DNA from: Burkholderia sp. BCC0322
GTDB taxonomy: Bacteria; Pseudomonadota; Gammaproteobacteria; Burkholderiales; Burkholderiaceae
NCBI RefSeq assembly: GCF_902833045.1
Contig: NZ_CADFDU010000005.1
Span: 248,583-312,582 of the forward strand
DNA: 64,000 nucleotides
Direction: 5' to 3'
Positions within the stretch are counted from its first letter, which is position 1. Each line of letters opens with the position of its first letter. A program made the position numbers and the translations under genes. The notes beneath the pieces are model-generated. The model did not search any database, had not been told where the DNA came from, and was given only the letters and a program-made list of their open reading frames with translations. This document shows, one piece after another, positions 1-64,000 of this stretch.

Positions 1-1
1 C

Positions 2-1288
2 CGCTCGCGACACGAGACCGCGATCATGGAACTGGTCGGCGTGATCCAGGCGATCGACTACCTGACGCGCAACCTTCGCCGCTTCATGAAGCCGCAGCGC
101 CGGCACGTCGGGATTTTCTATCGGGCCGGGCAGGCGCACGTCGAATACCAGCCGTTGGGTGTCATCGGCGTGATGGCGCCGTGGAACTACCCGTTCGCGC
201 TCACGTTCATTCCGCTGGCCACCGCGCTGGCCGCGGGCAACCGCGCGATGCTCAAGCCATCCGAACTGACGCCGCGCACCAGCGAGGTGATGCGCCGGAT
301 GCTCGCGGAGACCTTCCCGAGCGAAGAAGTCGCGGTCGTGCTCGGCGGCCCGGAAGTCGGCGCCGCCTTCAGCGGCTTGCCGTTCGACCATCTGCTGTTC
401 ACCGGCAGCACGCAGGTGGGCCGCAAGGTCATGAAGGCGGCCAGCGACAATCTGGTGCCGGTGACGCTCGAACTCGGCGGCAAGAGCCCGGCGATCGTCG
501 CGAGAGGGCACGTCGACGGCCGGACGATGTCCAGCATCGTGTTCGGCAAGCTGTCGAACGGCGGGCAGACCTGCGTCGCGCCGGATTACGCGCTGGTGCA
601 TGAAGACGACCTCGACGCGTTCATCGCGCAATACGATGCGGCCGTCGCGCGCTTCTACCCGGACGGGCCGACCAGCCCGGACTACACGTCGATCGTCAGC
701 GACCGGCATTACGATCGCCTGAAACGTCTCGTCGACGAAGCACGCAGCCAAGGCGCACGCGTGATCGAGGCGGGCGTGAACCCGCAGCAGGCGGCCACCC
801 GCAAGCGGACGCTCGCGCCCACGCTGATCGTCGGGGCCGGCGACGATACGACCGTCATGCAGGAAGAGATCTTCGGGCCGATCCTGCCGGTGCGCACCTA
901 TCGCACGATCGACGAAGTCGTCGACTACGTGAATGCGCGTCCGCGGCCGCTCGCGCTGTATTACTTCGGCGCGCGGGACAGCGACTGCGCGTCGTTGCTG
1001 ACGCGCACCACGTCGGGCAATGTCGGCATCAACAACACGCTCCTGCATGTCGCGCAGGAAGACCTGCCGTTCGGCGGCGTCGGTCCGAGCGGGATGGGGG
1101 CGTATCACGGCATCGAGGGATTCCGCGCGATGAGCCATGCCAAGGGCGTGTTCGCGCTGGGGCGCTGGAACCTGCCGAGCCTGCTGCGCGCGCCGTTCGG
1201 CAAGCTCGCGGATCTGTCGCTGGCGGCGCTGCTCGGGCGGAGCCGGGAACCGGAGGGCGTGCGGGCGGGATTGACCGCGAAGCGCTGA
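2..1288 (+). CDS. Aldehyde dehydrogenase, coniferyl-aldehyde-dehydrogenase type (5' end outside window)
   Basis: NAD(P)-dependent oxidation of an aldehyde to its acid in the cytoplasm. The frame is already open at base 2, so the true start lies upstream. The 428 visible residues compare with about 475 in the family, leaving roughly 50 N-terminal residues outside. The Rossmann and catalytic signatures are present: APWNYPF near the start, FTGSTQVGRKV, the general-base Glu in LELGGKSP (codon 470-472) and the nucleophile Cys in GGQTCVAPD (codon 571-573). PFGGVGPSGMGAYHG near the C-terminus is typical of the coniferyl/long-chain aldehyde branch. The exact aldehyde cannot be told from sequence, and the gene's upstream partners are not visible. 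Confidence 0.88.
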   Translation, partial: RSRHETAIMELVGVIQAIDYLTRNLRRFMKPQRRHVGIFYRAGQAHVEYQPLGVIGVMAPWNYPFALTFIPLATALAAGNRAMLKPSELTPRTSEVMRRMLAETFPSEEVAVVLGGPEVGAAFSGLPFDHLLFTGSTQVGRKVMKAASDNLVPVTLELGGKSPAIVARGHVDGRTMSSIVFGKLSNGGQTCVAPDYALVHEDDLDAFIAQYDAAVARFYPDGPTSPDYTSIVSDRHYDRLKRLVDEARSQGARVIEAGVNPQQAATRKRTLAPTLIVGAGDDTTVMQEEIFGPILPVRTYRTIDEVVDYVNARPRPLALYYFGARDSDCASLLTRTTSGNVGINNTLLHVAQEDLPFGGVGPSGMGAYHGIEGFRAMSHAKGVFALGRWNLPSLLRAPFGKLADLSLAALLGRSREPEGVRAGLTAKR

Positions 1289-1627
1289 GACCGGCGGCGC
1301 ACCGCGCCCGGCGCGCAGCGGTTTCGCAAGCAGCGCGCCGTGGGGGGGCGAACGCGAATGCGTCGGCGAGTGCGTGGTTCGGACCTCAACCGCGAACGAT
1401 GCCCACCAAGGCTTGTTGCGCGTGCCTGCCCCGTTGCGCATGGCGGTTTCATCGCAAATCGTCGCGGTGAATTCGACGGCGGCCGGCATCGCCGCGCCAT
1501 GCATCATCACGAATTCCATTTCCGGCAGCGCCGGCAAGCTGGCCGGAAAAACGGCGGCGGTGATCCATGTGCGCGGGCTTGGTTATCAGTCGCCGGGCTC
1601 GTTCACGCAAGCGGCCGGATTCGATCT
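1289..1627. other. Intergenic region with a possible coding remnant
   Basis: This 339-bp gap lies between the aldehyde dehydrogenase and the end of the LysE-type gene. I see no intact gene. On the minus strand (about 1445-1576) a frame reads ITAAVFPASLPALPEMEF and continues VMMHGAAMPAAVEFTATICDE, which resembles the tail of a LysR-type effector domain but has no start and no upstream domain. It may be a decayed gene end. No terminator with a T-tract is evident. Confidence 0.3.
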
Positions 1628-2245
1628 TCAGCGCCCGCCGCGTGCGATGGCGAGCGCGACGCCGAAGCCGACGAGCAGACAACCGAAGGTGCGGTCGATC
1701 CAGTGGCGCAGTGCCAGCAGCCGATCGCGGACGGCCGTCGCGGAGAAGCACAGGGCCACCAGGCTGAACCAGCCGGCATGCGCGACGGCGATGAACGCGC
1801 CGTAGCCGATCTGCACGATCAACGGCGTGTCCGGCCGCACGGCCTGCATGAACAGGCTGACGATGAACACCGTGGTCTTGGGGTTCAGCGCATTGGTCAG
1901 GAAGCCGGTGCGCAGCGCGGCCAGATCGGATAGCGGTGCGGCCGGTGCATCCGGCTGCCCGTTGCCGGCCTTCGTCATGAGCATCTTCACGCCGAGGTAG
2001 ATCAGGTAGATCGCGCCGACCAGCTTGACGGCATTGAAGAGCCACAGGGACTGGCGGATCAGCAGGCCGACGCCCAGCAGCGTGTAACTCACGTGAATCG
2101 TCACGCCGAGCCCGATACCCAGCGCGGTGAGCACGCCCGAACGGCGCGACAGCATCAGGCTGTTGCGCGTGACCATCGCGAAATCCGGCCCCGGGCTGAT
2201 CACGGCAAGCAGTGTGATGGTGACTACAACTATCAACTCGGTCAT
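1628..2245 (-). CDS. LysE/RhtB family amino-acid exporter
   Basis: Inner-membrane exporter of the LysE/RhtB family, which expels amino acids or homoserine-lactone-like compounds. It has 205 residues, the family's usual length, with about six hydrophobic segments. The family's N-terminal signature SPGPDFAMVTRNSL is at residues 18-31. The ATG at 2245 is chosen because AAGGACA precedes it; an upstream in-frame ATG at 2281 has no site. It is divergent from the LysR gene 67 bp away, a common arrangement in which the regulator controls the exporter. The substrate cannot be assigned. Confidence 0.88.
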   Translation of the reverse strand: MTELIVVVTITLLAVISPGPDFAMVTRNSLMLSRRSGVLTALGIGLGVTIHVSYTLLGVGLLIRQSLWLFNAVKLVGAIYLIYLGVKMLMTKAGNGQPDAPAAPLSDLAALRTGFLTNALNPKTTVFIVSLFMQAVRPDTPLIVQIGYGAFIAVAHAGWFSLVALCFSATAVRDRLLALRHWIDRTFGCLLVGFGVALAIARGGR

Positions 2246-2312
2246 CGTCTTGTCCTTGCGATTGATGGCTTGATGGCCCAATCTTATGGATCATGTTCCA
2301 TCGGGAAAAGCG

Positions 2313-3239
2313 ATGATTTCTGACCAGAATGGTGAGATTGACTCACAATCGGTTCGCGTGAACCTGCCTTCGCTGATGGCGCTGCGTTGCTTCGAGGCGG
2401 CGGCGCGTCACGAGAACTTCAGCCGTGCTGCCGACGAACTGTGCTTGACCCATGGCGCGGTGAGCCGCGCGGTGCGATTGCTCGAGGGCGACCTGGGCGT
2501 GGCGCTGTTTCTGCGGCGCAGCCGTCGCGTGTTTCTGACCGATGCGGGCCGCAAGCTGGCGCAGGCCGTCCATGAAGGGCTCGGGCTGATGCGGCACGCC
2601 GCGCAGGAATTGCGTACCGAGGCTGCCCGGGCGCGGCGCTGGGTTCTGTCGTGCGAGCCGACGCTTCTGATGCGCTGGCTGATTCCGCGCTGGCCGGATT
2701 TTCAGGAGCGGTATGCAGGCGTCGACATTCACCTGGCGGCCGCGGGTGGCCCGTTTTCATTCGACAGCGGCATCGACATGGCGATTCGACGCAATGACTT
2801 TGCGTGGCCAGCGGGTTATCACGCGGAGCGGCTGTTCGCGGAGAAGATCGGGCCGGTTTGCCGGCCGGACAAGGTCGATGCGTGGTTTTCCGCGCGTCGC
2901 GGCGATCGTTCATTGAAGAAGGACGCGCCGCGGTTGCATACGCGGACACGGCCGGACGCATGGAAGGAATGGGCGGTGGCGGCGAATCAGCCGGTGGCGG
3001 GCGGGCGCGGGCAGGTGTTCGACCATTTCTACTTCAGCCTGCAGGCGGCGGTCGCGGGGCTCGGTGTCGCCATGGGTCCGTGGCATCTCGTTCGCGATGA
3101 TATCGAAAGCGGTGTGCTGGTCGCGCCGATGGGGTTCGTCGAGGATGGCTCGCATTACTGCTTGTTGACGCCGGAACCGGTGGCGGCGGGGAGTGCGCAG
3201 GCGGAGTTGCTGGGGTGGTTGAGGGCGGTGGTTGGATGA
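2313..3239 (+). CDS. LysR-type transcriptional regulator (GcvA-like)
   Basis: Cytoplasmic DNA-binding regulator of 308 residues. The N-terminal winged helix-turn-helix reads ALRCFEAAARHENFSRAADE then LTHGAVSRAVRLLE, and is followed by a periplasmic-binding-fold effector domain. The RWLIPRWPDFQERYAGVDI stretch is typical of the GcvA/AmpR branch. The ATG at 2313 has GGGAA seven bases upstream; the ATG at 2286 in the same frame has none. Divergence from the LysE-type exporter suggests that exporter is its target. The inducer is unknown. Confidence 0.85.
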   Translation: MISDQNGEIDSQSVRVNLPSLMALRCFEAAARHENFSRAADELCLTHGAVSRAVRLLEGDLGVALFLRRSRRVFLTDAGRKLAQAVHEGLGLMRHAAQELRTEAARARRWVLSCEPTLLMRWLIPRWPDFQERYAGVDIHLAAAGGPFSFDSGIDMAIRRNDFAWPAGYHAERLFAEKIGPVCRPDKVDAWFSARRGDRSLKKDAPRLHTRTRPDAWKEWAVAANQPVAGGRGQVFDHFYFSLQAAVAGLGVAMGPWHLVRDDIESGVLVAPMGFVEDGSHYCLLTPEPVAAGSAQAELLGWLRAVVG

Positions 3240-3343
3240 AGGGCGGCTGGCGACGTGTGCGATCGGCTGCCGCCTTGACGATCTTGCGAAGCCGCATGTG
3301 CCGCGACTCGATCGCGTGGGTCGTACAGACAATCTTCCGGATG

Positions 3344-4363
3344 TCATCCAGTCGCTTCTTTCGACCAACGCTTCATCGCCCGGCTGAATGCGGATGTGTT
3401 TTTATACCCCAATCGCGCAGCAATCTCCTTGATCGAATATTCCTTTTTGGAAAGATATTGCGACGTCAGGTCTTGACGTACAAGGTTGTGCATGGCGCTG
3501 AACGACGTTCCCATTTCCTGGAGTTTGCGCTGCAAGCTGCGCAGTGACAGTCCGAGCGCGCTGGAAAAATCGGCGATGTCTTGACACGCGGGGTTGTCAT
3601 ACATCAGGCCGAGCAGTCGTCCGATGAGGTCCGACGGGACCCAGTGCGCCAGTTCGAATTCGCGCTTTGCGCACGCCTTTTTTGCCAATTCGAATTCTAT
3701 CGGGTGTGCGAGCGGAAGCGCGGTCTCAAGCGTTGATCGATCGAACTCAAGAAAATTTTCGCTGGAATTGAATTCGATCGGGCAGTTGAAATAGGCACGA
3801 TAAGATTCCACGTGCGGGGGCTCCGGATAAGAAAATCCTATCCTCAGGAACGCCGGATACTTGCCGATCAAATCATGCATCTCCCGGCGAATGGCGGTGA
3901 AAACCATGTCGGTATTCAAAACAAGGAGATCCGAGCGATAGGTATACCCGCCAACCGCGATCCTGGCCACATCGCCCCTCGTCGTCATCCTCATTCTGAA
4001 ATAACTGATCCCCAGCAATGGATGCTCGAAGCCCAGGCGCAGCGCGTCACCCAGCGTCGGGCTCACCAGCATCGCGTGGGCCCGCAGGCCGTACGATGTC
4101 ACCGGGATCGCGTTTCCGATATGAAGCCCGATCGCGGTGTCGCCGGTTGCCTCGAGTGCATTCGCAAACAGCACCATTTCCTGCGCATGCGTGACCATTG
4201 CGTTGGGTCGCTCGACGTCCGAGGGGGAAATGCCCGTGCCTCTCAGCAGGACGTCGACGGGAACCCCCATACGCTTCATGAAGTCGAGCGTGACGAAGAT
4301 GGTGTGAAGCGGCGCGGGACGTTGCGCTGCAGTGCGGTGACTGACGTCGGCTACCGGCTTCAT
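3344..4363 (-). CDS. AraC-family regulator (OruR/ArgR-like)
   Basis: Transcription factor of 339 residues with an AraC-binding-like N-terminal domain (about residues 20-205) and a C-terminal AraC helix-turn-helix pair. The second helix is visible as YSIKEIAARLGYKNTSAFSR close to the end. The start at 4363 follows AAGGCG; an upstream extension to 4468 would overlap the acetyltransferase gene. It sits 13 bp behind the GNAT gene and is probably co-transcribed with it. It is divergent from the polyamine-type transporter, which makes that transporter its most likely target. This is inference from position only. Confidence 0.85.
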   Translation of the reverse strand: MKPVADVSHRTAAQRPAPLHTIFVTLDFMKRMGVPVDVLLRGTGISPSDVERPNAMVTHAQEMVLFANALEATGDTAIGLHIGNAIPVTSYGLRAHAMLVSPTLGDALRLGFEHPLLGISYFRMRMTTRGDVARIAVGGYTYRSDLLVLNTDMVFTAIRREMHDLIGKYPAFLRIGFSYPEPPHVESYRAYFNCPIEFNSSENFLEFDRSTLETALPLAHPIEFELAKKACAKREFELAHWVPSDLIGRLLGLMYDNPACQDIADFSSALGLSLRSLQRKLQEMGTSFSAMHNLVRQDLTSQYLSKKEYSIKEIAARLGYKNTSAFSRAMKRWSKEATG

Positions 4364-4376
4364 TTGACGCCTTGGA

Positions 4377-4832
4377 TCACGCATTTCCGAGCGACTTCGT
4401 AAACACGACCTGGCATCCATACTCGTCCAGTTCGCCGCGCTTCCACCCGAGACGCTGGTAGAAGCCATCGGCTCGCGAGCCTGGATCGGTCACGAGCGTG
4501 ACTTGCGCCACGCCCTTCTCCTTCAACCACGTCAGCGCACGGTCGAGCAACGCGCGGCCGATGCCGGCGTCATGGAATGACGGCCTCACAAACAATGCAG
4601 TGATGAACGGCTTTTCGGTGATGACCGGCAGGCAGATCCCGACCACCTCATCACGAGATTCACAAATCCAGCCGCCTCCCTGCCTGATTTTCTCGATCAA
4701 GAGGTTGCGGTTGAGCAGGTGAACCTGGTGAGGATGGATTCTATTCTCGCTCACGGAGAATCGCACGTCATAAAAAGCGCCGATGTCGCGCTCGGTCATT
4801 CGGCGGTATTCCAGCTTCTCAGCAATGGCCAT
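4377..4832 (-). CDS. GNAT family N-acetyltransferase
   Basis: Acetyl-CoA-dependent acyltransferase of 151 residues, one GNAT fold. Motif A is visible as ALFVRPSFHDAGIGRALLDR (about residues 78-97), and FYQRLGWKR (about residues 124-132) is the usual motif B region. The first gene of a two-gene leftward unit with the AraC regulator. In this setting a polyamine or amino-acid N-acetyltransferase is plausible, but the sequence does not decide the substrate. Confidence 0.82.
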   Translation of the reverse strand: MAIAEKLEYRRMTERDIGAFYDVRFSVSENRIHPHQVHLLNRNLLIEKIRQGGGWICESRDEVVGICLPVITEKPFITALFVRPSFHDAGIGRALLDRALTWLKEKGVAQVTLVTDPGSRADGFYQRLGWKRGELDEYGCQVVFTKSLGNA

Positions 4833-5238
4833 ATTCGATATCGTTTCTCATCTCGTTATATGAAATATACGCGGTACGACTTAGGCAACTATCTCACGAT
4901 TTTTGCAATTCCACCAACGATCATGACGCGGGAGCGGGATAGCTATCGACATGTGCCGCCGCGGACGGCCGTCGGCGTGGGGCGCGGCACCCGGCGACCG
5001 TTCATGGTGGTCTGGCGATTGGCCAATAATTTAATATCCCTACGATCACAATTGCACTAATTAGTGAATTTCCGTATCTGAAATAATTTGCCAAAAAATA
5101 CCGAATGCCAAATTTATAATTTCATTGTCGCTCACGGGTAACACTTTGGCGCGAACGGCACGGGCAACCCCTGTAAATGAAGCAGTCAATTTGATACGCT
5201 TCCTGCCAATCGAACCGACCGATTTGAGGTTATTGGTA
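4833..5238. promoter_or_regulatory. AT-rich divergent promoter region
   Basis: This 406-bp stretch between the GNAT/AraC unit and the polyamine-type transporter is clearly richer in A and T than its surroundings, especially 4830-4920 and 5025-5130. It must hold both promoters. I could not single out convincing -35/-10 pairs or an AraC site. Confidence 0.5.
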
Positions 5239-6153
5239 GTGCGCCAAGTCCCTATAGTCCACCTGCTGAAATCATGGCGGAAGATGTATAACCCGGCGGT
5301 GGCCGTCATGGTCGCGGGTGTTGTGCTTCCGATGATCGTCCTGGCAGTGGTCTCGCTCAGCGTGCCGCTCGACTTCGGCGGCGTTGCGTGGGGCAACTTC
5401 ACTGCTCGGGCGTACGAGCGGGTTGTCTTCGATCGGGACTTTGATGGGTCGTTTGTCGTTCAGCGGGGGTATCTCGCCATTTTCGCGCGGTCGATGGCCA
5501 TGGCCCTGCTGACCACCGCGGGATGTCTGTTGATCGGATTCCCGACGGCGCTTTTCATGGCGACGCGCCCGCGGAAGTGGAAAGCCGCGTTGCTGATCTT
5601 GATCACGATCCCGTTCTGGACCTGCGTCGTCGTCCAGATGTACGGGTGGATCATCATCATCGCGGACAACGGCCTGGTGAATCAGATATTGACCAGGGCG
5701 GGCCTCATGCAAGGCCCGCTCGGCCTGCTCTATACCGATCTCGCGACGGTGATCGGCCTCGTCTATGCGTTCACGCCATTCATGATCCTGCCGATCTTCG
5801 CGGCGCTCGATGATCTCGACTGGCGGTTGGTCGAAGCGGCCTACGATCTGGGCGCACACAAGCCGGCCGCGCTTGCCCATGTCGTCGTGCCGTGCTGCCG
5901 GCCGGGCATCATGGCGGGCGTCGGCCTCGTCTTCGTTCCGGCACTGGGTTCCTATACGATCCCGGGTTTGCTCGGTGGCAACCATGCTTTCATGATCGGC
6001 AACTTGATCGATTTCCAGTTCGCCGGTGGACGGGATTGGCCTTTGGGCGCTGCCATGTCGTTTGCATTGCTCGCCGTCGTGCTTCTGGCGATGCTCGTGT
6101 CTCGACTGGGCGTGCTCTTTCAACGACAGGAGCGCGTTCATGAGTTCGCGTGA
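5239..6153 (+). CDS. ABC transporter permease, spermidine/putrescine type (PotB/PotH-like)
   Basis: Inner-membrane subunit of a polyamine-type importer. It has about six hydrophobic segments and the cytoplasmic EAA loop EAAYDLGAHKPAALAHVVVP, which docks on the ATPase. The start is uncertain. The GTG at 5239 (304 residues) has GAGG ten bases upstream; the ATG at 5284 has only a poorly placed GGAAG; a TTG at 5125 would add an unusual leader. The next permease overlaps by 14 bp, so translation is coupled. No ATPase gene is present in the operon. Confidence 0.85.
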   Translation: MRQVPIVHLLKSWRKMYNPAVAVMVAGVVLPMIVLAVVSLSVPLDFGGVAWGNFTARAYERVVFDRDFDGSFVVQRGYLAIFARSMAMALLTTAGCLLIGFPTALFMATRPRKWKAALLILITIPFWTCVVVQMYGWIIIIADNGLVNQILTRAGLMQGPLGLLYTDLATVIGLVYAFTPFMILPIFAALDDLDWRLVEAAYDLGAHKPAALAHVVVPCCRPGIMAGVGLVFVPALGSYTIPGLLGGNHAFMIGNLIDFQFAGGRDWPLGAAMSFALLAVVLLAMLVSRLGVLFQRQERVHEFA

Positions 6154-6991
6154 ACTGCGCCGGTTTCCGTTGACCCGTCCAATCGCATTCGCGGTGTTGT
6201 TGTTCCTCTATCTGCCGATGCTGATCGTGATAGGGATGAGCTTCAACGTCGGTCAGTCGGCCCTCATATGGGACGGGTTCGGTATCCGTGGTTACGTGGA
6301 AGCCTGGTCTGATCCGACCTTGGTCCGCGCCGCGAAGAACTCGCTGCTGCTGGCGTTGGCGTCGATGGTGCTTTCCACCACGCTTGCGACGAGTGCAGCG
6401 GTCGCCTGGTGGTCGCGAAGCGATCGGCGCGGTTTCGACCCGGCGGGACTTCTCATCGCGCTTCCTCTGGCAATACCCGAAATCGTGCTAGCGATCGCCA
6501 CCATGATGCTGTTCTCGATGTTCGGGACCGAGTCCGCATTTGGCGTCGTCCTGTTCGCGCATGTGGTCTTTTGCGTGCCGCTTGCTTACCTGCCGATCAA
6601 AGCCAGGCTCAAGCGGATCGATCGCACCTTGCTCGAGGCCGCCGCGGACCTGTCAGCCACACCCTGGGCGGCGTTTCGGCACATCACCTTGCCTTTGGCG
6701 CTGCCCGGCATCGTCGCAGGGGCGCTGCTGTCGTTCGTCGCGTCGATGAATGACTACGTCACCAGTTACTTTCTCGCCGGGGCCGGCATGACCACGCTGC
6801 CAATGTACATCTTCAGTGCGATGAAGATCGGGATCACGCCCAAGGTCAGTGCGGTCTCGACCGTCGTCATCGGCCTTTCGTCGGTGCAGCTGATCGCGGT
6901 CTGGCTCATCGGTGCTCGAGGTAAAAAAAGATCCACGCCCACGCAATCCGAGATACATCACGCAAATCTCCAAGCAATAGGAACAGTATGA
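6140..6991 (+). CDS. ABC transporter permease, spermidine/putrescine type (PotC/PotI-like)
   Basis: Second inner-membrane subunit of the same importer, 283 residues. Its EAA loop is EAAADLSATPWAAFRHITLP, and it has the conserved FVASMNDYVTSYFLAG region typical of PotC/PotI. The start at 6140 follows an AGGAG sequence at 6128-6132 and overlaps the upstream permease by 14 bp. Its stop shares the sequence ATGA with the start of the binding-protein gene. The short charged tail after the last membrane segment (GARGKKRSTPTQSEIHH) is unremarkable. Confidence 0.86.
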   Translation: MSSRELRRFPLTRPIAFAVLLFLYLPMLIVIGMSFNVGQSALIWDGFGIRGYVEAWSDPTLVRAAKNSLLLALASMVLSTTLATSAAVAWWSRSDRRGFDPAGLLIALPLAIPEIVLAIATMMLFSMFGTESAFGVVLFAHVVFCVPLAYLPIKARLKRIDRTLLEAAADLSATPWAAFRHITLPLALPGIVAGALLSFVASMNDYVTSYFLAGAGMTTLPMYIFSAMKIGITPKVSAVSTVVIGLSSVQLIAVWLIGARGKKRSTPTQSEIHHANLQAIGTV

Positions 6992-8019
6992 AAAAAACAA
7001 TCGGGGCGATGCTGCTCCTTGCCGCTGTGACGACGCAGGCTGCCGAGCTTCATATCGGAAGCTGGCCGGGCATCCTGCCTGCGAACCTGATCAAGAAGTT
7101 CGAGACGGATACCGGGATCGAGACGACGCTGGACACCTATGCGAGCGATGCCGCACTGACCCAGAAACTGCAGGCGGGAGGCGGCGGCTACGACGTCGTG
7201 GTGGCCGGCGACTATTACGTCCCGGTGCTCGTGAAATCCGGCCTGTTGCTCAAGCTCGACAAGAGCAAGTTGCCGAATATCGCAAACATCAAGCCGGAAT
7301 ACCGTCATCCGGCATTCGATTCTCAGCGGGACTACGCGATGCCCTTTACGATCGTCCTGACCGGGTTTGCGTATGACAGCGCGCGCGTGCCGGGCGGCAG
7401 GCTCGACGATAGCTGGAAATCCTTTTTCGAGCCCCCCGCGGCACTGCGCGGCCAGATCGGCGCTCTGGACGTCGAGGAGGAGTTGTACATGGCCGCGAGC
7501 TGGTATCTGGGGCAGGACGAATGCACCGAGCGGCCCGAGGATGCGAAGCGCGTGCTTGACGTCCTGCAGAAGCAGAAGCCGTTCGTGAAGACATACAGCA
7601 ACGACGGAACGATCGACCGTCTCGCGTCCAGGCAAATCACCGTTCAGCACATCTGGAATGGTGCCGCTGCGCGCGCACAGGATCGTCTGGCGAGCATCCG
7701 ATTCGTGTATCCGAAAGAGGGCGTCCGGTTGTTCATGGATAGTCTGCTTATCCCGGCGAAAGCGCGGAACGTCGAATCGGCCTACAAGTTCGTCGACTGG
7801 ATGATGCGGCCTGAAAATATCGCGCTGGTGACGAACGCGATTCGGTACAACAACGAGATCATCGGGTCGGAGCGCTACGTTGATCCTGCGCTGCTGAACA
7901 ACCCCGCGACCAAGATGCCCGAGCAATACAAGGATAGGCTCAAACCGTACAAGATGTGCTCGCCTGCGGCGATTCAGCTACGCAACAAGGTCTGGCTGAA
8001 GTTGAAGGGAAATCAATGA
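6988..8019 (+). CDS. Polyamine-type periplasmic substrate-binding protein (PotD/PotF-like)
   Basis: Periplasmic receptor for the importer, 343 residues, with a cleavable signal peptide (KKTIGAMLLLAAVTTQAAE, cut near residue 19). The mature start LHIGSWPGILPANLIKKFE and the YDVVVAGDYYVPVLVKSGLL segment fit the PotD/PotF fold. Its start overlaps the permease stop as ATGA. In most pot operons the ATPase comes first, but here the order is permease-permease-receptor with no ATPase. The ligand could be a polyamine or a related amine; the binding pocket cannot be judged by eye. Confidence 0.86.
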   Translation: MKKTIGAMLLLAAVTTQAAELHIGSWPGILPANLIKKFETDTGIETTLDTYASDAALTQKLQAGGGGYDVVVAGDYYVPVLVKSGLLLKLDKSKLPNIANIKPEYRHPAFDSQRDYAMPFTIVLTGFAYDSARVPGGRLDDSWKSFFEPPAALRGQIGALDVEEELYMAASWYLGQDECTERPEDAKRVLDVLQKQKPFVKTYSNDGTIDRLASRQITVQHIWNGAAARAQDRLASIRFVYPKEGVRLFMDSLLIPAKARNVESAYKFVDWMMRPENIALVTNAIRYNNEIIGSERYVDPALLNNPATKMPEQYKDRLKPYKMCSPAAIQLRNKVWLKLKGNQ

Positions 8020-8675
8020 GAAGTGCTGGAGCTTGCTGACTTCCTGAATGAATCCTCGCTGCATGTTGCCGAAATCAGGCAGTGACGCGTCGGAAGCGGC
8101 CGTAGACGATGCCGCGAACATCGTCTACGGCCTGAGCTTGGCGTACACATTGAGAGACCACCATGGCTGACCGCATACTCTGGCACTGTCGACCTGCCGA
8201 AACGCATGGCGTAGGCACGCCCGTGCGTCCCTCGGCACGAATCGCCGGATGCGATCGTCGACTACAGGAACCCTTGAACAGGCGGGGGGGGGGACACAAG
8301 CATCCCGGTGCCGACGGGCGCGCGGGCGCAGCGAGCGCGTCTTTGCACTTTCTCCGGTCGATCGAGCCTGGAATTCCATCTGGATCCCACTGTCGTAGCG
8401 CTTGCGCGCTCGGCATGCGGCCGGGTCATCAAGCAGCGAACGGACCAGCTTGTTCCGGTAAGAACAATTAGCCTCAGTTGCCGGCCCCGCCTGGCTTCTG
8501 CGACGCGTTAGCGCTCGGCGCAGGGCGCTCGCGATCGCCCCTCTCGATCGCGCTTTTTATTCCGAACGGCCATTGCGTTCGTTCGGTTAAGTATATTAAG
8601 CATGACGAATAATATTGAACTATGACGGTTGCAAATCGACCCGTTCAAAACATTGCACAAACCAAAGGAACCGAG
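8020..8675. other. Intergenic region with hairpin and G10 tract
   Basis: This 656-bp gap holds a perfect 14-bp hairpin at 8098-8132 and a run of ten G at 8284-8293. Several overlapping frames are open on both strands but none has a recognisable protein or a convincing ribosome site. The last 100 bases are AT-rich and probably carry the promoter of the H-NS-like gene. Confidence 0.5.
8098..8132 (+). terminator. Perfect 14-bp inverted repeat downstream of the polyamine-type transporter
   Basis: Arms GGCCGTAGACGATG (8098-8111) and CATCGTCTACGGCC (8119-8132) pair perfectly around a 7-base loop. It lies 79 bp after the stop of the binding-protein gene. There is no T-tract, so it may be a transcript-end stabilising structure or a protein site rather than a classical intrinsic terminator. 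Confidence 0.5.
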
Positions 8676-8981
8676 ATGTCGACCTACCTGGAGCTGAAAG
8701 CCAAGATGCGTACACTTCAAGCTCAGGTGGAACTTGCGCGCAAGAATGAAATGGAGAACGCCGTAAAGGACGTCCAGAAAGTCATTGCCGAGTTCAATCT
8801 GAGGCCTGAGGATTTGTTTGCCGGGATTCAATGTGTGTCGTGTCGGGTCAGGCGTCGCGCACCGGCGATCGCGAAATATCGGGACCCTGTGTCAGGCGCT
8901 GTCTGGAGTGGACGTGGACGGACACCGCGTTGGATTGCCGGACAAGATCGGGAGAAGTTTTTGATCCGCACGCCGACATAG
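8676..8981 (+). CDS. H-NS-like nucleoid protein, divergent paralogue
   Basis: Small DNA-binding protein of 101 residues in the beta-proteobacterial H-NS family. The N-terminal helix STYLELKAKMRTLQAQVELA is the dimerisation region, and the C-terminal KYRDPVSGAVWSGRGRTPRW is the DNA-binding hook that inserts in the minor groove of AT-rich DNA. The ATG at 8676 follows AAAGGAA; an earlier in-frame ATG at 8622 lacks a site. Compared with the canonical H-NS at 19550-19849, the linker is different (IQCVSCRVRRRAPAIA, with two cysteines). It probably silences AT-rich acquired genes. Confidence 0.88.
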   Translation: MSTYLELKAKMRTLQAQVELARKNEMENAVKDVQKVIAEFNLRPEDLFAGIQCVSCRVRRRAPAIAKYRDPVSGAVWSGRGRTPRWIAGQDREKFLIRTPT

Positions 8982-10024
8982 CGGCATACAGGTTTCGGTG
9001 CATCCCAAACATTCGACCGCAAGGTGCCTGGCCCGCCTCGCTGCTCGGGAGTTTCCGGCGTCAGCTCGCTACCTGGATCGATGCCGGGCGAGCCGTGCAT
9101 CAGAGTGACGGCACGGATTCCCCTGATGCTTTGTCTTGGCGCCGGTTCCTATTAGGGAAATCCCGGTAAAGCTCAGGGTTATCAAACGCGATTAACTTAT
9201 ATCAAACAAATTTTGACGACGATTTATGTTCCTGATATGGTTTTTCGCACCTGCAAAGCGCGGCCCGGTTGCGTTGGCGCTCGGTAAAAAGGTCGGCGTC
9301 CTTCGCCGGCGGCTGAACCGGACGCGCAATCGGCCTGCCATGGCGGCCGGTATTTCCAGGCCGTGTTGTCGTGCGCGTCGAGCGTGGTTCGGCTTCGTCA
9401 TCGCTGACCGCGCGCGTGGGTATGGCGCGAGCATGGAACGTGACGATGCCGTGCTTCTTCGAAATGCCATCGAAGAAACGTTCGGTTTCGCGCGGTGATT
9501 CGCTCGGGTTCTTCGGCTGCGTGGATTTGGCACATATGCTCGTCCGGATCACGAATTCGGTGGCAGGACGTCAGTTCGAGTGAATTCTCGGGTGCTGGCC
9601 TATAGGCAAGACGCGCCCGGAAGTCGCCACTCAGGGGCGAGTCCCTTTGCGTGATCGACGGGGCGGTATTGCTGGAACTGGAAGGCAACGTGTTTGTGCT
9701 GCTTCAAGGCGGTTCGGCATGTTATCAATCCGCGTCGCCGTGGAACTGGAGCGGCAACGGAAGCAGGAAAGCGGCTTTCGTCCAGGCAGGGACGCCGCGA
9801 TGGTTCTAATCGAGAAATTGCCGGACAGGTCGAGATGCGAGGCGCCTTCCTGCATGAAATTTTGAGGACGACGAAATGATTGAGTCAGATACGCCGATCT
9901 GGAGAACATGACGCCGGCCGTTGCGGCTCGAGACGACGCGCAGGCCGTGCGCCGTCATCTGCATCCGAATACAACAAAAACCGTTTCAAACAATCCCGAA
10001 ACCACTCCTGACAGTGAAATACCG
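8982..10024. other. Gene-poor stretch before the porin
   Basis: In this 1043-bp stretch all open frames are short, overlap each other and show no recognisable domain. The sequence is less biased to third-position G/C than the flanking genes. It probably includes the porin leader, but I could not place a promoter. A degraded gene is possible; I see nothing that identifies one. Confidence 0.4.
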
Positions 10025-11191
10025 ATGAAAAACAAGAAAATCAAGGTCAGCGTTATCGCTGTTGCCGCCTTCGCAGCATCGTCGGCAGCAATGGCACAGT
10101 CGTCGATCACCCTGTACGGCATGCTCGATGCGGGTATCGGCTACACGTCGAACATCAATGGCCACAAGCGGTTCGGCCTCGACGGTGGTGCCGCAGGTTC
10201 GAACAAGTGGGGCCTCAGGGGGACGGAAGATCTCGGTGGCGGCCTCAAGGCAATCTTCAAGATCGAAAACGGCTTCAACATCGGTACAGGCGGCATAGGC
10301 GGCCAGGGGCCCATCGGTTCCACGCGTTCGCTATTCAACCGCCAGGCTTACGTATCCCTCGCTTCCGATCAGTACGGTACCGTGCGTCTGGGGCGCCAGC
10401 TCGACGCGGTGACGGAAATGGTTCAGGTCCTGACGGGCGACGCCATTTCGGCGTCGACATTCTCGACCCCGGGCGACGTGGACAACAACGACAACACGAC
10501 GAACCAGAACAGCGCCGTGAAGTATATTTCGCCGCTCATCCATGGCTTCCAGGCTGAAGGCGCGTACTCGTTCGGCGGCGTTGCGGGTTCGATGGGTTCG
10601 GGACAATCGTGGTCGGTGGCTGCGAACTACGCCCAGGGTGGTCTGACGGTCGCCGGCGGCTACTTCCATGCCGCGAACCAGGGTGAGAACGGGTGGATGA
10701 ACGCAACAGCGCAACCGAGTTTCGGTGGGGCGCTGGGCTATCCGAGTTCGGGTTACAACGGCGGCAATGCGTTCAAGAGCGCGGGCATCGCACAAGTCGC
10801 GACTCAATACCAGATTGGCCCGTACACGGCCGGCTTGCGCTACTCGAATGCTCAGTACCAGGGCAACGCTGGCCAGCCGTCGATCCACTTCAACGTGTTG
10901 GGCGCTCTCCTGCAGTACCAGGTCACCCCGGCGCTGTCGCTGGCGACCGGGTACACGTACGTCTACGGTTCCGCAGCCACGCCCACGCTGGCTGCTCAAG
11001 GCCGCACGATGGCGTCGATCAACCAGGTGTCGCTGGGGGCGACGTACTCGCTGTCGAAGAGCACCGCGTTGTACGCGATGGGCGGGTACGTTCATGCTCA
11101 GGGCGCTCAGGCTTCGGTTGCCGACTTTGGCAACACCGCATCGGGCGGCAACCAGGTTCAAGTCAACATCGGCATGTACCACGGCTTCTGA
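10025..11191 (+). CDS. Outer-membrane porin (OmpC/Omp38-like, Gram-negative porin family)
   Basis: Trimeric 16-strand beta-barrel for passive diffusion across the outer membrane. It has 388 residues with a signal peptide ending near AMAQ (residue 22). The mature start SSITLYGMLDAGIGYTSN, the NKWGLRGTEDLGGGLKAIFK block and the final phenylalanine (GMYHGF), which the BAM complex recognises, are all characteristic. The frame extends upstream to 9908, but the ATG at 10025 is the one that gives a proper signal peptide. It is followed by an 11-bp hairpin and appears monocistronic. Confidence 0.93.
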   Translation: MKNKKIKVSVIAVAAFAASSAAMAQSSITLYGMLDAGIGYTSNINGHKRFGLDGGAAGSNKWGLRGTEDLGGGLKAIFKIENGFNIGTGGIGGQGPIGSTRSLFNRQAYVSLASDQYGTVRLGRQLDAVTEMVQVLTGDAISASTFSTPGDVDNNDNTTNQNSAVKYISPLIHGFQAEGAYSFGGVAGSMGSGQSWSVAANYAQGGLTVAGGYFHAANQGENGWMNATAQPSFGGALGYPSSGYNGGNAFKSAGIAQVATQYQIGPYTAGLRYSNAQYQGNAGQPSIHFNVLGALLQYQVTPALSLATGYTYVYGSAATPTLAAQGRTMASINQVSLGATYSLSKSTALYAMGGYVHAQGAQASVADFGNTASGGNQVQVNIGMYHGF

Positions 11192-11207
11192 TCGCCGGCG
11201 CGGAAGT

Positions 11208-11233
11208 CCGGAGTAGTGGCTGCACTACTCCGG
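11208..11233 (+). terminator. Hairpin downstream of the porin gene
   Basis: Arms CCGGAGTAGTG (11208-11218) and CACTACTCCGG (11223-11233) pair perfectly around GCTG, starting 17 bp after the porin stop. There is no T-tract, so it may act as a stabilising 3' hairpin or a Rho-assisted terminator. Confidence 0.6.
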
Positions 11234-11504
11234 CAAAGCGGCACTCTGCTGACCGCGCTTCACCTCGAGCGGGTGTCCTGAGCTGAAAATTCCTCTCGTT
11301 GATCGTTCGTCCTGCAGGCAGTGACGAAGGGATTGCTTGACGAGACGGTCATCCCGCATCGGCACCGCGACCAGCGGCGAATGGCGGCGCCTGGGCGATG
11401 CGCACGGCTCCGGACGACTCCGAGGAGACACCTGCCTCACCCGGTAGAATGATCGGCACTCCGCTCTGGATGCGGCCGCCGTTCCCATTTCGCGAGGCCT
11501 GGCG
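11234..11504. other. Short intergenic region before the solitary binding protein
   Basis: With the porin hairpin, the gap between genes is 313 bp. Nothing is recognised beyond that hairpin. The frame of the next gene is closed by a TAG about 70 bp upstream of its ATG, so no hidden signal peptide is present. Confidence 0.4.
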
Positions 11505-12236
11505 ATGAAGGTGACGATTGCGTACATCGACGAACCCCCTTTTGGATGGACGGAACCCGGAGGTGGCGCCACCGGCGCCGACCTTGAATTGGCCGATGCC
11601 ATTCTTCGGGCGATCGGCGTCACGCAGATCGAGCATCGACCGACGACGTTCAGTGAATTGCTGCCCGGCGTTGCGACCGGGCGCTGGGACATGAACGTTC
11701 CGCTCTTCGTCACGCCTGAACGCGCCGAAACGGTGGCGTTCAGCGTGCCCGTATGGGGGATCGGAGACGGCTTTCTGGTTCGGGCCGGAAATCCGAAAGG
11801 CCTCGACAGCTATGCGTCACTGGCCAAATGCGCCGACGCCCGCCTCGGCATCATTGCCGGACAGGTTCAGCACGACTCGGCGAAAGCGGCGGGCGTAAGC
11901 GGGGACCAGATAGTCATGTTCGCGCAACAAGCCGACGCGATCGATGCGGTCCTCTCCGGAGAAATCGACGCATATGCGAGTACCGCCGTCGGAAATCGCA
12001 TCGTGGCGAATCGGATCGGCGGTTCCGCGCTCGAGGCCGTGCCGCACGTGCGGGGAACGGCGGATCAGCAACAGGGGCTCCCGCTCGGCGCGTTCTCGTT
12101 CAACCCGCGGGACAGCGATCTGCTCGAGGCGGTCAACAGGCAACTCCGTGCGTACCTGGGTTCGCCGGACCATCGAGCCAGAATGGCGGCATTCGGCCTG
12201 ACGCAGAGCGAGATCGATCCCGCACTCGCGCAGTGA
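11505..12236 (+). CDS. Amino-acid-type substrate-binding protein (SBP family 3) without signal peptide
   Basis: A 243-residue bilobal binding fold like the receptors of polar amino-acid ABC importers. MKVTIAYIDEPPFGWTEP is strand 1. TGADLELADAILRAIGV and ELLPGVATGRWDMNV follow, and the last is the family's R-D ligand region. It starts almost directly in the mature fold: no hydrophobic leader precedes it in frame, and no permease or ATPase is adjacent. It may therefore be a cytoplasmic sensor/binder, or a gene that lost its export signal. The ligand is unknown. Confidence 0.8.
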   Translation: MKVTIAYIDEPPFGWTEPGGGATGADLELADAILRAIGVTQIEHRPTTFSELLPGVATGRWDMNVPLFVTPERAETVAFSVPVWGIGDGFLVRAGNPKGLDSYASLAKCADARLGIIAGQVQHDSAKAAGVSGDQIVMFAQQADAIDAVLSGEIDAYASTAVGNRIVANRIGGSALEAVPHVRGTADQQQGLPLGAFSFNPRDSDLLEAVNRQLRAYLGSPDHRARMAAFGLTQSEIDPALAQ

Positions 12237-12785
12237 GCATGAAGCGGGCGTCGACCGGCGGCGGCCGAACGGCAACGCCAGATCGATGGCTGACGTGTCA
12301 GTGCCGCTCTGCCGATGATCGATTTCAGGCCAATCCTTTTCAGGCAGGCGAGCCGCGAGCGTGGCGTGCTGAGCAGGAAGCACGCGTTGCCTGACAGCCT
12401 CCGTTGATCTGCCGCACCGTCGCCCGTTTGCGCGTCATTCGAACTGATGCCGTATCGGTCGTCGGGTTGCGTTTCTTCGTCGTATTTCATGGAGCGATCG
12501 GCGATATCGGGCAGACGGAAGATCCGTATTCGCTAAAGGTAACGACGATCCCTGGCGGACCGCATGGAAAATGGATCTCCAGGGCATCGTGGCGTGCTGA
12601 GCAGACTGGGTCAACGTGCCTTGTCCGCGCAAGGCTTCACCAATGGCACGGACGAGCAGCCCGCAAAGTATGCTGCTTCCGGAAACGCACCAGGCAAACC
12701 CGCAGAGGATGAAGGGGGCGCACCCAGCCAGCGTGACCGATGTTCAAGGTGCCGCCTCGGGCGAACGTCAACCGCCGCGCCGCGT
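12237..12785. other. Convergent intergenic region, no gene seen
   Basis: This 549-bp stretch lies between the ends of the binding-protein gene (rightward) and the cytochrome b561 gene (leftward). Short frames exist in all directions but none looks coding. No clear bidirectional terminator was found. Confidence 0.4.
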
Positions 12786-13325
12786 TCAGATCCCCATCCG
12801 CTCCGCGACACCGTCCCGATCGACGAACTTGTGTTTCAGCCCGGCCGCGACGTGCATGACCAGCAGCAAGCCAAGCGTCAGCACCAGCGCGCGATGCAGT
12901 GCATCGGTCAGGAGCCGCAGCGGTTCGTCGCGGCCGACCAGCACCGGCAATTCCGCGATTCCGAAGAAACTGACCGGATGGGCGCCAGCGAGGCGGTGCA
13001 CGTAGCCGGTCAGCGGCACGAGAAACAGCAGCAGGTACAGCACGCCGTGCAGCGCACCGGCGATCCGCGCCTGCCACGCCGGCACGCTGGCCGGCAGCGG
13101 CGGCGGTGTATGCGTCGCACGCCACGCGAGGCGTGGCACGGTCAGCATGAAAATGAGGCTGCCGATCGACGCGTGATAGAACAGGATGCTGTTGAACCGG
13201 GACGAGTTGTGCGGAAATGTATCCATGTAGATCCCGATCAACAGGTTCGACAGGATCAAGATTGCGATCGACCAGTGCATGGCGATCGCGAAGCGTGTGT
13301 AGGCGACGTGGTCAGGGCGTGACAT
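12786..13325 (-). CDS. Cytochrome b561 family membrane protein
   Basis: Inner-membrane diheme b-type cytochrome of 179 residues that passes electrons from the quinone pool. Four hydrophobic segments are visible. The heme-ligand histidines fall in RFAIAMHWSIAILIL, near residue 51 in YHASIGSLIFML, and in HRALVLTLGLLLVMHVAAGL near the C-terminus. The ATG at 13325 follows GGAGAG; the frame extends upstream but that part is not protein-like. It stands alone. YceI proteins often pair with such cytochromes, but the yceI in this window is far away. Confidence 0.88.
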   Translation of the reverse strand: MSRPDHVAYTRFAIAMHWSIAILILSNLLIGIYMDTFPHNSSRFNSILFYHASIGSLIFMLTVPRLAWRATHTPPPLPASVPAWQARIAGALHGVLYLLLFLVPLTGYVHRLAGAHPVSFFGIAELPVLVGRDEPLRLLTDALHRALVLTLGLLLVMHVAAGLKHKFVDRDGVAERMGI

Positions 13326-14076
13326 TGCGGTCTCTCCGTTGCGGTGGGGCGTAGTGCACCGGCTCGTTCGGCGTGGTGAGCGGCGCGATGCCCCGATATA
13401 CCGGAGCCGGCTGGGTTTTATTCCCGCGGGACGAATCGGTGCCGTTTTTTTCGTGTGGAAGGCAATCGAAATGTCTTGAAAGGTTTGCGGTGTTCTTGGC
13501 GGCGTTGCGCCGGCCGCAATACCCGAAACGCATGAAGTGCGGTTTGTTTCGGCTCGGCCATCACCGACGTTCGACGGACATGCCAACGGTCGCTTGCCGT
13601 CACGGCGCCCGTTTTTCCGCGAGCGGGATCGCCCGGGCCTACGACGCAGCGCCGAACACGATGACGCATCGCGCCGCTTGCGTAGATCGCGGGAGCCGGG
13701 TGGGGCGGCGACGTCGCCGGAGAGTCGACATGTCGCCCGGTCCGCAGCCGCTCGACTTGACGGCGCGCAGCCCGAATATCGTCGCGGCACTCAACTCTTG
13801 TCCAAATCTGTCGTTAACTCAGGGCGGCTGCCCCTGCAAGGGCAGGGCTCCGGCGTCTGGGTCCGCCGGACCAGGGATCGTCAAATGCGGCATCGAGGCC
13901 AATGTGCCGCGCTCGCCGCCACGACGCTTCAAACGATGGATCGATTCCCGTTTGCGAGTTCGATGAGTGCGCAACCATTCGAGGCAAGTGAGATCGCACC
14001 GTGCTTGTCGCCGCGGGCGAGTCCGCAGGTTGCCGAATCGGAGTGCGCCGGCAGTTTTTTTCGTCTTGGTTAGAGA
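13326..14076. other. Intergenic region upstream of the c-di-GMP protein
   Basis: This 751-bp region lies between the divergent cytochrome b561 and GGDEF/EAL genes. It must contain both promoters. No intact gene, no convincing promoter boxes and no significant repeats were found, apart from a weak TGCCC/GGGCA hairpin near 13830. Confidence 0.4.
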
Positions 14077-16590
14077 ATGTATCCGAGCAGCTACGATGTT
14101 CCGATTGCGCGCCTCGTCGCGCGTCAGATTCTGTCCTGCGCGCCCGCCACGCCGGTGCGGGAGGTCGCACGACGCATGTTCGCCGAGCGTTGCAGCTCGA
14201 TCGTCGTGATGGAGGATGAGCAGGTCGTCGGGATCTGGACCGAGCGTGATGCGCTGTCTGCCGGCGACGAACCGCATGCGCTCGATCGGCCCGTCAGCGA
14301 GGTGATGAGCCGCCCGGTGCTGACGCTCGAGGCCAATACGCCGCTGGGTGAAGCCGCGATGAAGTTCAAGCAGTCGGGCGTGCGGCACTTCGTGGTGGTT
14401 CGCGATGGCGCCGTGATCGGCGTGCTGACGCAGACCGACGTCGTCGTGAACCAGGGGCCGGAATTCTTCCTGCACCTGAAGCCGATCGAATCGATCCGCG
14501 TCCATCCGCCCGTTGTGGTGCACGAACAGGTTGCGCTGCACGAGGTCGTCGCACGGATGCGTGCGCAACGGCTCGATGCGATCCTCGTCGGCTACGACGA
14601 CGGCGAGCACGGCATCCTCACCGAACGGGACATCGTCCGGCTCCTGGCGGACGGCGGGGTGCGAGGCGCGGTCGGGGCCTACGCGAGCAAGCCGCTGCAG
14701 ATGCTGACCGCGAAGCAGAGCCTGTATGCGGCGCAGCGCTTCATGACCGAGCACAATATGCGGCACGTCGGCATTCAGGACGAGGCGGGCAGGCTGGCCG
14801 GGCTGCTCTGTTTCGCGGACGTGCTGCAGAGCATTGAGCACGAATACGCGAACGAGCTGCGCAGCGCGTTGCGCGAGCGCGACGAAGCGCTGGGTCTCGC
14901 TCGCTTCAACCTGCGCATGGCGGATCGGGTGTTCGAATCGGCGCTCGAAGGCATCATGGTGACCGACCGGCACGCGAAGATCGAGCGCGTCAACCAGGCC
15001 TTCACGCGCCTGACCGGATACACCGAGGACGAAGTGGTCGGGCGCAATCCGGCCCTGCTGAGTTCCGGGCGCCAGACGGCAGATTTCTACCAGCGGCTCT
15101 GGCATTCGCTGACGACCGATGGCCACTGGCAAGGCGAAATCTGGAATCGCCGCAAGACCGGCGAGCTGTTTCTCGAATACCTGACGATTACCAGCATTCG
15201 CGACAACGATGGCGAGATCTCGCACTATGCGGCGATCTTCTCCGACATCACGCAGCGGCGCCAGGCGGAGGAGCGGCTGGGCTATCTCGCCACGCACGAC
15301 GTGCTCACCGATCTCGCGAACCGGGCGCTGTTCGAGGAGCGGCTCGCGCACGCGATCGTTCAAGCGAAGCGGCTCGGCCGCAAGGTCGCGGTGATGTACC
15401 TCGATCTCGACCGTTTCAAGCTGGTCAACGACACACTCGGCCACAACGCCGGCGACGAGGTGCTGAAGATGGTCGCGGGGCGCATCGTCTCGACCGTGCG
15501 CGCGAACGACACGGTGGCGCGCATGGGCGGCGACGAATTCGCACTCGTGCTCGAGGAGCTCGACGATGTCCGCGACGTCGGGCGAGTGGCACGCAAGCTG
15601 CTGGACGAAGTGGGGCGGGCGATCGATATCGGTGGTCGCGAGATCTTCGTGACGCCGAGCGTCGGCATCAGCATCTATCCGGACGACGGCACCGAGGCGG
15701 AGCACCTGATCCTGCTCGCGGACCAGGCGATGTACGGCGCGAAGAGCCGGGGCAGGAACGTGTTCCAGTTCTTCGAAAACAAGATGACGTCGTCGGCGAT
15801 GGAGCAGCTGGAGACGCTCGGCGAACTGCACCGCGCGCTCGAGCAGAACGAATTCCGCCTGTTCTACCAGCCGCAATACGATCTGGCCAGCGGCCGGATC
15901 GTCGGTGTGGAGGCGCTGTTGCGGTGGATGCATCCGCGCAAGGGCCTGGTGCCGCCGGGCGACTTCATCGGGCTCGCGGAGCGATCGGCGCTGATCGTTC
16001 CGATCGGCCGGTGGGTGCTGCGCGAGGCCTGCCGGCAGGCGCGCCGCTGGCTCGACGAGGGCTTCGAGTTCGGGCGTGTGTCGGTGAACGTGTCGGCAAG
16101 GCAGTGCTTCACGGACCATTTTCTCAGCGACCTGACGACCATCCTCAGCGAAACCGCATTGCCGGCCGAATGCCTGCAGCTCGAGTTGCTCGAAAGCATG
16201 GCGATGAACACTCGCGAGGAAATCGGCATCCTGCTGCGCGAGCTGGCGACGCGGGGCATCAGCCTGGCGATCGACGATTTCGGTACGGGTTATTCGTCGC
16301 TGGTCTATCTGAAGGATCTGCCCGTCGATACGCTGAAGATCGATCGGTCGTTTCTCACGGGTTGCGGTTCAGGCAGCACGGACGACGCGATCGTGCGCGC
16401 GATCGTTGCGATGGGGCGCGCGCTGGGGCTTGATGTCGTGATGGAGGGCGTCGAGACCGAAAAGCAGTTGGCTTTCCTGCGGGAGATCGGCTGCCACCAG
16501 GTGCAGGGCTTCCTGTTCGCGCGGCCGCAGCCTGCCGAACAGCTGGTCGGGCTCTCGTCGCGCGTCGGCACCGAATTGCTGACCGAGTGA
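14077..16590 (+). CDS. CBS-CBS-PAS-GGDEF-EAL cyclic-di-GMP signalling protein
   Basis: Cytoplasmic protein of 837 residues, predicted to make and/or break cyclic di-GMP in response to a bound nucleotide and a PAS ligand. Domain order: two CBS pairs (about 10-125 and 140-255), a short linker helix, PAS (about 285-400), GGDEF (about 405-565) and EAL (about 580-825). The cyclase motif GGDEF (484-488) is intact, with an RxxD inhibitory site (RAND, 475-478) at the normal distance. The EAL motif (612-614), [17 protein letters not shown] and MEGVET are also intact, so both activities are possible. No membrane segments. It appears to be a single-gene unit. Confidence 0.93.
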
Positions 16591-16770
16591 GTCGGTTGCC
16601 GACGCACGCGGCGCGCACGGGCTGCCGCGCGGTGCGTTGACCGGTACGTTGTGGATACAGCGCCGGTTCGCGGCAGGGTGTCGTGAATCCTGGTATCAGT
16701 CAGGCGCGCACGATGACTCGAACCGGGCCCGGGGCCGCACGCGGCGCAATGCGGCAGCCCGGCGTGCGCA

Positions 16771-18000
16771 CTAATTCACGCATTCCGGCACCACCGGGTC
16801 ATTGCTGTTCGTGTAGACGAATCCGTCGGAGATCCACTGATTCGATTCGAGTCGATACCAAAGCCGTGTGGCGCCCCAGTTGCCATTCACGGAGTCGCCG
16901 TACCGGTGGCAAGCGAGCTGCACGGTGCGCCCGTTCTCGAGCGTACCGACAATCGGCGCCGACAGTGAAGGCGCGCTGCGCAGGTTCGCCTGTCCCGGCG
17001 CCTGTACACGCGCGCTGACGGGCGTGGAAGGTTCGCCGGAATCCGCGCTCCCGTAGTTGACCAGCCAGGCCTGCGGGGAGACGCGCCGTTGATTGCGAAC
17101 CGCGTATCCGGAGTACGGTGAAGTGCCCTCGAAGAATTGCCAGCCGCCGATCGTCATGCCATTGACGGACACGTCATTGCCATCCTTGCTCAACGAAAAG
17201 TGAACGTGCGGCCCCGTCGTTTGACCGCCGCACGGCAGGCCGTTTCCGACGGTGCCGAGATATTCCCCCTGACGGACACGTGTGCCGCTGTTCAGCGACG
17301 TCAGCTGAACCATGTGGTAATAAGTCGTCGCATAGCCATTGTCGTGAACCACCTTCACGATCGCGCTGCCGTTGCGCTCGCAGCTCTTGTAAAGATAGCC
17401 GTCTCGCGCCGCCAGCACGCGGCCGTTGCCACCCGAGAAATCGAGCGAGTTATACGGCCTGCTTTGTCCGGACCAGCCGTGTGCGCCGCCCGTCCAATAC
17501 CACCCGGCATTCTGCTCCCACGGCAACGCAAGGCCCGGTTGCGGCAATGCCGCCGCCCGCGGCGCAAGCGAGGCGCGTCGTGACGCGAGATTCTTTCGCT
17601 CGTCGGCCGCGAGCAGCGTGGGTGGCGCCGCATCGAGCAGTTCTCCGAACTTGCTGCTGCCCTCCACACCCGTGATCCATCGGCCATTCACGTTGCGCGC
17701 GATGAACAGCTTCGTGACGGGATCGGCGGATTCGTCATCACGCAGGATTTGCGTCGCAGTACCCAATATCCATCCGGAAACGTCATCGGTCTTTATTGCC
17801 TCGACCAGCCCGCTGTCCGACTGGGCCGGCAGTGCCAACGTCCTGCCCGATCGGGATTCAAGCGCCTGCTCGATCGAGCGTTGCAACGACGTCTCGATTG
17901 GCGCCGCATGGGCGATTTCGGCCAGGCCGGCTGCAATCAGCAGCATTCCAGTGAGGGTTTTAATCGAATTCGATGCGGAACGACCTGATAAATTGCGCAT
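16771..18000 (-). CDS. LasA-type M23 metallopeptidase with C-terminal SH3-like domain
   Basis: Secreted zinc endopeptidase of 409 residues, of the LasA/staphylolytic type that cuts glycine-rich peptides or bacterial cross-bridges. It has a signal peptide (cut after about residue 33), a propeptide-like region (about 34-160), a peptidase domain (about 161-310) and an SH3b-like tail (about 335-405). The LasA ligand pattern is complete: His174, Asp187 (same 13-residue spacing as LasA), His229 in TTYYHM, and His265/His267 in GPHVHFSL. The ATG at 18000 is preferred over a GTG at 18039. The gene stands alone, with AT-rich DNA upstream. Confidence 0.9.
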   Translation of the reverse strand: MRNLSGRSASNSIKTLTGMLLIAAGLAEIAHAAPIETSLQRSIEQALESRSGRTLALPAQSDSGLVEAIKTDDVSGWILGTATQILRDDESADPVTKLFIARNVNGRWITGVEGSSKFGELLDAAPPTLLAADERKNLASRRASLAPRAAALPQPGLALPWEQNAGWYWTGGAHGWSGQSRPYNSLDFSGGNGRVLAARDGYLYKSCERNGSAIVKVVHDNGYATTYYHMVQLTSLNSGTRVRQGEYLGTVGNGLPCGGQTTGPHVHFSLSKDGNDVSVNGMTIGGWQFFEGTSPYSGYAVRNQRRVSPQAWLVNYGSADSGEPSTPVSARVQAPGQANLRSAPSLSAPIVGTLENGRTVQLACHRYGDSVNGNWGATRLWYRLESNQWISDGFVYTNSNDPVVPECVN

Positions 18001-19054
18001 AGTTAAATGCACCACGGATAGGGTTTGCAAGAAGTTCACGACAGCGGCGTCAAGCCTACATCATTCGTCATTCATTGCAAGAAAAATGCAATGTATATTT
18101 GTCTTATTTTAAGTGGCTGATAAAGTTGAAATTATTGATTCGATAATTTCAACGTGATTTTTTCGATCCTGAAACCGGAGTCGGTCGATCTGGAGTCGTC
18201 TTTCTGGTTTCGATGGATTTTCGATGAATCAAAGCGGTTTGATCGAGCAGATATCTGTCTCCATTCCGGCGCCACACACGAAACAATCGGTCCAGGCGGG
18301 AGCATGGGGTCACTGTCGCGCGATGCGAAGAGCGCTGGTCAACCCGACAAGACTGCACATTCACCGGTTGCTGCAGTGCCAGAGCCGCGGCAAGTGGATC
18401 AAGGCCGCCGCCTCAGCGGCATCACTCAATGGCTGCTGGCGCTTGCCGGACAAGATGGCATCCCGCTCTTCGCGCAGGTCGTGCCTCTGCTGGCAAGCCA
18501 GGTTGATAAAAGCGTTCTCCGCGCAATGAAGCCCGTCGTATGCCGATTCACTGGTTTTCGTCCATCCTGGCCTGCCGGTGAATCTGCGAACCGGTTCAGG
18601 ATGTCGACATGGTCGAGTTGCGACTGGCGATCAAGCGGTCTCGACTCGCACCGCAATATATCGAGGCGAGAATGGGCCCGGATTTTTCCCGACATGCAGG
18701 GTGTCGGTTTGCGGTCACGGAATATTTATTGAAAACTGGCGTGCATTATTCAGCTCAGGTCACGCCAATGCGTGAGTGCTCAAAAGACATTCCCGAAACA
18801 TGGCGACCGGATGCGCAACGATGGCGCTTTGCGCGGCGTAGGTTGCCGTCGTCGGCAAATGCGAATGCGAACGCATCCCGGCCGAGGTCATGCAATCAAT
18901 TCGCCGCGATCGATTCATCGGCGTGTTCATGGATGCGCTTGAACCGGTCTTGCCCGAGCAATGGTGTTCGTCAGGTCATTGGGCTAGAGTGAACGCTTCC
19001 CCGGCGCCTTCGAACCGGCTTCCCCCCTACGCGGATCATCGACGAGGCCAAACC
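18001..19054. other. Long intergenic region upstream of the LasA-like gene
   Basis: The first 150 bases are AT-rich and hold the promoter of the peptidase gene plus a perfect 11-bp inverted repeat (18125-18153). The remaining 900 bases contain several overlapping rightward frames. One (18609-18992) begins with a protein-like MVELRLAIKRSRLAPQYIEA but loses that character within 60 codons. I recognise no gene; decayed coding sequence is possible. Confidence 0.4.
18125..18153. promoter_or_regulatory. AT-rich inverted repeat upstream of the LasA-like gene
   Basis: GTTGAAATTAT (18125-18135) and ATAATTTCAAC (18143-18153) pair perfectly around a 7-base spacer. It lies 125 bp upstream of the peptidase start. 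On the plus strand a GTGATTTTTT follows, so it could act as a rightward terminator. Alternatively it is an operator for the peptidase promoter. Confidence 0.5.
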
Positions 19055-19387
19055 ATGCAACTTCAAACCGGTAACCTGTTCGCCACCGAAGGCCGGCGCG
19101 GCGGCGATGAGCAAATCGATCTCCTCGTCACGGGCCGGCATCTGAACGTAGAGCGAATCGTATCGATGGGGCACACGAGCCCCGACGGCTTTTGGTATGA
19201 CGACTCACGCGCCGAATGGGTCGTGTTGCTGTCGGGCGCAGCCGTACTCGAATTCGAAGAAGGCCCGACGCGCCATGAAATGCACCCGGGCGACTACGTG
19301 CTGATCGAGCCGAATTGCCGCCATCGCGTTGCGTGGACGCACGAAGAAACGCAATCCGTCTGGCTTGCGATTTATTACGAACGTTGA
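19055..19387 (+). CDS. Small cupin-domain protein
   Basis: A 110-residue single-domain cupin. The first cupin motif is degenerate (PDGFWYDDSRAEWVVLLSGA, where the usual HxH is replaced). The second is recognisable as MHPGDYVLIEPNCRHRVAWT. It probably has a barrel fold with an altered or absent metal site. The ATG at 19055 follows GAGG at a workable distance. Function unknown; such proteins often bind small metabolites. No operon partner. Confidence 0.8.
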   Translation: MQLQTGNLFATEGRRGGDEQIDLLVTGRHLNVERIVSMGHTSPDGFWYDDSRAEWVVLLSGAAVLEFEEGPTRHEMHPGDYVLIEPNCRHRVAWTHEETQSVWLAIYYER

Positions 19388-19549
19388 ATCAGGAAATATT
19401 GGGCGGACTGCGATCGGGCGCGTAGCATGCCGCCACGCGCCGAATGAGACAAAGCTTCATCAACCGGAACGGTCTTTGAATACCGCCGGTATCGATGCCC
19501 AAAAAACAGGACGGCGCGCTGAACCGCACGCCGTTGCACGTCTGGAATC

Positions 19550-19849
19550 TTATTCCTGGATCAGGAATCGATTGCGATTCTTCGCGTCCTTGATCCATGC
19601 GGGCGCGCGACCACGGCCCGACCAGGTTGCCCCGGTCTTCGGGTCGCGATACTTTGCCTGCACGGGGGCGGCCGCTTGCTTGGCCGGTCGACCACGGCGC
19701 GTACCGAAAATGTCTTTCTCGGTAATGCCGAATTCCGCCACCTTGGTGCGGATGTCGTCGACGATCGCCTGGAATTCCGCGGCACGTGCAGCTTCGGCTT
19801 TTTCGGCCAAAGCTTCCATTTGGGCTTTCAGTTCCTTGTACGTTGCCAT
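19550..19849 (-). CDS. H-NS family nucleoid-associated protein
   Basis: Canonical Burkholderia-type H-NS of 99 residues. An N-terminal oligomerisation helix (ATYKELKAQMEALAEKAEAA) is followed by a GTRRGRPAKQ AT-hook-like linker and the DNA-binding end KYRDPKTGATWSGRGRAPAW. It binds and silences AT-rich DNA. It is monocistronic, and its own upstream region (19850-20131) is AT-rich. AT-rich candidate targets in this window are 4833-5238 and 53918-54531. Confidence 0.93.
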   Translation of the reverse strand: MATYKELKAQMEALAEKAEAARAAEFQAIVDDIRTKVAEFGITEKDIFGTRRGRPAKQAAAPVQAKYRDPKTGATWSGRGRAPAWIKDAKNRNRFLIQE

Positions 19850-20131
19850 GTATCACTCTTCAGGTTGAGTACACACATGATAGCGGTTTCAGCGGAAAAT
19901 TTTGAGGAAATTCTCTTCCACGACGCGTTTTGTTGTCGATAAGACGACACGGGACTGCTTCGAACACCTGAAAAGTGTGTCATGTTTGAGAAATCGTAGA
20001 GGCTTACCCGGAGACTTTTAACGGCAGCGGCACGTCGCTTTGACCGTTCCCGGCGGGTTTTCTTCTTGAAGACAAGCGGCGCAAACTTAACTACGCTTTA
20101 CATTTTTTCTGAAGTATCGGGGAATTCACCC

Positions 20132-20620
20132 ATGAACAGAGACGATAAGCTGAGCCGGATCGCGGCCGAATTCGGCTTCAATCCGGACGAGGAAATCAGG
20201 ATCGGCGGAAAGTACAGGCCCGTTCTGGTCGACGGGAGCACGGCCTACATTGCCGGTCAGATTCCGCGGATCGGCGATGTGGTGCATTTCGTTGGCGTAG
20301 TGGGGGAATCCGTTTCGCTCGACGAAGCGCGCCGGGCCGCCGGCGTATCGGCGCTGCGTGCGCTCTCGCTGATCAGGAAGCACTGCGGCACGCTCGACGC
20401 GATCGCGACGGTGCCGCGCATCACCGTCTATGTGCGAAGCGCGGCTGACTTCACGATGCAAAGCGAAGTGGCTGACGGCGCATCCGATGTTCTGTACGCG
20501 GTGCTTGGCGACGCAGGCGTCCATACGCGCTCGTCGGTCGGCGTGCTGCAATTGCCCAAAGGCGCGTCGGTGGAAACGGATTTCATTTTCGGGTTGAAGC
20601 ATGGCGATGCCGATCGCTGA
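20132..20620 (+). CDS. RidA/YjgF-family protein
   Basis: A 162-residue member of the RidA (YjgF/YER057c/UK114) family, whose founding members hydrolyse reactive enamine/imine intermediates from PLP enzymes. STAYIAGQIPR, the LRALSLIRKHCGTLDAIATV block and a C-terminal GVLQLPKGASVETDFIFG are typical. The usual catalytic arginine position near residue 100 appears as YVRSAADF, with Arg present. It starts at 20132 after GGGGAA. It stands alone, so the partner enzyme is unknown. Confidence 0.85.
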   Translation: MNRDDKLSRIAAEFGFNPDEEIRIGGKYRPVLVDGSTAYIAGQIPRIGDVVHFVGVVGESVSLDEARRAAGVSALRALSLIRKHCGTLDAIATVPRITVYVRSAADFTMQSEVADGASDVLYAVLGDAGVHTRSSVGVLQLPKGASVETDFIFGLKHGDADR

Positions 20621-21411
20621 CTGCAACAGGTCGCATCTCGCGGGTGCGTAGGTTAGCGAAACATTCAGGTATCCGGCGCACGTCGTGCCTGCGAGTGACA
20701 ACGGGCACCTGCAATGCCGAAAGAAAATGAAACGGCTGGCGAACGAATTCGAGACGTCGCTCGACGAAGAGGATCTCGCGAAGGTTCAGGCGGCATTCGA
20801 TACCTGTGATGCGAACCTGCGCGGTGGGGGGGGAAGGTGGGCTGCGCTGTCGTGCGACCTGCATCGAGACGATCTCGCTCGTCGAGCAAGGGCGGGCGGA
20901 CGCTGCCGTGACCGACGCATTCGGCGTACGGCGCTCCACGTTCGCGCTCTTAGTCGTCGCGCATGGGGGCCGTGCACTACGCCCGTGCACGCCACACATC
21001 CGCGCGTCCTGTCTACCCGACGGCAGTGCACTGACTGCGCGCCGTTCAAGCGGCCGGTGCGATGGCACCTCATCGCCGGCCGGCAACCGCATACCTGCCG
21101 CGCGTCCCCGGGCTTCCCGTAACAACTGGAAATCACCGTCCCGCCAATCTCGCCCGTATCCCCACTTTGGGAGATGCGATCACCCGACAGCAAGCCTACG
21201 ATTGACCGCAGGGCATCGGGTCGGATGTCATCAGAACAAACGGACAGGCCCGCCGTTCCGTGTCGAAATCAGTGAATGCCCACGAGGTTGACTGACACAG
21301 CTTCTGCGTACGATGGCGACACGACGTGTGCGGTGAGTCGTTTGCATCGCAACACGATGGCGCGTTGATGACGGAAGGCCTGTTGTCGTATTTCGGGGAA
21401 TTTCAATCAAT
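20621..21411. other. Intergenic region with a possibly broken small reading frame
   Basis: This stretch is 791 bp. At 20728 a frame begins MKRLANEFETSLDEEDLAKV and stays protein-like for about 32 codons up to a run of eight G (20826-20833), after which it turns into low-complexity arginine-rich translation. In another frame just after the run, ETISLVEQGRADAAVTDAFG looks protein-like again. A frameshifted gene is possible but I cannot name it. The rest shows nothing. Confidence 0.35.
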
Positions 21412-21663
21412 ATGCTGGCACGAGACTATGCAGAACGAGAGCTCTCTCACATTCAGAGAATGGTCGCTCTCCTGGACAGCGAGACGAACGCTGACGATGT
21501 GTCGATGTCGGGCGCGGGGCGCGTGCGACATCCGAGCTACTGGCGCGGGCGAATCGAGGAGCTGCTGTCGGCGCCCGATGTGCCGCGCCACGTCCGGACG
21601 CTCAGCGAAGCGGTGCTCGCGAAGCTCGACGCGATGGAGATGCGGTTCGCGACGATGAAGTAA
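21412..21663 (+). CDS. Small hypothetical protein (83 aa)
   Basis: Not assigned to a family. The translation is balanced and protein-like: two amphipathic helical halves, MLARDYAERELSHIQRMVAL and HVRTLSEAVLAKLDAMEMRF, separated by a polar RVRHPSYWRGRIEELLSAPD. It has no signal or membrane segment. GGGGAA lies about 11 bases before the ATG. The codon usage matches neighbouring genes. It is convergent with hisC, whose end is 21 bp away. Confidence 0.6.
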   Translation: MLARDYAERELSHIQRMVALLDSETNADDVSMSGAGRVRHPSYWRGRIEELLSAPDVPRHVRTLSEAVLAKLDAMEMRFATMK

Positions 21664-21684
21664 ATACATCGTCGGATGCGGCGC

Positions 21685-22848
21685 TTACATGCGCTCCATC
21701 GCGTTGCCGACCGGATGGCCGGTCGCTTGTCCGGGCGTCATCACGTCAAGCAGGGCCGCGCGAAACGCAGCCATCTCCGCAGCGGTGCCGATGGACACGC
21801 GAAGATACGCCGGCGGCCCGGACTCGCGAATCAGGACGCCGTGGCGCAGGAGTCCGCTCCAGATCCGGTGCCGATCCGCAAACTCGCCGAACATCACGAA
21901 GTTGGCATCGGAATCGGCTACCGTGAGGCCCAGGCCACGCAGCCAGCGGACGGTCGAATCGCGTTCGGCCTTGATGGTCTCGACTTGCGACAGCATCTCG
22001 TCACGCGCGGCCGGCGCCGCGCAGGCCGCTGCCTGGGTAAAGGCGGACAGGTGGTAGGGCAATCGAACCAGCTTCAGCGCTTCGACGACCGCCGGCGCGC
22101 ACGCGCAATACCCGACGCGGCCGCCCGCGAACTTGAACGCCTTGCTCAACGTGCGGGTGACGACGAGCCGCGGATGCTCGGGCAGCAGCGTCACCGCGCT
22201 GGGGACGCCGTGACGCCGGAACTCCGCATAAGCTTCGTCGACGACGACCACGCCCGGCGCGACGTCGAGTATCGCGCGGATATCGTCGATCGGCAGCGCG
22301 GTGCCGGTCGGGTTGTTCGGCGACGTCAGCAGCACCACGCTCGGCTGGTGCTCGCGCATGCTGTCGAGCGCCTGACCCCGATCCAGCGCGAAATCCCGGG
22401 TGCGCGGCAACGTATGCAGGCGCGTGAAAGTCGTGCGGCAGTATTCGTCATACATGGGATACGCGGGCGTGAAGGCCAGCGCCGAACGCCCCGGGCCGCC
22501 GAATGCCTGCAGGATCTGCTGGATCACTTCATTCGAGCCGTTGGCCGCCCAGACGCGCGAGGCGTCGACCGTCACGCCGGTGTCGTGCGTCAGATACGCC
22601 GCCAGATGCGCTCGCAGCTCGGCAAAGTCGCGATCGGGATAGCGGTTCGCCGCGCGCGCCGCGTCGGCCACCGCGGTCGCGATGCGCTCGACGAGCCCGG
22701 GCGACGGCGAATACGGATTCTCGTTGACGTTCAGGCGGACCGGCACATCGAGCTGCGGCGCCCCGTACGCGTGCTGCAGCTTGAGATCCTCGCGCAGCGG
22801 TAAATCCGGCAAGGCGATTGCTTTCCAGGGTTGTGGCATCGAAAACAC
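21685..22848 (-). CDS. hisC: Histidinol-phosphate aminotransferase
   Basis: PLP-dependent class I/II aminotransferase of 387 residues, converting imidazole-acetol phosphate to histidinol phosphate in histidine synthesis. Visible: RLNVNENPYSPSPGLVER (substrate region), LLTSPNNPTGTALP, VVDEAYAEF and the PLP-lysine motif TLSKAFKFAGGRVGY. It is not in a his operon here. Family members may act on aromatic substrates instead, but the leader upstream carries four consecutive His codons and an attenuator, which strongly supports a histidine role. It is probably a second copy, the main one being in the his operon elsewhere. Confidence 0.9.
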   Translation of the reverse strand: MFSMPQPWKAIALPDLPLREDLKLQHAYGAPQLDVPVRLNVNENPYSPSPGLVERIATAVADAARAANRYPDRDFAELRAHLAAYLTHDTGVTVDASRVWAANGSNEVIQQILQAFGGPGRSALAFTPAYPMYDEYCRTTFTRLHTLPRTRDFALDRGQALDSMREHQPSVVLLTSPNNPTGTALPIDDIRAILDVAPGVVVVDEAYAEFRRHGVPSAVTLLPEHPRLVVTRTLSKAFKFAGGRVGYCACAPAVVEALKLVRLPYHLSAFTQAAACAAPAARDEMLSQVETIKAERDSTVRWLRGLGLTVADSDANFVMFGEFADRHRIWSGLLRHGVLIRESGPPAYLRVSIGTAAEMAAFRAALLDVMTPGQATGHPVGNAMERM

Positions 22849-22893
22849 TCCATACGGGTTCGATTGATCGGCGCGGCGGGTTTATGAGGCGGC

Positions 22894-22923
22894 AAAAAAC
22901 AAAAAAGGCGCCGGAGGCGCCTT
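22894..22923 (-). terminator. Intrinsic terminator in the hisC leader
   Basis: On the minus strand AAGGCGCC and GGCGCCTT (22905-22923) form an 8-bp stem with a TCC loop, followed by TTTTTTGTTTTTT. It lies between the leader peptide and hisC, 46-75 bp upstream of the hisC start. It would stop transcription before hisC unless an upstream pairing prevents it. Confidence 0.88.
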
Positions 22924-23005
22924 GGTTGTCGTCTTGATCGGGCATTCACCCGACGCAATTGCTAGATGCGAAACGAACCACGGCGCAACCGGGGGCGGCC
23001 GTGGT
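22917..23005 (-). promoter_or_regulatory. Alternative RNA pairings of a histidine attenuator
   Basis: Minus-strand RNA segments: region 1 ACCACGGC (22998-23005, inside the His codons), region 2 GCGCCGTGGTT (22976-22986), region 3 AACCAAGGCGC (22917-22927) and region 4 within the terminator. Region 2 can pair with region 1 over 8 bp. It can instead pair with region 3 over 10 of 11 bp, which would break the 3:4 terminator. A small hairpin TCGGG/CCCGA (22938-22953) lies between 2 and 3. The leader stop codon is downstream of region 2, so an unstalled ribosome would mask region 2 and let the terminator form. Confidence 0.82.
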
Positions 23006-23054
23006 GATGGTGCAGCGAGAGCGTGGTGTTTCGAATCGTCATGCGCCGCATCAT
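22962..23054 (-). CDS. hisL: Histidine leader peptide (HHHH)
   Basis: Short leader read on the minus strand. ATG codons lie at 23054, 23051 and 23042 and the TAG is at 22962-22964, giving 26 residues from the last ATG or 30 from the first. The sequence includes LSLHHHHGRPRLRRG. The four His codons (CAC CAT CAC CAC) occupy 23001-23012. Their position overlaps attenuator region 1, as in enterobacterial hisL. No strong Shine-Dalgarno is visible, so the exact start is unsure. This frame is too short to be found by ordinary gene calling. The symbol is by analogy. Confidence 0.8.
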   Translation of the reverse strand: MMRRMTIRNTTLSLHHHHGRPRLRRGSFRI

Positions 23055-23256
23055 GGCATGCCGTGATCCGGATGAAAAGCGATCGGCATCGCGTGTGCCG
23101 GAAAAACGGCCATTACAAGCGGCCATTACATCAGACGATAAACGGTAACAAACGTGGTATTTCGATCAAGCGCAAACGAGTGATTCAAACGTTGGCGCCG
23201 ATTGACTAAGATGCGCAGAAGACGTTCGACAAAAACGCACGGCGCGGGGTGGCCAG
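23055..23256. promoter_or_regulatory. Divergent promoter region of hisC leader and LuxR gene
   Basis: This 202 bp must contain the promoters of both transcripts. On the minus strand a TTGTTA followed 17 bases later by TAATGG is a possible but weak promoter for the leader. An 11-bp direct repeat CGGCCATTACA occurs at 23107-23117 and 23120-23130, a 13-bp period that could mark a binding site. Confidence 0.45.
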
Positions 23257-24348
23257 ATGCAAATGAACGGATTGATTCCATCGGCATGGGTCGATGACGT
23301 CTATGCTGCGGCACTCGGCGATCAGCGATGGGAAACGGTGCTGGACGGGCTGCGATCGTGGGTCGGCGTGCGCATGGTCACGCTGCTGTCGTTCGACGAC
23401 GCGGCGCGGGTGCCGGCGATCGAGCAGGCGGCGGGTGACGACGCGTCATGGGTCGCCGCGTGTTACCACGCCTACAACACCGAGTTCTATCTGTACGACC
23501 CGGTCGTGCCGGTTGCCGCCAACTGGCCGACGGGCCGCTGGTTCGAGGACGTCAAGCACCTGTCTGCGCACCAGCGCGCGCACAGCGCGTTCTACCAGGA
23601 ATTCCTTCACCCTTACGGGCTCGGCAGCATCTCGGGCCTGTACATCCTTCGCAGCGAGGGCGCCGGCGCATTCCTCAGCGTCCAGAGCGGCCCCGAATCG
23701 CAAGGCCTTTCCGATGACCAGCGCCACGCGATCGAAACCATGGGAATGCACATCGGCCGCGCGCTGCAGATCCAGGCACGGATCGGCGCGCTCGAGGCAC
23801 GCGTGGCCGCCGCCGAATCGGCGCTCGACGCGATTCCGGTGCCGGTGTTCCTGCTCGGCGAGCAGCGTGAGCTGCGCTACACGAATCGCGCGGCCGATCA
23901 ACTGCTCGCGGCGGAACCGGCGCTGCGGGTCGTGAACGGGCGATTCGCGCCGGAAGGCTGTGTCGACGATGCGCAATGGCGGCACGCGTACGCGCGCGGC
24001 GGGCTGCTGTTGCGGCGCTCGACGGGCGAGCCGCTGCCGCTGGCGCTGATGCCGGTGCCCGAGCAGTCGCGGCTGATGCGAGAGCGGCCGGGCGTCGCGA
24101 CGTTGATGACGGCCGCCGACCTGCGTTCGCCGTCGGCCCGCGCGCAACGGCTGCGCGTGTTCTACGGGCTGTCGTCGGCCGAAGCCGATCTCGCCGTGCT
24201 GCTGTGCTGCGACGGGCTGTCGCCGCAGGAGTGCGCCGGGTTGCGCGGCGTGTCGATCGGCACGATCCGCACGCAGATCAAATCGATCTACGCGAAGACG
24301 GCAGTGGCGCGCGCGGCGCAACTGACATCGCTCGTCATGCAGACGTGA
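23257..24348 (+). CDS. LuxR-family transcriptional regulator
   Basis: A 363-residue regulator with a long N-terminal sensory part and a C-terminal LuxR/FixJ helix-turn-helix (about 295-360), visible as LSSAEADLAVLLCCDGLSPQ and GVSIGTIRTQIKSIYAKT. A PAS-like segment lies at about 185-290 (IPVPVFLLGEQRELRYTNRA). It lacks the acyl-homoserine-lactone-binding signature, so it is not a quorum-sensing LuxR. It diverges from hisC. The next gene downstream in the same direction is the TRAP transporter, 506 bp away, which is a possible target. Confidence 0.85.
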   Translation: MQMNGLIPSAWVDDVYAAALGDQRWETVLDGLRSWVGVRMVTLLSFDDAARVPAIEQAAGDDASWVAACYHAYNTEFYLYDPVVPVAANWPTGRWFEDVKHLSAHQRAHSAFYQEFLHPYGLGSISGLYILRSEGAGAFLSVQSGPESQGLSDDQRHAIETMGMHIGRALQIQARIGALEARVAAAESALDAIPVPVFLLGEQRELRYTNRAADQLLAAEPALRVVNGRFAPEGCVDDAQWRHAYARGGLLLRRSTGEPLPLALMPVPEQSRLMRERPGVATLMTAADLRSPSARAQRLRVFYGLSSAEADLAVLLCCDGLSPQECAGLRGVSIGTIRTQIKSIYAKTAVARAAQLTSLVMQT

Positions 24349-26410
<2,062 letters not shown>

Positions 26411-26414
26411 CGCC

Positions 26415-27767
26415 ATGGAACTCGCGATCCTGTCCGTCAGTTTTCTGATTTTCCTCTTGCTGGGCGTGCCCGTGTCGTTCGCGCTCGGGATAGCCTGCGT
26501 GCTGACCTATATGGTCGAAGGCTTGCCGATCGCGACCGCGATGCAGGCCATGATCTCGGGGATGAATGCGTTCTCGTTCCTCGCGGTGCCGTTCTTCATC
26601 TTCTCCGGCGAACTGATGCTGCACGGCGGCATCGCGGACCGGATCCTGCGCTTCGCGCAGGCAACGGTCGGCCACTTCCGCGGCGGCCTCGGGATGGCGA
26701 ACGTCGTTGCCTGTACGCTGTTCGGCGGCGTGTCGGGCTCGCCGACCGCCGATACGTCGGCGATGGGCGGCGTGGTGATTCCGCTGATGAAGCGCGAAGG
26801 CTACAGCGCCGCGTACGCGGTCAACGTGACGACGCATGCGTCGCTCGCCGGCGCGCTGATGCCGACGTCGACCAACATGATCATCTACGCGTTCGCCGCG
26901 CAGGGCATCACCGGCATGCTGCACGGCCAGCCGGTGAGCGGCGTGTCGATCGGCGACCTGCTGTTCTCGGGGCTGCTGCCGGTGTTGTGGGTGATGGGCT
27001 TCGTGCTCGCCGCCGCGTACTGGCAGGCCGTGCGCCACGGCTATCCGCGCCGTGAAGACGGTTCGTCCGCGCTGCCCGCGTTTCCCGGCTGGTATGCGGT
27101 GCTGCGCAGCTTCGTCGGCGCGGTGCCCGGCCTGATGGTGATCGCGATCATCCTCGTGTGTGTCGCGAAGGGGATCGCCACCGCGACCGAAGCGGCCGCG
27201 ATCGCCGTCGTGTACTCGCTCGTGCTGACCGCGGTGGTCTACCGGACGCTGACGGCCGAGAAGCTGCGCCGCGCGCTGTCGCATGCGGCGCGCACGACGG
27301 GTGTCGTGCTGCTGCTGATCGCGGTGTCCAACATGCTGCGCTTCCAGATGTCGTACCTCGAGATCCCGGATGCGATCGAAGGGCTGCTGAAGCAGTCGAC
27401 CGCAGCGCCCTGGCTGATGCTGCTGTACATCAACATCATCCAGGTGTTCCTCGGCACGTTCGTCGACATGGCCGCGCACATCCTGATCACGACGCCGCTG
27501 TTCCTGCCGATCGCGATGGCGTGCGGCGTCGGGCCGGTGCAGTTCGGGATAATGCTGCTGCTGAACTGCTCGCTCGGCCTCGTGCACCCGCCGATCGGCT
27601 CGGTGCAGTTCGTCGGCTGCGCGATCGGCAACGTGTCGATCGGCGAGACCACGAAGATGGCGTGGCCGTATTACCTCGCGATCTTCAGTGCGATCAACAT
27701 CGTCACGTACCTGCCGTTCTTCTCGACCTGGCTGCCGAGCCTGATCAGCGGGCACGCGGTGTTCTGA
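26415..27767 (+). CDS. dctM: TRAP transporter large permease (DctM family)
   Basis: Ion-coupled transport subunit of 450 residues with about a dozen hydrophobic segments in the inner membrane. The family's Gly/Ser-rich loop FGGVSGSPTADTSAMGGVVI, TEAAAIAVVYSL and NCSLGLVHPPIGSVQF are all present. It is the last gene of the dctP-Q-M operon, ending just before a strong hairpin that separates it from the convergent afc operon. Confidence 0.92.
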   Translation: MELAILSVSFLIFLLLGVPVSFALGIACVLTYMVEGLPIATAMQAMISGMNAFSFLAVPFFIFSGELMLHGGIADRILRFAQATVGHFRGGLGMANVVACTLFGGVSGSPTADTSAMGGVVIPLMKREGYSAAYAVNVTTHASLAGALMPTSTNMIIYAFAAQGITGMLHGQPVSGVSIGDLLFSGLLPVLWVMGFVLAAAYWQAVRHGYPRREDGSSALPAFPGWYAVLRSFVGAVPGLMVIAIILVCVAKGIATATEAAAIAVVYSLVLTAVVYRTLTAEKLRRALSHAARTTGVVLLLIAVSNMLRFQMSYLEIPDAIEGLLKQSTAAPWLMLLYINIIQVFLGTFVDMAAHILITTPLFLPIAMACGVGPVQFGIMLLLNCSLGLVHPPIGSVQFVGCAIGNVSIGETTKMAWPYYLAIFSAINIVTYLPFFSTWLPSLISGHAVF

Positions 27768-27820
27768 CTCTCCGATCGCATGCCTCGCCCGACGCGGCGC
27801 CTGACGACCGAGGTTGTCCG

Positions 27821-27844
27821 GCGCCGCGGTTGTTTCCGCGGCGC
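27821..27844. terminator. Hairpin between the convergent TRAP and afc operons
   Basis: GCGCCGCGG (27821-27829) and CCGCGGCGC (27836-27844) form a perfect 9-bp GC stem with a TTGTTT loop. On the plus strand TTGTTCAATTC follows, a weak T-tract suited to ending the TRAP transcript. It is 31 bp from the end of the last leftward afc gene and may serve both directions. Confidence 0.7.
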
Positions 27845-27875
27845 TTGTTCAATTCACCGCAGGGCACCTGAACGC

Positions 27876-28118
27876 TCAATCCTGCCGCGTATCCGGCTCG
27901 CCGTGACCGCCAGCCGACCGGTCATCACGCCAATCCTCAAGCTCGCGCCACAGCGCCGGGCGCGCATGATCGCGCGGCGGCAGCCGGATCACGTAGGCCA
28001 CCCCTCGCACATTGACCACGACGCCCGAGTCGGGCAGCGTGGCCGGGATGCCGGAGAACGGCGGCTCGGCATCCGGTTCGGAAGCGGTGCCCGGGCCGGG
28101 CGGGTGTCGAAGGGTCAT
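27876..28118 (-). CDS. Small hypothetical protein (80 aa) at the end of the afc operon
   Basis: Not recognised. A proline- and acid-rich N-terminus is followed by a core SGVVVNVRGVAYVIRLPPRD and a charged tail rich in Asp, Arg and Gly. It has no signal or membrane segment. The ATG at 28118 follows GGAG and lies 32 bp after the FAD-oxidase stop, so it is probably the last cistron of the operon. It could be overlooked because a longer unrelated frame covers the same bases. Confidence 0.6.
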   Translation of the reverse strand: MTLRHPPGPGTASEPDAEPPFSGIPATLPDSGVVVNVRGVAYVIRLPPRDHARPALWRELEDWRDDRSAGGHGEPDTRQD

Positions 28119-28150
28119 GCGAATTCTCCGTGGCGCCGCGCAACGGCGCA

Positions 28151-29569
28151 TCAATAGCGGACACGCCCGATCAGACCCAGCGGGTCGACGGCGTGCTGGA
28201 CGGCGGCGGCGACCTGCCGTTGTGCGGCCGGCACATGCTTGCGGTAGTACGCGACGTTGACCGGCCCGACGCCATGCTCGGCGCTGAAGCAGCCACCGGC
28301 CCGCACCACGCGGTCGTACAGCGCGCCGCGCAGCGCCACCTGCTGCAGCGGCCCGTAGCGTTCCGCACTGGCATGCGGGATCGACACGACGAGATGACAG
28401 CCGCCGTCGCCGAAATGCCCGAACGCGTAACAGCGCAGCGACGGATGCGCGGCCGCGATCCATTGCTCGGCATCCGCGACGAACGCGGCCAGTGCGCTGC
28501 GCGGAAACGACACGTCGAACGACAGCGGCAGGCCATCCTGCGCAACCGCGGCCGGCAGTGCATCGCGGATTCGCCAGAACCGTTCGGCCGGCGCGCAGGC
28601 CGCGTCGAGCACCACGCGTTCGCCCGCCAGCGCGTCGAGTGTCGCGATCGTGCGTTCCTCGAGCAGCGCATCGAGCCCCGCCATGCCGGTCGCGATCTCG
28701 ACCAGCGCATAGCACCCAGCAGCGTCGGCGTCGAACGGAATGTGTGACGCCGGAAACGCGGCGGCGACGCAGCCGACGGCCGCCGCCGACATGAATTCGA
28801 ATGCCGACAGCATCTCGCCGAACACACGCTCGAACGCGAGCAGGCCGGCGAGCGCCGCGTCGTACGACGCGAACGCGACGAACGCGGCGCACGACGATCG
28901 TTCGAGCGGCGCGAGGGCGAACGACACGGCCGTCACGAGCCCGTTGGCGCCGTTCGCGCCGATGAAGCATTGCGTGACGTCGAAGCCCGCGTTGCGTTTG
29001 CGCAGCGGCGCGAGCGCGTCGAGCACGGTGCCCGCCGCATCGGCGAGCACGACTTCGACGCCGAGCACGTTGCGGCGCACGTCGCCGTACTTGATCAGGC
29101 GGCTGCCGCCCGCGTTGGCGCCGACGAGGCCGCCGGCCGCTGGATCGCTGCCGAGGTCGATCGGCAGGCAGAGGCCGGCTTCGGCCGCCACGCGGTTGAT
29201 GTCGGACAGCCGCACGCCGGCCTCGACCGTGATGCTGCGATTCGCCGCGTCGAACGCGCGAACGGCACGCATCCGGTCGAACGACACCACGCATTGCGTG
29301 CCGCTGCGATCGGGCACGGCGGCGCCGACGAGCCCGGTGCGCGCGCCCTGCGCGACGAGCGCGATGCGGTGCGCGACGGCGATCCGTGCGAGCGCGCTCG
29401 TGTCGGCGGTCGAGGCCGGCCGCGCGACGCCGAGCGCAATGCCGCCGTGGAGCGTCACGTCCGTCGTGTAGGGCTCGCATGCGTCGTCGGACGCACCGTC
29501 GAGCCAGCCGTCGCCGAGCGTCGCGGCGAGCGCGTGCCGCTGCGCGGTGCGGTCGGGCAACGCGCTCAT
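28151..29569 (-). CDS. afcF: FAD-linked oxidase (GlcD/D-lactate dehydrogenase family)
   Basis: Flavoprotein oxidase/dehydrogenase of 472 residues. The N-terminal FAD-binding (PCMH-type) domain covers about 30-215 and contains LPIDLGSDPAAGGLVGANAG. The C-terminal FAD-oxidase domain contains AFGHFGDGGCHLVVS and GCFSAEHGVG, the usual histidine-bearing blocks. Relatives oxidise 2-hydroxy acids; here the substrate is probably a lipid-derived hydroxy acid made by the cluster. In B. cenocepacia the matching gene, BCAS0201 (afcF), is reported to contribute to biofilm and virulence. That assignment is by position and family, from memory. Confidence 0.85.
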   Translation of the reverse strand: MSALPDRTAQRHALAATLGDGWLDGASDDACEPYTTDVTLHGGIALGVARPASTADTSALARIAVAHRIALVAQGARTGLVGAAVPDRSGTQCVVSFDRMRAVRAFDAANRSITVEAGVRLSDINRVAAEAGLCLPIDLGSDPAAGGLVGANAGGSRLIKYGDVRRNVLGVEVVLADAAGTVLDALAPLRKRNAGFDVTQCFIGANGANGLVTAVSFALAPLERSSCAAFVAFASYDAALAGLLAFERVFGEMLSAFEFMSAAAVGCVAAAFPASHIPFDADAAGCYALVEIATGMAGLDALLEERTIATLDALAGERVVLDAACAPAERFWRIRDALPAAVAQDGLPLSFDVSFPRSALAAFVADAEQWIAAAHPSLRCYAFGHFGDGGCHLVVSIPHASAERYGPLQQVALRGALYDRVVRAGGCFSAEHGVGPVNVAYYRKHVPAAQRQVAAAVQHAVDPLGLIGRVRY

Positions 29570-29571
29570 CG

Positions 29572-30114
29572 TCAGCCGGCCCGCACGAGCTGCTTGCGCA
29601 GTCGGCCGCGCACGACGACCAGCGCGATCAGCGGCACGACGCCGCCCCACAGCGGACTGTGGCGCATCGTGATCGACACCGCGAGCGCGACGACGGTGAC
29701 GGCGAGCAGCACGATCGACAGCGAGCGCGCCCGGGCGTGGTCGACGAACGTGCCGTCGACGAAGCCGCCGTCCGACCACGCGGTATGCACGATGCCGACG
29801 ACCAGCACGCAGACGAGCATCGCGGCCGGCCCGAGTTCCTCGCCCCACAAACGGCTACCTGTGGGCGATACGAGCGCGAGCACCGCGCCGATCACGAGGA
29901 ACAGGTCGACGCCGATCGCGATGCTGTTGCGGTCCGCGCGGCGGATCAGCCACGCGCCGTGCACGAGCGCGAGCACGCCGCCGATCAGGAACGCGTGGGT
30001 CCAGCGCACGTCCGGCTGCTCGGGGCCGAGCCGGCCGTAGAAAAGGAACACGATCGCCGGCAGGAAGTTGCTCGCGTGCAGCAGGTAGTCGGTTATGGGA
30101 TTGCTCGATTTCAT
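29572..30114 (-). CDS. Uncharacterised membrane protein
   Basis: A 180-residue integral membrane protein with about five hydrophobic segments, for example FLPAIVFLFYGRLGPEQ and SLSIVLLAVTVVALAVSI, and no recognised family motif. It lies between the ABC-2 exporter and the FAD oxidase (2-bp gap), so it may assist export or form a membrane anchor for the oxidase. Three tandem copies of an 8-base unit lie just upstream of its start. Confidence 0.8.
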   Translation of the reverse strand: MKSSNPITDYLLHASNFLPAIVFLFYGRLGPEQPDVRWTHAFLIGGVLALVHGAWLIRRADRNSIAIGVDLFLVIGAVLALVSPTGSRLWGEELGPAAMLVCVLVVGIVHTAWSDGGFVDGTFVDHARARSLSIVLLAVTVVALAVSITMRHSPLWGGVVPLIALVVVRGRLRKQLVRAG

Positions 30115-30130
30115 CGGGTGGTTCTCCTTC

Positions 30131-30154
30131 GTCGAAACGTCGAAACGTCGAAAC
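30131..30154. repeat. Tandem repeat GTCGAAAC x3
   Basis: Three exact adjacent copies of an 8-base unit in the 53-bp spacer before the membrane-protein gene (start at 30114). A unit count change would alter the spacing between the upstream gene and this ribosome site. No effect is proven. Confidence 0.75.
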
Positions 30155-30167
30155 AGCGGGCGACGCG

Positions 30168-31247
30168 TCAAGCGTCGTGCCAGCGGAACAGCCGCACGGC
30201 GGCGAACAGGAACAGCGCCGTGCTCGCGGTCATGCCGAGCAGTTGCGGCGCGAGTTGCGCATACGGGGCGCCGTCGACCAGCGCGCCGCGCAGCGCGACC
30301 GCGAACTGGTTGGTCGGCAGGAACGCGAGCACCGCCTTCAGCCACGCCGGCGCGTCGTGCATCGGGATCGTCAGGTCGCTGAAGAACAGCAGCGGGTAGT
30401 AGGTGACGTTGCAGGCGAGTTCGGCGGCGGCCAGCGATTGGGTGCGGCTCGCGAGCAGCACGCCGATGCTGAGCACCATCGCCGCGCCGAGCAGCACGAT
30501 CGGCAACGCGCGCAGCCCGTCCGGCGTCGCGATCGGCAGCGCGATGCCGAACGCGACGCGTGCGACCGTCAGCAGCACGAGCGCCGACAGCGCCATCATC
30601 ACCATCCGCGCGACGATCAGCGCGGCGAGGAACACGCCGCGCGAGACCGGGAAGCACACGTACAGCTTGAACGTATTGCGTTCGCGCAGCGACGCGATCG
30701 AGGTCGTCGTCGAATTGAGGCCGATCGCCATGAACGCCATCACGAGAATGCCGGTCGCGAAGAACGCGCCATAGTCGAACGGGCGGCGCGCCGGCGCCGC
30801 GTTCTCGTAGCGCACCTGCGCGGCGGGCACCCCGAGCCGCTGTGCGGCGCAGCGCGCGAGCGCGATCTCGACGACGCGCGACGCGGCCTTGACCGCGAGC
30901 GAGCCGTTGAAGTCGTAGCGGATCGTCGCGGGCGTGCGCTCGTCGGTGCCGAGCACGACGGTCACGCGATCGGCCGCCGCGCCGCGGCCGTCGAACGTTG
31001 CCTTCACCGTGTCGCTGTGCGAGAGGCTGGCGACGATCTGCGCTTCGCAGGCGCGGCTGTACGGCGTTGCGCCGCCGGGCACGTCGAACGCGATGTCGGC
31101 CGTGCCGAGCGAGCCCGAGCCGCCGAACGCGAACAGCATCACGCTCAGCAGGAACAGCGGGAACACGAGCGTCCAGAACAGCGACGAGCGGCTGCGCAGA
31201 TAGCCGAGCAGCTCGTTGCGCACCAGGATCAGGAACACCTTAGTCAT
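30168..31247 (-). CDS. ABC-2 type transporter permease
   Basis: Inner-membrane exporter subunit of 359 residues. One N-terminal membrane segment (LFWTLVFPLFLLSVMLFAFG), a large periplasmic domain (about 45-175) and five C-terminal membrane segments are the usual ABC-2 layout for drug or lipid exporters. Its start overlaps the ATPase stop by 8 bp, so the two form one transporter. Probably exports the afc product or an intermediate. Confidence 0.86.
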   Translation of the reverse strand: MTKVFLILVRNELLGYLRSRSSLFWTLVFPLFLLSVMLFAFGGSGSLGTADIAFDVPGGATPYSRACEAQIVASLSHSDTVKATFDGRGAAADRVTVVLGTDERTPATIRYDFNGSLAVKAASRVVEIALARCAAQRLGVPAAQVRYENAAPARRPFDYGAFFATGILVMAFMAIGLNSTTTSIASLRERNTFKLYVCFPVSRGVFLAALIVARMVMMALSALVLLTVARVAFGIALPIATPDGLRALPIVLLGAAMVLSIGVLLASRTQSLAAAELACNVTYYPLLFFSDLTIPMHDAPAWLKAVLAFLPTNQFAVALRGALVDGAPYAQLAPQLLGMTASTALFLFAAVRLFRWHDA

Positions 31248-32253
31248 GGGAAGGGCCCTCGGTACAGAGGCGCAGCAGGTCGCCCGGCGTGCTCGGCGCG
31301 AGCGCGAGATGCTGGATGCCCTGTTCGCCGACGATCCGGTGCACGTTCGGATGCAGCGTCGCGTCGCCGAACACCTCGACGACATGCGTGGCCGATACGC
31401 GCACCCCGGTCACGCCCGGCAGCGCCGCGAGGCGCTTGCGCAGCGCGCGCGCATCGGCTTCGTCGCGGCAATGCAGGACCGCGCGCGCATCGCCGACCAG
31501 CTCGGCGCGCAGCGCGTTCTTGTCGCCCTGGTAGCGCACGCCGCCGTCGCGCACCCACACGAGATCGTCGACGACGGCGAGTTCCTCCTCCGCGTGGCAG
31601 ATCATCGCCACGCTCGTGCCGCGTGCACGCTGGCGCAGCAGGTCGATCACGACGCCCGCATAGCGGCGGTCGAGGCCGGTGAACGGTTCGTCGAGCACGG
31701 CGAGTTCGGGCCGGTGCGCGAGCGCGACGTAGAGATCGACGCGCTGGCGCTGCCCCTTCGACAGCGCGCGGCAAGGCTTGTCGAGCAGTTCGGCGATGCC
31801 GAGCGCATCCGTGACCGCCGCATCCGTGCGCACGTACATCGCGCGGTGCAGCGCGACGATTTCCGACACGCGCAGATGGTCGGGATACTCGACCTTCTGC
31901 AATTGCGCGCCGATGCGCCGCAGCGACGGCGTATCGCGCATGAAGCGCGTGGCCGGCACGTCGAGCACGCGCACGTCGGTGCCGCCGCGCCGGAAGCCGA
32001 GCAGCGTCTCGAGCAGCGTGGTCTTGCCGGAGCCGTTCGGCCCGACGATCGCGGTGACGGCGCCGAGCCGGAACCGCACATGCCGTGCGGAAAAACGGAA
32101 ATCGCCGGCCGCGACGTCGATCGCGCGCGCACCGAGCGCCGCGCCCGGCGCGTGCGCATCGGGCAGCGGCGGCGTGGCCGTGCGCAGCGGCCGGTCGAAC
32201 GCGGTGTGCGGGCCGAATAGCGCGCGCACGGAGGCGAGGAACGAATCGCTCAT
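31240..32253 (-). CDS. ABC transporter ATP-binding protein (exporter)
   Basis: ATPase of 337 residues that powers the adjacent ABC-2 permease. Walker A GPNGSGKTT (about 71-79), signature LSKGQRQRV, Walker B LAVLDEPFTGLD and the switch His in MICHAEEE are all intact. The first 55 residues and the last 100 extend beyond the core fold; the C-terminal extension resembles the accessory domain of drug-exporter ATPases. It follows the TauD gene after 12 bp. Confidence 0.88.
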   Translation of the reverse strand: MSDSFLASVRALFGPHTAFDRPLRTATPPLPDAHAPGAALGARAIDVAAGDFRFSARHVRFRLGAVTAIVGPNGSGKTTLLETLLGFRRGGTDVRVLDVPATRFMRDTPSLRRIGAQLQKVEYPDHLRVSEIVALHRAMYVRTDAAVTDALGIAELLDKPCRALSKGQRQRVDLYVALAHRPELAVLDEPFTGLDRRYAGVVIDLLRQRARGTSVAMICHAEEELAVVDDLVWVRDGGVRYQGDKNALRAELVGDARAVLHCRDEADARALRKRLAALPGVTGVRVSATHVVEVFGDATLHPNVHRIVGEQGIQHLALAPSTPGDLLRLCTEGPSHD

Positions 32254-32265
32254 CGTTGCATCCTG

Positions 32266-33342
32266 TCAGTCGAACAGCATGACCTGCGTGTCGCGCGCGC
32301 CCCGATACGGGTTGCGGCCGTGCGCGACCAGCATGTTGTCGACGACGAGCACGTCGCCGGCCTGCCACGGGAACGCGAGCTCCTCGTCGTCGAACGCGTC
32401 GTAGATCGCGACGAGATCGTCGAACGGCATCGGCGACCCGTCGCCGTAGCGGATCTCGTACGGGAACGCCGCGCGCCCGGCGTACATGCGTTGCAGGTAG
32501 CGGTAGCTGAGCTCGCCCATCGAACGCGGGTTCGGGTGTTGCGCGCTCGCCTGGTTGAACCACACCGTCTCGCCGGTGCGAGGATGCGTGCGCAGCGCGC
32601 TGCCGACGTGCGACACGGTCACGCTGCCGTCGTCGAGCCAGCGGCAGCCGACGCCGCGTTCCGCGCACAGCCGCTCGACCTCGTCGCGCTCGCACGTGCC
32701 GAACGCGTCATGCCACGGCCGGTGGTATTCGGCGAACGGCAGGTTCGGGTTGGCGGCGAGGCCGTCCGCGCGATCGCCGGGTGCCGCGAAATTGCGCAGG
32801 TACATCACGCCGCGTTCGGCGAACCGTTCGCGCAGCGTGGCCGGCACGCGCGCCGTCACGCGCCGCATGTCGCAGATCGGCGTCTCGCCGCCCGCGTCGG
32901 CCGGCAGCCGGCAATAGAATGCGACGAGGCGCGGGAACGCGGGCATGTAGGCCATCTCCTGGTGCAGCCCGATCTTGAACGGCGGCGGCATGCGGGTCGA
33001 TTCGTAGACCTGGCCGTCGATCTGCTTGCGGGGCGCCGCGCCCGCCGTGTAGCCGTTCGCGTGCGCCGGATACAGCGCGCCGAGGCGGCCGAACGCGGCG
33101 GTGTCGGGTACCGCGAAGCCGCGCCACAGCAGCGCACCGCACGCGTCGAGCAGCGTGTCGATCGTGTCGAGCCGCGAGCGGTACCATGCGACGAACATCT
33201 CCGGCGAGGTCGCGAGTTCGGCGCTGCGCGGCGTCACGCACAGCGGCAGCGTCGCGCCGGGCGCGACCGCCGAGCAGTGCACGTCGTCGGCGCCGAGCCG
33301 CGCGGCGGCGTGTGCGGCGAGGAAGGCGAGGTCGGTCATCAC
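32266..33342 (-). CDS. TauD/TfdA-family Fe(II)/2-oxoglutarate oxygenase
   Basis: Non-heme iron oxygenase of 358 residues in the TauD/SyrP group, which hydroxylates, halogenates or desaturates specialised metabolites. The iron triad is visible: His127 and Glu129 in LHQEMAY and distal His341 in VAHGRNPYRG. The carboxylate (not Ala/Gly) at position 129 argues for hydroxylation or desaturation rather than halogenation. The following Arg in RGARDTQVMLF would bind 2-oxoglutarate. Start and the upstream methyltransferase stop are directly adjacent. Confidence 0.87.
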   Translation of the reverse strand: MMTDLAFLAAHAAARLGADDVHCSAVAPGATLPLCVTPRSAELATSPEMFVAWYRSRLDTIDTLLDACGALLWRGFAVPDTAAFGRLGALYPAHANGYTAGAAPRKQIDGQVYESTRMPPPFKIGLHQEMAYMPAFPRLVAFYCRLPADAGGETPICDMRRVTARVPATLRERFAERGVMYLRNFAAPGDRADGLAANPNLPFAEYHRPWHDAFGTCERDEVERLCAERGVGCRWLDDGSVTVSHVGSALRTHPRTGETVWFNQASAQHPNPRSMGELSYRYLQRMYAGRAAFPYEIRYGDGSPMPFDDLVAIYDAFDDEELAFPWQAGDVLVVDNMLVAHGRNPYRGARDTQVMLFD

Positions 33343-34005
33343 TCAGGCCAGCGCCGGTTTCTTCAGCAGGATCTCGAAGCCGAGCGCGCCGAGCCCGGCG
33401 CTCGGGCTGTAGATCGACGCGACTGCCGCGAGACCGGCTTCGGCGACGAGCGCATGCGCTTCGTCGAGCGTGATCTTTTCCTCGACGTGGGTCGGCGGAT
33501 AGTCGGCGGCGGCGCGCATCTCGGTGAAGCGGTCGAGCAGGTGCTGCGGCGCGTCGCGGCGCATGTCGTGGACGAGCGCGATGCCGCCCGGCTCCAGCAC
33601 GCGATACATCTCGGTGAGGCTCAACGCCTTGTCGGGCAGGTGGTGCAGCGTCGCGCGGCCGACGGCCATCGTCAGCGTGCCGTCGTCGAACGGCAGCGCG
33701 AGCGCGTCGCCCACGCGCATCTCGATCGTGTCGTCGAGATCGAGTTCGTGGATGCGCGGGCGGCCTTCGTCGAGCATCGCCGGATCGAGGTCGATGCCGA
33801 CGTAGCGCCAGCCGCGCATCGCCGGATCGGTCGCGAGCCGTACCGGCACGACGCCGGTGGCCGTGCCGATGTCGGCGATCACGCCGGGCGTCATCCCGCG
33901 CGCGAGCTGGCGGATGCGGCTGATGAACAGCAGGTCCCACGGTTCAAGCGTTTCGGTGGCGAAGCGATCGTAGTCGTTCGCCGGGCGCAGGTTCTTGAGC
34001 AGCAT
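33343..34005 (-). CDS. SAM-dependent class I methyltransferase
   Basis: A 220-residue Rossmann methyltransferase. The glycine-rich SAM site appears as VIADIGTATGVVPVRLA (motif I), YVGIDLDPAMLDEGR (acidic motif II) and VGDALALPFDDGTLTMAVGR (motif III region). Similar to UbiE/Methyltransf_11 types. It probably methylates an oxygen, carbon or nitrogen of the cluster's product; the sequence does not say which. It starts 35 bp after the citrate-synthase-like gene. Confidence 0.86.
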   Translation of the reverse strand: MLLKNLRPANDYDRFATETLEPWDLLFISRIRQLARGMTPGVIADIGTATGVVPVRLATDPAMRGWRYVGIDLDPAMLDEGRPRIHELDLDDTIEMRVGDALALPFDDGTLTMAVGRATLHHLPDKALSLTEMYRVLEPGGIALVHDMRRDAPQHLLDRFTEMRAAADYPPTHVEEKITLDEAHALVAEAGLAAVASIYSPSAGLGALGFEILLKKPALA

Positions 34006-34040
34006 GACGTTCCTTTTGCTGAGTGCGGAGGGAGGAAGGT

Positions 34041-35297
34041 TCACAGCCAGCCGACCGGCACGGCGGCCAGCAGCCGTCGCGCGGTCGCGCTGTTGACGCC
34101 GAAGGCAGGGCGGCGCCGGCGTTCGACCGCATGCGCGGCCATCGCCGCGATGCGCGCGCCGAGCCCGACGCCGACGCCCCACGACGGTGCGGCGACACCG
34201 AGTTCGAGCAGCGTCGCGGCCGTCAGGAAATCGATGTTCGGCCGCAAGGCGCGGCGGGCGCCGGCTTGCGCGCAGCACGCGTCGAACAGCGTCACGTACG
34301 CGCCGTCGAAGCCTTGCGCCGCGAACCGCGCGCGCATGTGCGGCGGACGCGGGTCTGCCACGAACAGCGGATGGCCGAAGCCGTACAGCGTGTGCTTCGC
34401 GTCGAGCGCCGCATCGATCGCCGCGCGCCCGGCCGCGTCGAGCGCGGCGGGCGGTGCGTCGGCGCCGCCCGGGACCGACCGCGCGAGCGCGGCGAGCCAG
34501 TGCATCGCTTCGAGTGCGGCGCCGACGTGGGACGGTCCGCTCGCGAGGAAACCGGATGCGATCGCCTGCGTGAGCGTGACGCCGGTGCCGATCGCGACAC
34601 GCGGCGCGAGCACGGTCGGCGTGATGTAGCCGAAGCCGGCGTGCCACGCGACGAGCAGCATGTCCATCGCGGCTTGCGCCGGGGCATCGGTGCGCGTCGC
34701 GCCGGTCAGCACGAGCATGCGTTGTGCGTGGTTCGACGTGGCGGCGAGCGCTGCGCCGGCTGCGTCGTCGCGCACGGCGAACGGGCGGCCTTCGATCGCC
34801 GCGTGCAGCAGGAACGGCGCGGCGGCCGCGCACAGCAGCATCGTGTCGAGATCGGCGTCGCCCGGCGCTTCGCCTTGCATGCGGGCCGTCACGTCGTCGA
34901 AGCCGCGCAGCAGGCCGGATGCGGCCGCGAACACCGGCGCGACGCCTGCCGCGCCGAGATCCGCTGCGACGGATTGCGCGGCCGAGCCGGGCGCCAGTGC
35001 ATCGGCGAACGCCGCGAGCCGCGTGCCGATTGCCGCCTCGTGCGTGCGATGCGCGGCGCTGCCGGGCGCGACGTCGAACCACAGGTGCGCGAGCGCGCCT
35101 TCGAACGTCGTCGCGCCGATCAGCGCGTTCAGGTCGAGATCGCGCACGCGCAGCGCTTCGGGTTCGAGCGTTGCGCCGTCGAGGTCGGTGCCGCGATGGC
35201 GAGTCGCCGGGCGGCCGAGCAGGTTGCGCGGCGCGTCGCCTGCCGCGGGGCGCGTGGCGGCCGAGGCTGTCGCGCCGGAGTCGAGGGTCGTATCCAT
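34041..35297 (-). CDS. Citrate-synthase-like enzyme
   Basis: A 418-residue member of the citrate synthase fold, which joins an acyl-CoA to a 2-oxo acid (or cleaves the product). All three catalytic positions appear kept: His257 in SGPSHVGAA, His309 in YGFGHPLF and Asp356 in RPNIDFLTAA. Overall it is divergent from housekeeping GltA. The neighbouring acyl-CoA dehydrogenase and adenylating enzymes suggest it may use a long or unusual acyl-CoA to form an alkylcitrate-like unit. The B. cenocepacia equivalent (BCAS0207) is reported to affect biofilm and virulence. Confidence 0.85.
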   Translation of the reverse strand: MDTTLDSGATASAATRPAAGDAPRNLLGRPATRHRGTDLDGATLEPEALRVRDLDLNALIGATTFEGALAHLWFDVAPGSAAHRTHEAAIGTRLAAFADALAPGSAAQSVAADLGAAGVAPVFAAASGLLRGFDDVTARMQGEAPGDADLDTMLLCAAAAPFLLHAAIEGRPFAVRDDAAGAALAATSNHAQRMLVLTGATRTDAPAQAAMDMLLVAWHAGFGYITPTVLAPRVAIGTGVTLTQAIASGFLASGPSHVGAALEAMHWLAALARSVPGGADAPPAALDAAGRAAIDAALDAKHTLYGFGHPLFVADPRPPHMRARFAAQGFDGAYVTLFDACCAQAGARRALRPNIDFLTAATLLELGVAAPSWGVGVGLGARIAAMAAHAVERRRRPAFGVNSATARRLLAAVPVGWL

Positions 35298-35298
35298 G

Positions 35299-37149
35299 TC
35301 ATTCCACCTGCGCGAGTTCTTCGCTGCTGACGCTGATCGCCGCCTGCGCCATCGCGGCGATCACGGCCGCGTGCTGGTCGACGACGGGCAGCACGTTCGC
35401 GAAGTAGTAGCGCGCGCTTTTCAGCTTGCCGCGATAGAACGCGAGTTCGGCGGGCGTGTCGGCGGTGTCCGGCGCGTCGAGCCGGCGTGCGGCGATCGTC
35501 GCCGATTCGAGCAGCACCCACGCCGACGTGACGACGCCGAACATCTCGAGAAAGCGCGTGTAGAACTGGCTGCTGCGATGCGTGTGGCCGTCCTGCACGT
35601 CGCGCGCGATGTCGTCGAGCGCGGCGGCGATGCGGTCGGCGCCCGCGCGCAGCGCGTCGAACAGCGGGCGCAGCTCCGCATGCGTGCCCGCGTGATGCTG
35701 GCGTGCAAGGAACGCATCGAGCTCGTCGCGGTAGTACTGGATCAGCCGCGAATGACGGCCGAAGCCGAGCTTGTCGCGCACGAGGTCCTGCGCCTGGATG
35801 TAGTTCGTGCCTTCCCAGATCGACAGGATCTTCACGTCGCGCGCGTTCTGCTCGACGGGGCTCGCATCGGTATAGCCGAGCCCGCCGTGCACCTGGATCG
35901 CGGTTTCGCAGATCCGCCATGCCTGGTCGGAGATGAACGCCTTGCAGATCGGCGTCAGCAGCAGCTGGAGCTTGCGATGGCGCTCGATCTCGGCCGGATC
36001 GGCATCGGGCGTGGCTTCGAGCATCGCCGCGCGCGTCGCGGTCGCGGCGAGCTTGCCGAGCAGGCCGCGGCAGCCGTCGACGCGGCTCTTCATGTCGACG
36101 AGCATGCGCTGCACGTCCGCGTGCTCGACGATCGCGACGCGTGCGGCGTGGGTGTTCGACGCGCGCTCGATCGGCCGGCCCTGCAGCCGGCGCCCCGCAT
36201 ACTCGACCGCATGCAGGTAGGCACTCGACGCGACGCCGACGCCGAACATCCCGGTGCTCATCCGCGCCTGGTTCATCAGCGGCATCAGTTGCAGCAGGCC
36301 GACGTTGCGGCGGCCGCCGAGCAGCCAGCCTTTGGTCGTGCCGTTCGCGCCGAACACGAGATGCGTGTTCGCGCAGCCCTTGAGCCCCATCTTGCGCGGC
36401 AGGCCGATGCAGTCGACATGGTTCGGCTGCAGTTCGCCGGTTTCCTCGTCAGGCCAGAAGCGCGGCACGACGAGGCACGACAGCGAGAACGAGTCGGGCG
36501 ACGCGGTGTCGATGCGGCCGAGCACGAAGTACAGCGTGTTCTCGGTCAGCTCGTGCATGCCGGCCGAGATGTAGACCTTCTCGCCATCGATCGCATAAAT
36601 GTCGCGTTCGAGCGGCGTCGCGCGCAGCGCGACCGCGGTGAGGTCGGTGCCGGCCTGCGGTTCGGTCGCACAGAAGCAGGCGTCCCAGCGGTACGCCTCG
36701 AGCGGCGCGATCAGCGCCTTCTGGTGCGGCGTGCCGTGCATCTGCAGCAGCTTGATCGCGGGGCGCGTGAAGCCGCCGTACGTCATGAACGACGGGTTCG
36801 CGCCCATGAACATCTCGTAGATCATCTGCGTGACGATCGGCGGCAGCCCGTGCGCGGTGCCGAACAGCGTGTTCGACCATTCGTCGCGAAACCGTGCCCA
36901 CAGCGCGTGGAAGTGCGACGGAATGCGCACCTGGCCGTCGTCGAGCAGCGTGCAGCCTTCGACGTCCGCCTGCTGGTAGCTGCGGCCGAGATCGAGCGCG
37001 AAATCGCGCGCACGTTCGAGCAGCGCATCGATCGACGCGCGGTCGTGCGTGCCGTACAGGCCGTGTTCCGCCAGGAACCGCTTGTCGGCCTCGAACAGTT
37101 CCCACAGAAAGAAGCGCAACTCGCGCAGGCTCACCTTGTAGGCGCTCAT
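35299..37149 (-). CDS. afcE: Acyl-CoA dehydrogenase, long form
   Basis: FAD enzyme of 616 residues that introduces a 2,3-double bond in an acyl-CoA. It belongs to the long subfamily with a C-terminal extension (FadE/DmdC-like), not the usual 380-residue type. Visible: FCATEPQAGTDLTAVALRAT (FAD and substrate loop), MSTGMFGVGVASSAYLHAVE, AIQVHGGLGYTDASPVEQ and the catalytic-base motif SIWEGTNYIQA. The B. cenocepacia counterpart BCAS0208 (afcE) is needed for rough colony form, and a catalytic-site mutant fails to complement. Shares one base with the upstream KASIII-like stop. Confidence 0.9.
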   Translation of the reverse strand: MSAYKVSLRELRFFLWELFEADKRFLAEHGLYGTHDRASIDALLERARDFALDLGRSYQQADVEGCTLLDDGQVRIPSHFHALWARFRDEWSNTLFGTAHGLPPIVTQMIYEMFMGANPSFMTYGGFTRPAIKLLQMHGTPHQKALIAPLEAYRWDACFCATEPQAGTDLTAVALRATPLERDIYAIDGEKVYISAGMHELTENTLYFVLGRIDTASPDSFSLSCLVVPRFWPDEETGELQPNHVDCIGLPRKMGLKGCANTHLVFGANGTTKGWLLGGRRNVGLLQLMPLMNQARMSTGMFGVGVASSAYLHAVEYAGRRLQGRPIERASNTHAARVAIVEHADVQRMLVDMKSRVDGCRGLLGKLAATATRAAMLEATPDADPAEIERHRKLQLLLTPICKAFISDQAWRICETAIQVHGGLGYTDASPVEQNARDVKILSIWEGTNYIQAQDLVRDKLGFGRHSRLIQYYRDELDAFLARQHHAGTHAELRPLFDALRAGADRIAAALDDIARDVQDGHTHRSSQFYTRFLEMFGVVTSAWVLLESATIAARRLDAPDTADTPAELAFYRGKLKSARYYFANVLPVVDQHAAVIAAMAQAAISVSSEELAQVE

Positions 37150-38240
37150 CACGCGTCTCCTTCGATATCGAGTGCGGCATCGAGGCCGCCGGCGAGGTCG
37201 ACGACGGCCGCCGCCGCCGCGCCATGCAATGCCGCATCCCACACGAGCACCGTGCGGCGTTCGCCTTCGTCGAGCGCGCCCGCGAGCCGGATCAGCGCGG
37301 CGGCCGATTCGGCCGACGACAGGTGGCCGGCGGCTTCATGCTGGATGCGGGCGGCGACCGGGATCGATGCGGCGTCGGCCACGCGCGCCGCGAAGCCGGG
37401 GTCGAAGCCGGGCGGCACGCACCAGTCGATCTGGCCGGCGCGCAGCCCGGCCATGTCGAGCGCGCGGCGGATCGCGCGCGCGGCGACCGGTGCGAGCGCG
37501 TCGCGTAGTGCGACCGGCGCGTCGGCCCACGGATCGGCGATCGACGGCCCGAATTCGATCGCGACGGACCGCACGCCGCCCCAGTCGGCCGGTTCCGGCG
37601 CCGGGCCCGCGCGCGACACGAGCAGCGCGGCCGCCGCGTCGCCGTAGCCGACCAGGTCGCCGAACTGGCGGAAGAACGGATAGAGCCACTTGTCGCTGAG
37701 GATCACGAGCGCCTGGTCGCCTTCGTCGAGCAGCCCGTCGAGCAGCATCAGCGCCGAATACCAGCCGAGCGTGCCGTTCTGGCCGAGCGCGAACGGCGTC
37801 ACGCGCTGCAGGCCGAGCTCGTACTGCATGCGGCCGACGACCGAGTCGCCGATGCCTTCGTTGAGCGCGCAACTCGCGACGATCACGTGGGTCGTGCGGG
37901 CCAGCTGCCCGGAGCCGAGCTGGTCGCGCAGGTCGAGGGCCGCGTCGGCGGCCAGGTCGGCGAGACTGCGCCCGGGCGGCGCGACCCGCAGCGTGGGCCG
38001 GCCGCCCGGCGCGAGGCGCGTGCTTTCGTCGGGCGTCAGCGCCCCCATGCCGCGCGGCCGCGCGAAGCGTGCCTGCGGCAACAGCAGGTGCCGGTAGCCG
38101 GGATGGCGTTCCTGGGCCTGGATCGCGCTGAACACCACGGCGGGCGGCAGCACCACGACGCCGCCGGACAGGGCCAGCGTGCCGGGCTCGGCGACGCGGC
38201 GCGCGCCGAGGCAGGTTTCATCGAGCGTCGACAGGGTCAT
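37149..38240 (-). CDS. KASIII-like protein lacking the catalytic cysteine
   Basis: A 363-residue thiolase-fold protein related to 3-oxoacyl-ACP synthase III (FabH). Aligned by eye to FabH, all three catalytic residues differ. The nucleophile Cys is Thr157 (GQNGTLGWYSAL), the His is Pro277 (DWCVPPGFD), and the Asn is His306 (AAGHLSSAES). It is unlikely to condense by the usual mechanism. It may be a structural partner of another KASIII-like protein here, or an acyltransferase with altered chemistry. It starts after GAGGAG and overlaps the ligase stop by 4 bp. Confidence 0.8.
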   Translation of the reverse strand: MTLSTLDETCLGARRVAEPGTLALSGGVVVLPPAVVFSAIQAQERHPGYRHLLLPQARFARPRGMGALTPDESTRLAPGGRPTLRVAPPGRSLADLAADAALDLRDQLGSGQLARTTHVIVASCALNEGIGDSVVGRMQYELGLQRVTPFALGQNGTLGWYSALMLLDGLLDEGDQALVILSDKWLYPFFRQFGDLVGYGDAAAALLVSRAGPAPEPADWGGVRSVAIEFGPSIADPWADAPVALRDALAPVAARAIRRALDMAGLRAGQIDWCVPPGFDPGFAARVADAASIPVAARIQHEAAGHLSSAESAAALIRLAGALDEGERRTVLVWDAALHGAAAAAVVDLAGGLDAALDIEGDA

Positions 38241-39811
38241 GCGGCGGTCTCCTCGTTCGTGCGCGCGAACGCGTCGCGATACTGGTTTTTCAGCGCGGGG
38301 CGGTCGATCTTGCCGTTCGGGTTGCGCGGCAACGCCGGCAGCGGCTCGACGACGAGCGGGCTCATGTAGGTCGGCAGCGCGTCGCGGCAGGCGCGCGCGA
38401 TGTCGGCGCGGCATGCGTCGGCGTCGAGCGTCGAGACGACGCACGCGGCGATCGCTTCGCCGAGCGATGCGTGCGGGACGCCGAACACCGCCGCTTCGCG
38501 GATGTGCGGCAGCGCGAACAGCACGTCCTCGACTTCGGTCGGGCTGACGCGATAGCCGGACGTCTTGATCATGTCGTCGCCGCGCGCGACGAAATACAGG
38601 TAGCCGTCCGCGTCGCGCCGCACGATGTCGCCGGACCACACGGCGACGTCGGGGCGCGGGATCTCGCCGTGCCGGCGCGGCAGCGGGCGAAAGCGCTGCG
38701 CGGTCAGCTCGGGCCGGTTCCAGTAGCCGAGCGTGACGAACGCGCCGCGATGCACGAGTTCGCCGGGTTCGTCGGCCGCGCATTCGCTGCCGTCCGCGCG
38801 CAGCACGAGGATCTCGGCGTTCGGCACGGCCTTGCCGATCGACGTCGGGCGCAGCGCCGCGTCGGCGGGCGGCAGGTAGGTCGAGCGGAACGCTTCGGTC
38901 AATCCGTACATCAGGTAGGGCGCGGCGTGCGTGAACAGCGCCTGCAGGCGGTGCAGCAGCGGCGTCGCGAGATGGCCGCCGGTATTCGCGAAGCGGCGGA
39001 TCCGCGTGCGCGCCGAGTCGCTCCAGCCGGCGGACGCGAGCTGCATCCACAACGGCGGCACGCCGGTGATCGACGTCACGCCGAACGCGTCGCAATGGCG
39101 CGGCACTTCCGCAGGCTGCAGGAAGTCGAGCGGTGCGTAACACGCGCCGGACGCCAGCGCGGTCGTGAGCTGGCTCAGGCCCGCGTCGAAGCTGAGCGGC
39201 AGCACGCCGAGCACGACGTCGTCGGCGGCCAGCCCCTGGTAAGCGGCAACGCTGTACGCGCCGGACACCAGGTTGCGGTGCGACACGACCACGCCTTTCG
39301 GCTTGCCGGTCGAGCCGGACGTGTAGAGCAGCGCGGCGGGATCGTCGTCCACCGGCCGGCCGGCGAGCGCCTGCGCCGGCGTATCGGCGCCGGGAGCGTC
39401 GATCGCATCGGCCAGTTCCTCGATCAGCATCGCGCGCTCGCCGACGAGCGCGGCGAGCGCCGGCAGGCGCTTCAAGCGCTGCGCGCCGGTGATGAACAGC
39501 GCCGCGCCGCTGTCGACGACGATGTGTTCGATCTGCGCTTCCTTCAACTGCGGATTGACCGGCACGAAGATCGCGCCGAGCGTGTTGGCCGCGAGCATCG
39601 CGACCACGGTTTCAATGCGTTTCGGCGCGTAGATGGCGACGCGCTCGCCGGGCTGGACGCCGCGCGATGCGAGCGCGGCTGCCGCGCGCCGAACCGCGCG
39701 CGCAAGCTGTTCGTAGGTCATCGTGCCGGCGCCGTCGGCATACGCGGGATGCTGCGGCCAGCGCGCGGCGCCGTGTTCGAGCAGGTCGGCGACGCTGATC
39801 AGGGCGTTCAT
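38237..39811 (-). CDS. AMP-dependent acyl ligase (class I adenylate-forming)
   Basis: A 524-residue enzyme that adenylates a carboxylic acid and transfers it to CoA or a carrier-protein thiol. All core motifs are intact: YTSGSTGKPKGVVVSH, YGLTEAF, SGDIVRRDADGYLYFVARGD and the catalytic Lys in NPNGKIDRPAL. It resembles the adenylation/acyl-CoA ligase types that sit beside PLP decarboxylases in biosynthetic clusters. It may load an amino acid or a polar acid onto the ACP, distinct from the fatty acid handled by the first gene of the operon. It follows the decarboxylase after 24 bp. Confidence 0.88.
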   Translation of the reverse strand: MNALISVADLLEHGAARWPQHPAYADGAGTMTYEQLARAVRRAAAALASRGVQPGERVAIYAPKRIETVVAMLAANTLGAIFVPVNPQLKEAQIEHIVVDSGAALFITGAQRLKRLPALAALVGERAMLIEELADAIDAPGADTPAQALAGRPVDDDPAALLYTSGSTGKPKGVVVSHRNLVSGAYSVAAYQGLAADDVVLGVLPLSFDAGLSQLTTALASGACYAPLDFLQPAEVPRHCDAFGVTSITGVPPLWMQLASAGWSDSARTRIRRFANTGGHLATPLLHRLQALFTHAAPYLMYGLTEAFRSTYLPPADAALRPTSIGKAVPNAEILVLRADGSECAADEPGELVHRGAFVTLGYWNRPELTAQRFRPLPRRHGEIPRPDVAVWSGDIVRRDADGYLYFVARGDDMIKTSGYRVSPTEVEDVLFALPHIREAAVFGVPHASLGEAIAACVVSTLDADACRADIARACRDALPTYMSPLVVEPLPALPRNPNGKIDRPALKNQYRDAFARTNEETAA

Positions 39812-39835
39812 GATCGGCTCCTCTGTCTGGGTGGT

Positions 39836-41011
39836 CTAGGCGGGCCGCACGTACACGTGCGCGGCGTCGTGGGACAGGAAATGCGCCATCGAATACGTGC
39901 GGTGATACGCGCCGCAGCGCGCGAACACGGCGATGTCGCCCACCTGCGGCGGTGCGCCCGTGTCGTCGCGGCCGATCACGTCCGCGCGGCTGCAGGTGCT
40001 GCCGACATAGATCGTCGGCACGCCGCGTACCGGCGGCGCTGCCGTGCGGCGCACGAGCGATGGCGCGGCCAGCCGGCGCATCACCGATTCGGTCTGCGCA
40101 AGCAGGAACGCATGCGACAGCCCGCCGTCGCAGACCGCGATCGTGCGGTCCTGCCACGTCTTGACCGCGACGACGCGCGTCGCGAACACACCGGCATCCG
40201 CGAAGATTGCGCGGCCGGATTCGTGTGCGAGCGAGTACTGGCCGGCCAGCGGGGCGAGCGCGGCGGCATAGCGTTCGAACGCGGCGTCGCCCGGATGATC
40301 GTCGGCAAAGCCGCCGCCGAGGCTCAGCGACGCGAGGGGGGCGCCGTTGGCGGGCGCGAGGTCGCGGGCCAGCGCCGCGAGCCGTTCGGGCAGCACGAGC
40401 GTGTCGGGCTGCGTCGCGTCCTGGCGGATGAACGAATGCGGGCCGGAGAACACGTGCAGCCCGGCCACGGCCAGGCCGGCGGCGGCGAGCGTGCGCACCG
40501 CGCCGTGCGCCTCGTTCGGCGTCATCCCGAAGTGGTCGTGCCACAGCGCGCGCGCATCGTCGCCGGCCAGCGCGCCGGCGTTCACGCGCAGCAGGACCGG
40601 GCCCGGCGCGCTGCCGCCGGCCGCCGCCTCGCGCGCGAGCGGCACGAAGCGGGCGACCGCGTCCGGGTTGTCGAACACGAAATGACAGCGCGACGCGAGC
40701 CCGGCGCGCATGAACATCTCGTCCATCGACGGGTTGTTCAGGTAGCGCGGCGTCTTGATCCGGCCGATCACCGCGTCGAGTTCGCCGCGGCTCGCGAGTT
40801 CGACGCCGTCCTCGTACGCATGCGCGCAGCGGGCGAGCATGTCCTGGTTCGGGTTCGCCTTCAGCGACACGATCAGCCGGGTGCCGAGCCGCGCCTTCAG
40901 CGACCGGTAGCGCGCGATCGCGACTTCCGGCTCGTACACGTAGCACGGCGTGCGCAGGTCGGCGATCCACGCGTGGTCGCCGGCGGGCGGAAGCGGGCGC
41001 TCAGGCGTCAT
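39836..41011 (-). CDS. Fold-type III PLP decarboxylase (ornithine/diaminopimelate decarboxylase family)
   Basis: A 391-residue alanine-racemase-fold decarboxylase. The PLP lysine is Lys51 in IVSLKANPNQD. SLGGGFADDHP binds the phosphate, the TCSRADVIG segment holds the Cys/Asp of the second active-site half, and the Tyr in GAYHRTYS contacts PLP. Relatives in pathways work on lysine, ornithine, diaminopimelate or carboxynorspermidine. In a lipid cluster it may supply an amine or act after the ligase on a carrier-bound amino acid, as in siderophore and toxin pathways. It overlaps the upstream KASIII-like gene by 11 bp. Confidence 0.87.
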   Translation of the reverse strand: MTPERPLPPAGDHAWIADLRTPCYVYEPEVAIARYRSLKARLGTRLIVSLKANPNQDMLARCAHAYEDGVELASRGELDAVIGRIKTPRYLNNPSMDEMFMRAGLASRCHFVFDNPDAVARFVPLAREAAAGGSAPGPVLLRVNAGALAGDDARALWHDHFGMTPNEAHGAVRTLAAAGLAVAGLHVFSGPHSFIRQDATQPDTLVLPERLAALARDLAPANGAPLASLSLGGGFADDHPGDAAFERYAAALAPLAGQYSLAHESGRAIFADAGVFATRVVAVKTWQDRTIAVCDGGLSHAFLLAQTESVMRRLAAPSLVRRTAAPPVRGVPTIYVGSTCSRADVIGRDDTGAPPQVGDIAVFARCGAYHRTYSMAHFLSHDAAHVYVRPA

Positions 41012-41990
41012 GGCGACCCACCGGATGGAGCGTCGCGGCCGCGTACGCGCCGCAGTTGGACTGCATCACGCCGAGCACGCGTTGCCCGCGCGCGACCGCG
41101 TCGAGGCCGACGTCGGCCAGGTTGATCGGGAAATCCGAGCAGCACGCATGGCCGCGCGCATGGATGTTTTCCGCATAGAGCCGCTCGGCCGGCACGCGCA
41201 TCGCGCGGCACAGCGCATTCCAGCCGGGCAGGTCGGCGTTGTGCGGCAGCACGAGTTCGTACGCATCGAGCGCATGCGGCTCGAGCGCGACCGCCGCGTC
41301 GATCGCCTTGCGCGTGTACGGCCACTCCATCATGATCAGGTCGGCCTCGTTCGCGGCGACGGTATCCGAGCCGCGATGCCATTTCGCATGCGTCTCGATC
41401 GCGATGCCGCCGAGCCGGTTCTTCGTGCTGTTGCGCGCGATCAGCATCGCGGCCGCGCCGTCGCACTGCACGCCGGTCATCTGCCGCATCCGGTAGTCCT
41501 CGCCGTACACGCGGTCGGACGACACGATGAGCGCCGCGTCGAGCTGCGGATGGCGGCGCATCAGCGCGCGCACCGTCTCGATGCCCGCCGCGACCGACAC
41601 GCAGTTCAGCTGCGCGACCGAGCCGAGCCACAGCGGCTCGATGCCGAGCTCGGCGGCCAGCTCGTGCGGCAGGCTGCGCGGCGCGGGCGGCACGCTGAAC
41701 TGCTGTGTGTGCACGTGCACGATCGCGCCGATGTCGGACGGATGCACGCGCGCGGTGTCGAGCAGGCGGCCGGCCGCCGCGATCGCGAGATCGGTCTCGC
41801 TCGTGTCGAGCGCCATGTGGAAATAGCGGCTGCCCGAGTGTGCGATCGCCGCGGCCCGCTGCGCCGGGTAGTCGCGCTCGGCGGCCCAGGCCTCGATATC
41901 GACGGGCAGGCCCGGCAGCTCGTAGGCCGCCGCGTCGATGCCGATCCAGAAGCCGGCGTCGCGGGATGCTTGGGAGGCGTTCGTCGTCAT
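41001..41990 (-). CDS. KASIII-like condensing or acyl-transfer enzyme
   Basis: A 329-residue thiolase-fold protein that keeps the nucleophile Cys130 (VAQLNCVSVAAG) and His250 (ELVLPHNADLPGW) but has His281 (ARGHACCSDF) where FabH has Asn. Cys plus His without the Asn is seen in KASIII-like acyltransferases that form esters or amides, as well as in unusual condensing enzymes. It is probably the active member of the three KASIII-like proteins in the operon. Three bp separate it from the diiron gene. Confidence 0.83.
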   Translation of the reverse strand: MTTNASQASRDAGFWIGIDAAAYELPGLPVDIEAWAAERDYPAQRAAAIAHSGSRYFHMALDTSETDLAIAAAGRLLDTARVHPSDIGAIVHVHTQQFSVPPAPRSLPHELAAELGIEPLWLGSVAQLNCVSVAAGIETVRALMRRHPQLDAALIVSSDRVYGEDYRMRQMTGVQCDGAAAMLIARNSTKNRLGGIAIETHAKWHRGSDTVAANEADLIMMEWPYTRKAIDAAVALEPHALDAYELVLPHNADLPGWNALCRAMRVPAERLYAENIHARGHACCSDFPINLADVGLDAVARGQRVLGVMQSNCGAYAAATLHPVGRHDA

Positions 41991-41993
41991 GGT

Positions 41994-42977
41994 TCAGTTG
42001 AGCGGCATCGCCGCGTAGTCGAGGACATCGAGTTTTTCGAAGGTCGCCTGCACGGTCGGCGTGAGCAGGCCCATCTCGCGGATCGTCGGCACCAGGCGCC
42101 GGAAGATCGAGCGGCGGATCGAGCTGGACACCGGCGATTCGCGCACCATCGCGCTGCATTCGCGTTTCGACAGCCCCATCGGTTCCCAGATGTCGTCCGC
42201 GCACAGGTGCTCGTACAGCACGGCCGCGCCTTCGCAGACGAACTCCTCGCGTTCGCGCAGCTCGACCGCGCTCATCTCCGCATACACGCGGCACAGCGTG
42301 ATCCGGCCGACCGCGAAGTGACGGGATTCGTCGCGCTGGATCCGCACGAACAGGTCCTTGATGAACGGATCGGTGCTGTACGCGACCACGCTCTGGAAGA
42401 TCGACAGCGCGATACCCTCGACGAGCACCTGCATCCCGAGGTTCGTCATGTCGAGCGCGCTGCTCGTGATCGTGTCGTGCAGCAGCCCCTTCAGCGAGCG
42501 GCTCATCGGGTAGCTGACGTCGAGCTTCTCGTTGACGAGCTTCGCGTACGCCTCGACGTGGCGCGCTTCGTCCATCATCTGCGCGGCGGCGCACAGCCGC
42601 GCGCTCAGGCCGTTCTCGGCCGACGCGAGCTTCGACGCGCAGATCAGCGCGGCCTGCTCGCCATGAAGGATCTGTGACAGCAGCCAGCCCTGCGCGTGAT
42701 GACGCACCTCGCGCTTGTCGGCATCGGACAGCTTGCCCCACAGTTCCGTGCCGTAGATCAGCAGCGTCGGGTCGGGCATGCCCAGCGGATTCGCCGGATC
42801 GAGGTCGTGACTCCAGTCGACGTCGGTCGCGACGTCCCACTGCGCGGCCTTCGCCTTTTCGTACAGCCGGTTCAGCGCCTCTTCGCGCAGCGCGTAATCG
42901 TTCGACATCAGTGCGTCGACGGGCATCGACCAGCGGATGTCGGCCGTGTCCTGCATAACGGTGAGCATGTCAGTCAT
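41994..42977 (-). CDS. Diiron (ferritin-like) oxygenase, AurF/ribonucleotide-reductase-like
   Basis: Soluble diiron protein of 327 residues with the E...ExxH...E...ExxH ligand set. The ligands are Glu107 (HGEQAAL), Glu137/His140 (MDEARHVEAY), Glu188 (LVEGIAL) and Glu217/His220 (RDESRHFAVG). Relatives oxidise amines (AurF, CmlI) or hydroxylate/desaturate carrier-bound acyl groups. Its place beside the ACP and KASIII-like genes suggests an ACP-bound substrate. The start at 42977 follows GGAGA one base after the preceding stop. Confidence 0.86.
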   Translation of the reverse strand: MTDMLTVMQDTADIRWSMPVDALMSNDYALREEALNRLYEKAKAAQWDVATDVDWSHDLDPANPLGMPDPTLLIYGTELWGKLSDADKREVRHHAQGWLLSQILHGEQAALICASKLASAENGLSARLCAAAQMMDEARHVEAYAKLVNEKLDVSYPMSRSLKGLLHDTITSSALDMTNLGMQVLVEGIALSIFQSVVAYSTDPFIKDLFVRIQRDESRHFAVGRITLCRVYAEMSAVELREREEFVCEGAAVLYEHLCADDIWEPMGLSKRECSAMVRESPVSSSIRRSIFRRLVPTIREMGLLTPTVQATFEKLDVLDYAAMPLN

Positions 42978-42978
42978 T

Positions 42979-43602
42979 TCAAGGTCTCCCCGGCCGCGCG
43001 GCGGCGCCGGAATCATGGGCGGAATCGGTAAGCGTCGTGACGGCGCCGCGTGGCGTGGCAGGGTGCGGGTCGAGGCGAATCGCATACGACGGCCACGGGC
43101 CGCGCAACTGCGCGTCGAAGGCGTCGGCGAGCCGCGCGGGCCAGATCGCGCAGCACACGCGGTTGTCGCCGGCGAACTCCGCATCGCGCAGGATCCGGTC
43201 GCCGATCCACACGACCGGTGCGCCGCGCGCGGCATCGCGTAATGCTTCGTCGTACAGGTGCACGCCGAGCAACACGTGCGGCGCGAGCAGTTCGGCGGGC
43301 AGCGCACCGAAGTACGGTGCGCAGACTTCGATGAACACGCGCGCGTCCGGATGCACGGCATCGCGAATGCGCGCGGTGACTTCCGCGAGGAACGCGAAGT
43401 ACTGGACGTGGTCGAGGAGCACGCGGCGCTCGCCGCCGAGCGCATCGCCCGCGTCGTAGAGGTCGCCGGCGCTTTCCGCGAGCGCGGCGCGCGCATAGTC
43501 GGCCGGTGTCTCGAGCGGCATCCGGTACGCGCTTGCGGCGACCGCAACCGGCTGCCGCGCATCGCGCGCGATCCGGTAGGTGAAGTGAACGGGTCGCACC
43601 AT
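42979..43602 (-). CDS. Uncharacterised afc protein (207 aa)
   Basis: No family recognised. A soluble protein without signal or membrane segment. Its body alternates hydrophobic strands and charged loops (RVLLDHVQYFAFLAEVTARI, HVLLGVHLYDEALRDAARGA, VVWIGDRILRDAEF), which suggests a compact alpha/beta fold. The last 35 residues are Pro/Ala/Gly-rich and probably disordered. It is tied by single-base gaps to the thiolase-like gene upstream and the diiron gene downstream, so it probably works with one of them. Confidence 0.75.
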   Translation of the reverse strand: MVRPVHFTYRIARDARQPVAVAASAYRMPLETPADYARAALAESAGDLYDAGDALGGERRVLLDHVQYFAFLAEVTARIRDAVHPDARVFIEVCAPYFGALPAELLAPHVLLGVHLYDEALRDAARGAPVVWIGDRILRDAEFAGDNRVCCAIWPARLADAFDAQLRGPWPSYAIRLDPHPATPRGAVTTLTDSAHDSGAAARPGRP

Positions 43603-43603
43603 G

Positions 43604-44488
43604 TCACGCCTCGTCGTCGAGAGAGAACGTCGCGTCCGGCGCGAACGCGACGTCGGCGACCGCGTAATAGCCGTTCAGCGCGAGCGAGCAGACGGCCGCG
43701 CGGCGCGGCGTGTCGCCGTCGCGATGCGCGAGCAGCACCGACAGCCACGGATCGCTGCCGAACGCATGGCCGAACAGCCCGTGGCCGTCCGGCAGCAACG
43801 GCGTCTTGCCGACCGACGCGAGCAGCGCGCGGCGCGACGTCGCCGGAAAGAACGGCAGCGCCGCCTGCAAGCCGGGGCGGGCCGCGCAGAAAGCGCGGAT
43901 GTCGCGGCCCAGCCGCACGACCGCGCTGGCCGGCGGGGCCGCATCGGCCAGCACCGACGGCGCCGACGGCGACGCTTCGCGGCCGACGTCGACGAGCAGC
44001 GTGCACACGCCGAAGCCCGAGCGTCCCCATGCGGGGTTGCCGTGCCAGTACGTAAAACCGTGCACGTCGACGTCGACGATCTGCAGCAGCAGCGTGCGCG
44101 GCCCGGTCTCGGCTGCGGTCGCGAGCGTGCGGCGCAGCACGTAGCCCCAGCCCGCGCATTCGTACGAGCAGGTCATCCAGTCGGGCGTGTAGTCGTTCGC
44201 GCCGGCGAGTGCCTGGGCGAACACGCGATGCTGCGGCGAATCGTTCATCAGCAGCATCGACAGGATCGTCGAGCTGACCACGTAGTCGTCCGCGCCGACC
44301 GCGCCGCACAGCCGCTCGCGTTCGGCGCACGCGAGCATGCCGATCGCGCGGGCAGTGCCGTCGAGCGGCACGGCCGCGCCGTCGCGCGACGGCGCGACGC
44401 GCCGGTACGCGAGTGCCTGCACGGTCAGCGCGGTCGCCGGGGCCGGCTGGGCGGCGGGTGCCGCCACGGTCGCAAGGGGCGCGAGCAT
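43604..44488 (-). CDS. Short KASIII/thiolase-like protein
   Basis: A 294-residue, trimmed thiolase-fold protein. A Cys nucleophile region is recognisable at Cys111 (MTCSYECAGWGYVLRRT), followed by the LLLQIVDVDVHGFTYWHGNP strand. Near the C-terminus His241 (LFGHAFGSDPW) sits at the FabH Asn position. The normal catalytic His position reads FFPATS. At 294 residues it is shorter than FabH (about 320). It may have acyltransferase activity or pair with a sister KASIII-like protein. It begins 7 bp after the ACP gene. Confidence 0.7.
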   Translation of the reverse strand: MLAPLATVAAPAAQPAPATALTVQALAYRRVAPSRDGAAVPLDGTARAIGMLACAERERLCGAVGADDYVVSSTILSMLLMNDSPQHRVFAQALAGANDYTPDWMTCSYECAGWGYVLRRTLATAAETGPRTLLLQIVDVDVHGFTYWHGNPAWGRSGFGVCTLLVDVGREASPSAPSVLADAAPPASAVVRLGRDIRAFCAARPGLQAALPFFPATSRRALLASVGKTPLLPDGHGLFGHAFGSDPWLSVLLAHRDGDTPRRAAVCSLALNGYYAVADVAFAPDATFSLDDEA

Positions 44489-44495
44489 CGTCGTA

Positions 44496-44750
44496 TCAGG
44501 CGGCGTGCTGCTGGCGGCGCAGTTGTGCGTCGAGCTGCTGCAGCGTCGTGTACTGCGTGATGTTCAGCGCTTCCGGGTCGATCGAACCGTAGAGCTGTTC
44601 GCAGAACACGATCAGCTCGACGATGTTCAGCGAATCGATGCCGAGCTCGCCGATGCCGGCGTCGGTATCGACGGTTTCGACATTGAGGATCTTCGCGACT
44701 TCGCGGGACAGGATGTCGAGCGCGTCGGCCGGAACGTTCTGGGTCGTCAT
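44496..44750 (-). CDS. Acyl carrier protein
   Basis: An 84-residue discrete ACP. The phosphopantetheine attachment site is Ser40 in GELGIDSLNIVELIVF. It follows the normal ACP four-helix pattern and would carry the fatty acid activated by the acyl-AMP ligase, plus intermediates for the desaturase/diiron and KASIII-like enzymes. No phosphopantetheinyl transferase is in the window, so a housekeeping one must act. It lies 58 bp after the acyl-CoA-dehydrogenase-like gene, the largest gap in the operon. Confidence 0.92.
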   Translation of the reverse strand: MTTQNVPADALDILSREVAKILNVETVDTDAGIGELGIDSLNIVELIVFCEQLYGSIDPEALNITQYTTLQQLDAQLRRQQHAA

Positions 44751-44808
44751 GAGAGGAGCTCCTGAAAATGAAGTGGGTTGATCGGGATCGATCGGCCTGT
44801 CGCGTGGG

Positions 44809-45918
44809 TCAACTGCCGGCTTCGCAGCGCAGGCTCTTGCGAAGCTCGTGATAACAACGGTACGAACTGCCTTCCATCTTCGAAAACGCCAGCAGGTCGC
44901 GCTGGTCGTCGAAAGCGGCGACCCTGCCGTCGCGCACGAGCGCCGTCAGGAACTCGTTCGACAGCAGCTTGATCGCGAGCACGCGCTGCACCTTGCCGAA
45001 GCTGTAGTGCGCGTCGTCGGTCTGGCTGCGTGCGGCGTCCGCGATGAACCGGTGTACGGCGCGCGCGTCGGCGTCGAGTTCGACGCGGCCGGTGCGTTCG
45101 AGCCAGCCGATGTGTGCCATCAACGCGCGGACGAAGTAGGGGCGCACGACGGTCAGGTACTTGTTGAATACGGTCGGGCCGCCGATCCGCAGGCGATCTT
45201 CGGCACTCACGCGCACCTGGCCGCCGACGTTCGCGAGCTGCAGGTTGCCCGCGAGGAACGGTGCGCCGCAGGTCGTGCGCGTGAGCTTCCGGTATTCGTC
45301 GGGCCACACGAGGTAGGCGGCCGGGAACATCACGCCCGGCAACCGCGCGGCGACGACGGCCATGCAGTCGCGATGCGCTTCGATGCCCCACACCTTGTCG
45401 ACGGTGAGCGCGAGGCCGTTGTCGTCGCTGCGCACGACCGTGCGCCATGCGGCGAGCGTCGGGCCGCCGCCGTCGCTCATCAGGAACGCGAAGTTATGGC
45501 CGCTGTCGATGCAGTCGCACGCGCGACGGTTCTGGTCGTCGGAGAAGAACAGCCCGAACATGATGCGGATGAAGGCGCGCATGAACGGCTTGAACAGGTG
45601 ATGGAAGCCTTCGCGGCCGATCTGGTCGAGCAGCGCTTCGGTGAGCGGCGCCTCGTCGTGCCGCAGCGGCGTCGACGCGGACGAATCGGGCAGCACATCC
45701 GGCGTGGAGGCGTGCAGCGCGATCACCATTTCGCTGTCGAGCAGCCGCACGGCGGCCGCTTCGACGAGCCGGGCCGCCGCGCGCGGCGGCGTGCCGAGCG
45801 ACGCGATCGTGTCGAAGTGGCGCAGCACCGGATACGCGGCCTGGTCGGCCACGCGCGGCAGCAGCGGCGGGGTCGCGAGCGGGACGGTGGACGAAGCGGG
45901 CATGGAAAGCGTGGACAT
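44809..45918 (-). CDS. Acyl-CoA-dehydrogenase-like protein, divergent
   Basis: A 369-residue protein with only faint similarity to acyl-CoA dehydrogenases. The middle beta-domain reads SDGGGPTLAAWRTVVRSDDN and GLALTVDKVWGIEAHRDCMA, where the normal family has the FAD/substrate loop. The catalytic WEGT block of its sister at 35299 is absent. It could be a flavoenzyme with changed chemistry or a non-catalytic homologue. It lies 15 bp after the outer-membrane barrel gene. Confidence 0.65.
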   Translation of the reverse strand: MSTLSMPASSTVPLATPPLLPRVADQAAYPVLRHFDTIASLGTPPRAAARLVEAAAVRLLDSEMVIALHASTPDVLPDSSASTPLRHDEAPLTEALLDQIGREGFHHLFKPFMRAFIRIMFGLFFSDDQNRRACDCIDSGHNFAFLMSDGGGPTLAAWRTVVRSDDNGLALTVDKVWGIEAHRDCMAVVAARLPGVMFPAAYLVWPDEYRKLTRTTCGAPFLAGNLQLANVGGQVRVSAEDRLRIGGPTVFNKYLTVVRPYFVRALMAHIGWLERTGRVELDADARAVHRFIADAARSQTDDAHYSFGKVQRVLAIKLLSNEFLTALVRDGRVAAFDDQRDLLAFSKMEGSSYRCYHELRKSLRCEAGS

Positions 45919-45933
45919 GGGGCAGGGTTCCTG

Positions 45934-47253
45934 TCAGAAGCGCACGCGCACGGCGGCGTCGATACGGGTGCCGAGACCGACCATCCGGTACTCGGAGTGG
46001 CTGTCGGAGAACGCACGGGTGACCGCGACATCGACGCTGACGCGCCGGTTCACGTCGGCGACGACTTGCGCGATGGCGAGCAGGCCCTTGTCCTGCGGCG
46101 AATAGACCCCGCGCAGCGAATACTCGACGCGGCCGATCTTCTTGCCGAGCCGCGCGAACAGGTAGTCGCGCAGGTTGCCGTCGACGCTCACGAAATCGGC
46201 CGTGCCGCCGAGGCCGGCCAGCGCCGCGCCGGGTGCGACGGGCAGCAGCGCGTTGTTCGCGCGGACTGCCCCGACCATCTGGCGCCACTGGCTCGCGTCG
46301 TAACGCGCCTCGTCGTGCGACCACTCGACGATCAGCGACAGGTTGCCGGGCAGCGCGCTCTGCATGCCGACCGCGCTGCGCCACATGACCTGGCGATCAT
46401 TGCGGCGATCGACCGCGTCGTAGGCGGCCGGCGAATCGAGCGGCGTGCCGTTCGCGATGAAAGCGGGCAGCGGCCGTGTCGTACCGCGTTCAAGCCACGC
46501 GCTCGCATAGACGGTGTTCGAGCGCGCGACGTCGAACGACAGCGTCGCGCCCGCGCCGCCGCGGCCCGCATGACGGCCGGCAAGCAGCGCCGCGGAGCCG
46601 CCGGCCCAGTTGTATGCGCCGCGCACGAGCTGCGTCGCGCCCTGCACGTCGCGGTTGTCGACGTCGCTGCGCAGCGTGCGGTTCTCGCCGGCGATGAACT
46701 GCAGCGTGGTCTGCTCGCCGGCCCATTTCGCCTCGACGAGCGGCGTGCCTTCGACATCGCCGTAGCGGTCGTAGATGTCGGCCGTCGCGGCGCGCTTCTG
46801 GAAGAAGCCGAGCGGAAAGAACGCCTGCGACGTGTCGAGCGGATCGATCCGCTTGCCGGCGGTGAGCGTGATGCCGTTGTCGAACGCATAGCGCACGCCG
46901 GCCTCGTTGAAGCGGGTGGCTTGCGCGCCGAGCGAATGGGTGCTGGCGACGGCGCGCGCGTTCATGAACAGGTTCTCGCCGTCGATGCGCGCGAGCAGCC
47001 CGGCTTCCTGCTGGTTGCGCGGTTCGTCGCCGATCAGGCTGCCGAGCAGCGCGTGGCCGTCCATGCTGTCGACCGAGCGTGCGTACGCGATGCCGTTCAG
47101 CGTGCTCAACTGTTCCATCAGCGATGCTCCGTGCGCGAGCGTGCAGCCGAGCGCGAGCGGGATGGCGAGCGCGACGGCGGGCCGGATGCGGCCGGGTGAT
47201 GGACGGAGGCGGTCACGATGGGCGTCGACATGGGCGTCGTGGTCACTGGCCAT
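45934..47253 (-). CDS. Outer-membrane beta-barrel protein of the afc export module
   Basis: A 439-residue protein. After a charged N-terminus it has a hydrophobic signal (PAVALAIPLALGCTLAHG, near residue 26-43), then alternating amphipathic strands and a C-terminal phenylalanine (AAVRVRF), the usual outer-membrane signature. The ATG at 47253 overlaps the LolA-like gene by 11 bp. With the FtsX-type ABC pair and the LolA-like protein it would form an inner-to-outer-membrane lipid route. It does not look like a general porin. Confidence 0.78.
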   Translation of the reverse strand: MASDHDAHVDAHRDRLRPSPGRIRPAVALAIPLALGCTLAHGASLMEQLSTLNGIAYARSVDSMDGHALLGSLIGDEPRNQQEAGLLARIDGENLFMNARAVASTHSLGAQATRFNEAGVRYAFDNGITLTAGKRIDPLDTSQAFFPLGFFQKRAATADIYDRYGDVEGTPLVEAKWAGEQTTLQFIAGENRTLRSDVDNRDVQGATQLVRGAYNWAGGSAALLAGRHAGRGGAGATLSFDVARSNTVYASAWLERGTTRPLPAFIANGTPLDSPAAYDAVDRRNDRQVMWRSAVGMQSALPGNLSLIVEWSHDEARYDASQWRQMVGAVRANNALLPVAPGAALAGLGGTADFVSVDGNLRDYLFARLGKKIGRVEYSLRGVYSPQDKGLLAIAQVVADVNRRVSVDVAVTRAFSDSHSEYRMVGLGTRIDAAVRVRF

Positions 47254-47983
47254 CGGCAAGCGTGTCGGGATTGAACCAGCCCGACGGAATCTTGCGCGGC
47301 TGGCCGTCGAGGATGTCGACGACACTTGCGCGCTGCTTCTCGATCTCGTTGCGATACGTGATCTTGCGGATCACCTTGCGCCCGTTCGCGTCGACCGGCG
47401 CGGAAAAGTCGGCGCTGCGGAACAGCAGGCCGCTGGCGAGGAAGAACTGCGCGCGCACCGGCACGTCGGTGTCGGGCGTGACCCACAGCTTGATCGTCGG
47501 GTAGACGTTGTCTGGGTCGGTCGCGGTCAGGTCGAGCTCGGTGGCCGGCTTGCCGGCGATCGTCGTCGGGCCGGCCGCGGCCGATGCGCGATAGCTGTCC
47601 GCCCAGTGGGTGCGCGTGATGTCGCTGATCACGACCTCGCCCTGCAGCCGTTGCATCCCGTTGATGCGGACCGCGCTGCGCGTGTTCGGCACGTAGAACC
47701 AGTGGCCGCGCGTCGTCGCGAGGTATTTCTGGCCATCGTTCTCGCCGCTGCGCGTCAGTGCGAGCGTGTCGCCGTTGCCGCGCGTATAGACGAGATAGCG
47801 CGTCGCGTCGCCGGACTGTCCGCCGACTTCATTCGTGATCTGGATGTTCGTCTGCGTATCGGCGGCCGTGCTGCGGTATGCGTCCGCCCGGGCGAGCATG
47901 GCCTGGGCCGTCGGCGTGTCGGCGGCATGAACGAGCGGCGCGCACGCGACGAGCGCGGCGGCCAGGTGGCGAATGCGAATCAT
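47243..47983 (-). CDS. LolA-like periplasmic outer-membrane lipoprotein-sorting protein
   Basis: A 246-residue periplasmic protein with a signal peptide (HLAAALVACAPLVHA, cut near residue 21). The half-open LolA barrel type is suggested by TRGHWFYVPNTRSAVRINGM and the TITDITRTHW-like region VVISDITRTHWADSY, which match the outer-membrane lipoprotein-sorting family (DUF4292/LolA-like). Such proteins ferry a lipidated cargo across the periplasm. It is translationally coupled to the ABC permease (4-bp overlap). Confidence 0.82.
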   Translation of the reverse strand: MIRIRHLAAALVACAPLVHAADTPTAQAMLARADAYRSTAADTQTNIQITNEVGGQSGDATRYLVYTRGNGDTLALTRSGENDGQKYLATTRGHWFYVPNTRSAVRINGMQRLQGEVVISDITRTHWADSYRASAAAGPTTIAGKPATELDLTATDPDNVYPTIKLWVTPDTDVPVRAQFFLASGLLFRSADFSAPVDANGRKVIRKITYRNEIEKQRASVVDILDGQPRKIPSGWFNPDTLADGQ

Positions 47984-49197
47984 GGGGCGAGTCCTTCGAG
48001 GATGTTGCGTTTGGCGAGCCCGAGCGTCGCGAGCAGCGCGGCGGCCACCCCGAGCGCGACGAACGCGCCTTCGACGGCGGCCACGGCGGCCGGCGAGACC
48101 GTGAATTCGAGCAGGATCGGCTTCACGCGGCCCGGCGGCGGCGGCAGGTGGATCTGCGCGTGATTGAGCGCGACCATCGTCAGCAGCGCCACCGCGATGC
48201 CGGCGGCCGCGCCGAGCAGGCCGAGGAAGGCGGTTTCCTGGATCAGCACGCCGCGCACCGTAGCAGCCGGCACGCCGAGCGCACGCAGCGTCGAGATCTC
48301 GCGACGGCGCTCGACGATGCTCATCAGGATCCAGTTGCTCATCGACAGCAGGATGGTCAGGCAGAGAATCGCGCCGAACACCGAGAACTGGTTCTTGTAC
48401 AGCGCGACGACCTGGTGATAGAGCGACACGAGCTGGTCCCAGGTCTTCACGTCGAGCGTCGGCAGCGCGGCGCGCAGCGTCGCGGCGGCGGCCGGCGTGT
48501 GCGCCGTGTCCGACAGGAACACCGCGATACGCGACGCGCGGTCGGTGCGCAGCAGCGCCTGCGCGGCCGTGAACGTCACGTTGACGATCCGCTCGTCGAC
48601 GTCCTTGTTGCCCGTGCTCATCACGCCGACGATCTGTGCGTCGGTCGCGTTGATGCCGCCGTGCGCGGTCGACGCCATCAGTTGTACGACCGAGCCGACG
48701 TGCACGCCGAGCTTGCGCGCGAGTTCGGCGCCGACGACGACTTCGGTGCCGACATTGGTCGGCGACAGGTAGCGGCCCGACAGTACCGTGTGATAGTCGA
48801 AGAAGCCGGGCGGCTCGCGGTTCGGCTCGATGCCTTCGCCGACGAAGCCGTCGCTGAGGTCGCCGTTCGAGATCAGCCCGTCGAAGTCGATGCCGCGCGC
48901 GGTGGTCGCGACGCCGGGCAGCGCCGCGATCGCGTGCGCTGCGGTGGCCTGCTCGTCGGCGCTCAGCCCGTACTGCAGCGGCCGCTCGCCGATCAGGTCG
49001 AGATAGCCGTGGTGCAGCACCTGCACATGGCCGACGCCGCTGTCGATCGACCCTTCGCGCACCGCGTCGAAGGTTGCGATCACGTAGCCGAGCGCGAGGC
49101 TCGACGCGAACGCGGCAACGCCGATCATCGCCATCGTGAGCACGGTGCGGCGCTTGTTGCGCCAGAGGTTACGCCACGCAAACGTCGACCAGTTCAC
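47980..49197 (-). CDS. FtsX-type ABC permease (LolC/E- or MacB-like)
   Basis: A 405-residue inner-membrane subunit with one N-terminal membrane helix (RRTVLTMAMIGVAAFASSLA), a large periplasmic domain (about 45-270) and three C-terminal helices, starting with FGAILCLTILLSMSNWILMS. This is the LolC/LolE mechanotransmission layout used to pull lipoproteins or lipids from the inner membrane. It overlaps the ATPase by 29 bp. Only one permease gene is present, so it should act as a homodimer, unlike LolCE. Confidence 0.86.
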   Translation of the reverse strand: MNWSTFAWRNLWRNKRRTVLTMAMIGVAAFASSLALGYVIATFDAVREGSIDSGVGHVQVLHHGYLDLIGERPLQYGLSADEQATAAHAIAALPGVATTARGIDFDGLISNGDLSDGFVGEGIEPNREPPGFFDYHTVLSGRYLSPTNVGTEVVVGAELARKLGVHVGSVVQLMASTAHGGINATDAQIVGVMSTGNKDVDERIVNVTFTAAQALLRTDRASRIAVFLSDTAHTPAAAATLRAALPTLDVKTWDQLVSLYHQVVALYKNQFSVFGAILCLTILLSMSNWILMSIVERRREISTLRALGVPAATVRGVLIQETAFLGLLGAAAGIAVALLTMVALNHAQIHLPPPPGRVKPILLEFTVSPAAVAAVEGAFVALGVAAALLATLGLAKRNILEGLAP

Positions 49198-49879
49198 GAT
49201 TCACTCCCGGTACGCCGTCGCGCATCTCGATGCGGCGCGGCAGGTGCGCGCACAGACGATCGTCGTGCGACGCAATCAGAAAGGCGGTGCCCAGCGTGCG
49301 GTTGGTGTCGAGGATCAGTTCGGCCACCGCCCGCGCGTTGGTGCTGTCGAGGCTGGCGGTCGGCTCGTCCGCGATCACGATCGCCGGCTCCTTGGCGAGC
49401 GCGCGGGCCAGCGCGACCCGCTGCTGCTCGCCGCCGGACAGCTCGCCGGGGCGGTGGCGTTCGCGCGCGGCGAGCCCCACCGCGTCGAGCATCGCGCGGG
49501 CGCGCTCGCGGCGCGTGCGCGGCGTGCCCCATGCGAAGCAGCCGAGCTCGACGTTCTCGAGCGCGGACATCACCGGTATCAGGTTGAACTGCTGGAACAC
49601 GAAGCCGATGCGCTCGCGGCGGATCCGTTCGAGCGTGTCCGGTGCGTCGTCGATCCGGCGGCCTTCGAGCCAGCGTTCGCCGCTGCTCGGCACGTCGAGA
49701 AAACCGGCCAGGTTGAGCAGCGTGCTCTTGCCGCTGCCCGACGGGCCGACGAGCGCGACGACGTCGCGCTGGCCGATCGAGATCGTCGCGCCGCGCACCG
49801 CGACGACGCGGCCCGCGCCCTCGTACACACGGGTGACGTCGCGCAATTCGAGCACCGGCGTGAGCGTGGCGGTCGTCAT
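49169..49879 (-). CDS. LolD/MacB-type ABC ATPase
   Basis: A 236-residue ATPase that drives the FtsX-type permease. Intact motifs: Walker A GPSGSGKST, the FQQFNLIP Q-loop, signature LSGGEQQRVALARAL, Walker B IVIADEPTASLD and switch His in IASHDD. The start at 49879 shares ATGA with the acyl-AMP-ligase stop. Earlier literature names afcA and afcB begin this operon; this gene could be afcB, but I am not sure enough to use the symbol. Confidence 0.9.
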   Translation of the reverse strand: MTTATLTPVLELRDVTRVYEGAGRVVAVRGATISIGQRDVVALVGPSGSGKSTLLNLAGFLDVPSSGERWLEGRRIDDAPDTLERIRRERIGFVFQQFNLIPVMSALENVELGCFAWGTPRTRRERARAMLDAVGLAARERHRPGELSGGEQQRVALARALAKEPAIVIADEPTASLDSTNARAVAELILDTNRTLGTAFLIASHDDRLCAHLPRRIEMRDGVPGVNRELVDVCVA

Positions 49880-51639
49880 GCGTACGCTCCCTGGCCGGCT
49901 TCGGCGGCGGCCGCTGCGTGGATGACGGACAGCGCGCCGTTCGCATAGAGGTCGCGGCACTTCAGTCGCTGCAGCTTGCCGCTCGTCGTGCGCGGCAGCG
50001 AGCCGGGTTCGACGAAGCACAGGTCCTGCGCGGCGAAGCCGATCCGGGATGCGAGCAGTTGCTGGCACTCGGCGCGCGTCTGCGGCGTCGCATCGACGGG
50101 CCGTGCCTCGATCGCGACGACCAGCCGTTCGGTGCCGGTCTCCGGGTCGGGCAGCCCGAACGCGATGCAGGTGCTCTTGCGCAGCGTGCGATGCGACGCA
50201 AGCGCCTCCTCGATTTCGTGCGGGAAGTAGTTGCTGCCGCGAATGATGATGACTTCCTTCTTGCGCCCGAGGATATGAAGCTGGCCGTCGGCGACGTAGC
50301 CGATGTCGCCGGTGCGGAACCAGCCGTCGGCCGTCAGCGGCGCGGCGATCGAGCCGTCTTCCGGATTCAGGTAGCCGAGCATCACCGACGTGCCGCGGAT
50401 CGCGACTTCACCGACGGCGCGGTTCGGGAGCGCATGGTCGCCGTCGTCGAGGATCCGGAACGCCATGCCGTCGATCGGCGTGCCCATCGCCAGCACGGTT
50501 TCGGTGTCGGTGTCGGCGCCGTCGTTCGCGGCGGCCGGTTGCGCATCGCGGCGCTCGATCAGCGCGCGCCGGTCGAGCGTGTCGGCGATCACGTACGGCG
50601 CGCCATCGACCGCGCCGTCGTGCCACGCGCGATGCATCGACACCGCGAGCGTCGATTCGGCCATCCCGTAGCACGGCTGCAGCGCCGAGGCCGCGAGACC
50701 GTACGGGGCGAACGTCGCGGCGAAGTCGCGCAGCGTCGCGTCGTCCACGCGTTCGCCGCCGATGAAGATGTTGCGGCACGCGGACAGGTCGACGCCCTCC
50801 ATCGCGGCGGCGTTGAAACGGCGCACGCAGTAGCGCAGCGCGAAGGTCGGCACCGACGTGGTCGTCGCGCGCGCCGACGCGATGCGCTTCAACCAGCCGA
50901 GCGGATTACGAATGAAGCTGTTCGGCTGCATCATCAGCAGCGGCGCGCGGTAATGCATGTTCGACAGCAGCGTGAGCAGCCCCATGTCGTGATAGAGCGG
51001 CAGCCACGACGCGGTACCGTCGCCGGCCGCGAGGTCGAAACGCACCGACCCGCCGATGCCGAGCACGTTCGAGATCACGTTCTCGTGGCTGAGCACCGCG
51101 GCCTTCGGGTGCGACGTCGAGCCCGACGTGAGCTGGACATGATGCGGATCGCGGCCGTGCTTCGCGCTGATCAGTGCGCGTGCGCCGGCATCCGCCGCGA
51201 GCGACAGCGTCTCGAGATCGACGACGCGCGTGGACGAGGCGGGAAACGCGTCGTCGCGCCATGCGGCGGACCGGGCATCCGCGGCGATGACGAGGCGCGG
51301 CCGGTACAGCTCGCATGCGACGTCGATCACTTGCCGCCCGGCGGTGGCGCGGCGCGCGGGAACCGGCACGGTGCAGGGCAGTGCGCCCGTCATCACGCAG
51401 GCCATCATCGCGGCCGCGTGCTCGATCGACGCGGGCAATGCCAGCATCACCATGTCGTTTTCGCGCACGTCGAGTTCGCGCAGCGCGCCGGACTGGCGAA
51501 ACACTTCTTCCGCGAAGCGCCGGTACGTGATGCTCGCCTCGTTGCCGGCGTCGTCGACGAACGTCATGCGATGCATGGCGCCGGCGACGTCCTCGAGCGA
51601 TTCGATCAGGCGATGAATGGTGGATGCGTACTTCGTCAC
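49876..51639 (-). CDS. afcA: Fatty acyl-AMP ligase
   Basis: First gene of the operon. It activates a fatty acid as its adenylate and loads it on the ACP. It has 587 residues with the FAAL layout: QLTSGSTSHPKAAVLSHENV (P-loop), SWLPLYHDMGLL, PCYGMAESTLAVS, GDIGYVADGQLHILGRKKE and a C-terminal TTSGKLQRLK with the catalytic Lys. The SWLPLYHDMGL block is characteristic of FAALs rather than acyl-CoA ligases. The GTG at 51639 follows AAGGGGAG at a good distance; ATG alternatives upstream have no site. The symbol follows recalled literature for the gene at this position. Confidence 0.86.
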   Translation of the reverse strand: MTKYASTIHRLIESLEDVAGAMHRMTFVDDAGNEASITYRRFAEEVFRQSGALRELDVRENDMVMLALPASIEHAAAMMACVMTGALPCTVPVPARRATAGRQVIDVACELYRPRLVIAADARSAAWRDDAFPASSTRVVDLETLSLAADAGARALISAKHGRDPHHVQLTSGSTSHPKAAVLSHENVISNVLGIGGSVRFDLAAGDGTASWLPLYHDMGLLTLLSNMHYRAPLLMMQPNSFIRNPLGWLKRIASARATTTSVPTFALRYCVRRFNAAAMEGVDLSACRNIFIGGERVDDATLRDFAATFAPYGLAASALQPCYGMAESTLAVSMHRAWHDGAVDGAPYVIADTLDRRALIERRDAQPAAANDGADTDTETVLAMGTPIDGMAFRILDDGDHALPNRAVGEVAIRGTSVMLGYLNPEDGSIAAPLTADGWFRTGDIGYVADGQLHILGRKKEVIIIRGSNYFPHEIEEALASHRTLRKSTCIAFGLPDPETGTERLVVAIEARPVDATPQTRAECQQLLASRIGFAAQDLCFVEPGSLPRTTSGKLQRLKCRDLYANGALSVIHAAAAAEAGQGAYA

Positions 51640-52001
51640 GAGGATTCTCCCCTTGAGGAACACGGCCGCTCGCGCCACGGTGCCGGCGGCGCCGTTCGTC
51701 GAGTGAGGGGATTCTTGCCGGATCGACAGGGCGCGACAAACGGAATATTTGCAGGCTATGCATGAGCAGCACGCATCCACTCGGCATGGCGATATACGTG
51801 AGCACGTGCGAGGTGACTGGTCGGTACGCATTCGACCGGTCGTCTAGTTCACGATGTGGGGCGCTCATGCGCGGGCGTCATGCAATGCGTTCGGAAAATT
51901 CGTTTGTCCGAAGCATCGACTCACAGAAGAATTGCAACCCGGCAGCGCGCCAGCGTCGCCGCGTCATCGTGCCGGGCAAGGTCCGGCTCAAGGAGAGCGT
52001 C
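51640..52001. promoter_or_regulatory. Divergent promoter region of the two afc operons
   Basis: This 362 bp between the start codons of the acyl-AMP ligase (leftward) and desaturase (rightward) must hold both promoters and the likely ShvR sites. The desaturase frame is open through most of it, but the good ribosome site at 51990-51995 shows translation starts at 52002. I could not pick out a convincing T-N11-A LysR box by eye. Confidence 0.6.
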
Positions 52002-52997
52002 TTGTCCGTCACCTCATCGCTTGTCGCCCGCCCGAAACCGGTTGCAGACCTGAAGAGCCGCCCGAGCGGCGTTGTCTTCTCGCTGAAGCTGGCGGTCTAC
52101 GTCGCACTCATCGCGCACGGCATGCTATTCGCGCTGTCGACGTATGTGGTCCTGAAGATTGTCGGCATCCTGCTGATCGGCGCGATGTACGCGCACGGCG
52201 TCGAGCTGCAGCACCAGGCGCTGCATTACCAGGGATTCAGGAGCAAGCGGCTCAACATGGTGTTCGGCGTGCTGCTTGGCATGCCGATGCTCGTGTCGTT
52301 CCATGCGTACCAGGACAGCCACCTGCGCCATCACCGGCTGCTCGGCACGCCCGGGAACAAGGAGTTCTTCGACTACGGGGACCAGTACGGCGCGAGCCCC
52401 GTCGTCAGTCTCGGCCTGTGGGCGTGGCGGTTGTCGATGGCCGCGCACTATATCCAGTTCGCGAAGAACGTCGCGAAACTCGTCGTGCCGGGCGCACGCT
52501 TCGGCGACAATCCGCTCGTGTCGCGCGCGATCCGCCGCGATCACCTGCTGATGGTCGCGGTGATTGCGCTGCTGGCCGCCGTGTCGTTCGTGCTGCACAC
52601 AGGGTTCGTCGTGTGGGTGTGGGTCGTGCCGCTCGTGTTCGTGGCCGCGCCCGTGCATGCGCTGGTCGAGATGCCCGAGCACTACCGCTGCGACCTGACG
52701 AGCACCGATCCGTTCCGCAACACGCGGACGATCGAGAGCAATGCGTTCATGACGTGGTTCACGAACGGCAACAACTATCACGTCGAGCACCACATGATGC
52801 CGAACCTGCCGATCGAGCGGCTGCACGATCTGCATGGCGCGATCGGGCCGCGCATCCGCTACTACCACCGCACGTATCGCCAGTTCTATTACGCGCTGCT
52901 GCGCGGCAGGCTGTCGCCGCGCACGGTGGAAGACGACGCGGACGACCGCGCGCCCGACGCCGACGCGGCGGCGCCGGTATCCACGCAATCGGCATGA
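52002..52997 (+). CDS. afcC: Membrane fatty-acid desaturase/hydroxylase (AlkB-desaturase superfamily)
   Basis: Integral diiron enzyme of 331 residues that would desaturate or hydroxylate a fatty acyl chain. Histidine clusters: His71/His75 (HQALH), His107/110/111 (HLRHH) and His260/263/264 (HVEHH), separated by hydrophobic spans. The TTG at 52002 follows AAGGAG at six bases, a clear ribosome site; ATGs further upstream have none. It overlaps the next gene as ATGA. The symbol afcC is recalled for the first of the two rightward genes and should be checked. Confidence 0.85.
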   Translation: MSVTSSLVARPKPVADLKSRPSGVVFSLKLAVYVALIAHGMLFALSTYVVLKIVGILLIGAMYAHGVELQHQALHYQGFRSKRLNMVFGVLLGMPMLVSFHAYQDSHLRHHRLLGTPGNKEFFDYGDQYGASPVVSLGLWAWRLSMAAHYIQFAKNVAKLVVPGARFGDNPLVSRAIRRDHLLMVAVIALLAAVSFVLHTGFVVWVWVVPLVFVAAPVHALVEMPEHYRCDLTSTDPFRNTRTIESNAFMTWFTNGNNYHVEHHMMPNLPIERLHDLHGAIGPRIRYYHRTYRQFYYALLRGRLSPRTVEDDADDRAPDADAAAPVSTQSA

Positions 52998-53917
52998 CCG
53001 CGACGGTGGTGGCCGGTGCCGCGCCCGAAAGCTTTTCGACGACGGTGACGACGATGCTCTATCCGGAACTTTTCAGGTCGCTGGAAGCGGTGCGCTGGGA
53101 CATGGAGAAGGACATTCCGTGGGACACGTTCGACGCTTCGCTGCTCACCGACGAGCAGGCCGAGACGATCAGGATGAACGCGATCACCGAATGGTCGGCG
53201 CTGCCCGCGACGGAAATGTTCCTGCGCGACAACCGGCACGACAGCGACTTTTCCGCGTTCATGAGCGTGTGGTTCTTCGAGGAGCAGAAGCATTCGCTCG
53301 TGCTGATGGAATACCTGCGCCGCTTCCGGCCGGAGAGGGTGCCGACCGAAGAGGAACTACACGCGGTGCGCTTCGAATTCGATCCGGCGCCGCCGCTCGA
53401 GACGCTGATGCTGCACTTCTGCGGCGAGATCCGCCTGAATCACTGGTATCGCTGCGCGGCCGACTGGCATACCGAGCCGGTCATCAAGCACATCTACGAA
53501 ACGATCTCGCGCGATGAAGCACGCCACGGCGGCGCGTACCTGCGCTACATGAAGAAGGCGCTGAACAACTGCGGCGACGTTGCGCGTGCCGCGTTCGCGA
53601 AGATCGGCGTGCTGATGGCGTCGGCGCGCCGCACCGAGAAGCCGCTGCACCCGACCAACCTGCACGTGAACCAGGCGCTGTTCCCGCGCGACACGGTGCA
53701 GTCGCGCCTGCCCGATCCGGAATGGCTCGAGCGCTGGCTCGACGAGCAGATCCGTTTCGACGGCGAGTGGGAAAAGAAGGTCGTCGAGCGGATCCTGCAC
53801 AACCTGTCGATCCTGTTCGAGCGCACGTTCGCGACCGCGCAGGAGCTGAACCGCTATCGCCGCGAAGTGACCGCGCGGACGAACCGGGTGGCCGACAGTG
53901 GAGCGGACAGCGTATAG
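52994..53917 (+). CDS. afcD: Soluble diiron desaturase-like protein
   Basis: Ferritin-like diiron protein of 307 residues related to acyl-ACP desaturases and other diiron oxygenases. Ligands: Glu66 (ITEWSAL), Glu97/His100 (FEEQKHSL), Glu145 (CGEIRLNHWY) and Glu175/His178 (RDEARHGG). Together with the membrane enzyme it would oxidise the acyl chain, on ACP or as free lipid. Coupled to the membrane desaturase by a 4-bp overlap. The symbol afcD is recalled and should be checked. Confidence 0.84.
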   Translation: MTATVVAGAAPESFSTTVTTMLYPELFRSLEAVRWDMEKDIPWDTFDASLLTDEQAETIRMNAITEWSALPATEMFLRDNRHDSDFSAFMSVWFFEEQKHSLVLMEYLRRFRPERVPTEEELHAVRFEFDPAPPLETLMLHFCGEIRLNHWYRCAADWHTEPVIKHIYETISRDEARHGGAYLRYMKKALNNCGDVARAAFAKIGVLMASARRTEKPLHPTNLHVNQALFPRDTVQSRLPDPEWLERWLDEQIRFDGEWEKKVVERILHNLSILFERTFATAQELNRYRREVTARTNRVADSGADSV

Positions 53918-54531
53918 CGACACGCGTTCCGTCCGGTAAAGGGAGGAACCGATTCCGTATGGTGCGCTGGCGCGACGTACGCGGGTTGCCGCGTCCGGTC
54001 GGCGCAATATTCATTTCCGGACATAATTGGTTCATCAATTTCCGGGAATTGCATGGTGCAATTAAATTTCATGCGTTTAGTATATTTTAATAAACATGAA
54101 ATTGAATATTTAAATAGTATTCCGCATGTATGTTGAGATGCGTATTCTTTTCGTAATCCGGGAAGGGAATAAAAATGTTTGGTGAATGAAATTATATTGT
54201 AGGAATCGGGGTGCGGCTCTGCTCTGGCATCAAGGTGGCTAGTGGAGCGCGGGTTTGTGCCTGAAATGTCCTGTTCTTGGGTGCCGTTGTCGACCGTTCT
54301 TCGCGTCGTTCCAGGTGCTGGCTTATTTACAAAATCACTACTTCATAATGTTAATGTAAGAATATCGGATTGATGAAAAAAGATAGATAAATACGAATGT
54401 CACGATTGAAAATAAGAATGATCCGCATCCATGCTTCAATATAAAATCGTTCCCGAATCCAAATAGGAGAAACGATTCAGGGAGACGAGCGGCGATTTGC
54501 CTGTCGGTGGGTGCAACTTTGAGGCGGCGGT
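53918..54531. promoter_or_regulatory. AT-rich regulatory region upstream of shvR
   Basis: This 614 bp lies between the desaturase operon and shvR. The blocks 54000-54140 and 54310-54470 are markedly AT-rich, unlike anything else in the afc region. It contains an imperfect inverted repeat TCCCGAATC (54451-54459) / GATTCAGGGA (54474-54483) near the shvR start. A strong H-NS target and the shvR promoter are probable. No gene is visible. Confidence 0.6.
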
Positions 54532-55524
54532 ATGGCTAATGTGAGATTGGCAAAGCGATTGAGAAGTATGCCTTCGCTGGATTTCCTGAGAGGTTTCGAA
54601 TGCGCGGCGCGTCATTTGAGCTTTACGCGTGCCGGGCAGGAACTGAACGTCACGCAATCCGCCGTGAGTCGGCAGGTCAAGGCGCTCGAGGAGCAGCTCC
54701 GGATCGAGCTCTTTCACCGGCACATTCGTTCGCTGACACTGACCGACAAGGGGCGGGAGCTGTACGACGCGATCTCGTTCGCGTTGTCCGACCTGGAGTC
54801 GGTGATCGGCAAGCTGTCGTCGAGTGTCGGCCAGCGCGCGATCTCGTTGTCGACCACCGTTTCGTTCGCGGCGCTGTGGCTGATTCCGCGCCTCGGCTCG
54901 TTCCGAGCAAGCTACCCCGACATCGACGTACGCGTATCGGCAACGAGCGAAATTGAAGATCTTAAACGCAAACGTTTGCACCTGGCCGTGCGATATGCAG
55001 GGCCGTATACGTCGACGGACGAGACGGACGTGCTGTTTCGCGAGCGTGTCGTGGCGGTCTGCAGCCCGAGCCTGATGCCGGCGGCGGGCGATGCGGCGGC
55101 GATGAAGCCGGCCGACCTCGACAAGCACGTGCTGCTGCATCTCGACGATCCGCGCGGCGAGTGGCCGTGGCACGGATGGAGCCATCTGCTGAAGGAACTG
55201 GGCGTGCCGCGCCTGCGGCCCGCGGGCGCGCTGCATTTCAGCCAGTACGACCAGCTGGTGCAGGCCGCGGTCGACGGGCACGGCATCGCGATCGGGCGGC
55301 GGCCGCTGGTCGACGGGCTGCTGAAGCAAGGCAGGCTCGTCGAGCTGTTTCCGCACTGCACGGTCGCATCGGGTAGCTACGTGCTGGTGCAGAACCCGGA
55401 TGCATGCAACGAGTTCGATATCGCGGTGCTGACCAACTGGCTGCTCGAACAGGCGCGCGATCCGCTCGCGTCGGACCAGGAAACGGGCGGCAGCAACGTG
55501 GTGCCGATGTATCGCGTCGGATAG
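54532..55524 (+). CDS. shvR: LysR-type regulator ShvR
   Basis: Regulator of the afc cluster by position. It has 330 residues: a winged helix-turn-helix (about 14-72; LRGFECAARHLSFTRAGQEL, then NVTQSAVSRQVKALEEQL) and an effector domain of the GcvA type (about 100-310). An internal ATG at 54568 (residue 13 is MP in MPSLDFLRG) could be the true start. In B. cenocepacia the gene at this position, shvR (BCAS0225), controls colony morphology, biofilm, protease and the adjacent afc genes. The match rests on gene order, not on sequence comparison. Confidence 0.85.
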   Translation: MANVRLAKRLRSMPSLDFLRGFECAARHLSFTRAGQELNVTQSAVSRQVKALEEQLRIELFHRHIRSLTLTDKGRELYDAISFALSDLESVIGKLSSSVGQRAISLSTTVSFAALWLIPRLGSFRASYPDIDVRVSATSEIEDLKRKRLHLAVRYAGPYTSTDETDVLFRERVVAVCSPSLMPAAGDAAAMKPADLDKHVLLHLDDPRGEWPWHGWSHLLKELGVPRLRPAGALHFSQYDQLVQAAVDGHGIAIGRRPLVDGLLKQGRLVELFPHCTVASGSYVLVQNPDACNEFDIAVLTNWLLEQARDPLASDQETGGSNVVPMYRVG

Positions 55525-55767
55525 TCCGGTCGTATCGCGCCGCCGCGGCTCGATGCGAGCGTGCCGCTGTGCGTCCGGCCGGACGTCAATCCGGCGGGGC
55601 CCCGTGCCATCCGCGTTTCACGACGCGCTGGCGAACCCGCCGGCCGACCGGCTGCGGCAATCGATCGTCCCGCACGGCCAGCCGATCCCCGACGCGACGC
55701 CCCGCGGTGTTCGATCGCCGAAATTCGGCGTTCAACGAGAAATGCCGTTTGCCGCGACAACGAAACG

Positions 55768-56691
55768 TTATCGGTCGGCAGGGTGCTTCGACTGCCCGGG
55801 CAACGTTTCGCCGAGCTTTTCCAGCAGGAAATCGGCAAACACCGTGACCGCGGGCGCCAAGGGCGGCCGGCCGGTATAGACGAGCTGCAGCCCGAGGTCC
55901 TTGCTCGAGCGTCGGTAGGAAGGCAGCACACGCACCAGCTTTCCCTGCTCGATGCCCGGTTCCGCGAGCAACTGCGGCAGCAGCGCGACCCCGAGCCCGG
56001 CGATGCACGCCTGTACCACCACGCGCATGTCGTTGACCGAGAAGCGGCTGTCGATCGAGATTTCCTGGGTGCCGCGCGGCCCTTGCAGGCGCCACATGCT
56101 GCGGCCCTGGCGGCCGGAAACCGTCAGGCAGTCGTGGTCGGCCAGTTCGCGCGGCGTGCGCGGCGCACCGCGCCGTTCCAGATACGCGGGGCTGGCGGCG
56201 AGGATCATCGTGCCCGGCGCAATCCGGCGCACACGGAAGCTGCCGCCGGTCTCGATCCCCATGCGCAAGGCCAGGTCGATGCGCTCGCCGATCAGGTCCG
56301 ACGGCGTGTCGTCGAGCAGGAAGTCGATACTGATCTGCGGGTAGCGCGCATAGAACTCCGCCAGCCATTCCAGCCGGAAAATTTCGAACAAGCCGGCCAT
56401 CGCCGTCATGCGCACGGTGCCGGACGGTTCCTGCCCGTCCGCATGCAGCCGCTCGATCTCGAAGATCCGGTCGAGCGCCGGTGCATAGCGCTCGAACAGC
56501 GCCTGCCCCTCGGTGCTCGGCGCGAGCTTGCGGGTCGAGCGATGCAGCAGGCGCGTGCCGAGCTGCCCCTCGAGCTGGTCGATGCGCCGGCTCAGCGTAT
56601 TGGCAGGCATGCGCAGGCGGCGCGCGGCCTCCGAGAAGCTGCCGGCGCGGACGACCTGGACGAACAGCGCGAGGTCATTCAGATCGAGCAT
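55768..56691 (-). CDS. LysR-type regulator (PA0477/YafC-like)
   Basis: A 307-residue regulator. The helix-turn-helix is LNDLALFVQVVRAGSFSEAA with MPANTLSRRIDQLEGQLGTR, and the effector domain follows from about 90. The RLEWLAEFYARYPQISIDFL block is common in this subgroup. It diverges from yceI-azoR-pirin 118 bp away, so those genes are its likely targets. Relatives often sense oxidative or electrophile stress or aromatic compounds; the inducer is not known. Confidence 0.87.
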   Translation of the reverse strand: MLDLNDLALFVQVVRAGSFSEAARRLRMPANTLSRRIDQLEGQLGTRLLHRSTRKLAPSTEGQALFERYAPALDRIFEIERLHADGQEPSGTVRMTAMAGLFEIFRLEWLAEFYARYPQISIDFLLDDTPSDLIGERIDLALRMGIETGGSFRVRRIAPGTMILAASPAYLERRGAPRTPRELADHDCLTVSGRQGRSMWRLQGPRGTQEISIDSRFSVNDMRVVVQACIAGLGVALLPQLLAEPGIEQGKLVRVLPSYRRSSKDLGLQLVYTGRPPLAPAVTVFADFLLEKLGETLPGQSKHPADR

Positions 56692-56706
56692 TGGATTCCT
56701 CCAAAA

Positions 56707-56734
56707 ATGGATTAATCAAATCCTGTTTATCCAT
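56707..56734. promoter_or_regulatory. Candidate LysR box between the regulator and yceI
   Basis: ATGGATTAA (56707-56715) and TTTATCCAT (56726-56734) form an inverted repeat, 8 of 9 positions matching, in the short divergent region. The position suits an autoregulatory LysR site that also controls yceI. Confidence 0.55.
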
Positions 56735-56809
56735 CTAGTGTAAAGCGGCTTCACTCTCCATACTGCTCTCACGCTACAGATGAACCTTTACTTTCCAGGG
56801 AGAAAGCGT

Positions 56810-57388
56810 TTGAAAAAGCAACTGATGATCGCCGCAGGCGCGCTGGCAGCGTCGCTGTCGTTCCCGGCCTTTGCCGAAAGCGTGACGTACCAGTTCGACC
56901 CGAGCCACACGTACCCTAGCTTCGAGGCTGACCACATGGGTGGCCTGTCGGTCTGGCGCGGCAAGTTCGACAAGTCGAGCGGCACCGTGACGCTGGACCG
57001 CGCGGCGAAGGCGGGCACGGTCGACGTGACGACCGACATCGCATCGATCCACACCGGCAGCGCGAAGCTCGACGAGCATCTGCAGACGGCCGAGTTCTTC
57101 GACGCGGCCAAGTTCCCGCAGGCGAACTACAAGGGCGCGATCAAGTTCGACGGCGACAAGCCGGTGTCGGTGGTCGGCAACCTGACGCTGCATGGCGTCA
57201 CGAAGCCGGTGACGCTGAAGATCGATTCGTTCAAGTGCATGCCGCACCCGATGCTCAAGCGCGAAGTGTGCGGAGTCGACGCCGTCGGCGAATTCGACCG
57301 CGGCGATTTCGGCCTCGACTACGGCAAGCAGTACGGCTTCAGGATGAAGACGAAGCTGCTGATCACGGCCGAAGCGCTCAAGCAGTAA
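56810..57388 (+). CDS. YceI-family periplasmic lipid-binding protein
   Basis: A 192-residue lipocalin-like beta-barrel exported to the periplasm. It has a signal peptide ([17 protein letters not shown]) and the typical [21 protein letters not shown] and [20 protein letters not shown] blocks. The fold holds an isoprenoid/quinone-like lipid. The TTG at 56810 follows AGGGAG, whereas the ATG at 56780 lacks a site, so I choose TTG. It is the first gene of a rightward yceI-azoR-pirin unit. Confidence 0.86.
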
Positions 57389-57409
57389 TCCCGTTCGGAG
57401 AACATACGC

Positions 57410-58015
57410 ATGAAACTGCTCCATATCGATTCCAGCATCCTCGGCCAGGGCTCCGTCAGCCGCGAACTGTCGGCGGAAGTCGTCGCGACGTTCCGTGCCA
57501 GCGATCCGGGCCTCACGGTCACGCGCCTCGATCTCGCCGCCACGCCGATCGGCCATCTGACGGCGGACCATCTGGCCGCCGCGCAAGGCGCCCCGATTTC
57601 TGACGCGCTGAAGGCGGACGTCGAGATCGGCCGGCGCGCGCTCGATGAATTTCTCGCCGCGGATATCGTGGTGATCGGCGCACCGATGTACAACTTCGGC
57701 ATCGCCTCGCAACTGAAGGCGTGGATCGATCGCATCTCGGTGGCCGGCACGACCTTCCGTTACGGCGAGAACGGGCCGGTCGGGTTGTGCGGCGGCAAGA
57801 AGGTGGTGGTCGCGTCGTCGCGCGGCGGCGTGTACAGCGAGGGTTCGCCTGCTGCGGGGTTCGATCATCAGGAAACCTATCTGAAAGCGGCGTTTGGTTT
57901 CCTGGGCATCACGGACATCGCGTTCGTCCGTGCGGAAGGCGTGGCGATGGGGCAGGACTCGCGCAACGGCGCCATCGCATCGGCGAAGGAAGCGGCGGCT
58001 GCGCTCGCGGCCTGA
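57410..58015 (+). CDS. azoR: FMN-dependent NADH-azoreductase
   Basis: A 201-residue flavodoxin-fold enzyme that reduces azo compounds and quinones by two electrons, using NADH and [15 protein letters not shown] (FMN phosphate), [20 protein letters not shown] and [10 protein letters not shown] are typical of AzoR. The start follows GGAGA. It lies 21 bp after yceI and 36 bp before the pirin gene, together a plausible quinone/electrophile-stress unit under the divergent LysR. Confidence 0.9.
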
Positions 58016-58051
58016 CGCCGCGCGACCGGGACCGACCACAGGAGCGCCACC

Positions 58052-58897
58052 ATGTCACATGCCACGCAGCCCGCCGACGTCGCCGTTGCCGGCCGTCGCG
58101 TCATCTTGCGCACGCGCGGCCGCGCGCACGGGCCGATCGTCCGGATGGTGAGCCCGTCCGACGTCGGCGAGATGATCAAGCCGTTCGTCTTTCTCGACTT
58201 GGTCGATACGCAAGCGTCGATCGGGTCGGGCTTCGGCTGGCATCCGCATTCCGGGATCGCCACCCTGACGCTCGTGATCGACGGTCGCGGCAGCTACGCC
58301 GAATCCACCGGCCACGCAGGCACGATCGTGGCGGGCGACATCGAATGGATGAACGCCGGGCGCGGGGTCTGGCATGCCGGTACCGTCGTGCCGCCGGTCA
58401 AGGTGTTCCAGCTGTGGGTTGCGTTGCCGCCGGAGCGCGAGCTGGCGCCGGCCTTCAGCCAGCATCTGTCGATCGCCGACATCCCGTCGGACGGCCCGGC
58501 CCGCGTGCTGCTCGGCCGCAGCGGCGACGCGGTCAGCCCGATCGATGCGCCGCCGGGCCTCCACTACGTCGTCGTGCAGCTCAAGGCCGGCGAGCGCTGG
58601 ACCTGCCGGCCGCAACCGGGCTGCAGCGTCGGCTGGACCGCCGTGATGGACGGCAGCCTGCGCGTACCGGATCCGGTCGGGCAGGGCGAACTGGTGGTGT
58701 TCGACCCGTCCGACGCCGCGATCGAATTCGAGGCGGTGACCGATGTGCGCTTCGTGGTCGGCACGGCCGTCCCGCATCCACACGATCTGCACCTGGGCAA
58801 CTACTCGGTGCACACGAGTGCCGCCGCGCTGGCGGAAGGCGAGCGCGAGATCGTGCGCATCGGCCGCGAACTGCGCGCGAAGGGCGCGTTGCGCTGA
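58052..58897 (+). CDS. Pirin-family bicupin protein
   Basis: A 281-residue bicupin. The N-terminal metal site is visible as FGWHPHSGIATLTLVIDGRG (two His) and WMNAGRGVWHAGTV (Glu/His of the site: IEWMNAGRGVWH). Pirins can act as quercetinases or as redox sensors of iron state. It follows azoR in the same direction and starts after CAGGAGC. The C-terminal cupin lacks a clear metal set. Confidence 0.87.
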   Translation: MSHATQPADVAVAGRRVILRTRGRAHGPIVRMVSPSDVGEMIKPFVFLDLVDTQASIGSGFGWHPHSGIATLTLVIDGRGSYAESTGHAGTIVAGDIEWMNAGRGVWHAGTVVPPVKVFQLWVALPPERELAPAFSQHLSIADIPSDGPARVLLGRSGDAVSPIDAPPGLHYVVVQLKAGERWTCRPQPGCSVGWTAVMDGSLRVPDPVGQGELVVFDPSDAAIEFEAVTDVRFVVGTAVPHPHDLHLGNYSVHTSAAALAEGEREIVRIGRELRAKGALR

Positions 58898-59299
58898 TCC
58901 GGCAGGCGCCGTTGCCTGACGGCGCAGCGGGCGGTGCCAGGGCGTGCATCGCACGCTGCCCGACGGGGGGGTAGCCTCCGCGGCCCGACGCAGCACGATT
59001 CTCTGGATGAAGTGGCCGGCGCATTCCCCGAATGCGCCTGCCTTTTCGCGTTCAAAACGACTCGACAGGCGCGCCGAAGCCATCTTCTCGTTGTGCTTAG
59101 GTGTTTATACGTATGCCGATTCCGATATCGCTTCAATCCAATATTTCATTGGAAGGTTATCGGGCTTGTTCCTAGACTGATGCGGGGCGTGCGGACCGGG
59201 CCGGCGGGAAGCCCCGGCCGGCGCCGCCCCGACCCGCGCCTGCGCCACGAAGAAGCAAAACAGCGCAGCGACAGAGAACGACATCATCGGAGACGAACC
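58898..59299. promoter_or_regulatory. Promoter region of the galactofuranose-type importer
   Basis: This 402 bp has no gene. It includes a run of seven G near 58966. The block 59095-59165 is AT-rich and carries an inverted repeat, TCCAAT-ATTTC-ATTGGA, at 59137-59153. This is a good candidate operator, about 150 bp upstream of the binding-protein start. Confidence 0.55.
59137..59153. promoter_or_regulatory. Inverted repeat TCCAAT-N5-ATTGGA
   Basis: A perfect 6-bp inverted repeat with a 5-bp spacer inside the only AT-rich block upstream of the sugar importer. The size suits a LacI/GalR- or LysR-type regulator, but no such regulator gene is adjacent in the window. Confidence 0.5.
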
Positions 59300-60262
59300 A
59301 TGACATTCATCAGGAAGCTGGCGGCCGGCGCGATCGTTGCCGCGGCGGCGGCGCTGGCTGGCGGCGCGCACGCGCAGCAGAAACCGATCACGCTCGGGTT
59401 CTCGCAGGTCGGCGCGGAAAGCGCTTGGCGCACCGCGAACACCGTGTCGGTGAAGGGCGCGGCGAAGGACGCCGGCATCAACCTGAAGTTCTCCGACGCG
59501 CAGCAGAAGCAGGAGAACCAGATTCGTGCGATCCGCTCGTTCATCGCGCAGAAGGTCGACGTGATCGCGTTCTCGCCGGTCGTCGAATCGGGCTGGGAGC
59601 CCGTGCTGACCGAAGCGAAGGCCGCGCATATCCCGGTGATCCTGACCGATCGCGCGGTCGACGTGAAGGATCCGTCGCTGTACGTGACGATGATCGGCTC
59701 GGACTTCCTCGAGGAAGGGCGGCGCGCCGGCCACTGGATGGAAGAGCACTACAAGAACGATCCGGGTCCGGTCAATATCGTCGAGCTGCAGGGGACGGTC
59801 GGCTCGGCGCCGGCCAACGACCGGCGGGCCGGCCTGCTCGAAGTGATCAAGAACAATCCGAAATTCAAGGTGATCGCGTCGCAGAGCGGCGACTTCACGC
59901 TGGCGGGCGGCAAGCAGGTGATGGAAGCGTTCGCGAAGACCTACGGCAAGCAGATCAACGTCGTCTACGCGCACAACGACGACATGGCGCTCGGCGCGAT
60001 CCAGGCGATGGAAGAAGCGGGGATCAAGCCCGGCAAGGATGTGAGCGTCGTGTCGTTCGATGCGACGAAGGGCGGCTTCCAGGCGATGGTCGCCGGCAAG
60101 ATCAACGTCGACGTCGAATGCAGCCCGCTGCTCGGCCCGCAACTGATGAGCGCGGTGAAGGACGTCGTCGCCGGCAAGCCGCTGCCCAAGCGCATCGTGA
60201 CGAACGAGACCGTGTTCCCGATGAACGTCGCGGCCCAGGTGCTGCCGACCCGCAAGTACTGA
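59300..60262 (+). CDS. ytfQ: Sugar ABC transporter substrate-binding protein (YtfQ-like)
   Basis: A 320-residue periplasmic receptor of the ribose/galactofuranose family with a signal peptide (cut near AHAQ, residue 25). ITLGFSQVGAESAWRTANTV, VIAFSPVVESGWEPVLTEAK, ILTDRAVDVKD and YAHNDDMALGAIQAMEEAGI match YtfQ. It is the first gene of a four-gene import operon whose order equals E. coli ytfQ-ytfR-ytfT-yjfF, so galactofuranose or a similar furanose is the probable substrate. The start at 59300 follows GGAGA; the frame upstream is not protein-like. Confidence 0.9.
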   Translation: MTFIRKLAAGAIVAAAAALAGGAHAQQKPITLGFSQVGAESAWRTANTVSVKGAAKDAGINLKFSDAQQKQENQIRAIRSFIAQKVDVIAFSPVVESGWEPVLTEAKAAHIPVILTDRAVDVKDPSLYVTMIGSDFLEEGRRAGHWMEEHYKNDPGPVNIVELQGTVGSAPANDRRAGLLEVIKNNPKFKVIASQSGDFTLAGGKQVMEAFAKTYGKQINVVYAHNDDMALGAIQAMEEAGIKPGKDVSVVSFDATKGGFQAMVAGKINVDVECSPLLGPQLMSAVKDVVAGKPLPKRIVTNETVFPMNVAAQVLPTRKY

Positions 60263-60336
60263 GCAACGTACCGACAAGCCGGCACGGGCGGCGGCGTGGC
60301 GGCCGCCCGGACGGCAACCGCTCCGAGGGAGGGTTC

Positions 60337-61851
60337 ATGACGCATCCGCCGGTGGTCGAGATGATCGGCATCGACAAGTCGTTTCCGGGCGTCAGCGCGC
60401 TGCAGCGCGTGAGTTTCCGGCTGTTTCCGGGCGAGATCCACGCATTGATGGGCCAGAACGGCGCGGGCAAGTCGACGCTGATCAACGTGCTCACCGGCGT
60501 GCATGCGCACGACGCGGGCGAGATTCGCGTCGGCGGCCAACCCGTGCGCTTTGCCGCGCCGCGCGAAGCCGAGGCGGCCGGCATCCAGACGCTCTACCAG
60601 GAAGTGAACCTCTGCGCGAACCTGTCGGTCGCGGAGAACATCTTCGCGGGCCGGCAGCCGGTTCGGCGCGGTGCGATCGACTGGAACGCGATTCATGCGC
60701 GCTCGCGTGCGGCGCTGGCCGAACTCGACCTGTCGCTCGACGTCACGCGCTCGCTCGATGCGTATCCGATCGCCGTGCAGCAGATGGTCGCGATCGCGCG
60801 GGCCGTGTCGGTCGATGCGCGCGTGCTGATTCTCGACGAGCCGACGTCGAGCCTCGACGACGGCGAGGTCGCGCGGCTGTTCGACGTGCTGCGCCGGCTC
60901 AAGGCATCGGGCATCGCGATCCTGTTCGTCACGCACTTTCTCGAGCAGACCTATGCGGTGTCCGACCGGATCACCGTGATGCGCAACGGCGAGCGCGAAG
61001 GCGAGTACCTGGCACGCGACCTGCCGGTCGATGCGCTCGTCGCGAAAATGACCGGCCGCGAGCGGATGCCCGACACGCTGCAGGCGGGCGCCGCGGCCGT
61101 CGAGCGCACTGCCGGCGGCGCGGAACCGTTCCTGTCGATGCGGCAGGTCGGCCGGCGCGGGATGATGAACCCGCTCGACCTCGACGTGCGGCCCGGCGAG
61201 ATCGTCGGGCTGGCCGGGCTGCTCGGCTCGGGGCGCACCGAAGCCGCACAGCTGGCATTCGCCGCGGAACGCGCCGACACCGGCACGATCGAGATCGACG
61301 GGGCGCGCACGCGGCTCGCGTCGCCGCACGACGCGGTCCGGCACGGCATCGCCTACTGCCCGGAGGACCGCAAGAAGGAGGGCATCGTCGCCGCGCTGTC
61401 GATCCGCGAGAACATCGTCCTCGCGCTGCAGGCGCGGCGCGGCTGGTGGCGGTTGATCGGGCGGGCGCGCCAGCGCGAGCTCGCCGAGACGTACATCGCG
61501 CGGCTCGGCATCAAGGCGCGCGACGCGGAGCAGCCGATCGGCCTGCTGTCGGGCGGCAACCAGCAGAAGGTGCTGCTCGCGCGCTGGCTCGCGACGGAAC
61601 CGAAGCTGCTGATCCTCGACGAGCCGACGCGCGGCATCGACGTCGCCGCCAAATTCGACATCATGGAGCGCGTGCTCGCGCTGTGCGCGCAGGGGCTCGC
61701 GATCCTGTTCATCTCGTCGGAAATCAGCGAAGTCGTGCGCGTGAGCCACCGGATCGCGGTGTTGCGCGATCGCCGCAAGGTCGCCGAACTCACCGGCGCG
61801 GATGCGTCCGAGGAGCAGGTGTACCGGCTGATCGCGGGAGGTCAGTCATGA
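60337..61851 (+). CDS. ytfR: Sugar ABC transporter ATPase, two ABC domains (YtfR-like)
   Basis: A 504-residue double ATPase. First half: Walker A GQNGAGKST (about 38-46), a degenerate signature region (YPIAVQQMVAIARAV) and LILDEPTSSLD. Second half: LLGSGRTE (degenerate Walker A), LSGGNQQKVLLARWL and LILDEPTRGID. That asymmetry is normal for the RbsA/YtfR group. The ATG follows GAGGGAGGG, and the stop shares ATGA with the next gene. Confidence 0.93.
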   Translation: MTHPPVVEMIGIDKSFPGVSALQRVSFRLFPGEIHALMGQNGAGKSTLINVLTGVHAHDAGEIRVGGQPVRFAAPREAEAAGIQTLYQEVNLCANLSVAENIFAGRQPVRRGAIDWNAIHARSRAALAELDLSLDVTRSLDAYPIAVQQMVAIARAVSVDARVLILDEPTSSLDDGEVARLFDVLRRLKASGIAILFVTHFLEQTYAVSDRITVMRNGEREGEYLARDLPVDALVAKMTGRERMPDTLQAGAAAVERTAGGAEPFLSMRQVGRRGMMNPLDLDVRPGEIVGLAGLLGSGRTEAAQLAFAAERADTGTIEIDGARTRLASPHDAVRHGIAYCPEDRKKEGIVAALSIRENIVLALQARRGWWRLIGRARQRELAETYIARLGIKARDAEQPIGLLSGGNQQKVLLARWLATEPKLLILDEPTRGIDVAAKFDIMERVLALCAQGLAILFISSEISEVVRVSHRIAVLRDRRKVAELTGADASEEQVYRLIAGGQS

Positions 61852-62888
61852 CGCTGCTGCGCACGCTGTTTCGTCATCCGCTCGCGTGGCCGGCGTTGAC
61901 GCTCGTGCTGCTGCTCGCGCTCGACGTCGCGCATCGCCCGGGCTTCCTGTCGATCACGCTGCTCGACGGTCACCTGTTCGGTGCGCCGGTCGACATCCTG
62001 AACCGCGCGGCGCCGCTCGTGATCGTGTCGCTCGGGATGACGCTCGTGATCGCGACCCGCGGGATCGACATCTCGGTCGGCGCGATCGTCGCGATCGCGG
62101 GGGCGGCCGCGGCGATCGTGCTCGACGCGGATCCGTCGCGGGTCGGCCTGGCGCTGGCCGCGGCGCTCGGCGTCGGGCTGCTGGCCGGCGCATGGAACGG
62201 GCTGCTGGTGGCGTTCGTCGGGATGCAGCCGATCATCGCGACGCTGATCCTGATGGTGGCCGGCCGCGGCGTCGCGCAACTGCTGACGGGCGGCCAGATC
62301 ATCCCGATCGGCGCGCCCGGCTACCTCGCGCTCGGCGGCGGCTATCTCGCGGCCGCGCCGTGCGCGGTGTGGATCGCCGTCGCGACGATCGCCGCGACCG
62401 CGCTGCTGGTGAACCGCACGGCGCTCGGGCTGTTCATCCGTGCGATCGGCGTGAACCCGGTCGCGACACGGCTCGTCGGGCTGCGCTCGGGCGCGGTCGT
62501 GTTCGGCGTGTATCTGTGCTGCGGCGTGATGTCGGCACTCGCGGGCATCCTGGCAAGCTCGAACGTGCGCAGCGCCGACGGCAACAATGCGGGGCTGCTG
62601 CTCGAGCTCGATGCGATCCTCGCGGTGACGCTCGGCGGCACATCGCTGCTCGGTGGCCGTTTCAGCCTCGCCGGCTCGGTGCTCGGCGCGCTGATCATCC
62701 AGACGCTGACCTACACGACCTATTCGATCGGCGTGCCGCCGGAGGCGACGCTCGTCGTCAAGGCGGTCGTCGTGATCGTCGTGACGCTGATCCAGTCGGA
62801 CGCGGCGCGCGCGCTGGTCGTCCGGCACGCGTCGCGGTTGCTGTCTTCCGCGCGTTCGCGCGCCACTTCCGGAGCGACGCCGCGATGA
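61848..62888 (+). CDS. ytfT: Sugar ABC transporter permease (YtfT-like)
   Basis: A 346-residue inner-membrane permease of the branched-chain/ribose type, with about eight hydrophobic segments. Conserved: SLGMTLVIATRGIDISVGAI and VTLGGTSLLGGRFSLAGSVL. Coupled to ytfR and yjfF by ATGA overlaps at both ends. It would pair with YjfF to make the heterodimeric channel. Confidence 0.92.
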   Translation: MTLLRTLFRHPLAWPALTLVLLLALDVAHRPGFLSITLLDGHLFGAPVDILNRAAPLVIVSLGMTLVIATRGIDISVGAIVAIAGAAAAIVLDADPSRVGLALAAALGVGLLAGAWNGLLVAFVGMQPIIATLILMVAGRGVAQLLTGGQIIPIGAPGYLALGGGYLAAAPCAVWIAVATIAATALLVNRTALGLFIRAIGVNPVATRLVGLRSGAVVFGVYLCCGVMSALAGILASSNVRSADGNNAGLLLELDAILAVTLGGTSLLGGRFSLAGSVLGALIIQTLTYTTYSIGVPPEATLVVKAVVVIVVTLIQSDAARALVVRHASRLLSSARSRATSGATPR

Positions 62889-63973
62889 ACCGATTCCTTG
62901 GCCGGCTCGCCGACCCGCGCACGCTGCCGATCGTCGTGACGATCGTGCTGTTCGCCGCGCTGTTCGGCTTCGGGTCCGTGACCTACACGGGCTTTTTCTC
63001 GATGCAGGTGCTGACCGGGTTGCTCGTCGACAATGCATTCCTGTTGATCGTCGCGATCGGGATGACGTTCGTGATCGTGTCGGGCGGGATCGACCTGTCG
63101 GTCGGTTCGGTCGTCGCGCTGACGACGATCTTCTGCGCGGTCGGCGCCGAGCGGCTGCACTGGCCCGTGTGGGCGATCGTGCCGCTGGTGCTCGCGTTCG
63201 GCGCGCTGTATGGCGCGGCGATGGGCGCGTTGATCCATTGTTTCCGGCTGCAACCGTTCATCGTCACGCTGGCCGGGATGTTCCTCGCGCGCGGCGCGTG
63301 CTTCCTGATCACGACGCAGTCGATCACGATCAACGAGCCGGTGTTTCATGCGATCGCGGGCTTCAGCGTGCCGGTCGGCGGCGGGATGCTGAGCGCCGGC
63401 GCGCTGATCGCGCTCGCGACGCTGGCCGGCGCGATCTACGTCGCGCATTTCACGCGCTTCGGCCGCAACGTCTACGCGATCGGCGGCAACGAGCGTTCGG
63501 CGCTGCTGATGGGGTTGCCGGTCGCACGCACGAAGATCGGCGTCTATGCGCTGAGCGGCTTCTGTTCGGCGCTCGGCGGCGTGGTGTTCACGCTGTACGT
63601 GCTGTCGGGTTACGGGTTGCAGGCGCAGGGGATGGAGCTCGACGCGATCGCCGCGACCGTGATCGGCGGCACGCTGCTCACGGGCGGCGTGGGCTACGTG
63701 GTCGGCTCGGTGTTCGGCGTCGGCATCCTCGGCACGATCCAGGTGCTGATCACGTTCGACGGCACGTTGAGTTCGTGGTGGACGCGGATCGTGATCGGCG
63801 CGCTGCTGTGCGTGTTCTGCGTGCTGCAACGGGTGATCGAACGGCACGCAGCGCGGCGGCGCACGGGCGGCACGGGGCTCGGCGCACCGAGCCCGACACG
63901 CGACCCGGTGCGGGCGCGGCCGGCATCGCCCGACGAGGGCGACGCGCTGGTTTCGACGATGCGGCGGCTGTAG
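62885..63973 (+). CDS. yjfF: Sugar ABC transporter permease (YjfF-like)
   Basis: A 362-residue second permease of the same importer. AIGMTFVIVSGGIDLSVGSV and ATVIGGTLLTGGVGYVVGSV are the family's paired blocks. The last 40 residues form a polar Pro/Arg-rich cytoplasmic tail longer than in E. coli YjfF. It ends 27 bp before the window edge; any following gene is outside. Confidence 0.92.
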   Translation: MNRFLGRLADPRTLPIVVTIVLFAALFGFGSVTYTGFFSMQVLTGLLVDNAFLLIVAIGMTFVIVSGGIDLSVGSVVALTTIFCAVGAERLHWPVWAIVPLVLAFGALYGAAMGALIHCFRLQPFIVTLAGMFLARGACFLITTQSITINEPVFHAIAGFSVPVGGGMLSAGALIALATLAGAIYVAHFTRFGRNVYAIGGNERSALLMGLPVARTKIGVYALSGFCSALGGVVFTLYVLSGYGLQAQGMELDAIAATVIGGTLLTGGVGYVVGSVFGVGILGTIQVLITFDGTLSSWWTRIVIGALLCVFCVLQRVIERHAARRRTGGTGLGAPSPTRDPVRARPASPDEGDALVSTMRRL

Positions 63974-64000
63974 CGCGCGCATCGTCCGGCGGGCGGAGCG

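What the first reader, a model, noticed from the sequence alone, without database searches (positions are those of the whole stretch)
22894..23054. Complete histidine attenuator in front of a stand-alone hisC
The minus-strand leader encodes a 26-30-residue peptide with four consecutive His codons (23001-23012). Region 2 (GCGCCGTGGTT) can pair either with region 1, which overlaps the His codons, or with region 3 (AACCAAGGCGC, 10 of 11 pairs). Region 3 is also the 5' arm of a perfect terminator with a T6GT6 tail. The leader stop codon is placed beyond region 2, as the enterobacterial model requires. Classical his attenuators are well known in gamma-proteobacterial his operons; I do not know of one on a separate hisC in Burkholderia. 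It implies this copy is made only when charged tRNA-His is scarce.
Basis: partly seen in the sequence, partly recalled or inferred. Interest (0 to 1): 0.86.

Follow-up and report, generated by a model that had tools for sequence, protein, structure and literature searches.

The report
Histidine-starvation switch before hisC gene
In front of a spare histidine-biosynthesis gene in a Burkholderia there is an RNA switch that most likely turns the gene on when charged histidine tRNA runs short; the same switch sits before other genes in related bacteria, one of which also appears to need a conserved reading-frame shift at a histidine codon.

Summary
In detail: four His codons (23012-23001), regions 1-3, a perfect terminator with a T6GT6 tail, and a leader stop beyond region 2. 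The leader precedes 21 of 22 orthologues of this hisC among 65 held genomes of the genus; the exception is a 5'-truncated gene. No Rfam family reaches its cut-off. Across genera the same leader family precedes this hisC, a short HisRS-like gene, and a GNAT acetyltransferase. Conserved promoter geometry puts the transcript start next to the leader AUG (inferred). Best reading: a ribosome-mediated His attenuator of a family not in Rfam, on a third, stand-alone hisC. Not in the window: in 26 of 26 named loci the HisRS-like gene is split between two frames at one site (GGAG, CUU, CAY), laid out like the prfB +1 frameshift site but with a His codon where prfB has UGA. This suggests hungry-codon programmed frameshifting; a 2016 review knew no trans-frame protein made this way for starvation (passage seen). 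No expression data were available.

The parts
23073..23078 (-). predicted -35 element (TTTTCA)
   Evidence: TTnnCA columns at -36..-31 from the leader ATG, each majority base in 46-48 of 57 leaders; strict promoter scan found none
23050..23058 (-). predicted extended -10 (TG, then CATGAT), 17-nt spacer from -35, 7 nt before the leader ATG; predicted transcript start at or next to 23042
   Evidence: TG and CAnnAT columns, each in 47-48 of 57, and C at -1 in 52 of 57 leaders; inferred
22962..23042 (-). leader peptide ORF, 26 aa, MTIRNTTLSLHHHHGRPRLRRGSFRI
   Evidence: this ATG is invariant in the 26-row alignment A2; peptide
23001..23012 (-). four consecutive His codons
22995..23005 (-). region 1, overlaps the last His codons, pairs with region 2
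22976..22986 (-). region 2 (GCGCCGTGGTT)
22937..22954 (-). spacer hairpin between regions 2 and 3
22917..22927 (-). region 3 (AACCAAGGCGC), antiterminator partner and 5' arm of the terminator
22894..22923 (-). intrinsic terminator: 8-bp stem, 3-nt loop, T6GT6 tail
21685..22839 (-). stand-alone hisC (histidinol-phosphate transaminase, PRK03317 equivalog), ATG at 22839 with GGAG 8 nt upstream

Best explanation
This is a ribosome-mediated histidine transcription attenuator in front of a stand-alone hisC. RNA polymerase starts at or next to the leader AUG (inferred), and the 26-residue peptide is translated as it is transcribed. When charged tRNA-His is scarce the ribosome stalls on the His codons and covers region 1. 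Region 2 then pairs with region 3, the terminator cannot form, and hisC is transcribed. When His is plentiful the ribosome runs to the stop just past region 2 and covers it, the terminator forms, and transcription ends near 22894. Shown: the sequence parts, their conservation, and which fold is favoured for each ribosome position in the window sequence. Inferred: promoter, stalling, termination and response in vivo.
For: Leader before 21 of 22 orthologues in the genus and before hisC on a Paraburkholderia ginsengisoli plasmid. All 28 hisC-type peptides compared have at least 3 His, 25 of 28 an unbroken run of 4 or 5. In the 19-row genus alignment 93.2% of cells pair for 1:2, spacer and 3:4, and 92.6% for 2:3 plus spacer, against at most 52% and 46% when slid by 1-3 columns; in the 26-row diverse alignment 97.1% and 94.9%, against at most 58% and 48%. 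In one GNAT leader (G185) a G-C pair of the antiterminator is replaced by A-U although this changes the peptide. In the window the equilibrium terminator probability is 0.00, 0.00, 0.01 and 0.71 with the ribosome on His codons 1-4, and 1.0 at the stop or without a ribosome; 0 of 50 shuffles as low as the lower of the first two. The same leader family precedes HisRS-like genes, a second histidine-related target.
Against: No expression, transcript-end or ribosome data. Compensatory change is almost absent: one cell (313 of 500 shuffles reach it), one (60 of 500), none; the percentage paired is also reached by 388 of 500 shuffles because little varies. In 32 of 55 leaders simulated the terminator probability stays at 0.7 or more with the ribosome on the first codon of the run, though shuffled controls are higher still (medians 0.71 for hisC and 0.90 for HisRS-like, shuffles 0.97). 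The co-transcriptional version gives medians of 0.83 stalled against 0.21 at the stop for hisC and 0.83 against 0.46 for HisRS-like leaders, but shuffled spacers average about 0.64 and only 4 of 55 leaders have 5 or fewer of 100 shuffles as high. G138 hisC has lost the ACC of region 3. A strict promoter scan found none.
Confidence: 0.88

Rival explanations
1. The element is an ordinary terminator or sRNA-like transcript, and the His run is an accident of a GC-rich leader.
For: Weak sub-threshold sRNA matches driven by the terminator (isrK 21.1 bits against a gathering score of 50); full-length fold only modestly stable; folding simulations over all leaders only partly beat shuffles.
Against: His codons, regions 2 and 3 and terminator are kept together in front of three unrelated gene kinds; His runs remain where the rest of the peptide has diverged (Chromobacterium, Pseudomonas fragi).
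Confidence: 0.05
2. The conserved small peptide itself acts in trans (as reported for peTrpL of Sinorhizobium meliloti), and attenuation is secondary.
For: The peptide end RRGS(L/F)R is kept across target genes, beyond what regions 1-3 need; the transcript looks leaderless. peTrpL: start of abstract seen in search listings.
Against: Region 2 codes for RRG, so RNA pairing explains part of the conservation; G185 changes the residue but keeps the pair; divergent leaders lose the C-terminus but keep His codons and terminator.
Confidence: 0.05
3. Control is by another sensor (T-box, riboswitch or a DNA-binding regulator) and the leader only terminates.
For: T-boxes and HisR regulate his genes in other bacteria (PMC9413887, passages seen).
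Against: No Rfam family reaches its gathering score in the window; the region between predicted promoter and terminator is filled by the peptide and the pairing regions.
Confidence: 0.02

Closest known systems
Enterobacterial his operon attenuator (Rfam RF00514 His_leader)
   Same: His-run leader peptide, alternative 1:2, 2:3, 3:4 pairing, intrinsic terminator, stop codon beyond region 2 (general model recalled, and PMC9413887 passages).
   Different: No match to RF00514; controls stand-alone paralogues, not a his operon: none of the 29 places above 60 bits in 65 genomes is at another hisC (18 of the 20 weaker places were not read); predicted leaderless.
His leader peptides of hisS* and hisZ in Bacillus (PMC2965389, section 10 read)
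   Same: One His leader family shared by several histidine-related paralogues, including a HisRS paralogue.
   Different: That paper reports no sequence similarity between Firmicute and proteobacterial leaders; here hisC and a GNAT are also targets.
prfB (release factor 2) +1 programmed frameshift (for the HisRS-like target only)
   Same: SD-like sequence upstream, UAY (25 of 26 with Y or H codon, usually UAY) then CUU shift codon, rest of gene in the +1 frame; Burkholderia prfB site read in three genomes.
   Different: The zero-frame codon after CUU is His CAY, not UGA; 3 of 26 loci have no stop after it.

Membership tests
Ribosome-mediated histidine transcription attenuator | Short leader ORF with a run of His codons | tested here: met
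   26 aa, HHHH; 28 of 28 hisC-type peptides have at least 3 His
Ribosome-mediated histidine transcription attenuator | Mutually exclusive antiterminator and terminator sharing region 3 | tested here: met
   present and conserved; over all leaders the folding simulations are weaker
Ribosome-mediated histidine transcription attenuator | Intrinsic terminator with U tract before the gene | tested here: met
Ribosome-mediated histidine transcription attenuator | Leader stop codon placed so that the terminating ribosome covers region 2 | tested here: met
   stop 22964-22962, 11 nt beyond region 2; some other leaders, such as L039, read on to a later stop
Ribosome-mediated histidine transcription attenuator | Readthrough rises when charged tRNA-His falls | not testable with these tools
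   needs transcript data
Rfam RF00514 His_leader | Score at or above gathering cut-off | tested here: not met
   0 families at gathering over the window; not among 6 weak matches
prfB-type +1 programmed frameshift (HisRS-like gene, outside the window) | CUU shift codon with upstream SD-like sequence, rest of gene in the +1 frame | tested here: met
   CUU and GGAG in 26 of 26 named loci; codon-phase test; G367 in the other set has AGAG
prfB-type +1 programmed frameshift (HisRS-like gene, outside the window) | Stop codon UGA directly after the shift codon | tested here: not met
   His CAY is there instead in 26 of 26
prfB-type +1 programmed frameshift (HisRS-like gene, outside the window) | Frameshifting shown by experiment | not testable with these tools
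   none available

The most novel reading that the evidence does not exclude
The hisC leader belongs to a proteobacterial His-tRNA-sensing regulon whose most widespread target, a short HisRS-like enzyme, is under two successive His sensors: the attenuator, and a programmed +1 frameshift at CUU-CAY in which a ribosome waiting for scarce charged tRNA-His slips into the productive frame. This would be a natural hungry-codon frameshift used for regulation, an RF2-type circuit re-aimed at an amino acid.
Probability: 0.5. Interest if true: 0.92.

Novelty: new variant of a known kind. Interest (0 to 1): 0.72.

Why it matters
The amino acid attenuators listed in Rfam are described as probably of gamma-proteobacterial origin and attached to biosynthetic operons (PMC3766115, passages seen). 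Here one leader family, absent from Rfam, is carried mainly in beta-proteobacteria (one Pseudomonas locus among 26 named; taxonomy partly recalled) and goes with single genes: hisC, a HisRS-like gene, a GNAT. It gives a functional clue, response to histidine starvation, for three paralogues of unclear role. The HisRS-like target offers a directly testable natural case of hungry-codon frameshifting, for which a 2016 review said no examples of starvation-specific trans-frame products are known (PMC5009743, passage seen).

Tried and rejected
Rfam scan of the window and of the leader region: only sub-threshold sRNA matches.

Of the 20 weaker R1 places in the genus (below 45 bits), only G014 and G034 were read: G014 is a HisRS-like leader with masked letters, G034 looks like a terminator only. 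The weak family hits were not read. Of the nine R2 hits outside the genus, G708, G516 and G578 look like terminators only. L019 was a chance hit.

Pseudogene reading of the HisRS-like gene: rejected because divergence sits at third codon positions of frame 0 before the site (positions 1, 2, 3: 0.14, 0.11, 0.48) and of the +1 frame after it (0.10, 0.06, 0.48; the script printed these rotated by one), and the split is at the same base in 26 of 26 loci. Slippage on a homopolymer: no run at the site. Separate downstream start: no conserved start codon within 45 bases after the site (read by eye); not excluded further on. A -2 shift is not excluded by sequence.

Equilibrium and co-transcriptional folding across all leaders were weaker than hoped and are reported as such. 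Of 60 loci given, L119, L186 and L087 gave no leader to that script's pattern and L152 and L099 no run to it, so 55 were simulated; its 'run' also admits CGY and GGY codons.

GeneTack paper (PMC3711429, passages seen) lists a +1 'tRNA synthetase' cluster of 215 genes labelled phase variation; I cannot tell whether it includes this gene.

That this leader or shift site is not in print rests only on searches of an open-access library; it is not a full search.

Full report
What is there. The minus strand from 23042 to 22962 encodes MTIRNTTLSLHHHHGRPRLRRGSFRI, with His codons at 23012-23001. Region 1 (23005-22995) overlaps the last His codons. Region 2 is 22986-22976 and region 3 is 22927-22917; this spaced pair occurs once in the window and 0.00 times on average in 100 shuffles. 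The terminator is 22923-22905 with a T6GT6 tail. hisC follows; its ATG is most likely at 22839 (GGAG 8 nt upstream, read by eye), and NCBIfam calls it histidinol-phosphate transaminase (PRK03317, 3.8e-172). Five genus genomes examined (G001, G016, G023, G082, G031) each have three genes above the TIGR01141 hisC cut-off. In the four of these with this orthologue it is one of the three; G031 lacks it at the threshold.

Where the window comes from. Its own assembly is not held. Plasmid-collection records of Burkholderia arboris and B. cenocepacia match 20000-40000 at about 91%. In the B. cenocepacia record the flanks 21140-21675 and 23123-24355 are present, with the hisC, leader and promoter segment missing between them and 148 other bases in its place, so gene and switch can come and go together.

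Conservation in the genus. Of 65 held genomes, 22 have a match to this HisC at E<=1e-100. 21 of 22 have the leader (one search found it in 20 by one motif; L037 was read by eye in the same output). The exception, L041, has only the 3' part of the gene and no leader. Model R1 was built on 19 leaders, which it finds by construction. It gives 29 places above 60 bits in 27 of 65 genomes: 21 before this hisC, 7 before a HisRS-like gene, 1 before a remnant of that gene.

Wider family. R1 over 299 genomes of the family gave matches at E<=0.01 in 59. Outside the genus 14 places exceed 60 bits, and all 14 were read: 5 before hisC (G111, G121, G138, G139, G170; genera g47, g56, g57), 3 before a GNAT acetyltransferase (G185, and twice in G276; two of the three proteins checked, Pfam Acetyltransf_1), 6 before a short HisRS-like gene. 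R2 over 399 genomes of the order gave 10 at E<=1e-4: one is G001 itself, 6 stand before the HisRS-like gene, 3 look like chance terminators. Most leader peptides share M-x-x-R-N, the His run, G-R, and RRGS(L/F)R; distant ones keep mainly the His codons. Of 57 peptides, all 28 hisC-type and all 26 HisRS-type have at least 3 His, and the 3 GNAT-type have 3, 3 and 4. Left out of that count: L170, L185, L177, L188 and L155, which the script missed or misread or which hold masked letters. Four of these five show a His run in the printed sequence; L188 keeps CATCAC before its masked stretch.

How it should work. With the transcript 5' of 22999 hidden, as for a ribosome on the first His codon, the window's minimum fold is the antiterminator; hidden up to 22952, as for a ribosome at the stop, it is the terminator. 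The equilibrium simulation agrees for the window (terminator probability 0.00, 0.00, 0.01, 0.71 on His codons 1-4; 1.0 at the stop). Across 55 leaders the effect is in the right direction but weaker: in 32 of 55 the terminator still wins (0.7 or more) at the first codon of the run, and in the co-transcriptional version only 4 of 55 stand out from their shuffles. Pairing is kept far above slid controls but with almost no compensatory change, so the structural case rests on conservation, position and logic rather than covariation.

Promoter. 57 leaders were aligned on the ATG chosen by script as the last one at least five codons before the His run (one, L037, moved by hand). They show TTnnCA at -36 to -31, TG at -16 and -15, and CAnnAT at -13 to -8, each base in 46-48 of 57, and C at -1 in 52 of 57. 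That geometry predicts a start at the A of the AUG, a leaderless leader mRNA. This is inferred; the strict scan found no promoter.

The HisRS-like target. Its +1-frame piece matches HisRS (NCBIfam hisS 2.5e-29, below its cut-off; Pfam tRNA-synt_His 6.8e-11, above its cut-off; PDB 1wu7 1.4e-15). Motif 2, the RGLxYY region and motif 3 are alignable (motif names recalled), and at 185 residues it has no room for an anticodon-binding domain. The gene is split: frame 0 reads M(T/S)M..RG(T/V), later FRS(Y/H/W)LH or YRSYLH, and in most loci ends there; the rest is in the +1 frame. In 398 family genomes 20 have the gene at E<=1e-60; 18 of 20 have the intact site and all 18 show the split, with the leader upstream; G424 has a deletion and G049 a further break. 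In 26 named loci, partly the same assemblies, all 26 have CTT CAY at the site, in Paraburkholderia, Burkholderia, Trinickia, Achromobacter, Chromobacterium, Parachitinimonas and Pseudomonas; 23 of 26 have a stop next, 3 do not. A leader is seen upstream of all 26 (L188 partly masked). GGAG is invariant in these 26; G367 in the other set has AGAG. Leu at the site is CTT in 26 of 26, although the Leu 8 codons before uses five Leu codons; Arg at the site is CGG or AGG only, although the Arg 10 codons before uses five Arg codons. Divergence sits at the third position of frame 0 before the site and of the +1 frame after it, so both pieces are under protein-level selection. Three Burkholderia prfB sites read CGG GGG TAT CTT TGA C; here the commonest form is CGG AGC TAT or TAC, CTT CAT. 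So the parts match the RF2 circuit with a His codon in place of the stop. That His scarcity drives the shift is inference. A review states that for hungry-codon frameshifting making trans-frame proteins with starvation-specific function 'no examples are known' (PMC5009743, passage).

Known or new. As a mechanism the hisC element is a His attenuator. As a family it is not in Rfam, differs from RF00514, and goes with single paralogues. I found no description in the open-access searches listed in Tried and rejected. I file it as a new variant of a known kind.

Noticed in passing
L164-L189; L105-L124 (not in the window): Short HisRS-like gene under the same leader, split between frame 0 and +1 at GGAG-CUU-CAY in 26 of 26 named loci: candidate histidine-sensing programmed frameshift.
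   Followed up: partly
L087, L092, L099: The same leader precedes a GNAT acetyltransferase at three loci in two genomes; function unknown, a histidine-linked substrate is possible.
   Followed up: partly
23042-22962 and related leaders: The peptide end RRGS(L/F)R(P/I) and the bases up to the stop are conserved across target genes beyond regions 1-3; no explanation found.
   Followed up: no
L153 against window 21676-23122: A B. cenocepacia record lacks hisC, leader and promoter as one block between conserved flanks.
   Followed up: partly
L085 (G082): A leader copy followed by only the first codons of the HisRS-like gene, a possible remnant.
   Followed up: no
30594-30605 +: Second run of four CAY codons in the window, not examined.
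   Followed up: no
L152: hisC with this leader lies between IS66-type genes on a Paraburkholderia ginsengisoli plasmid.
   Followed up: no
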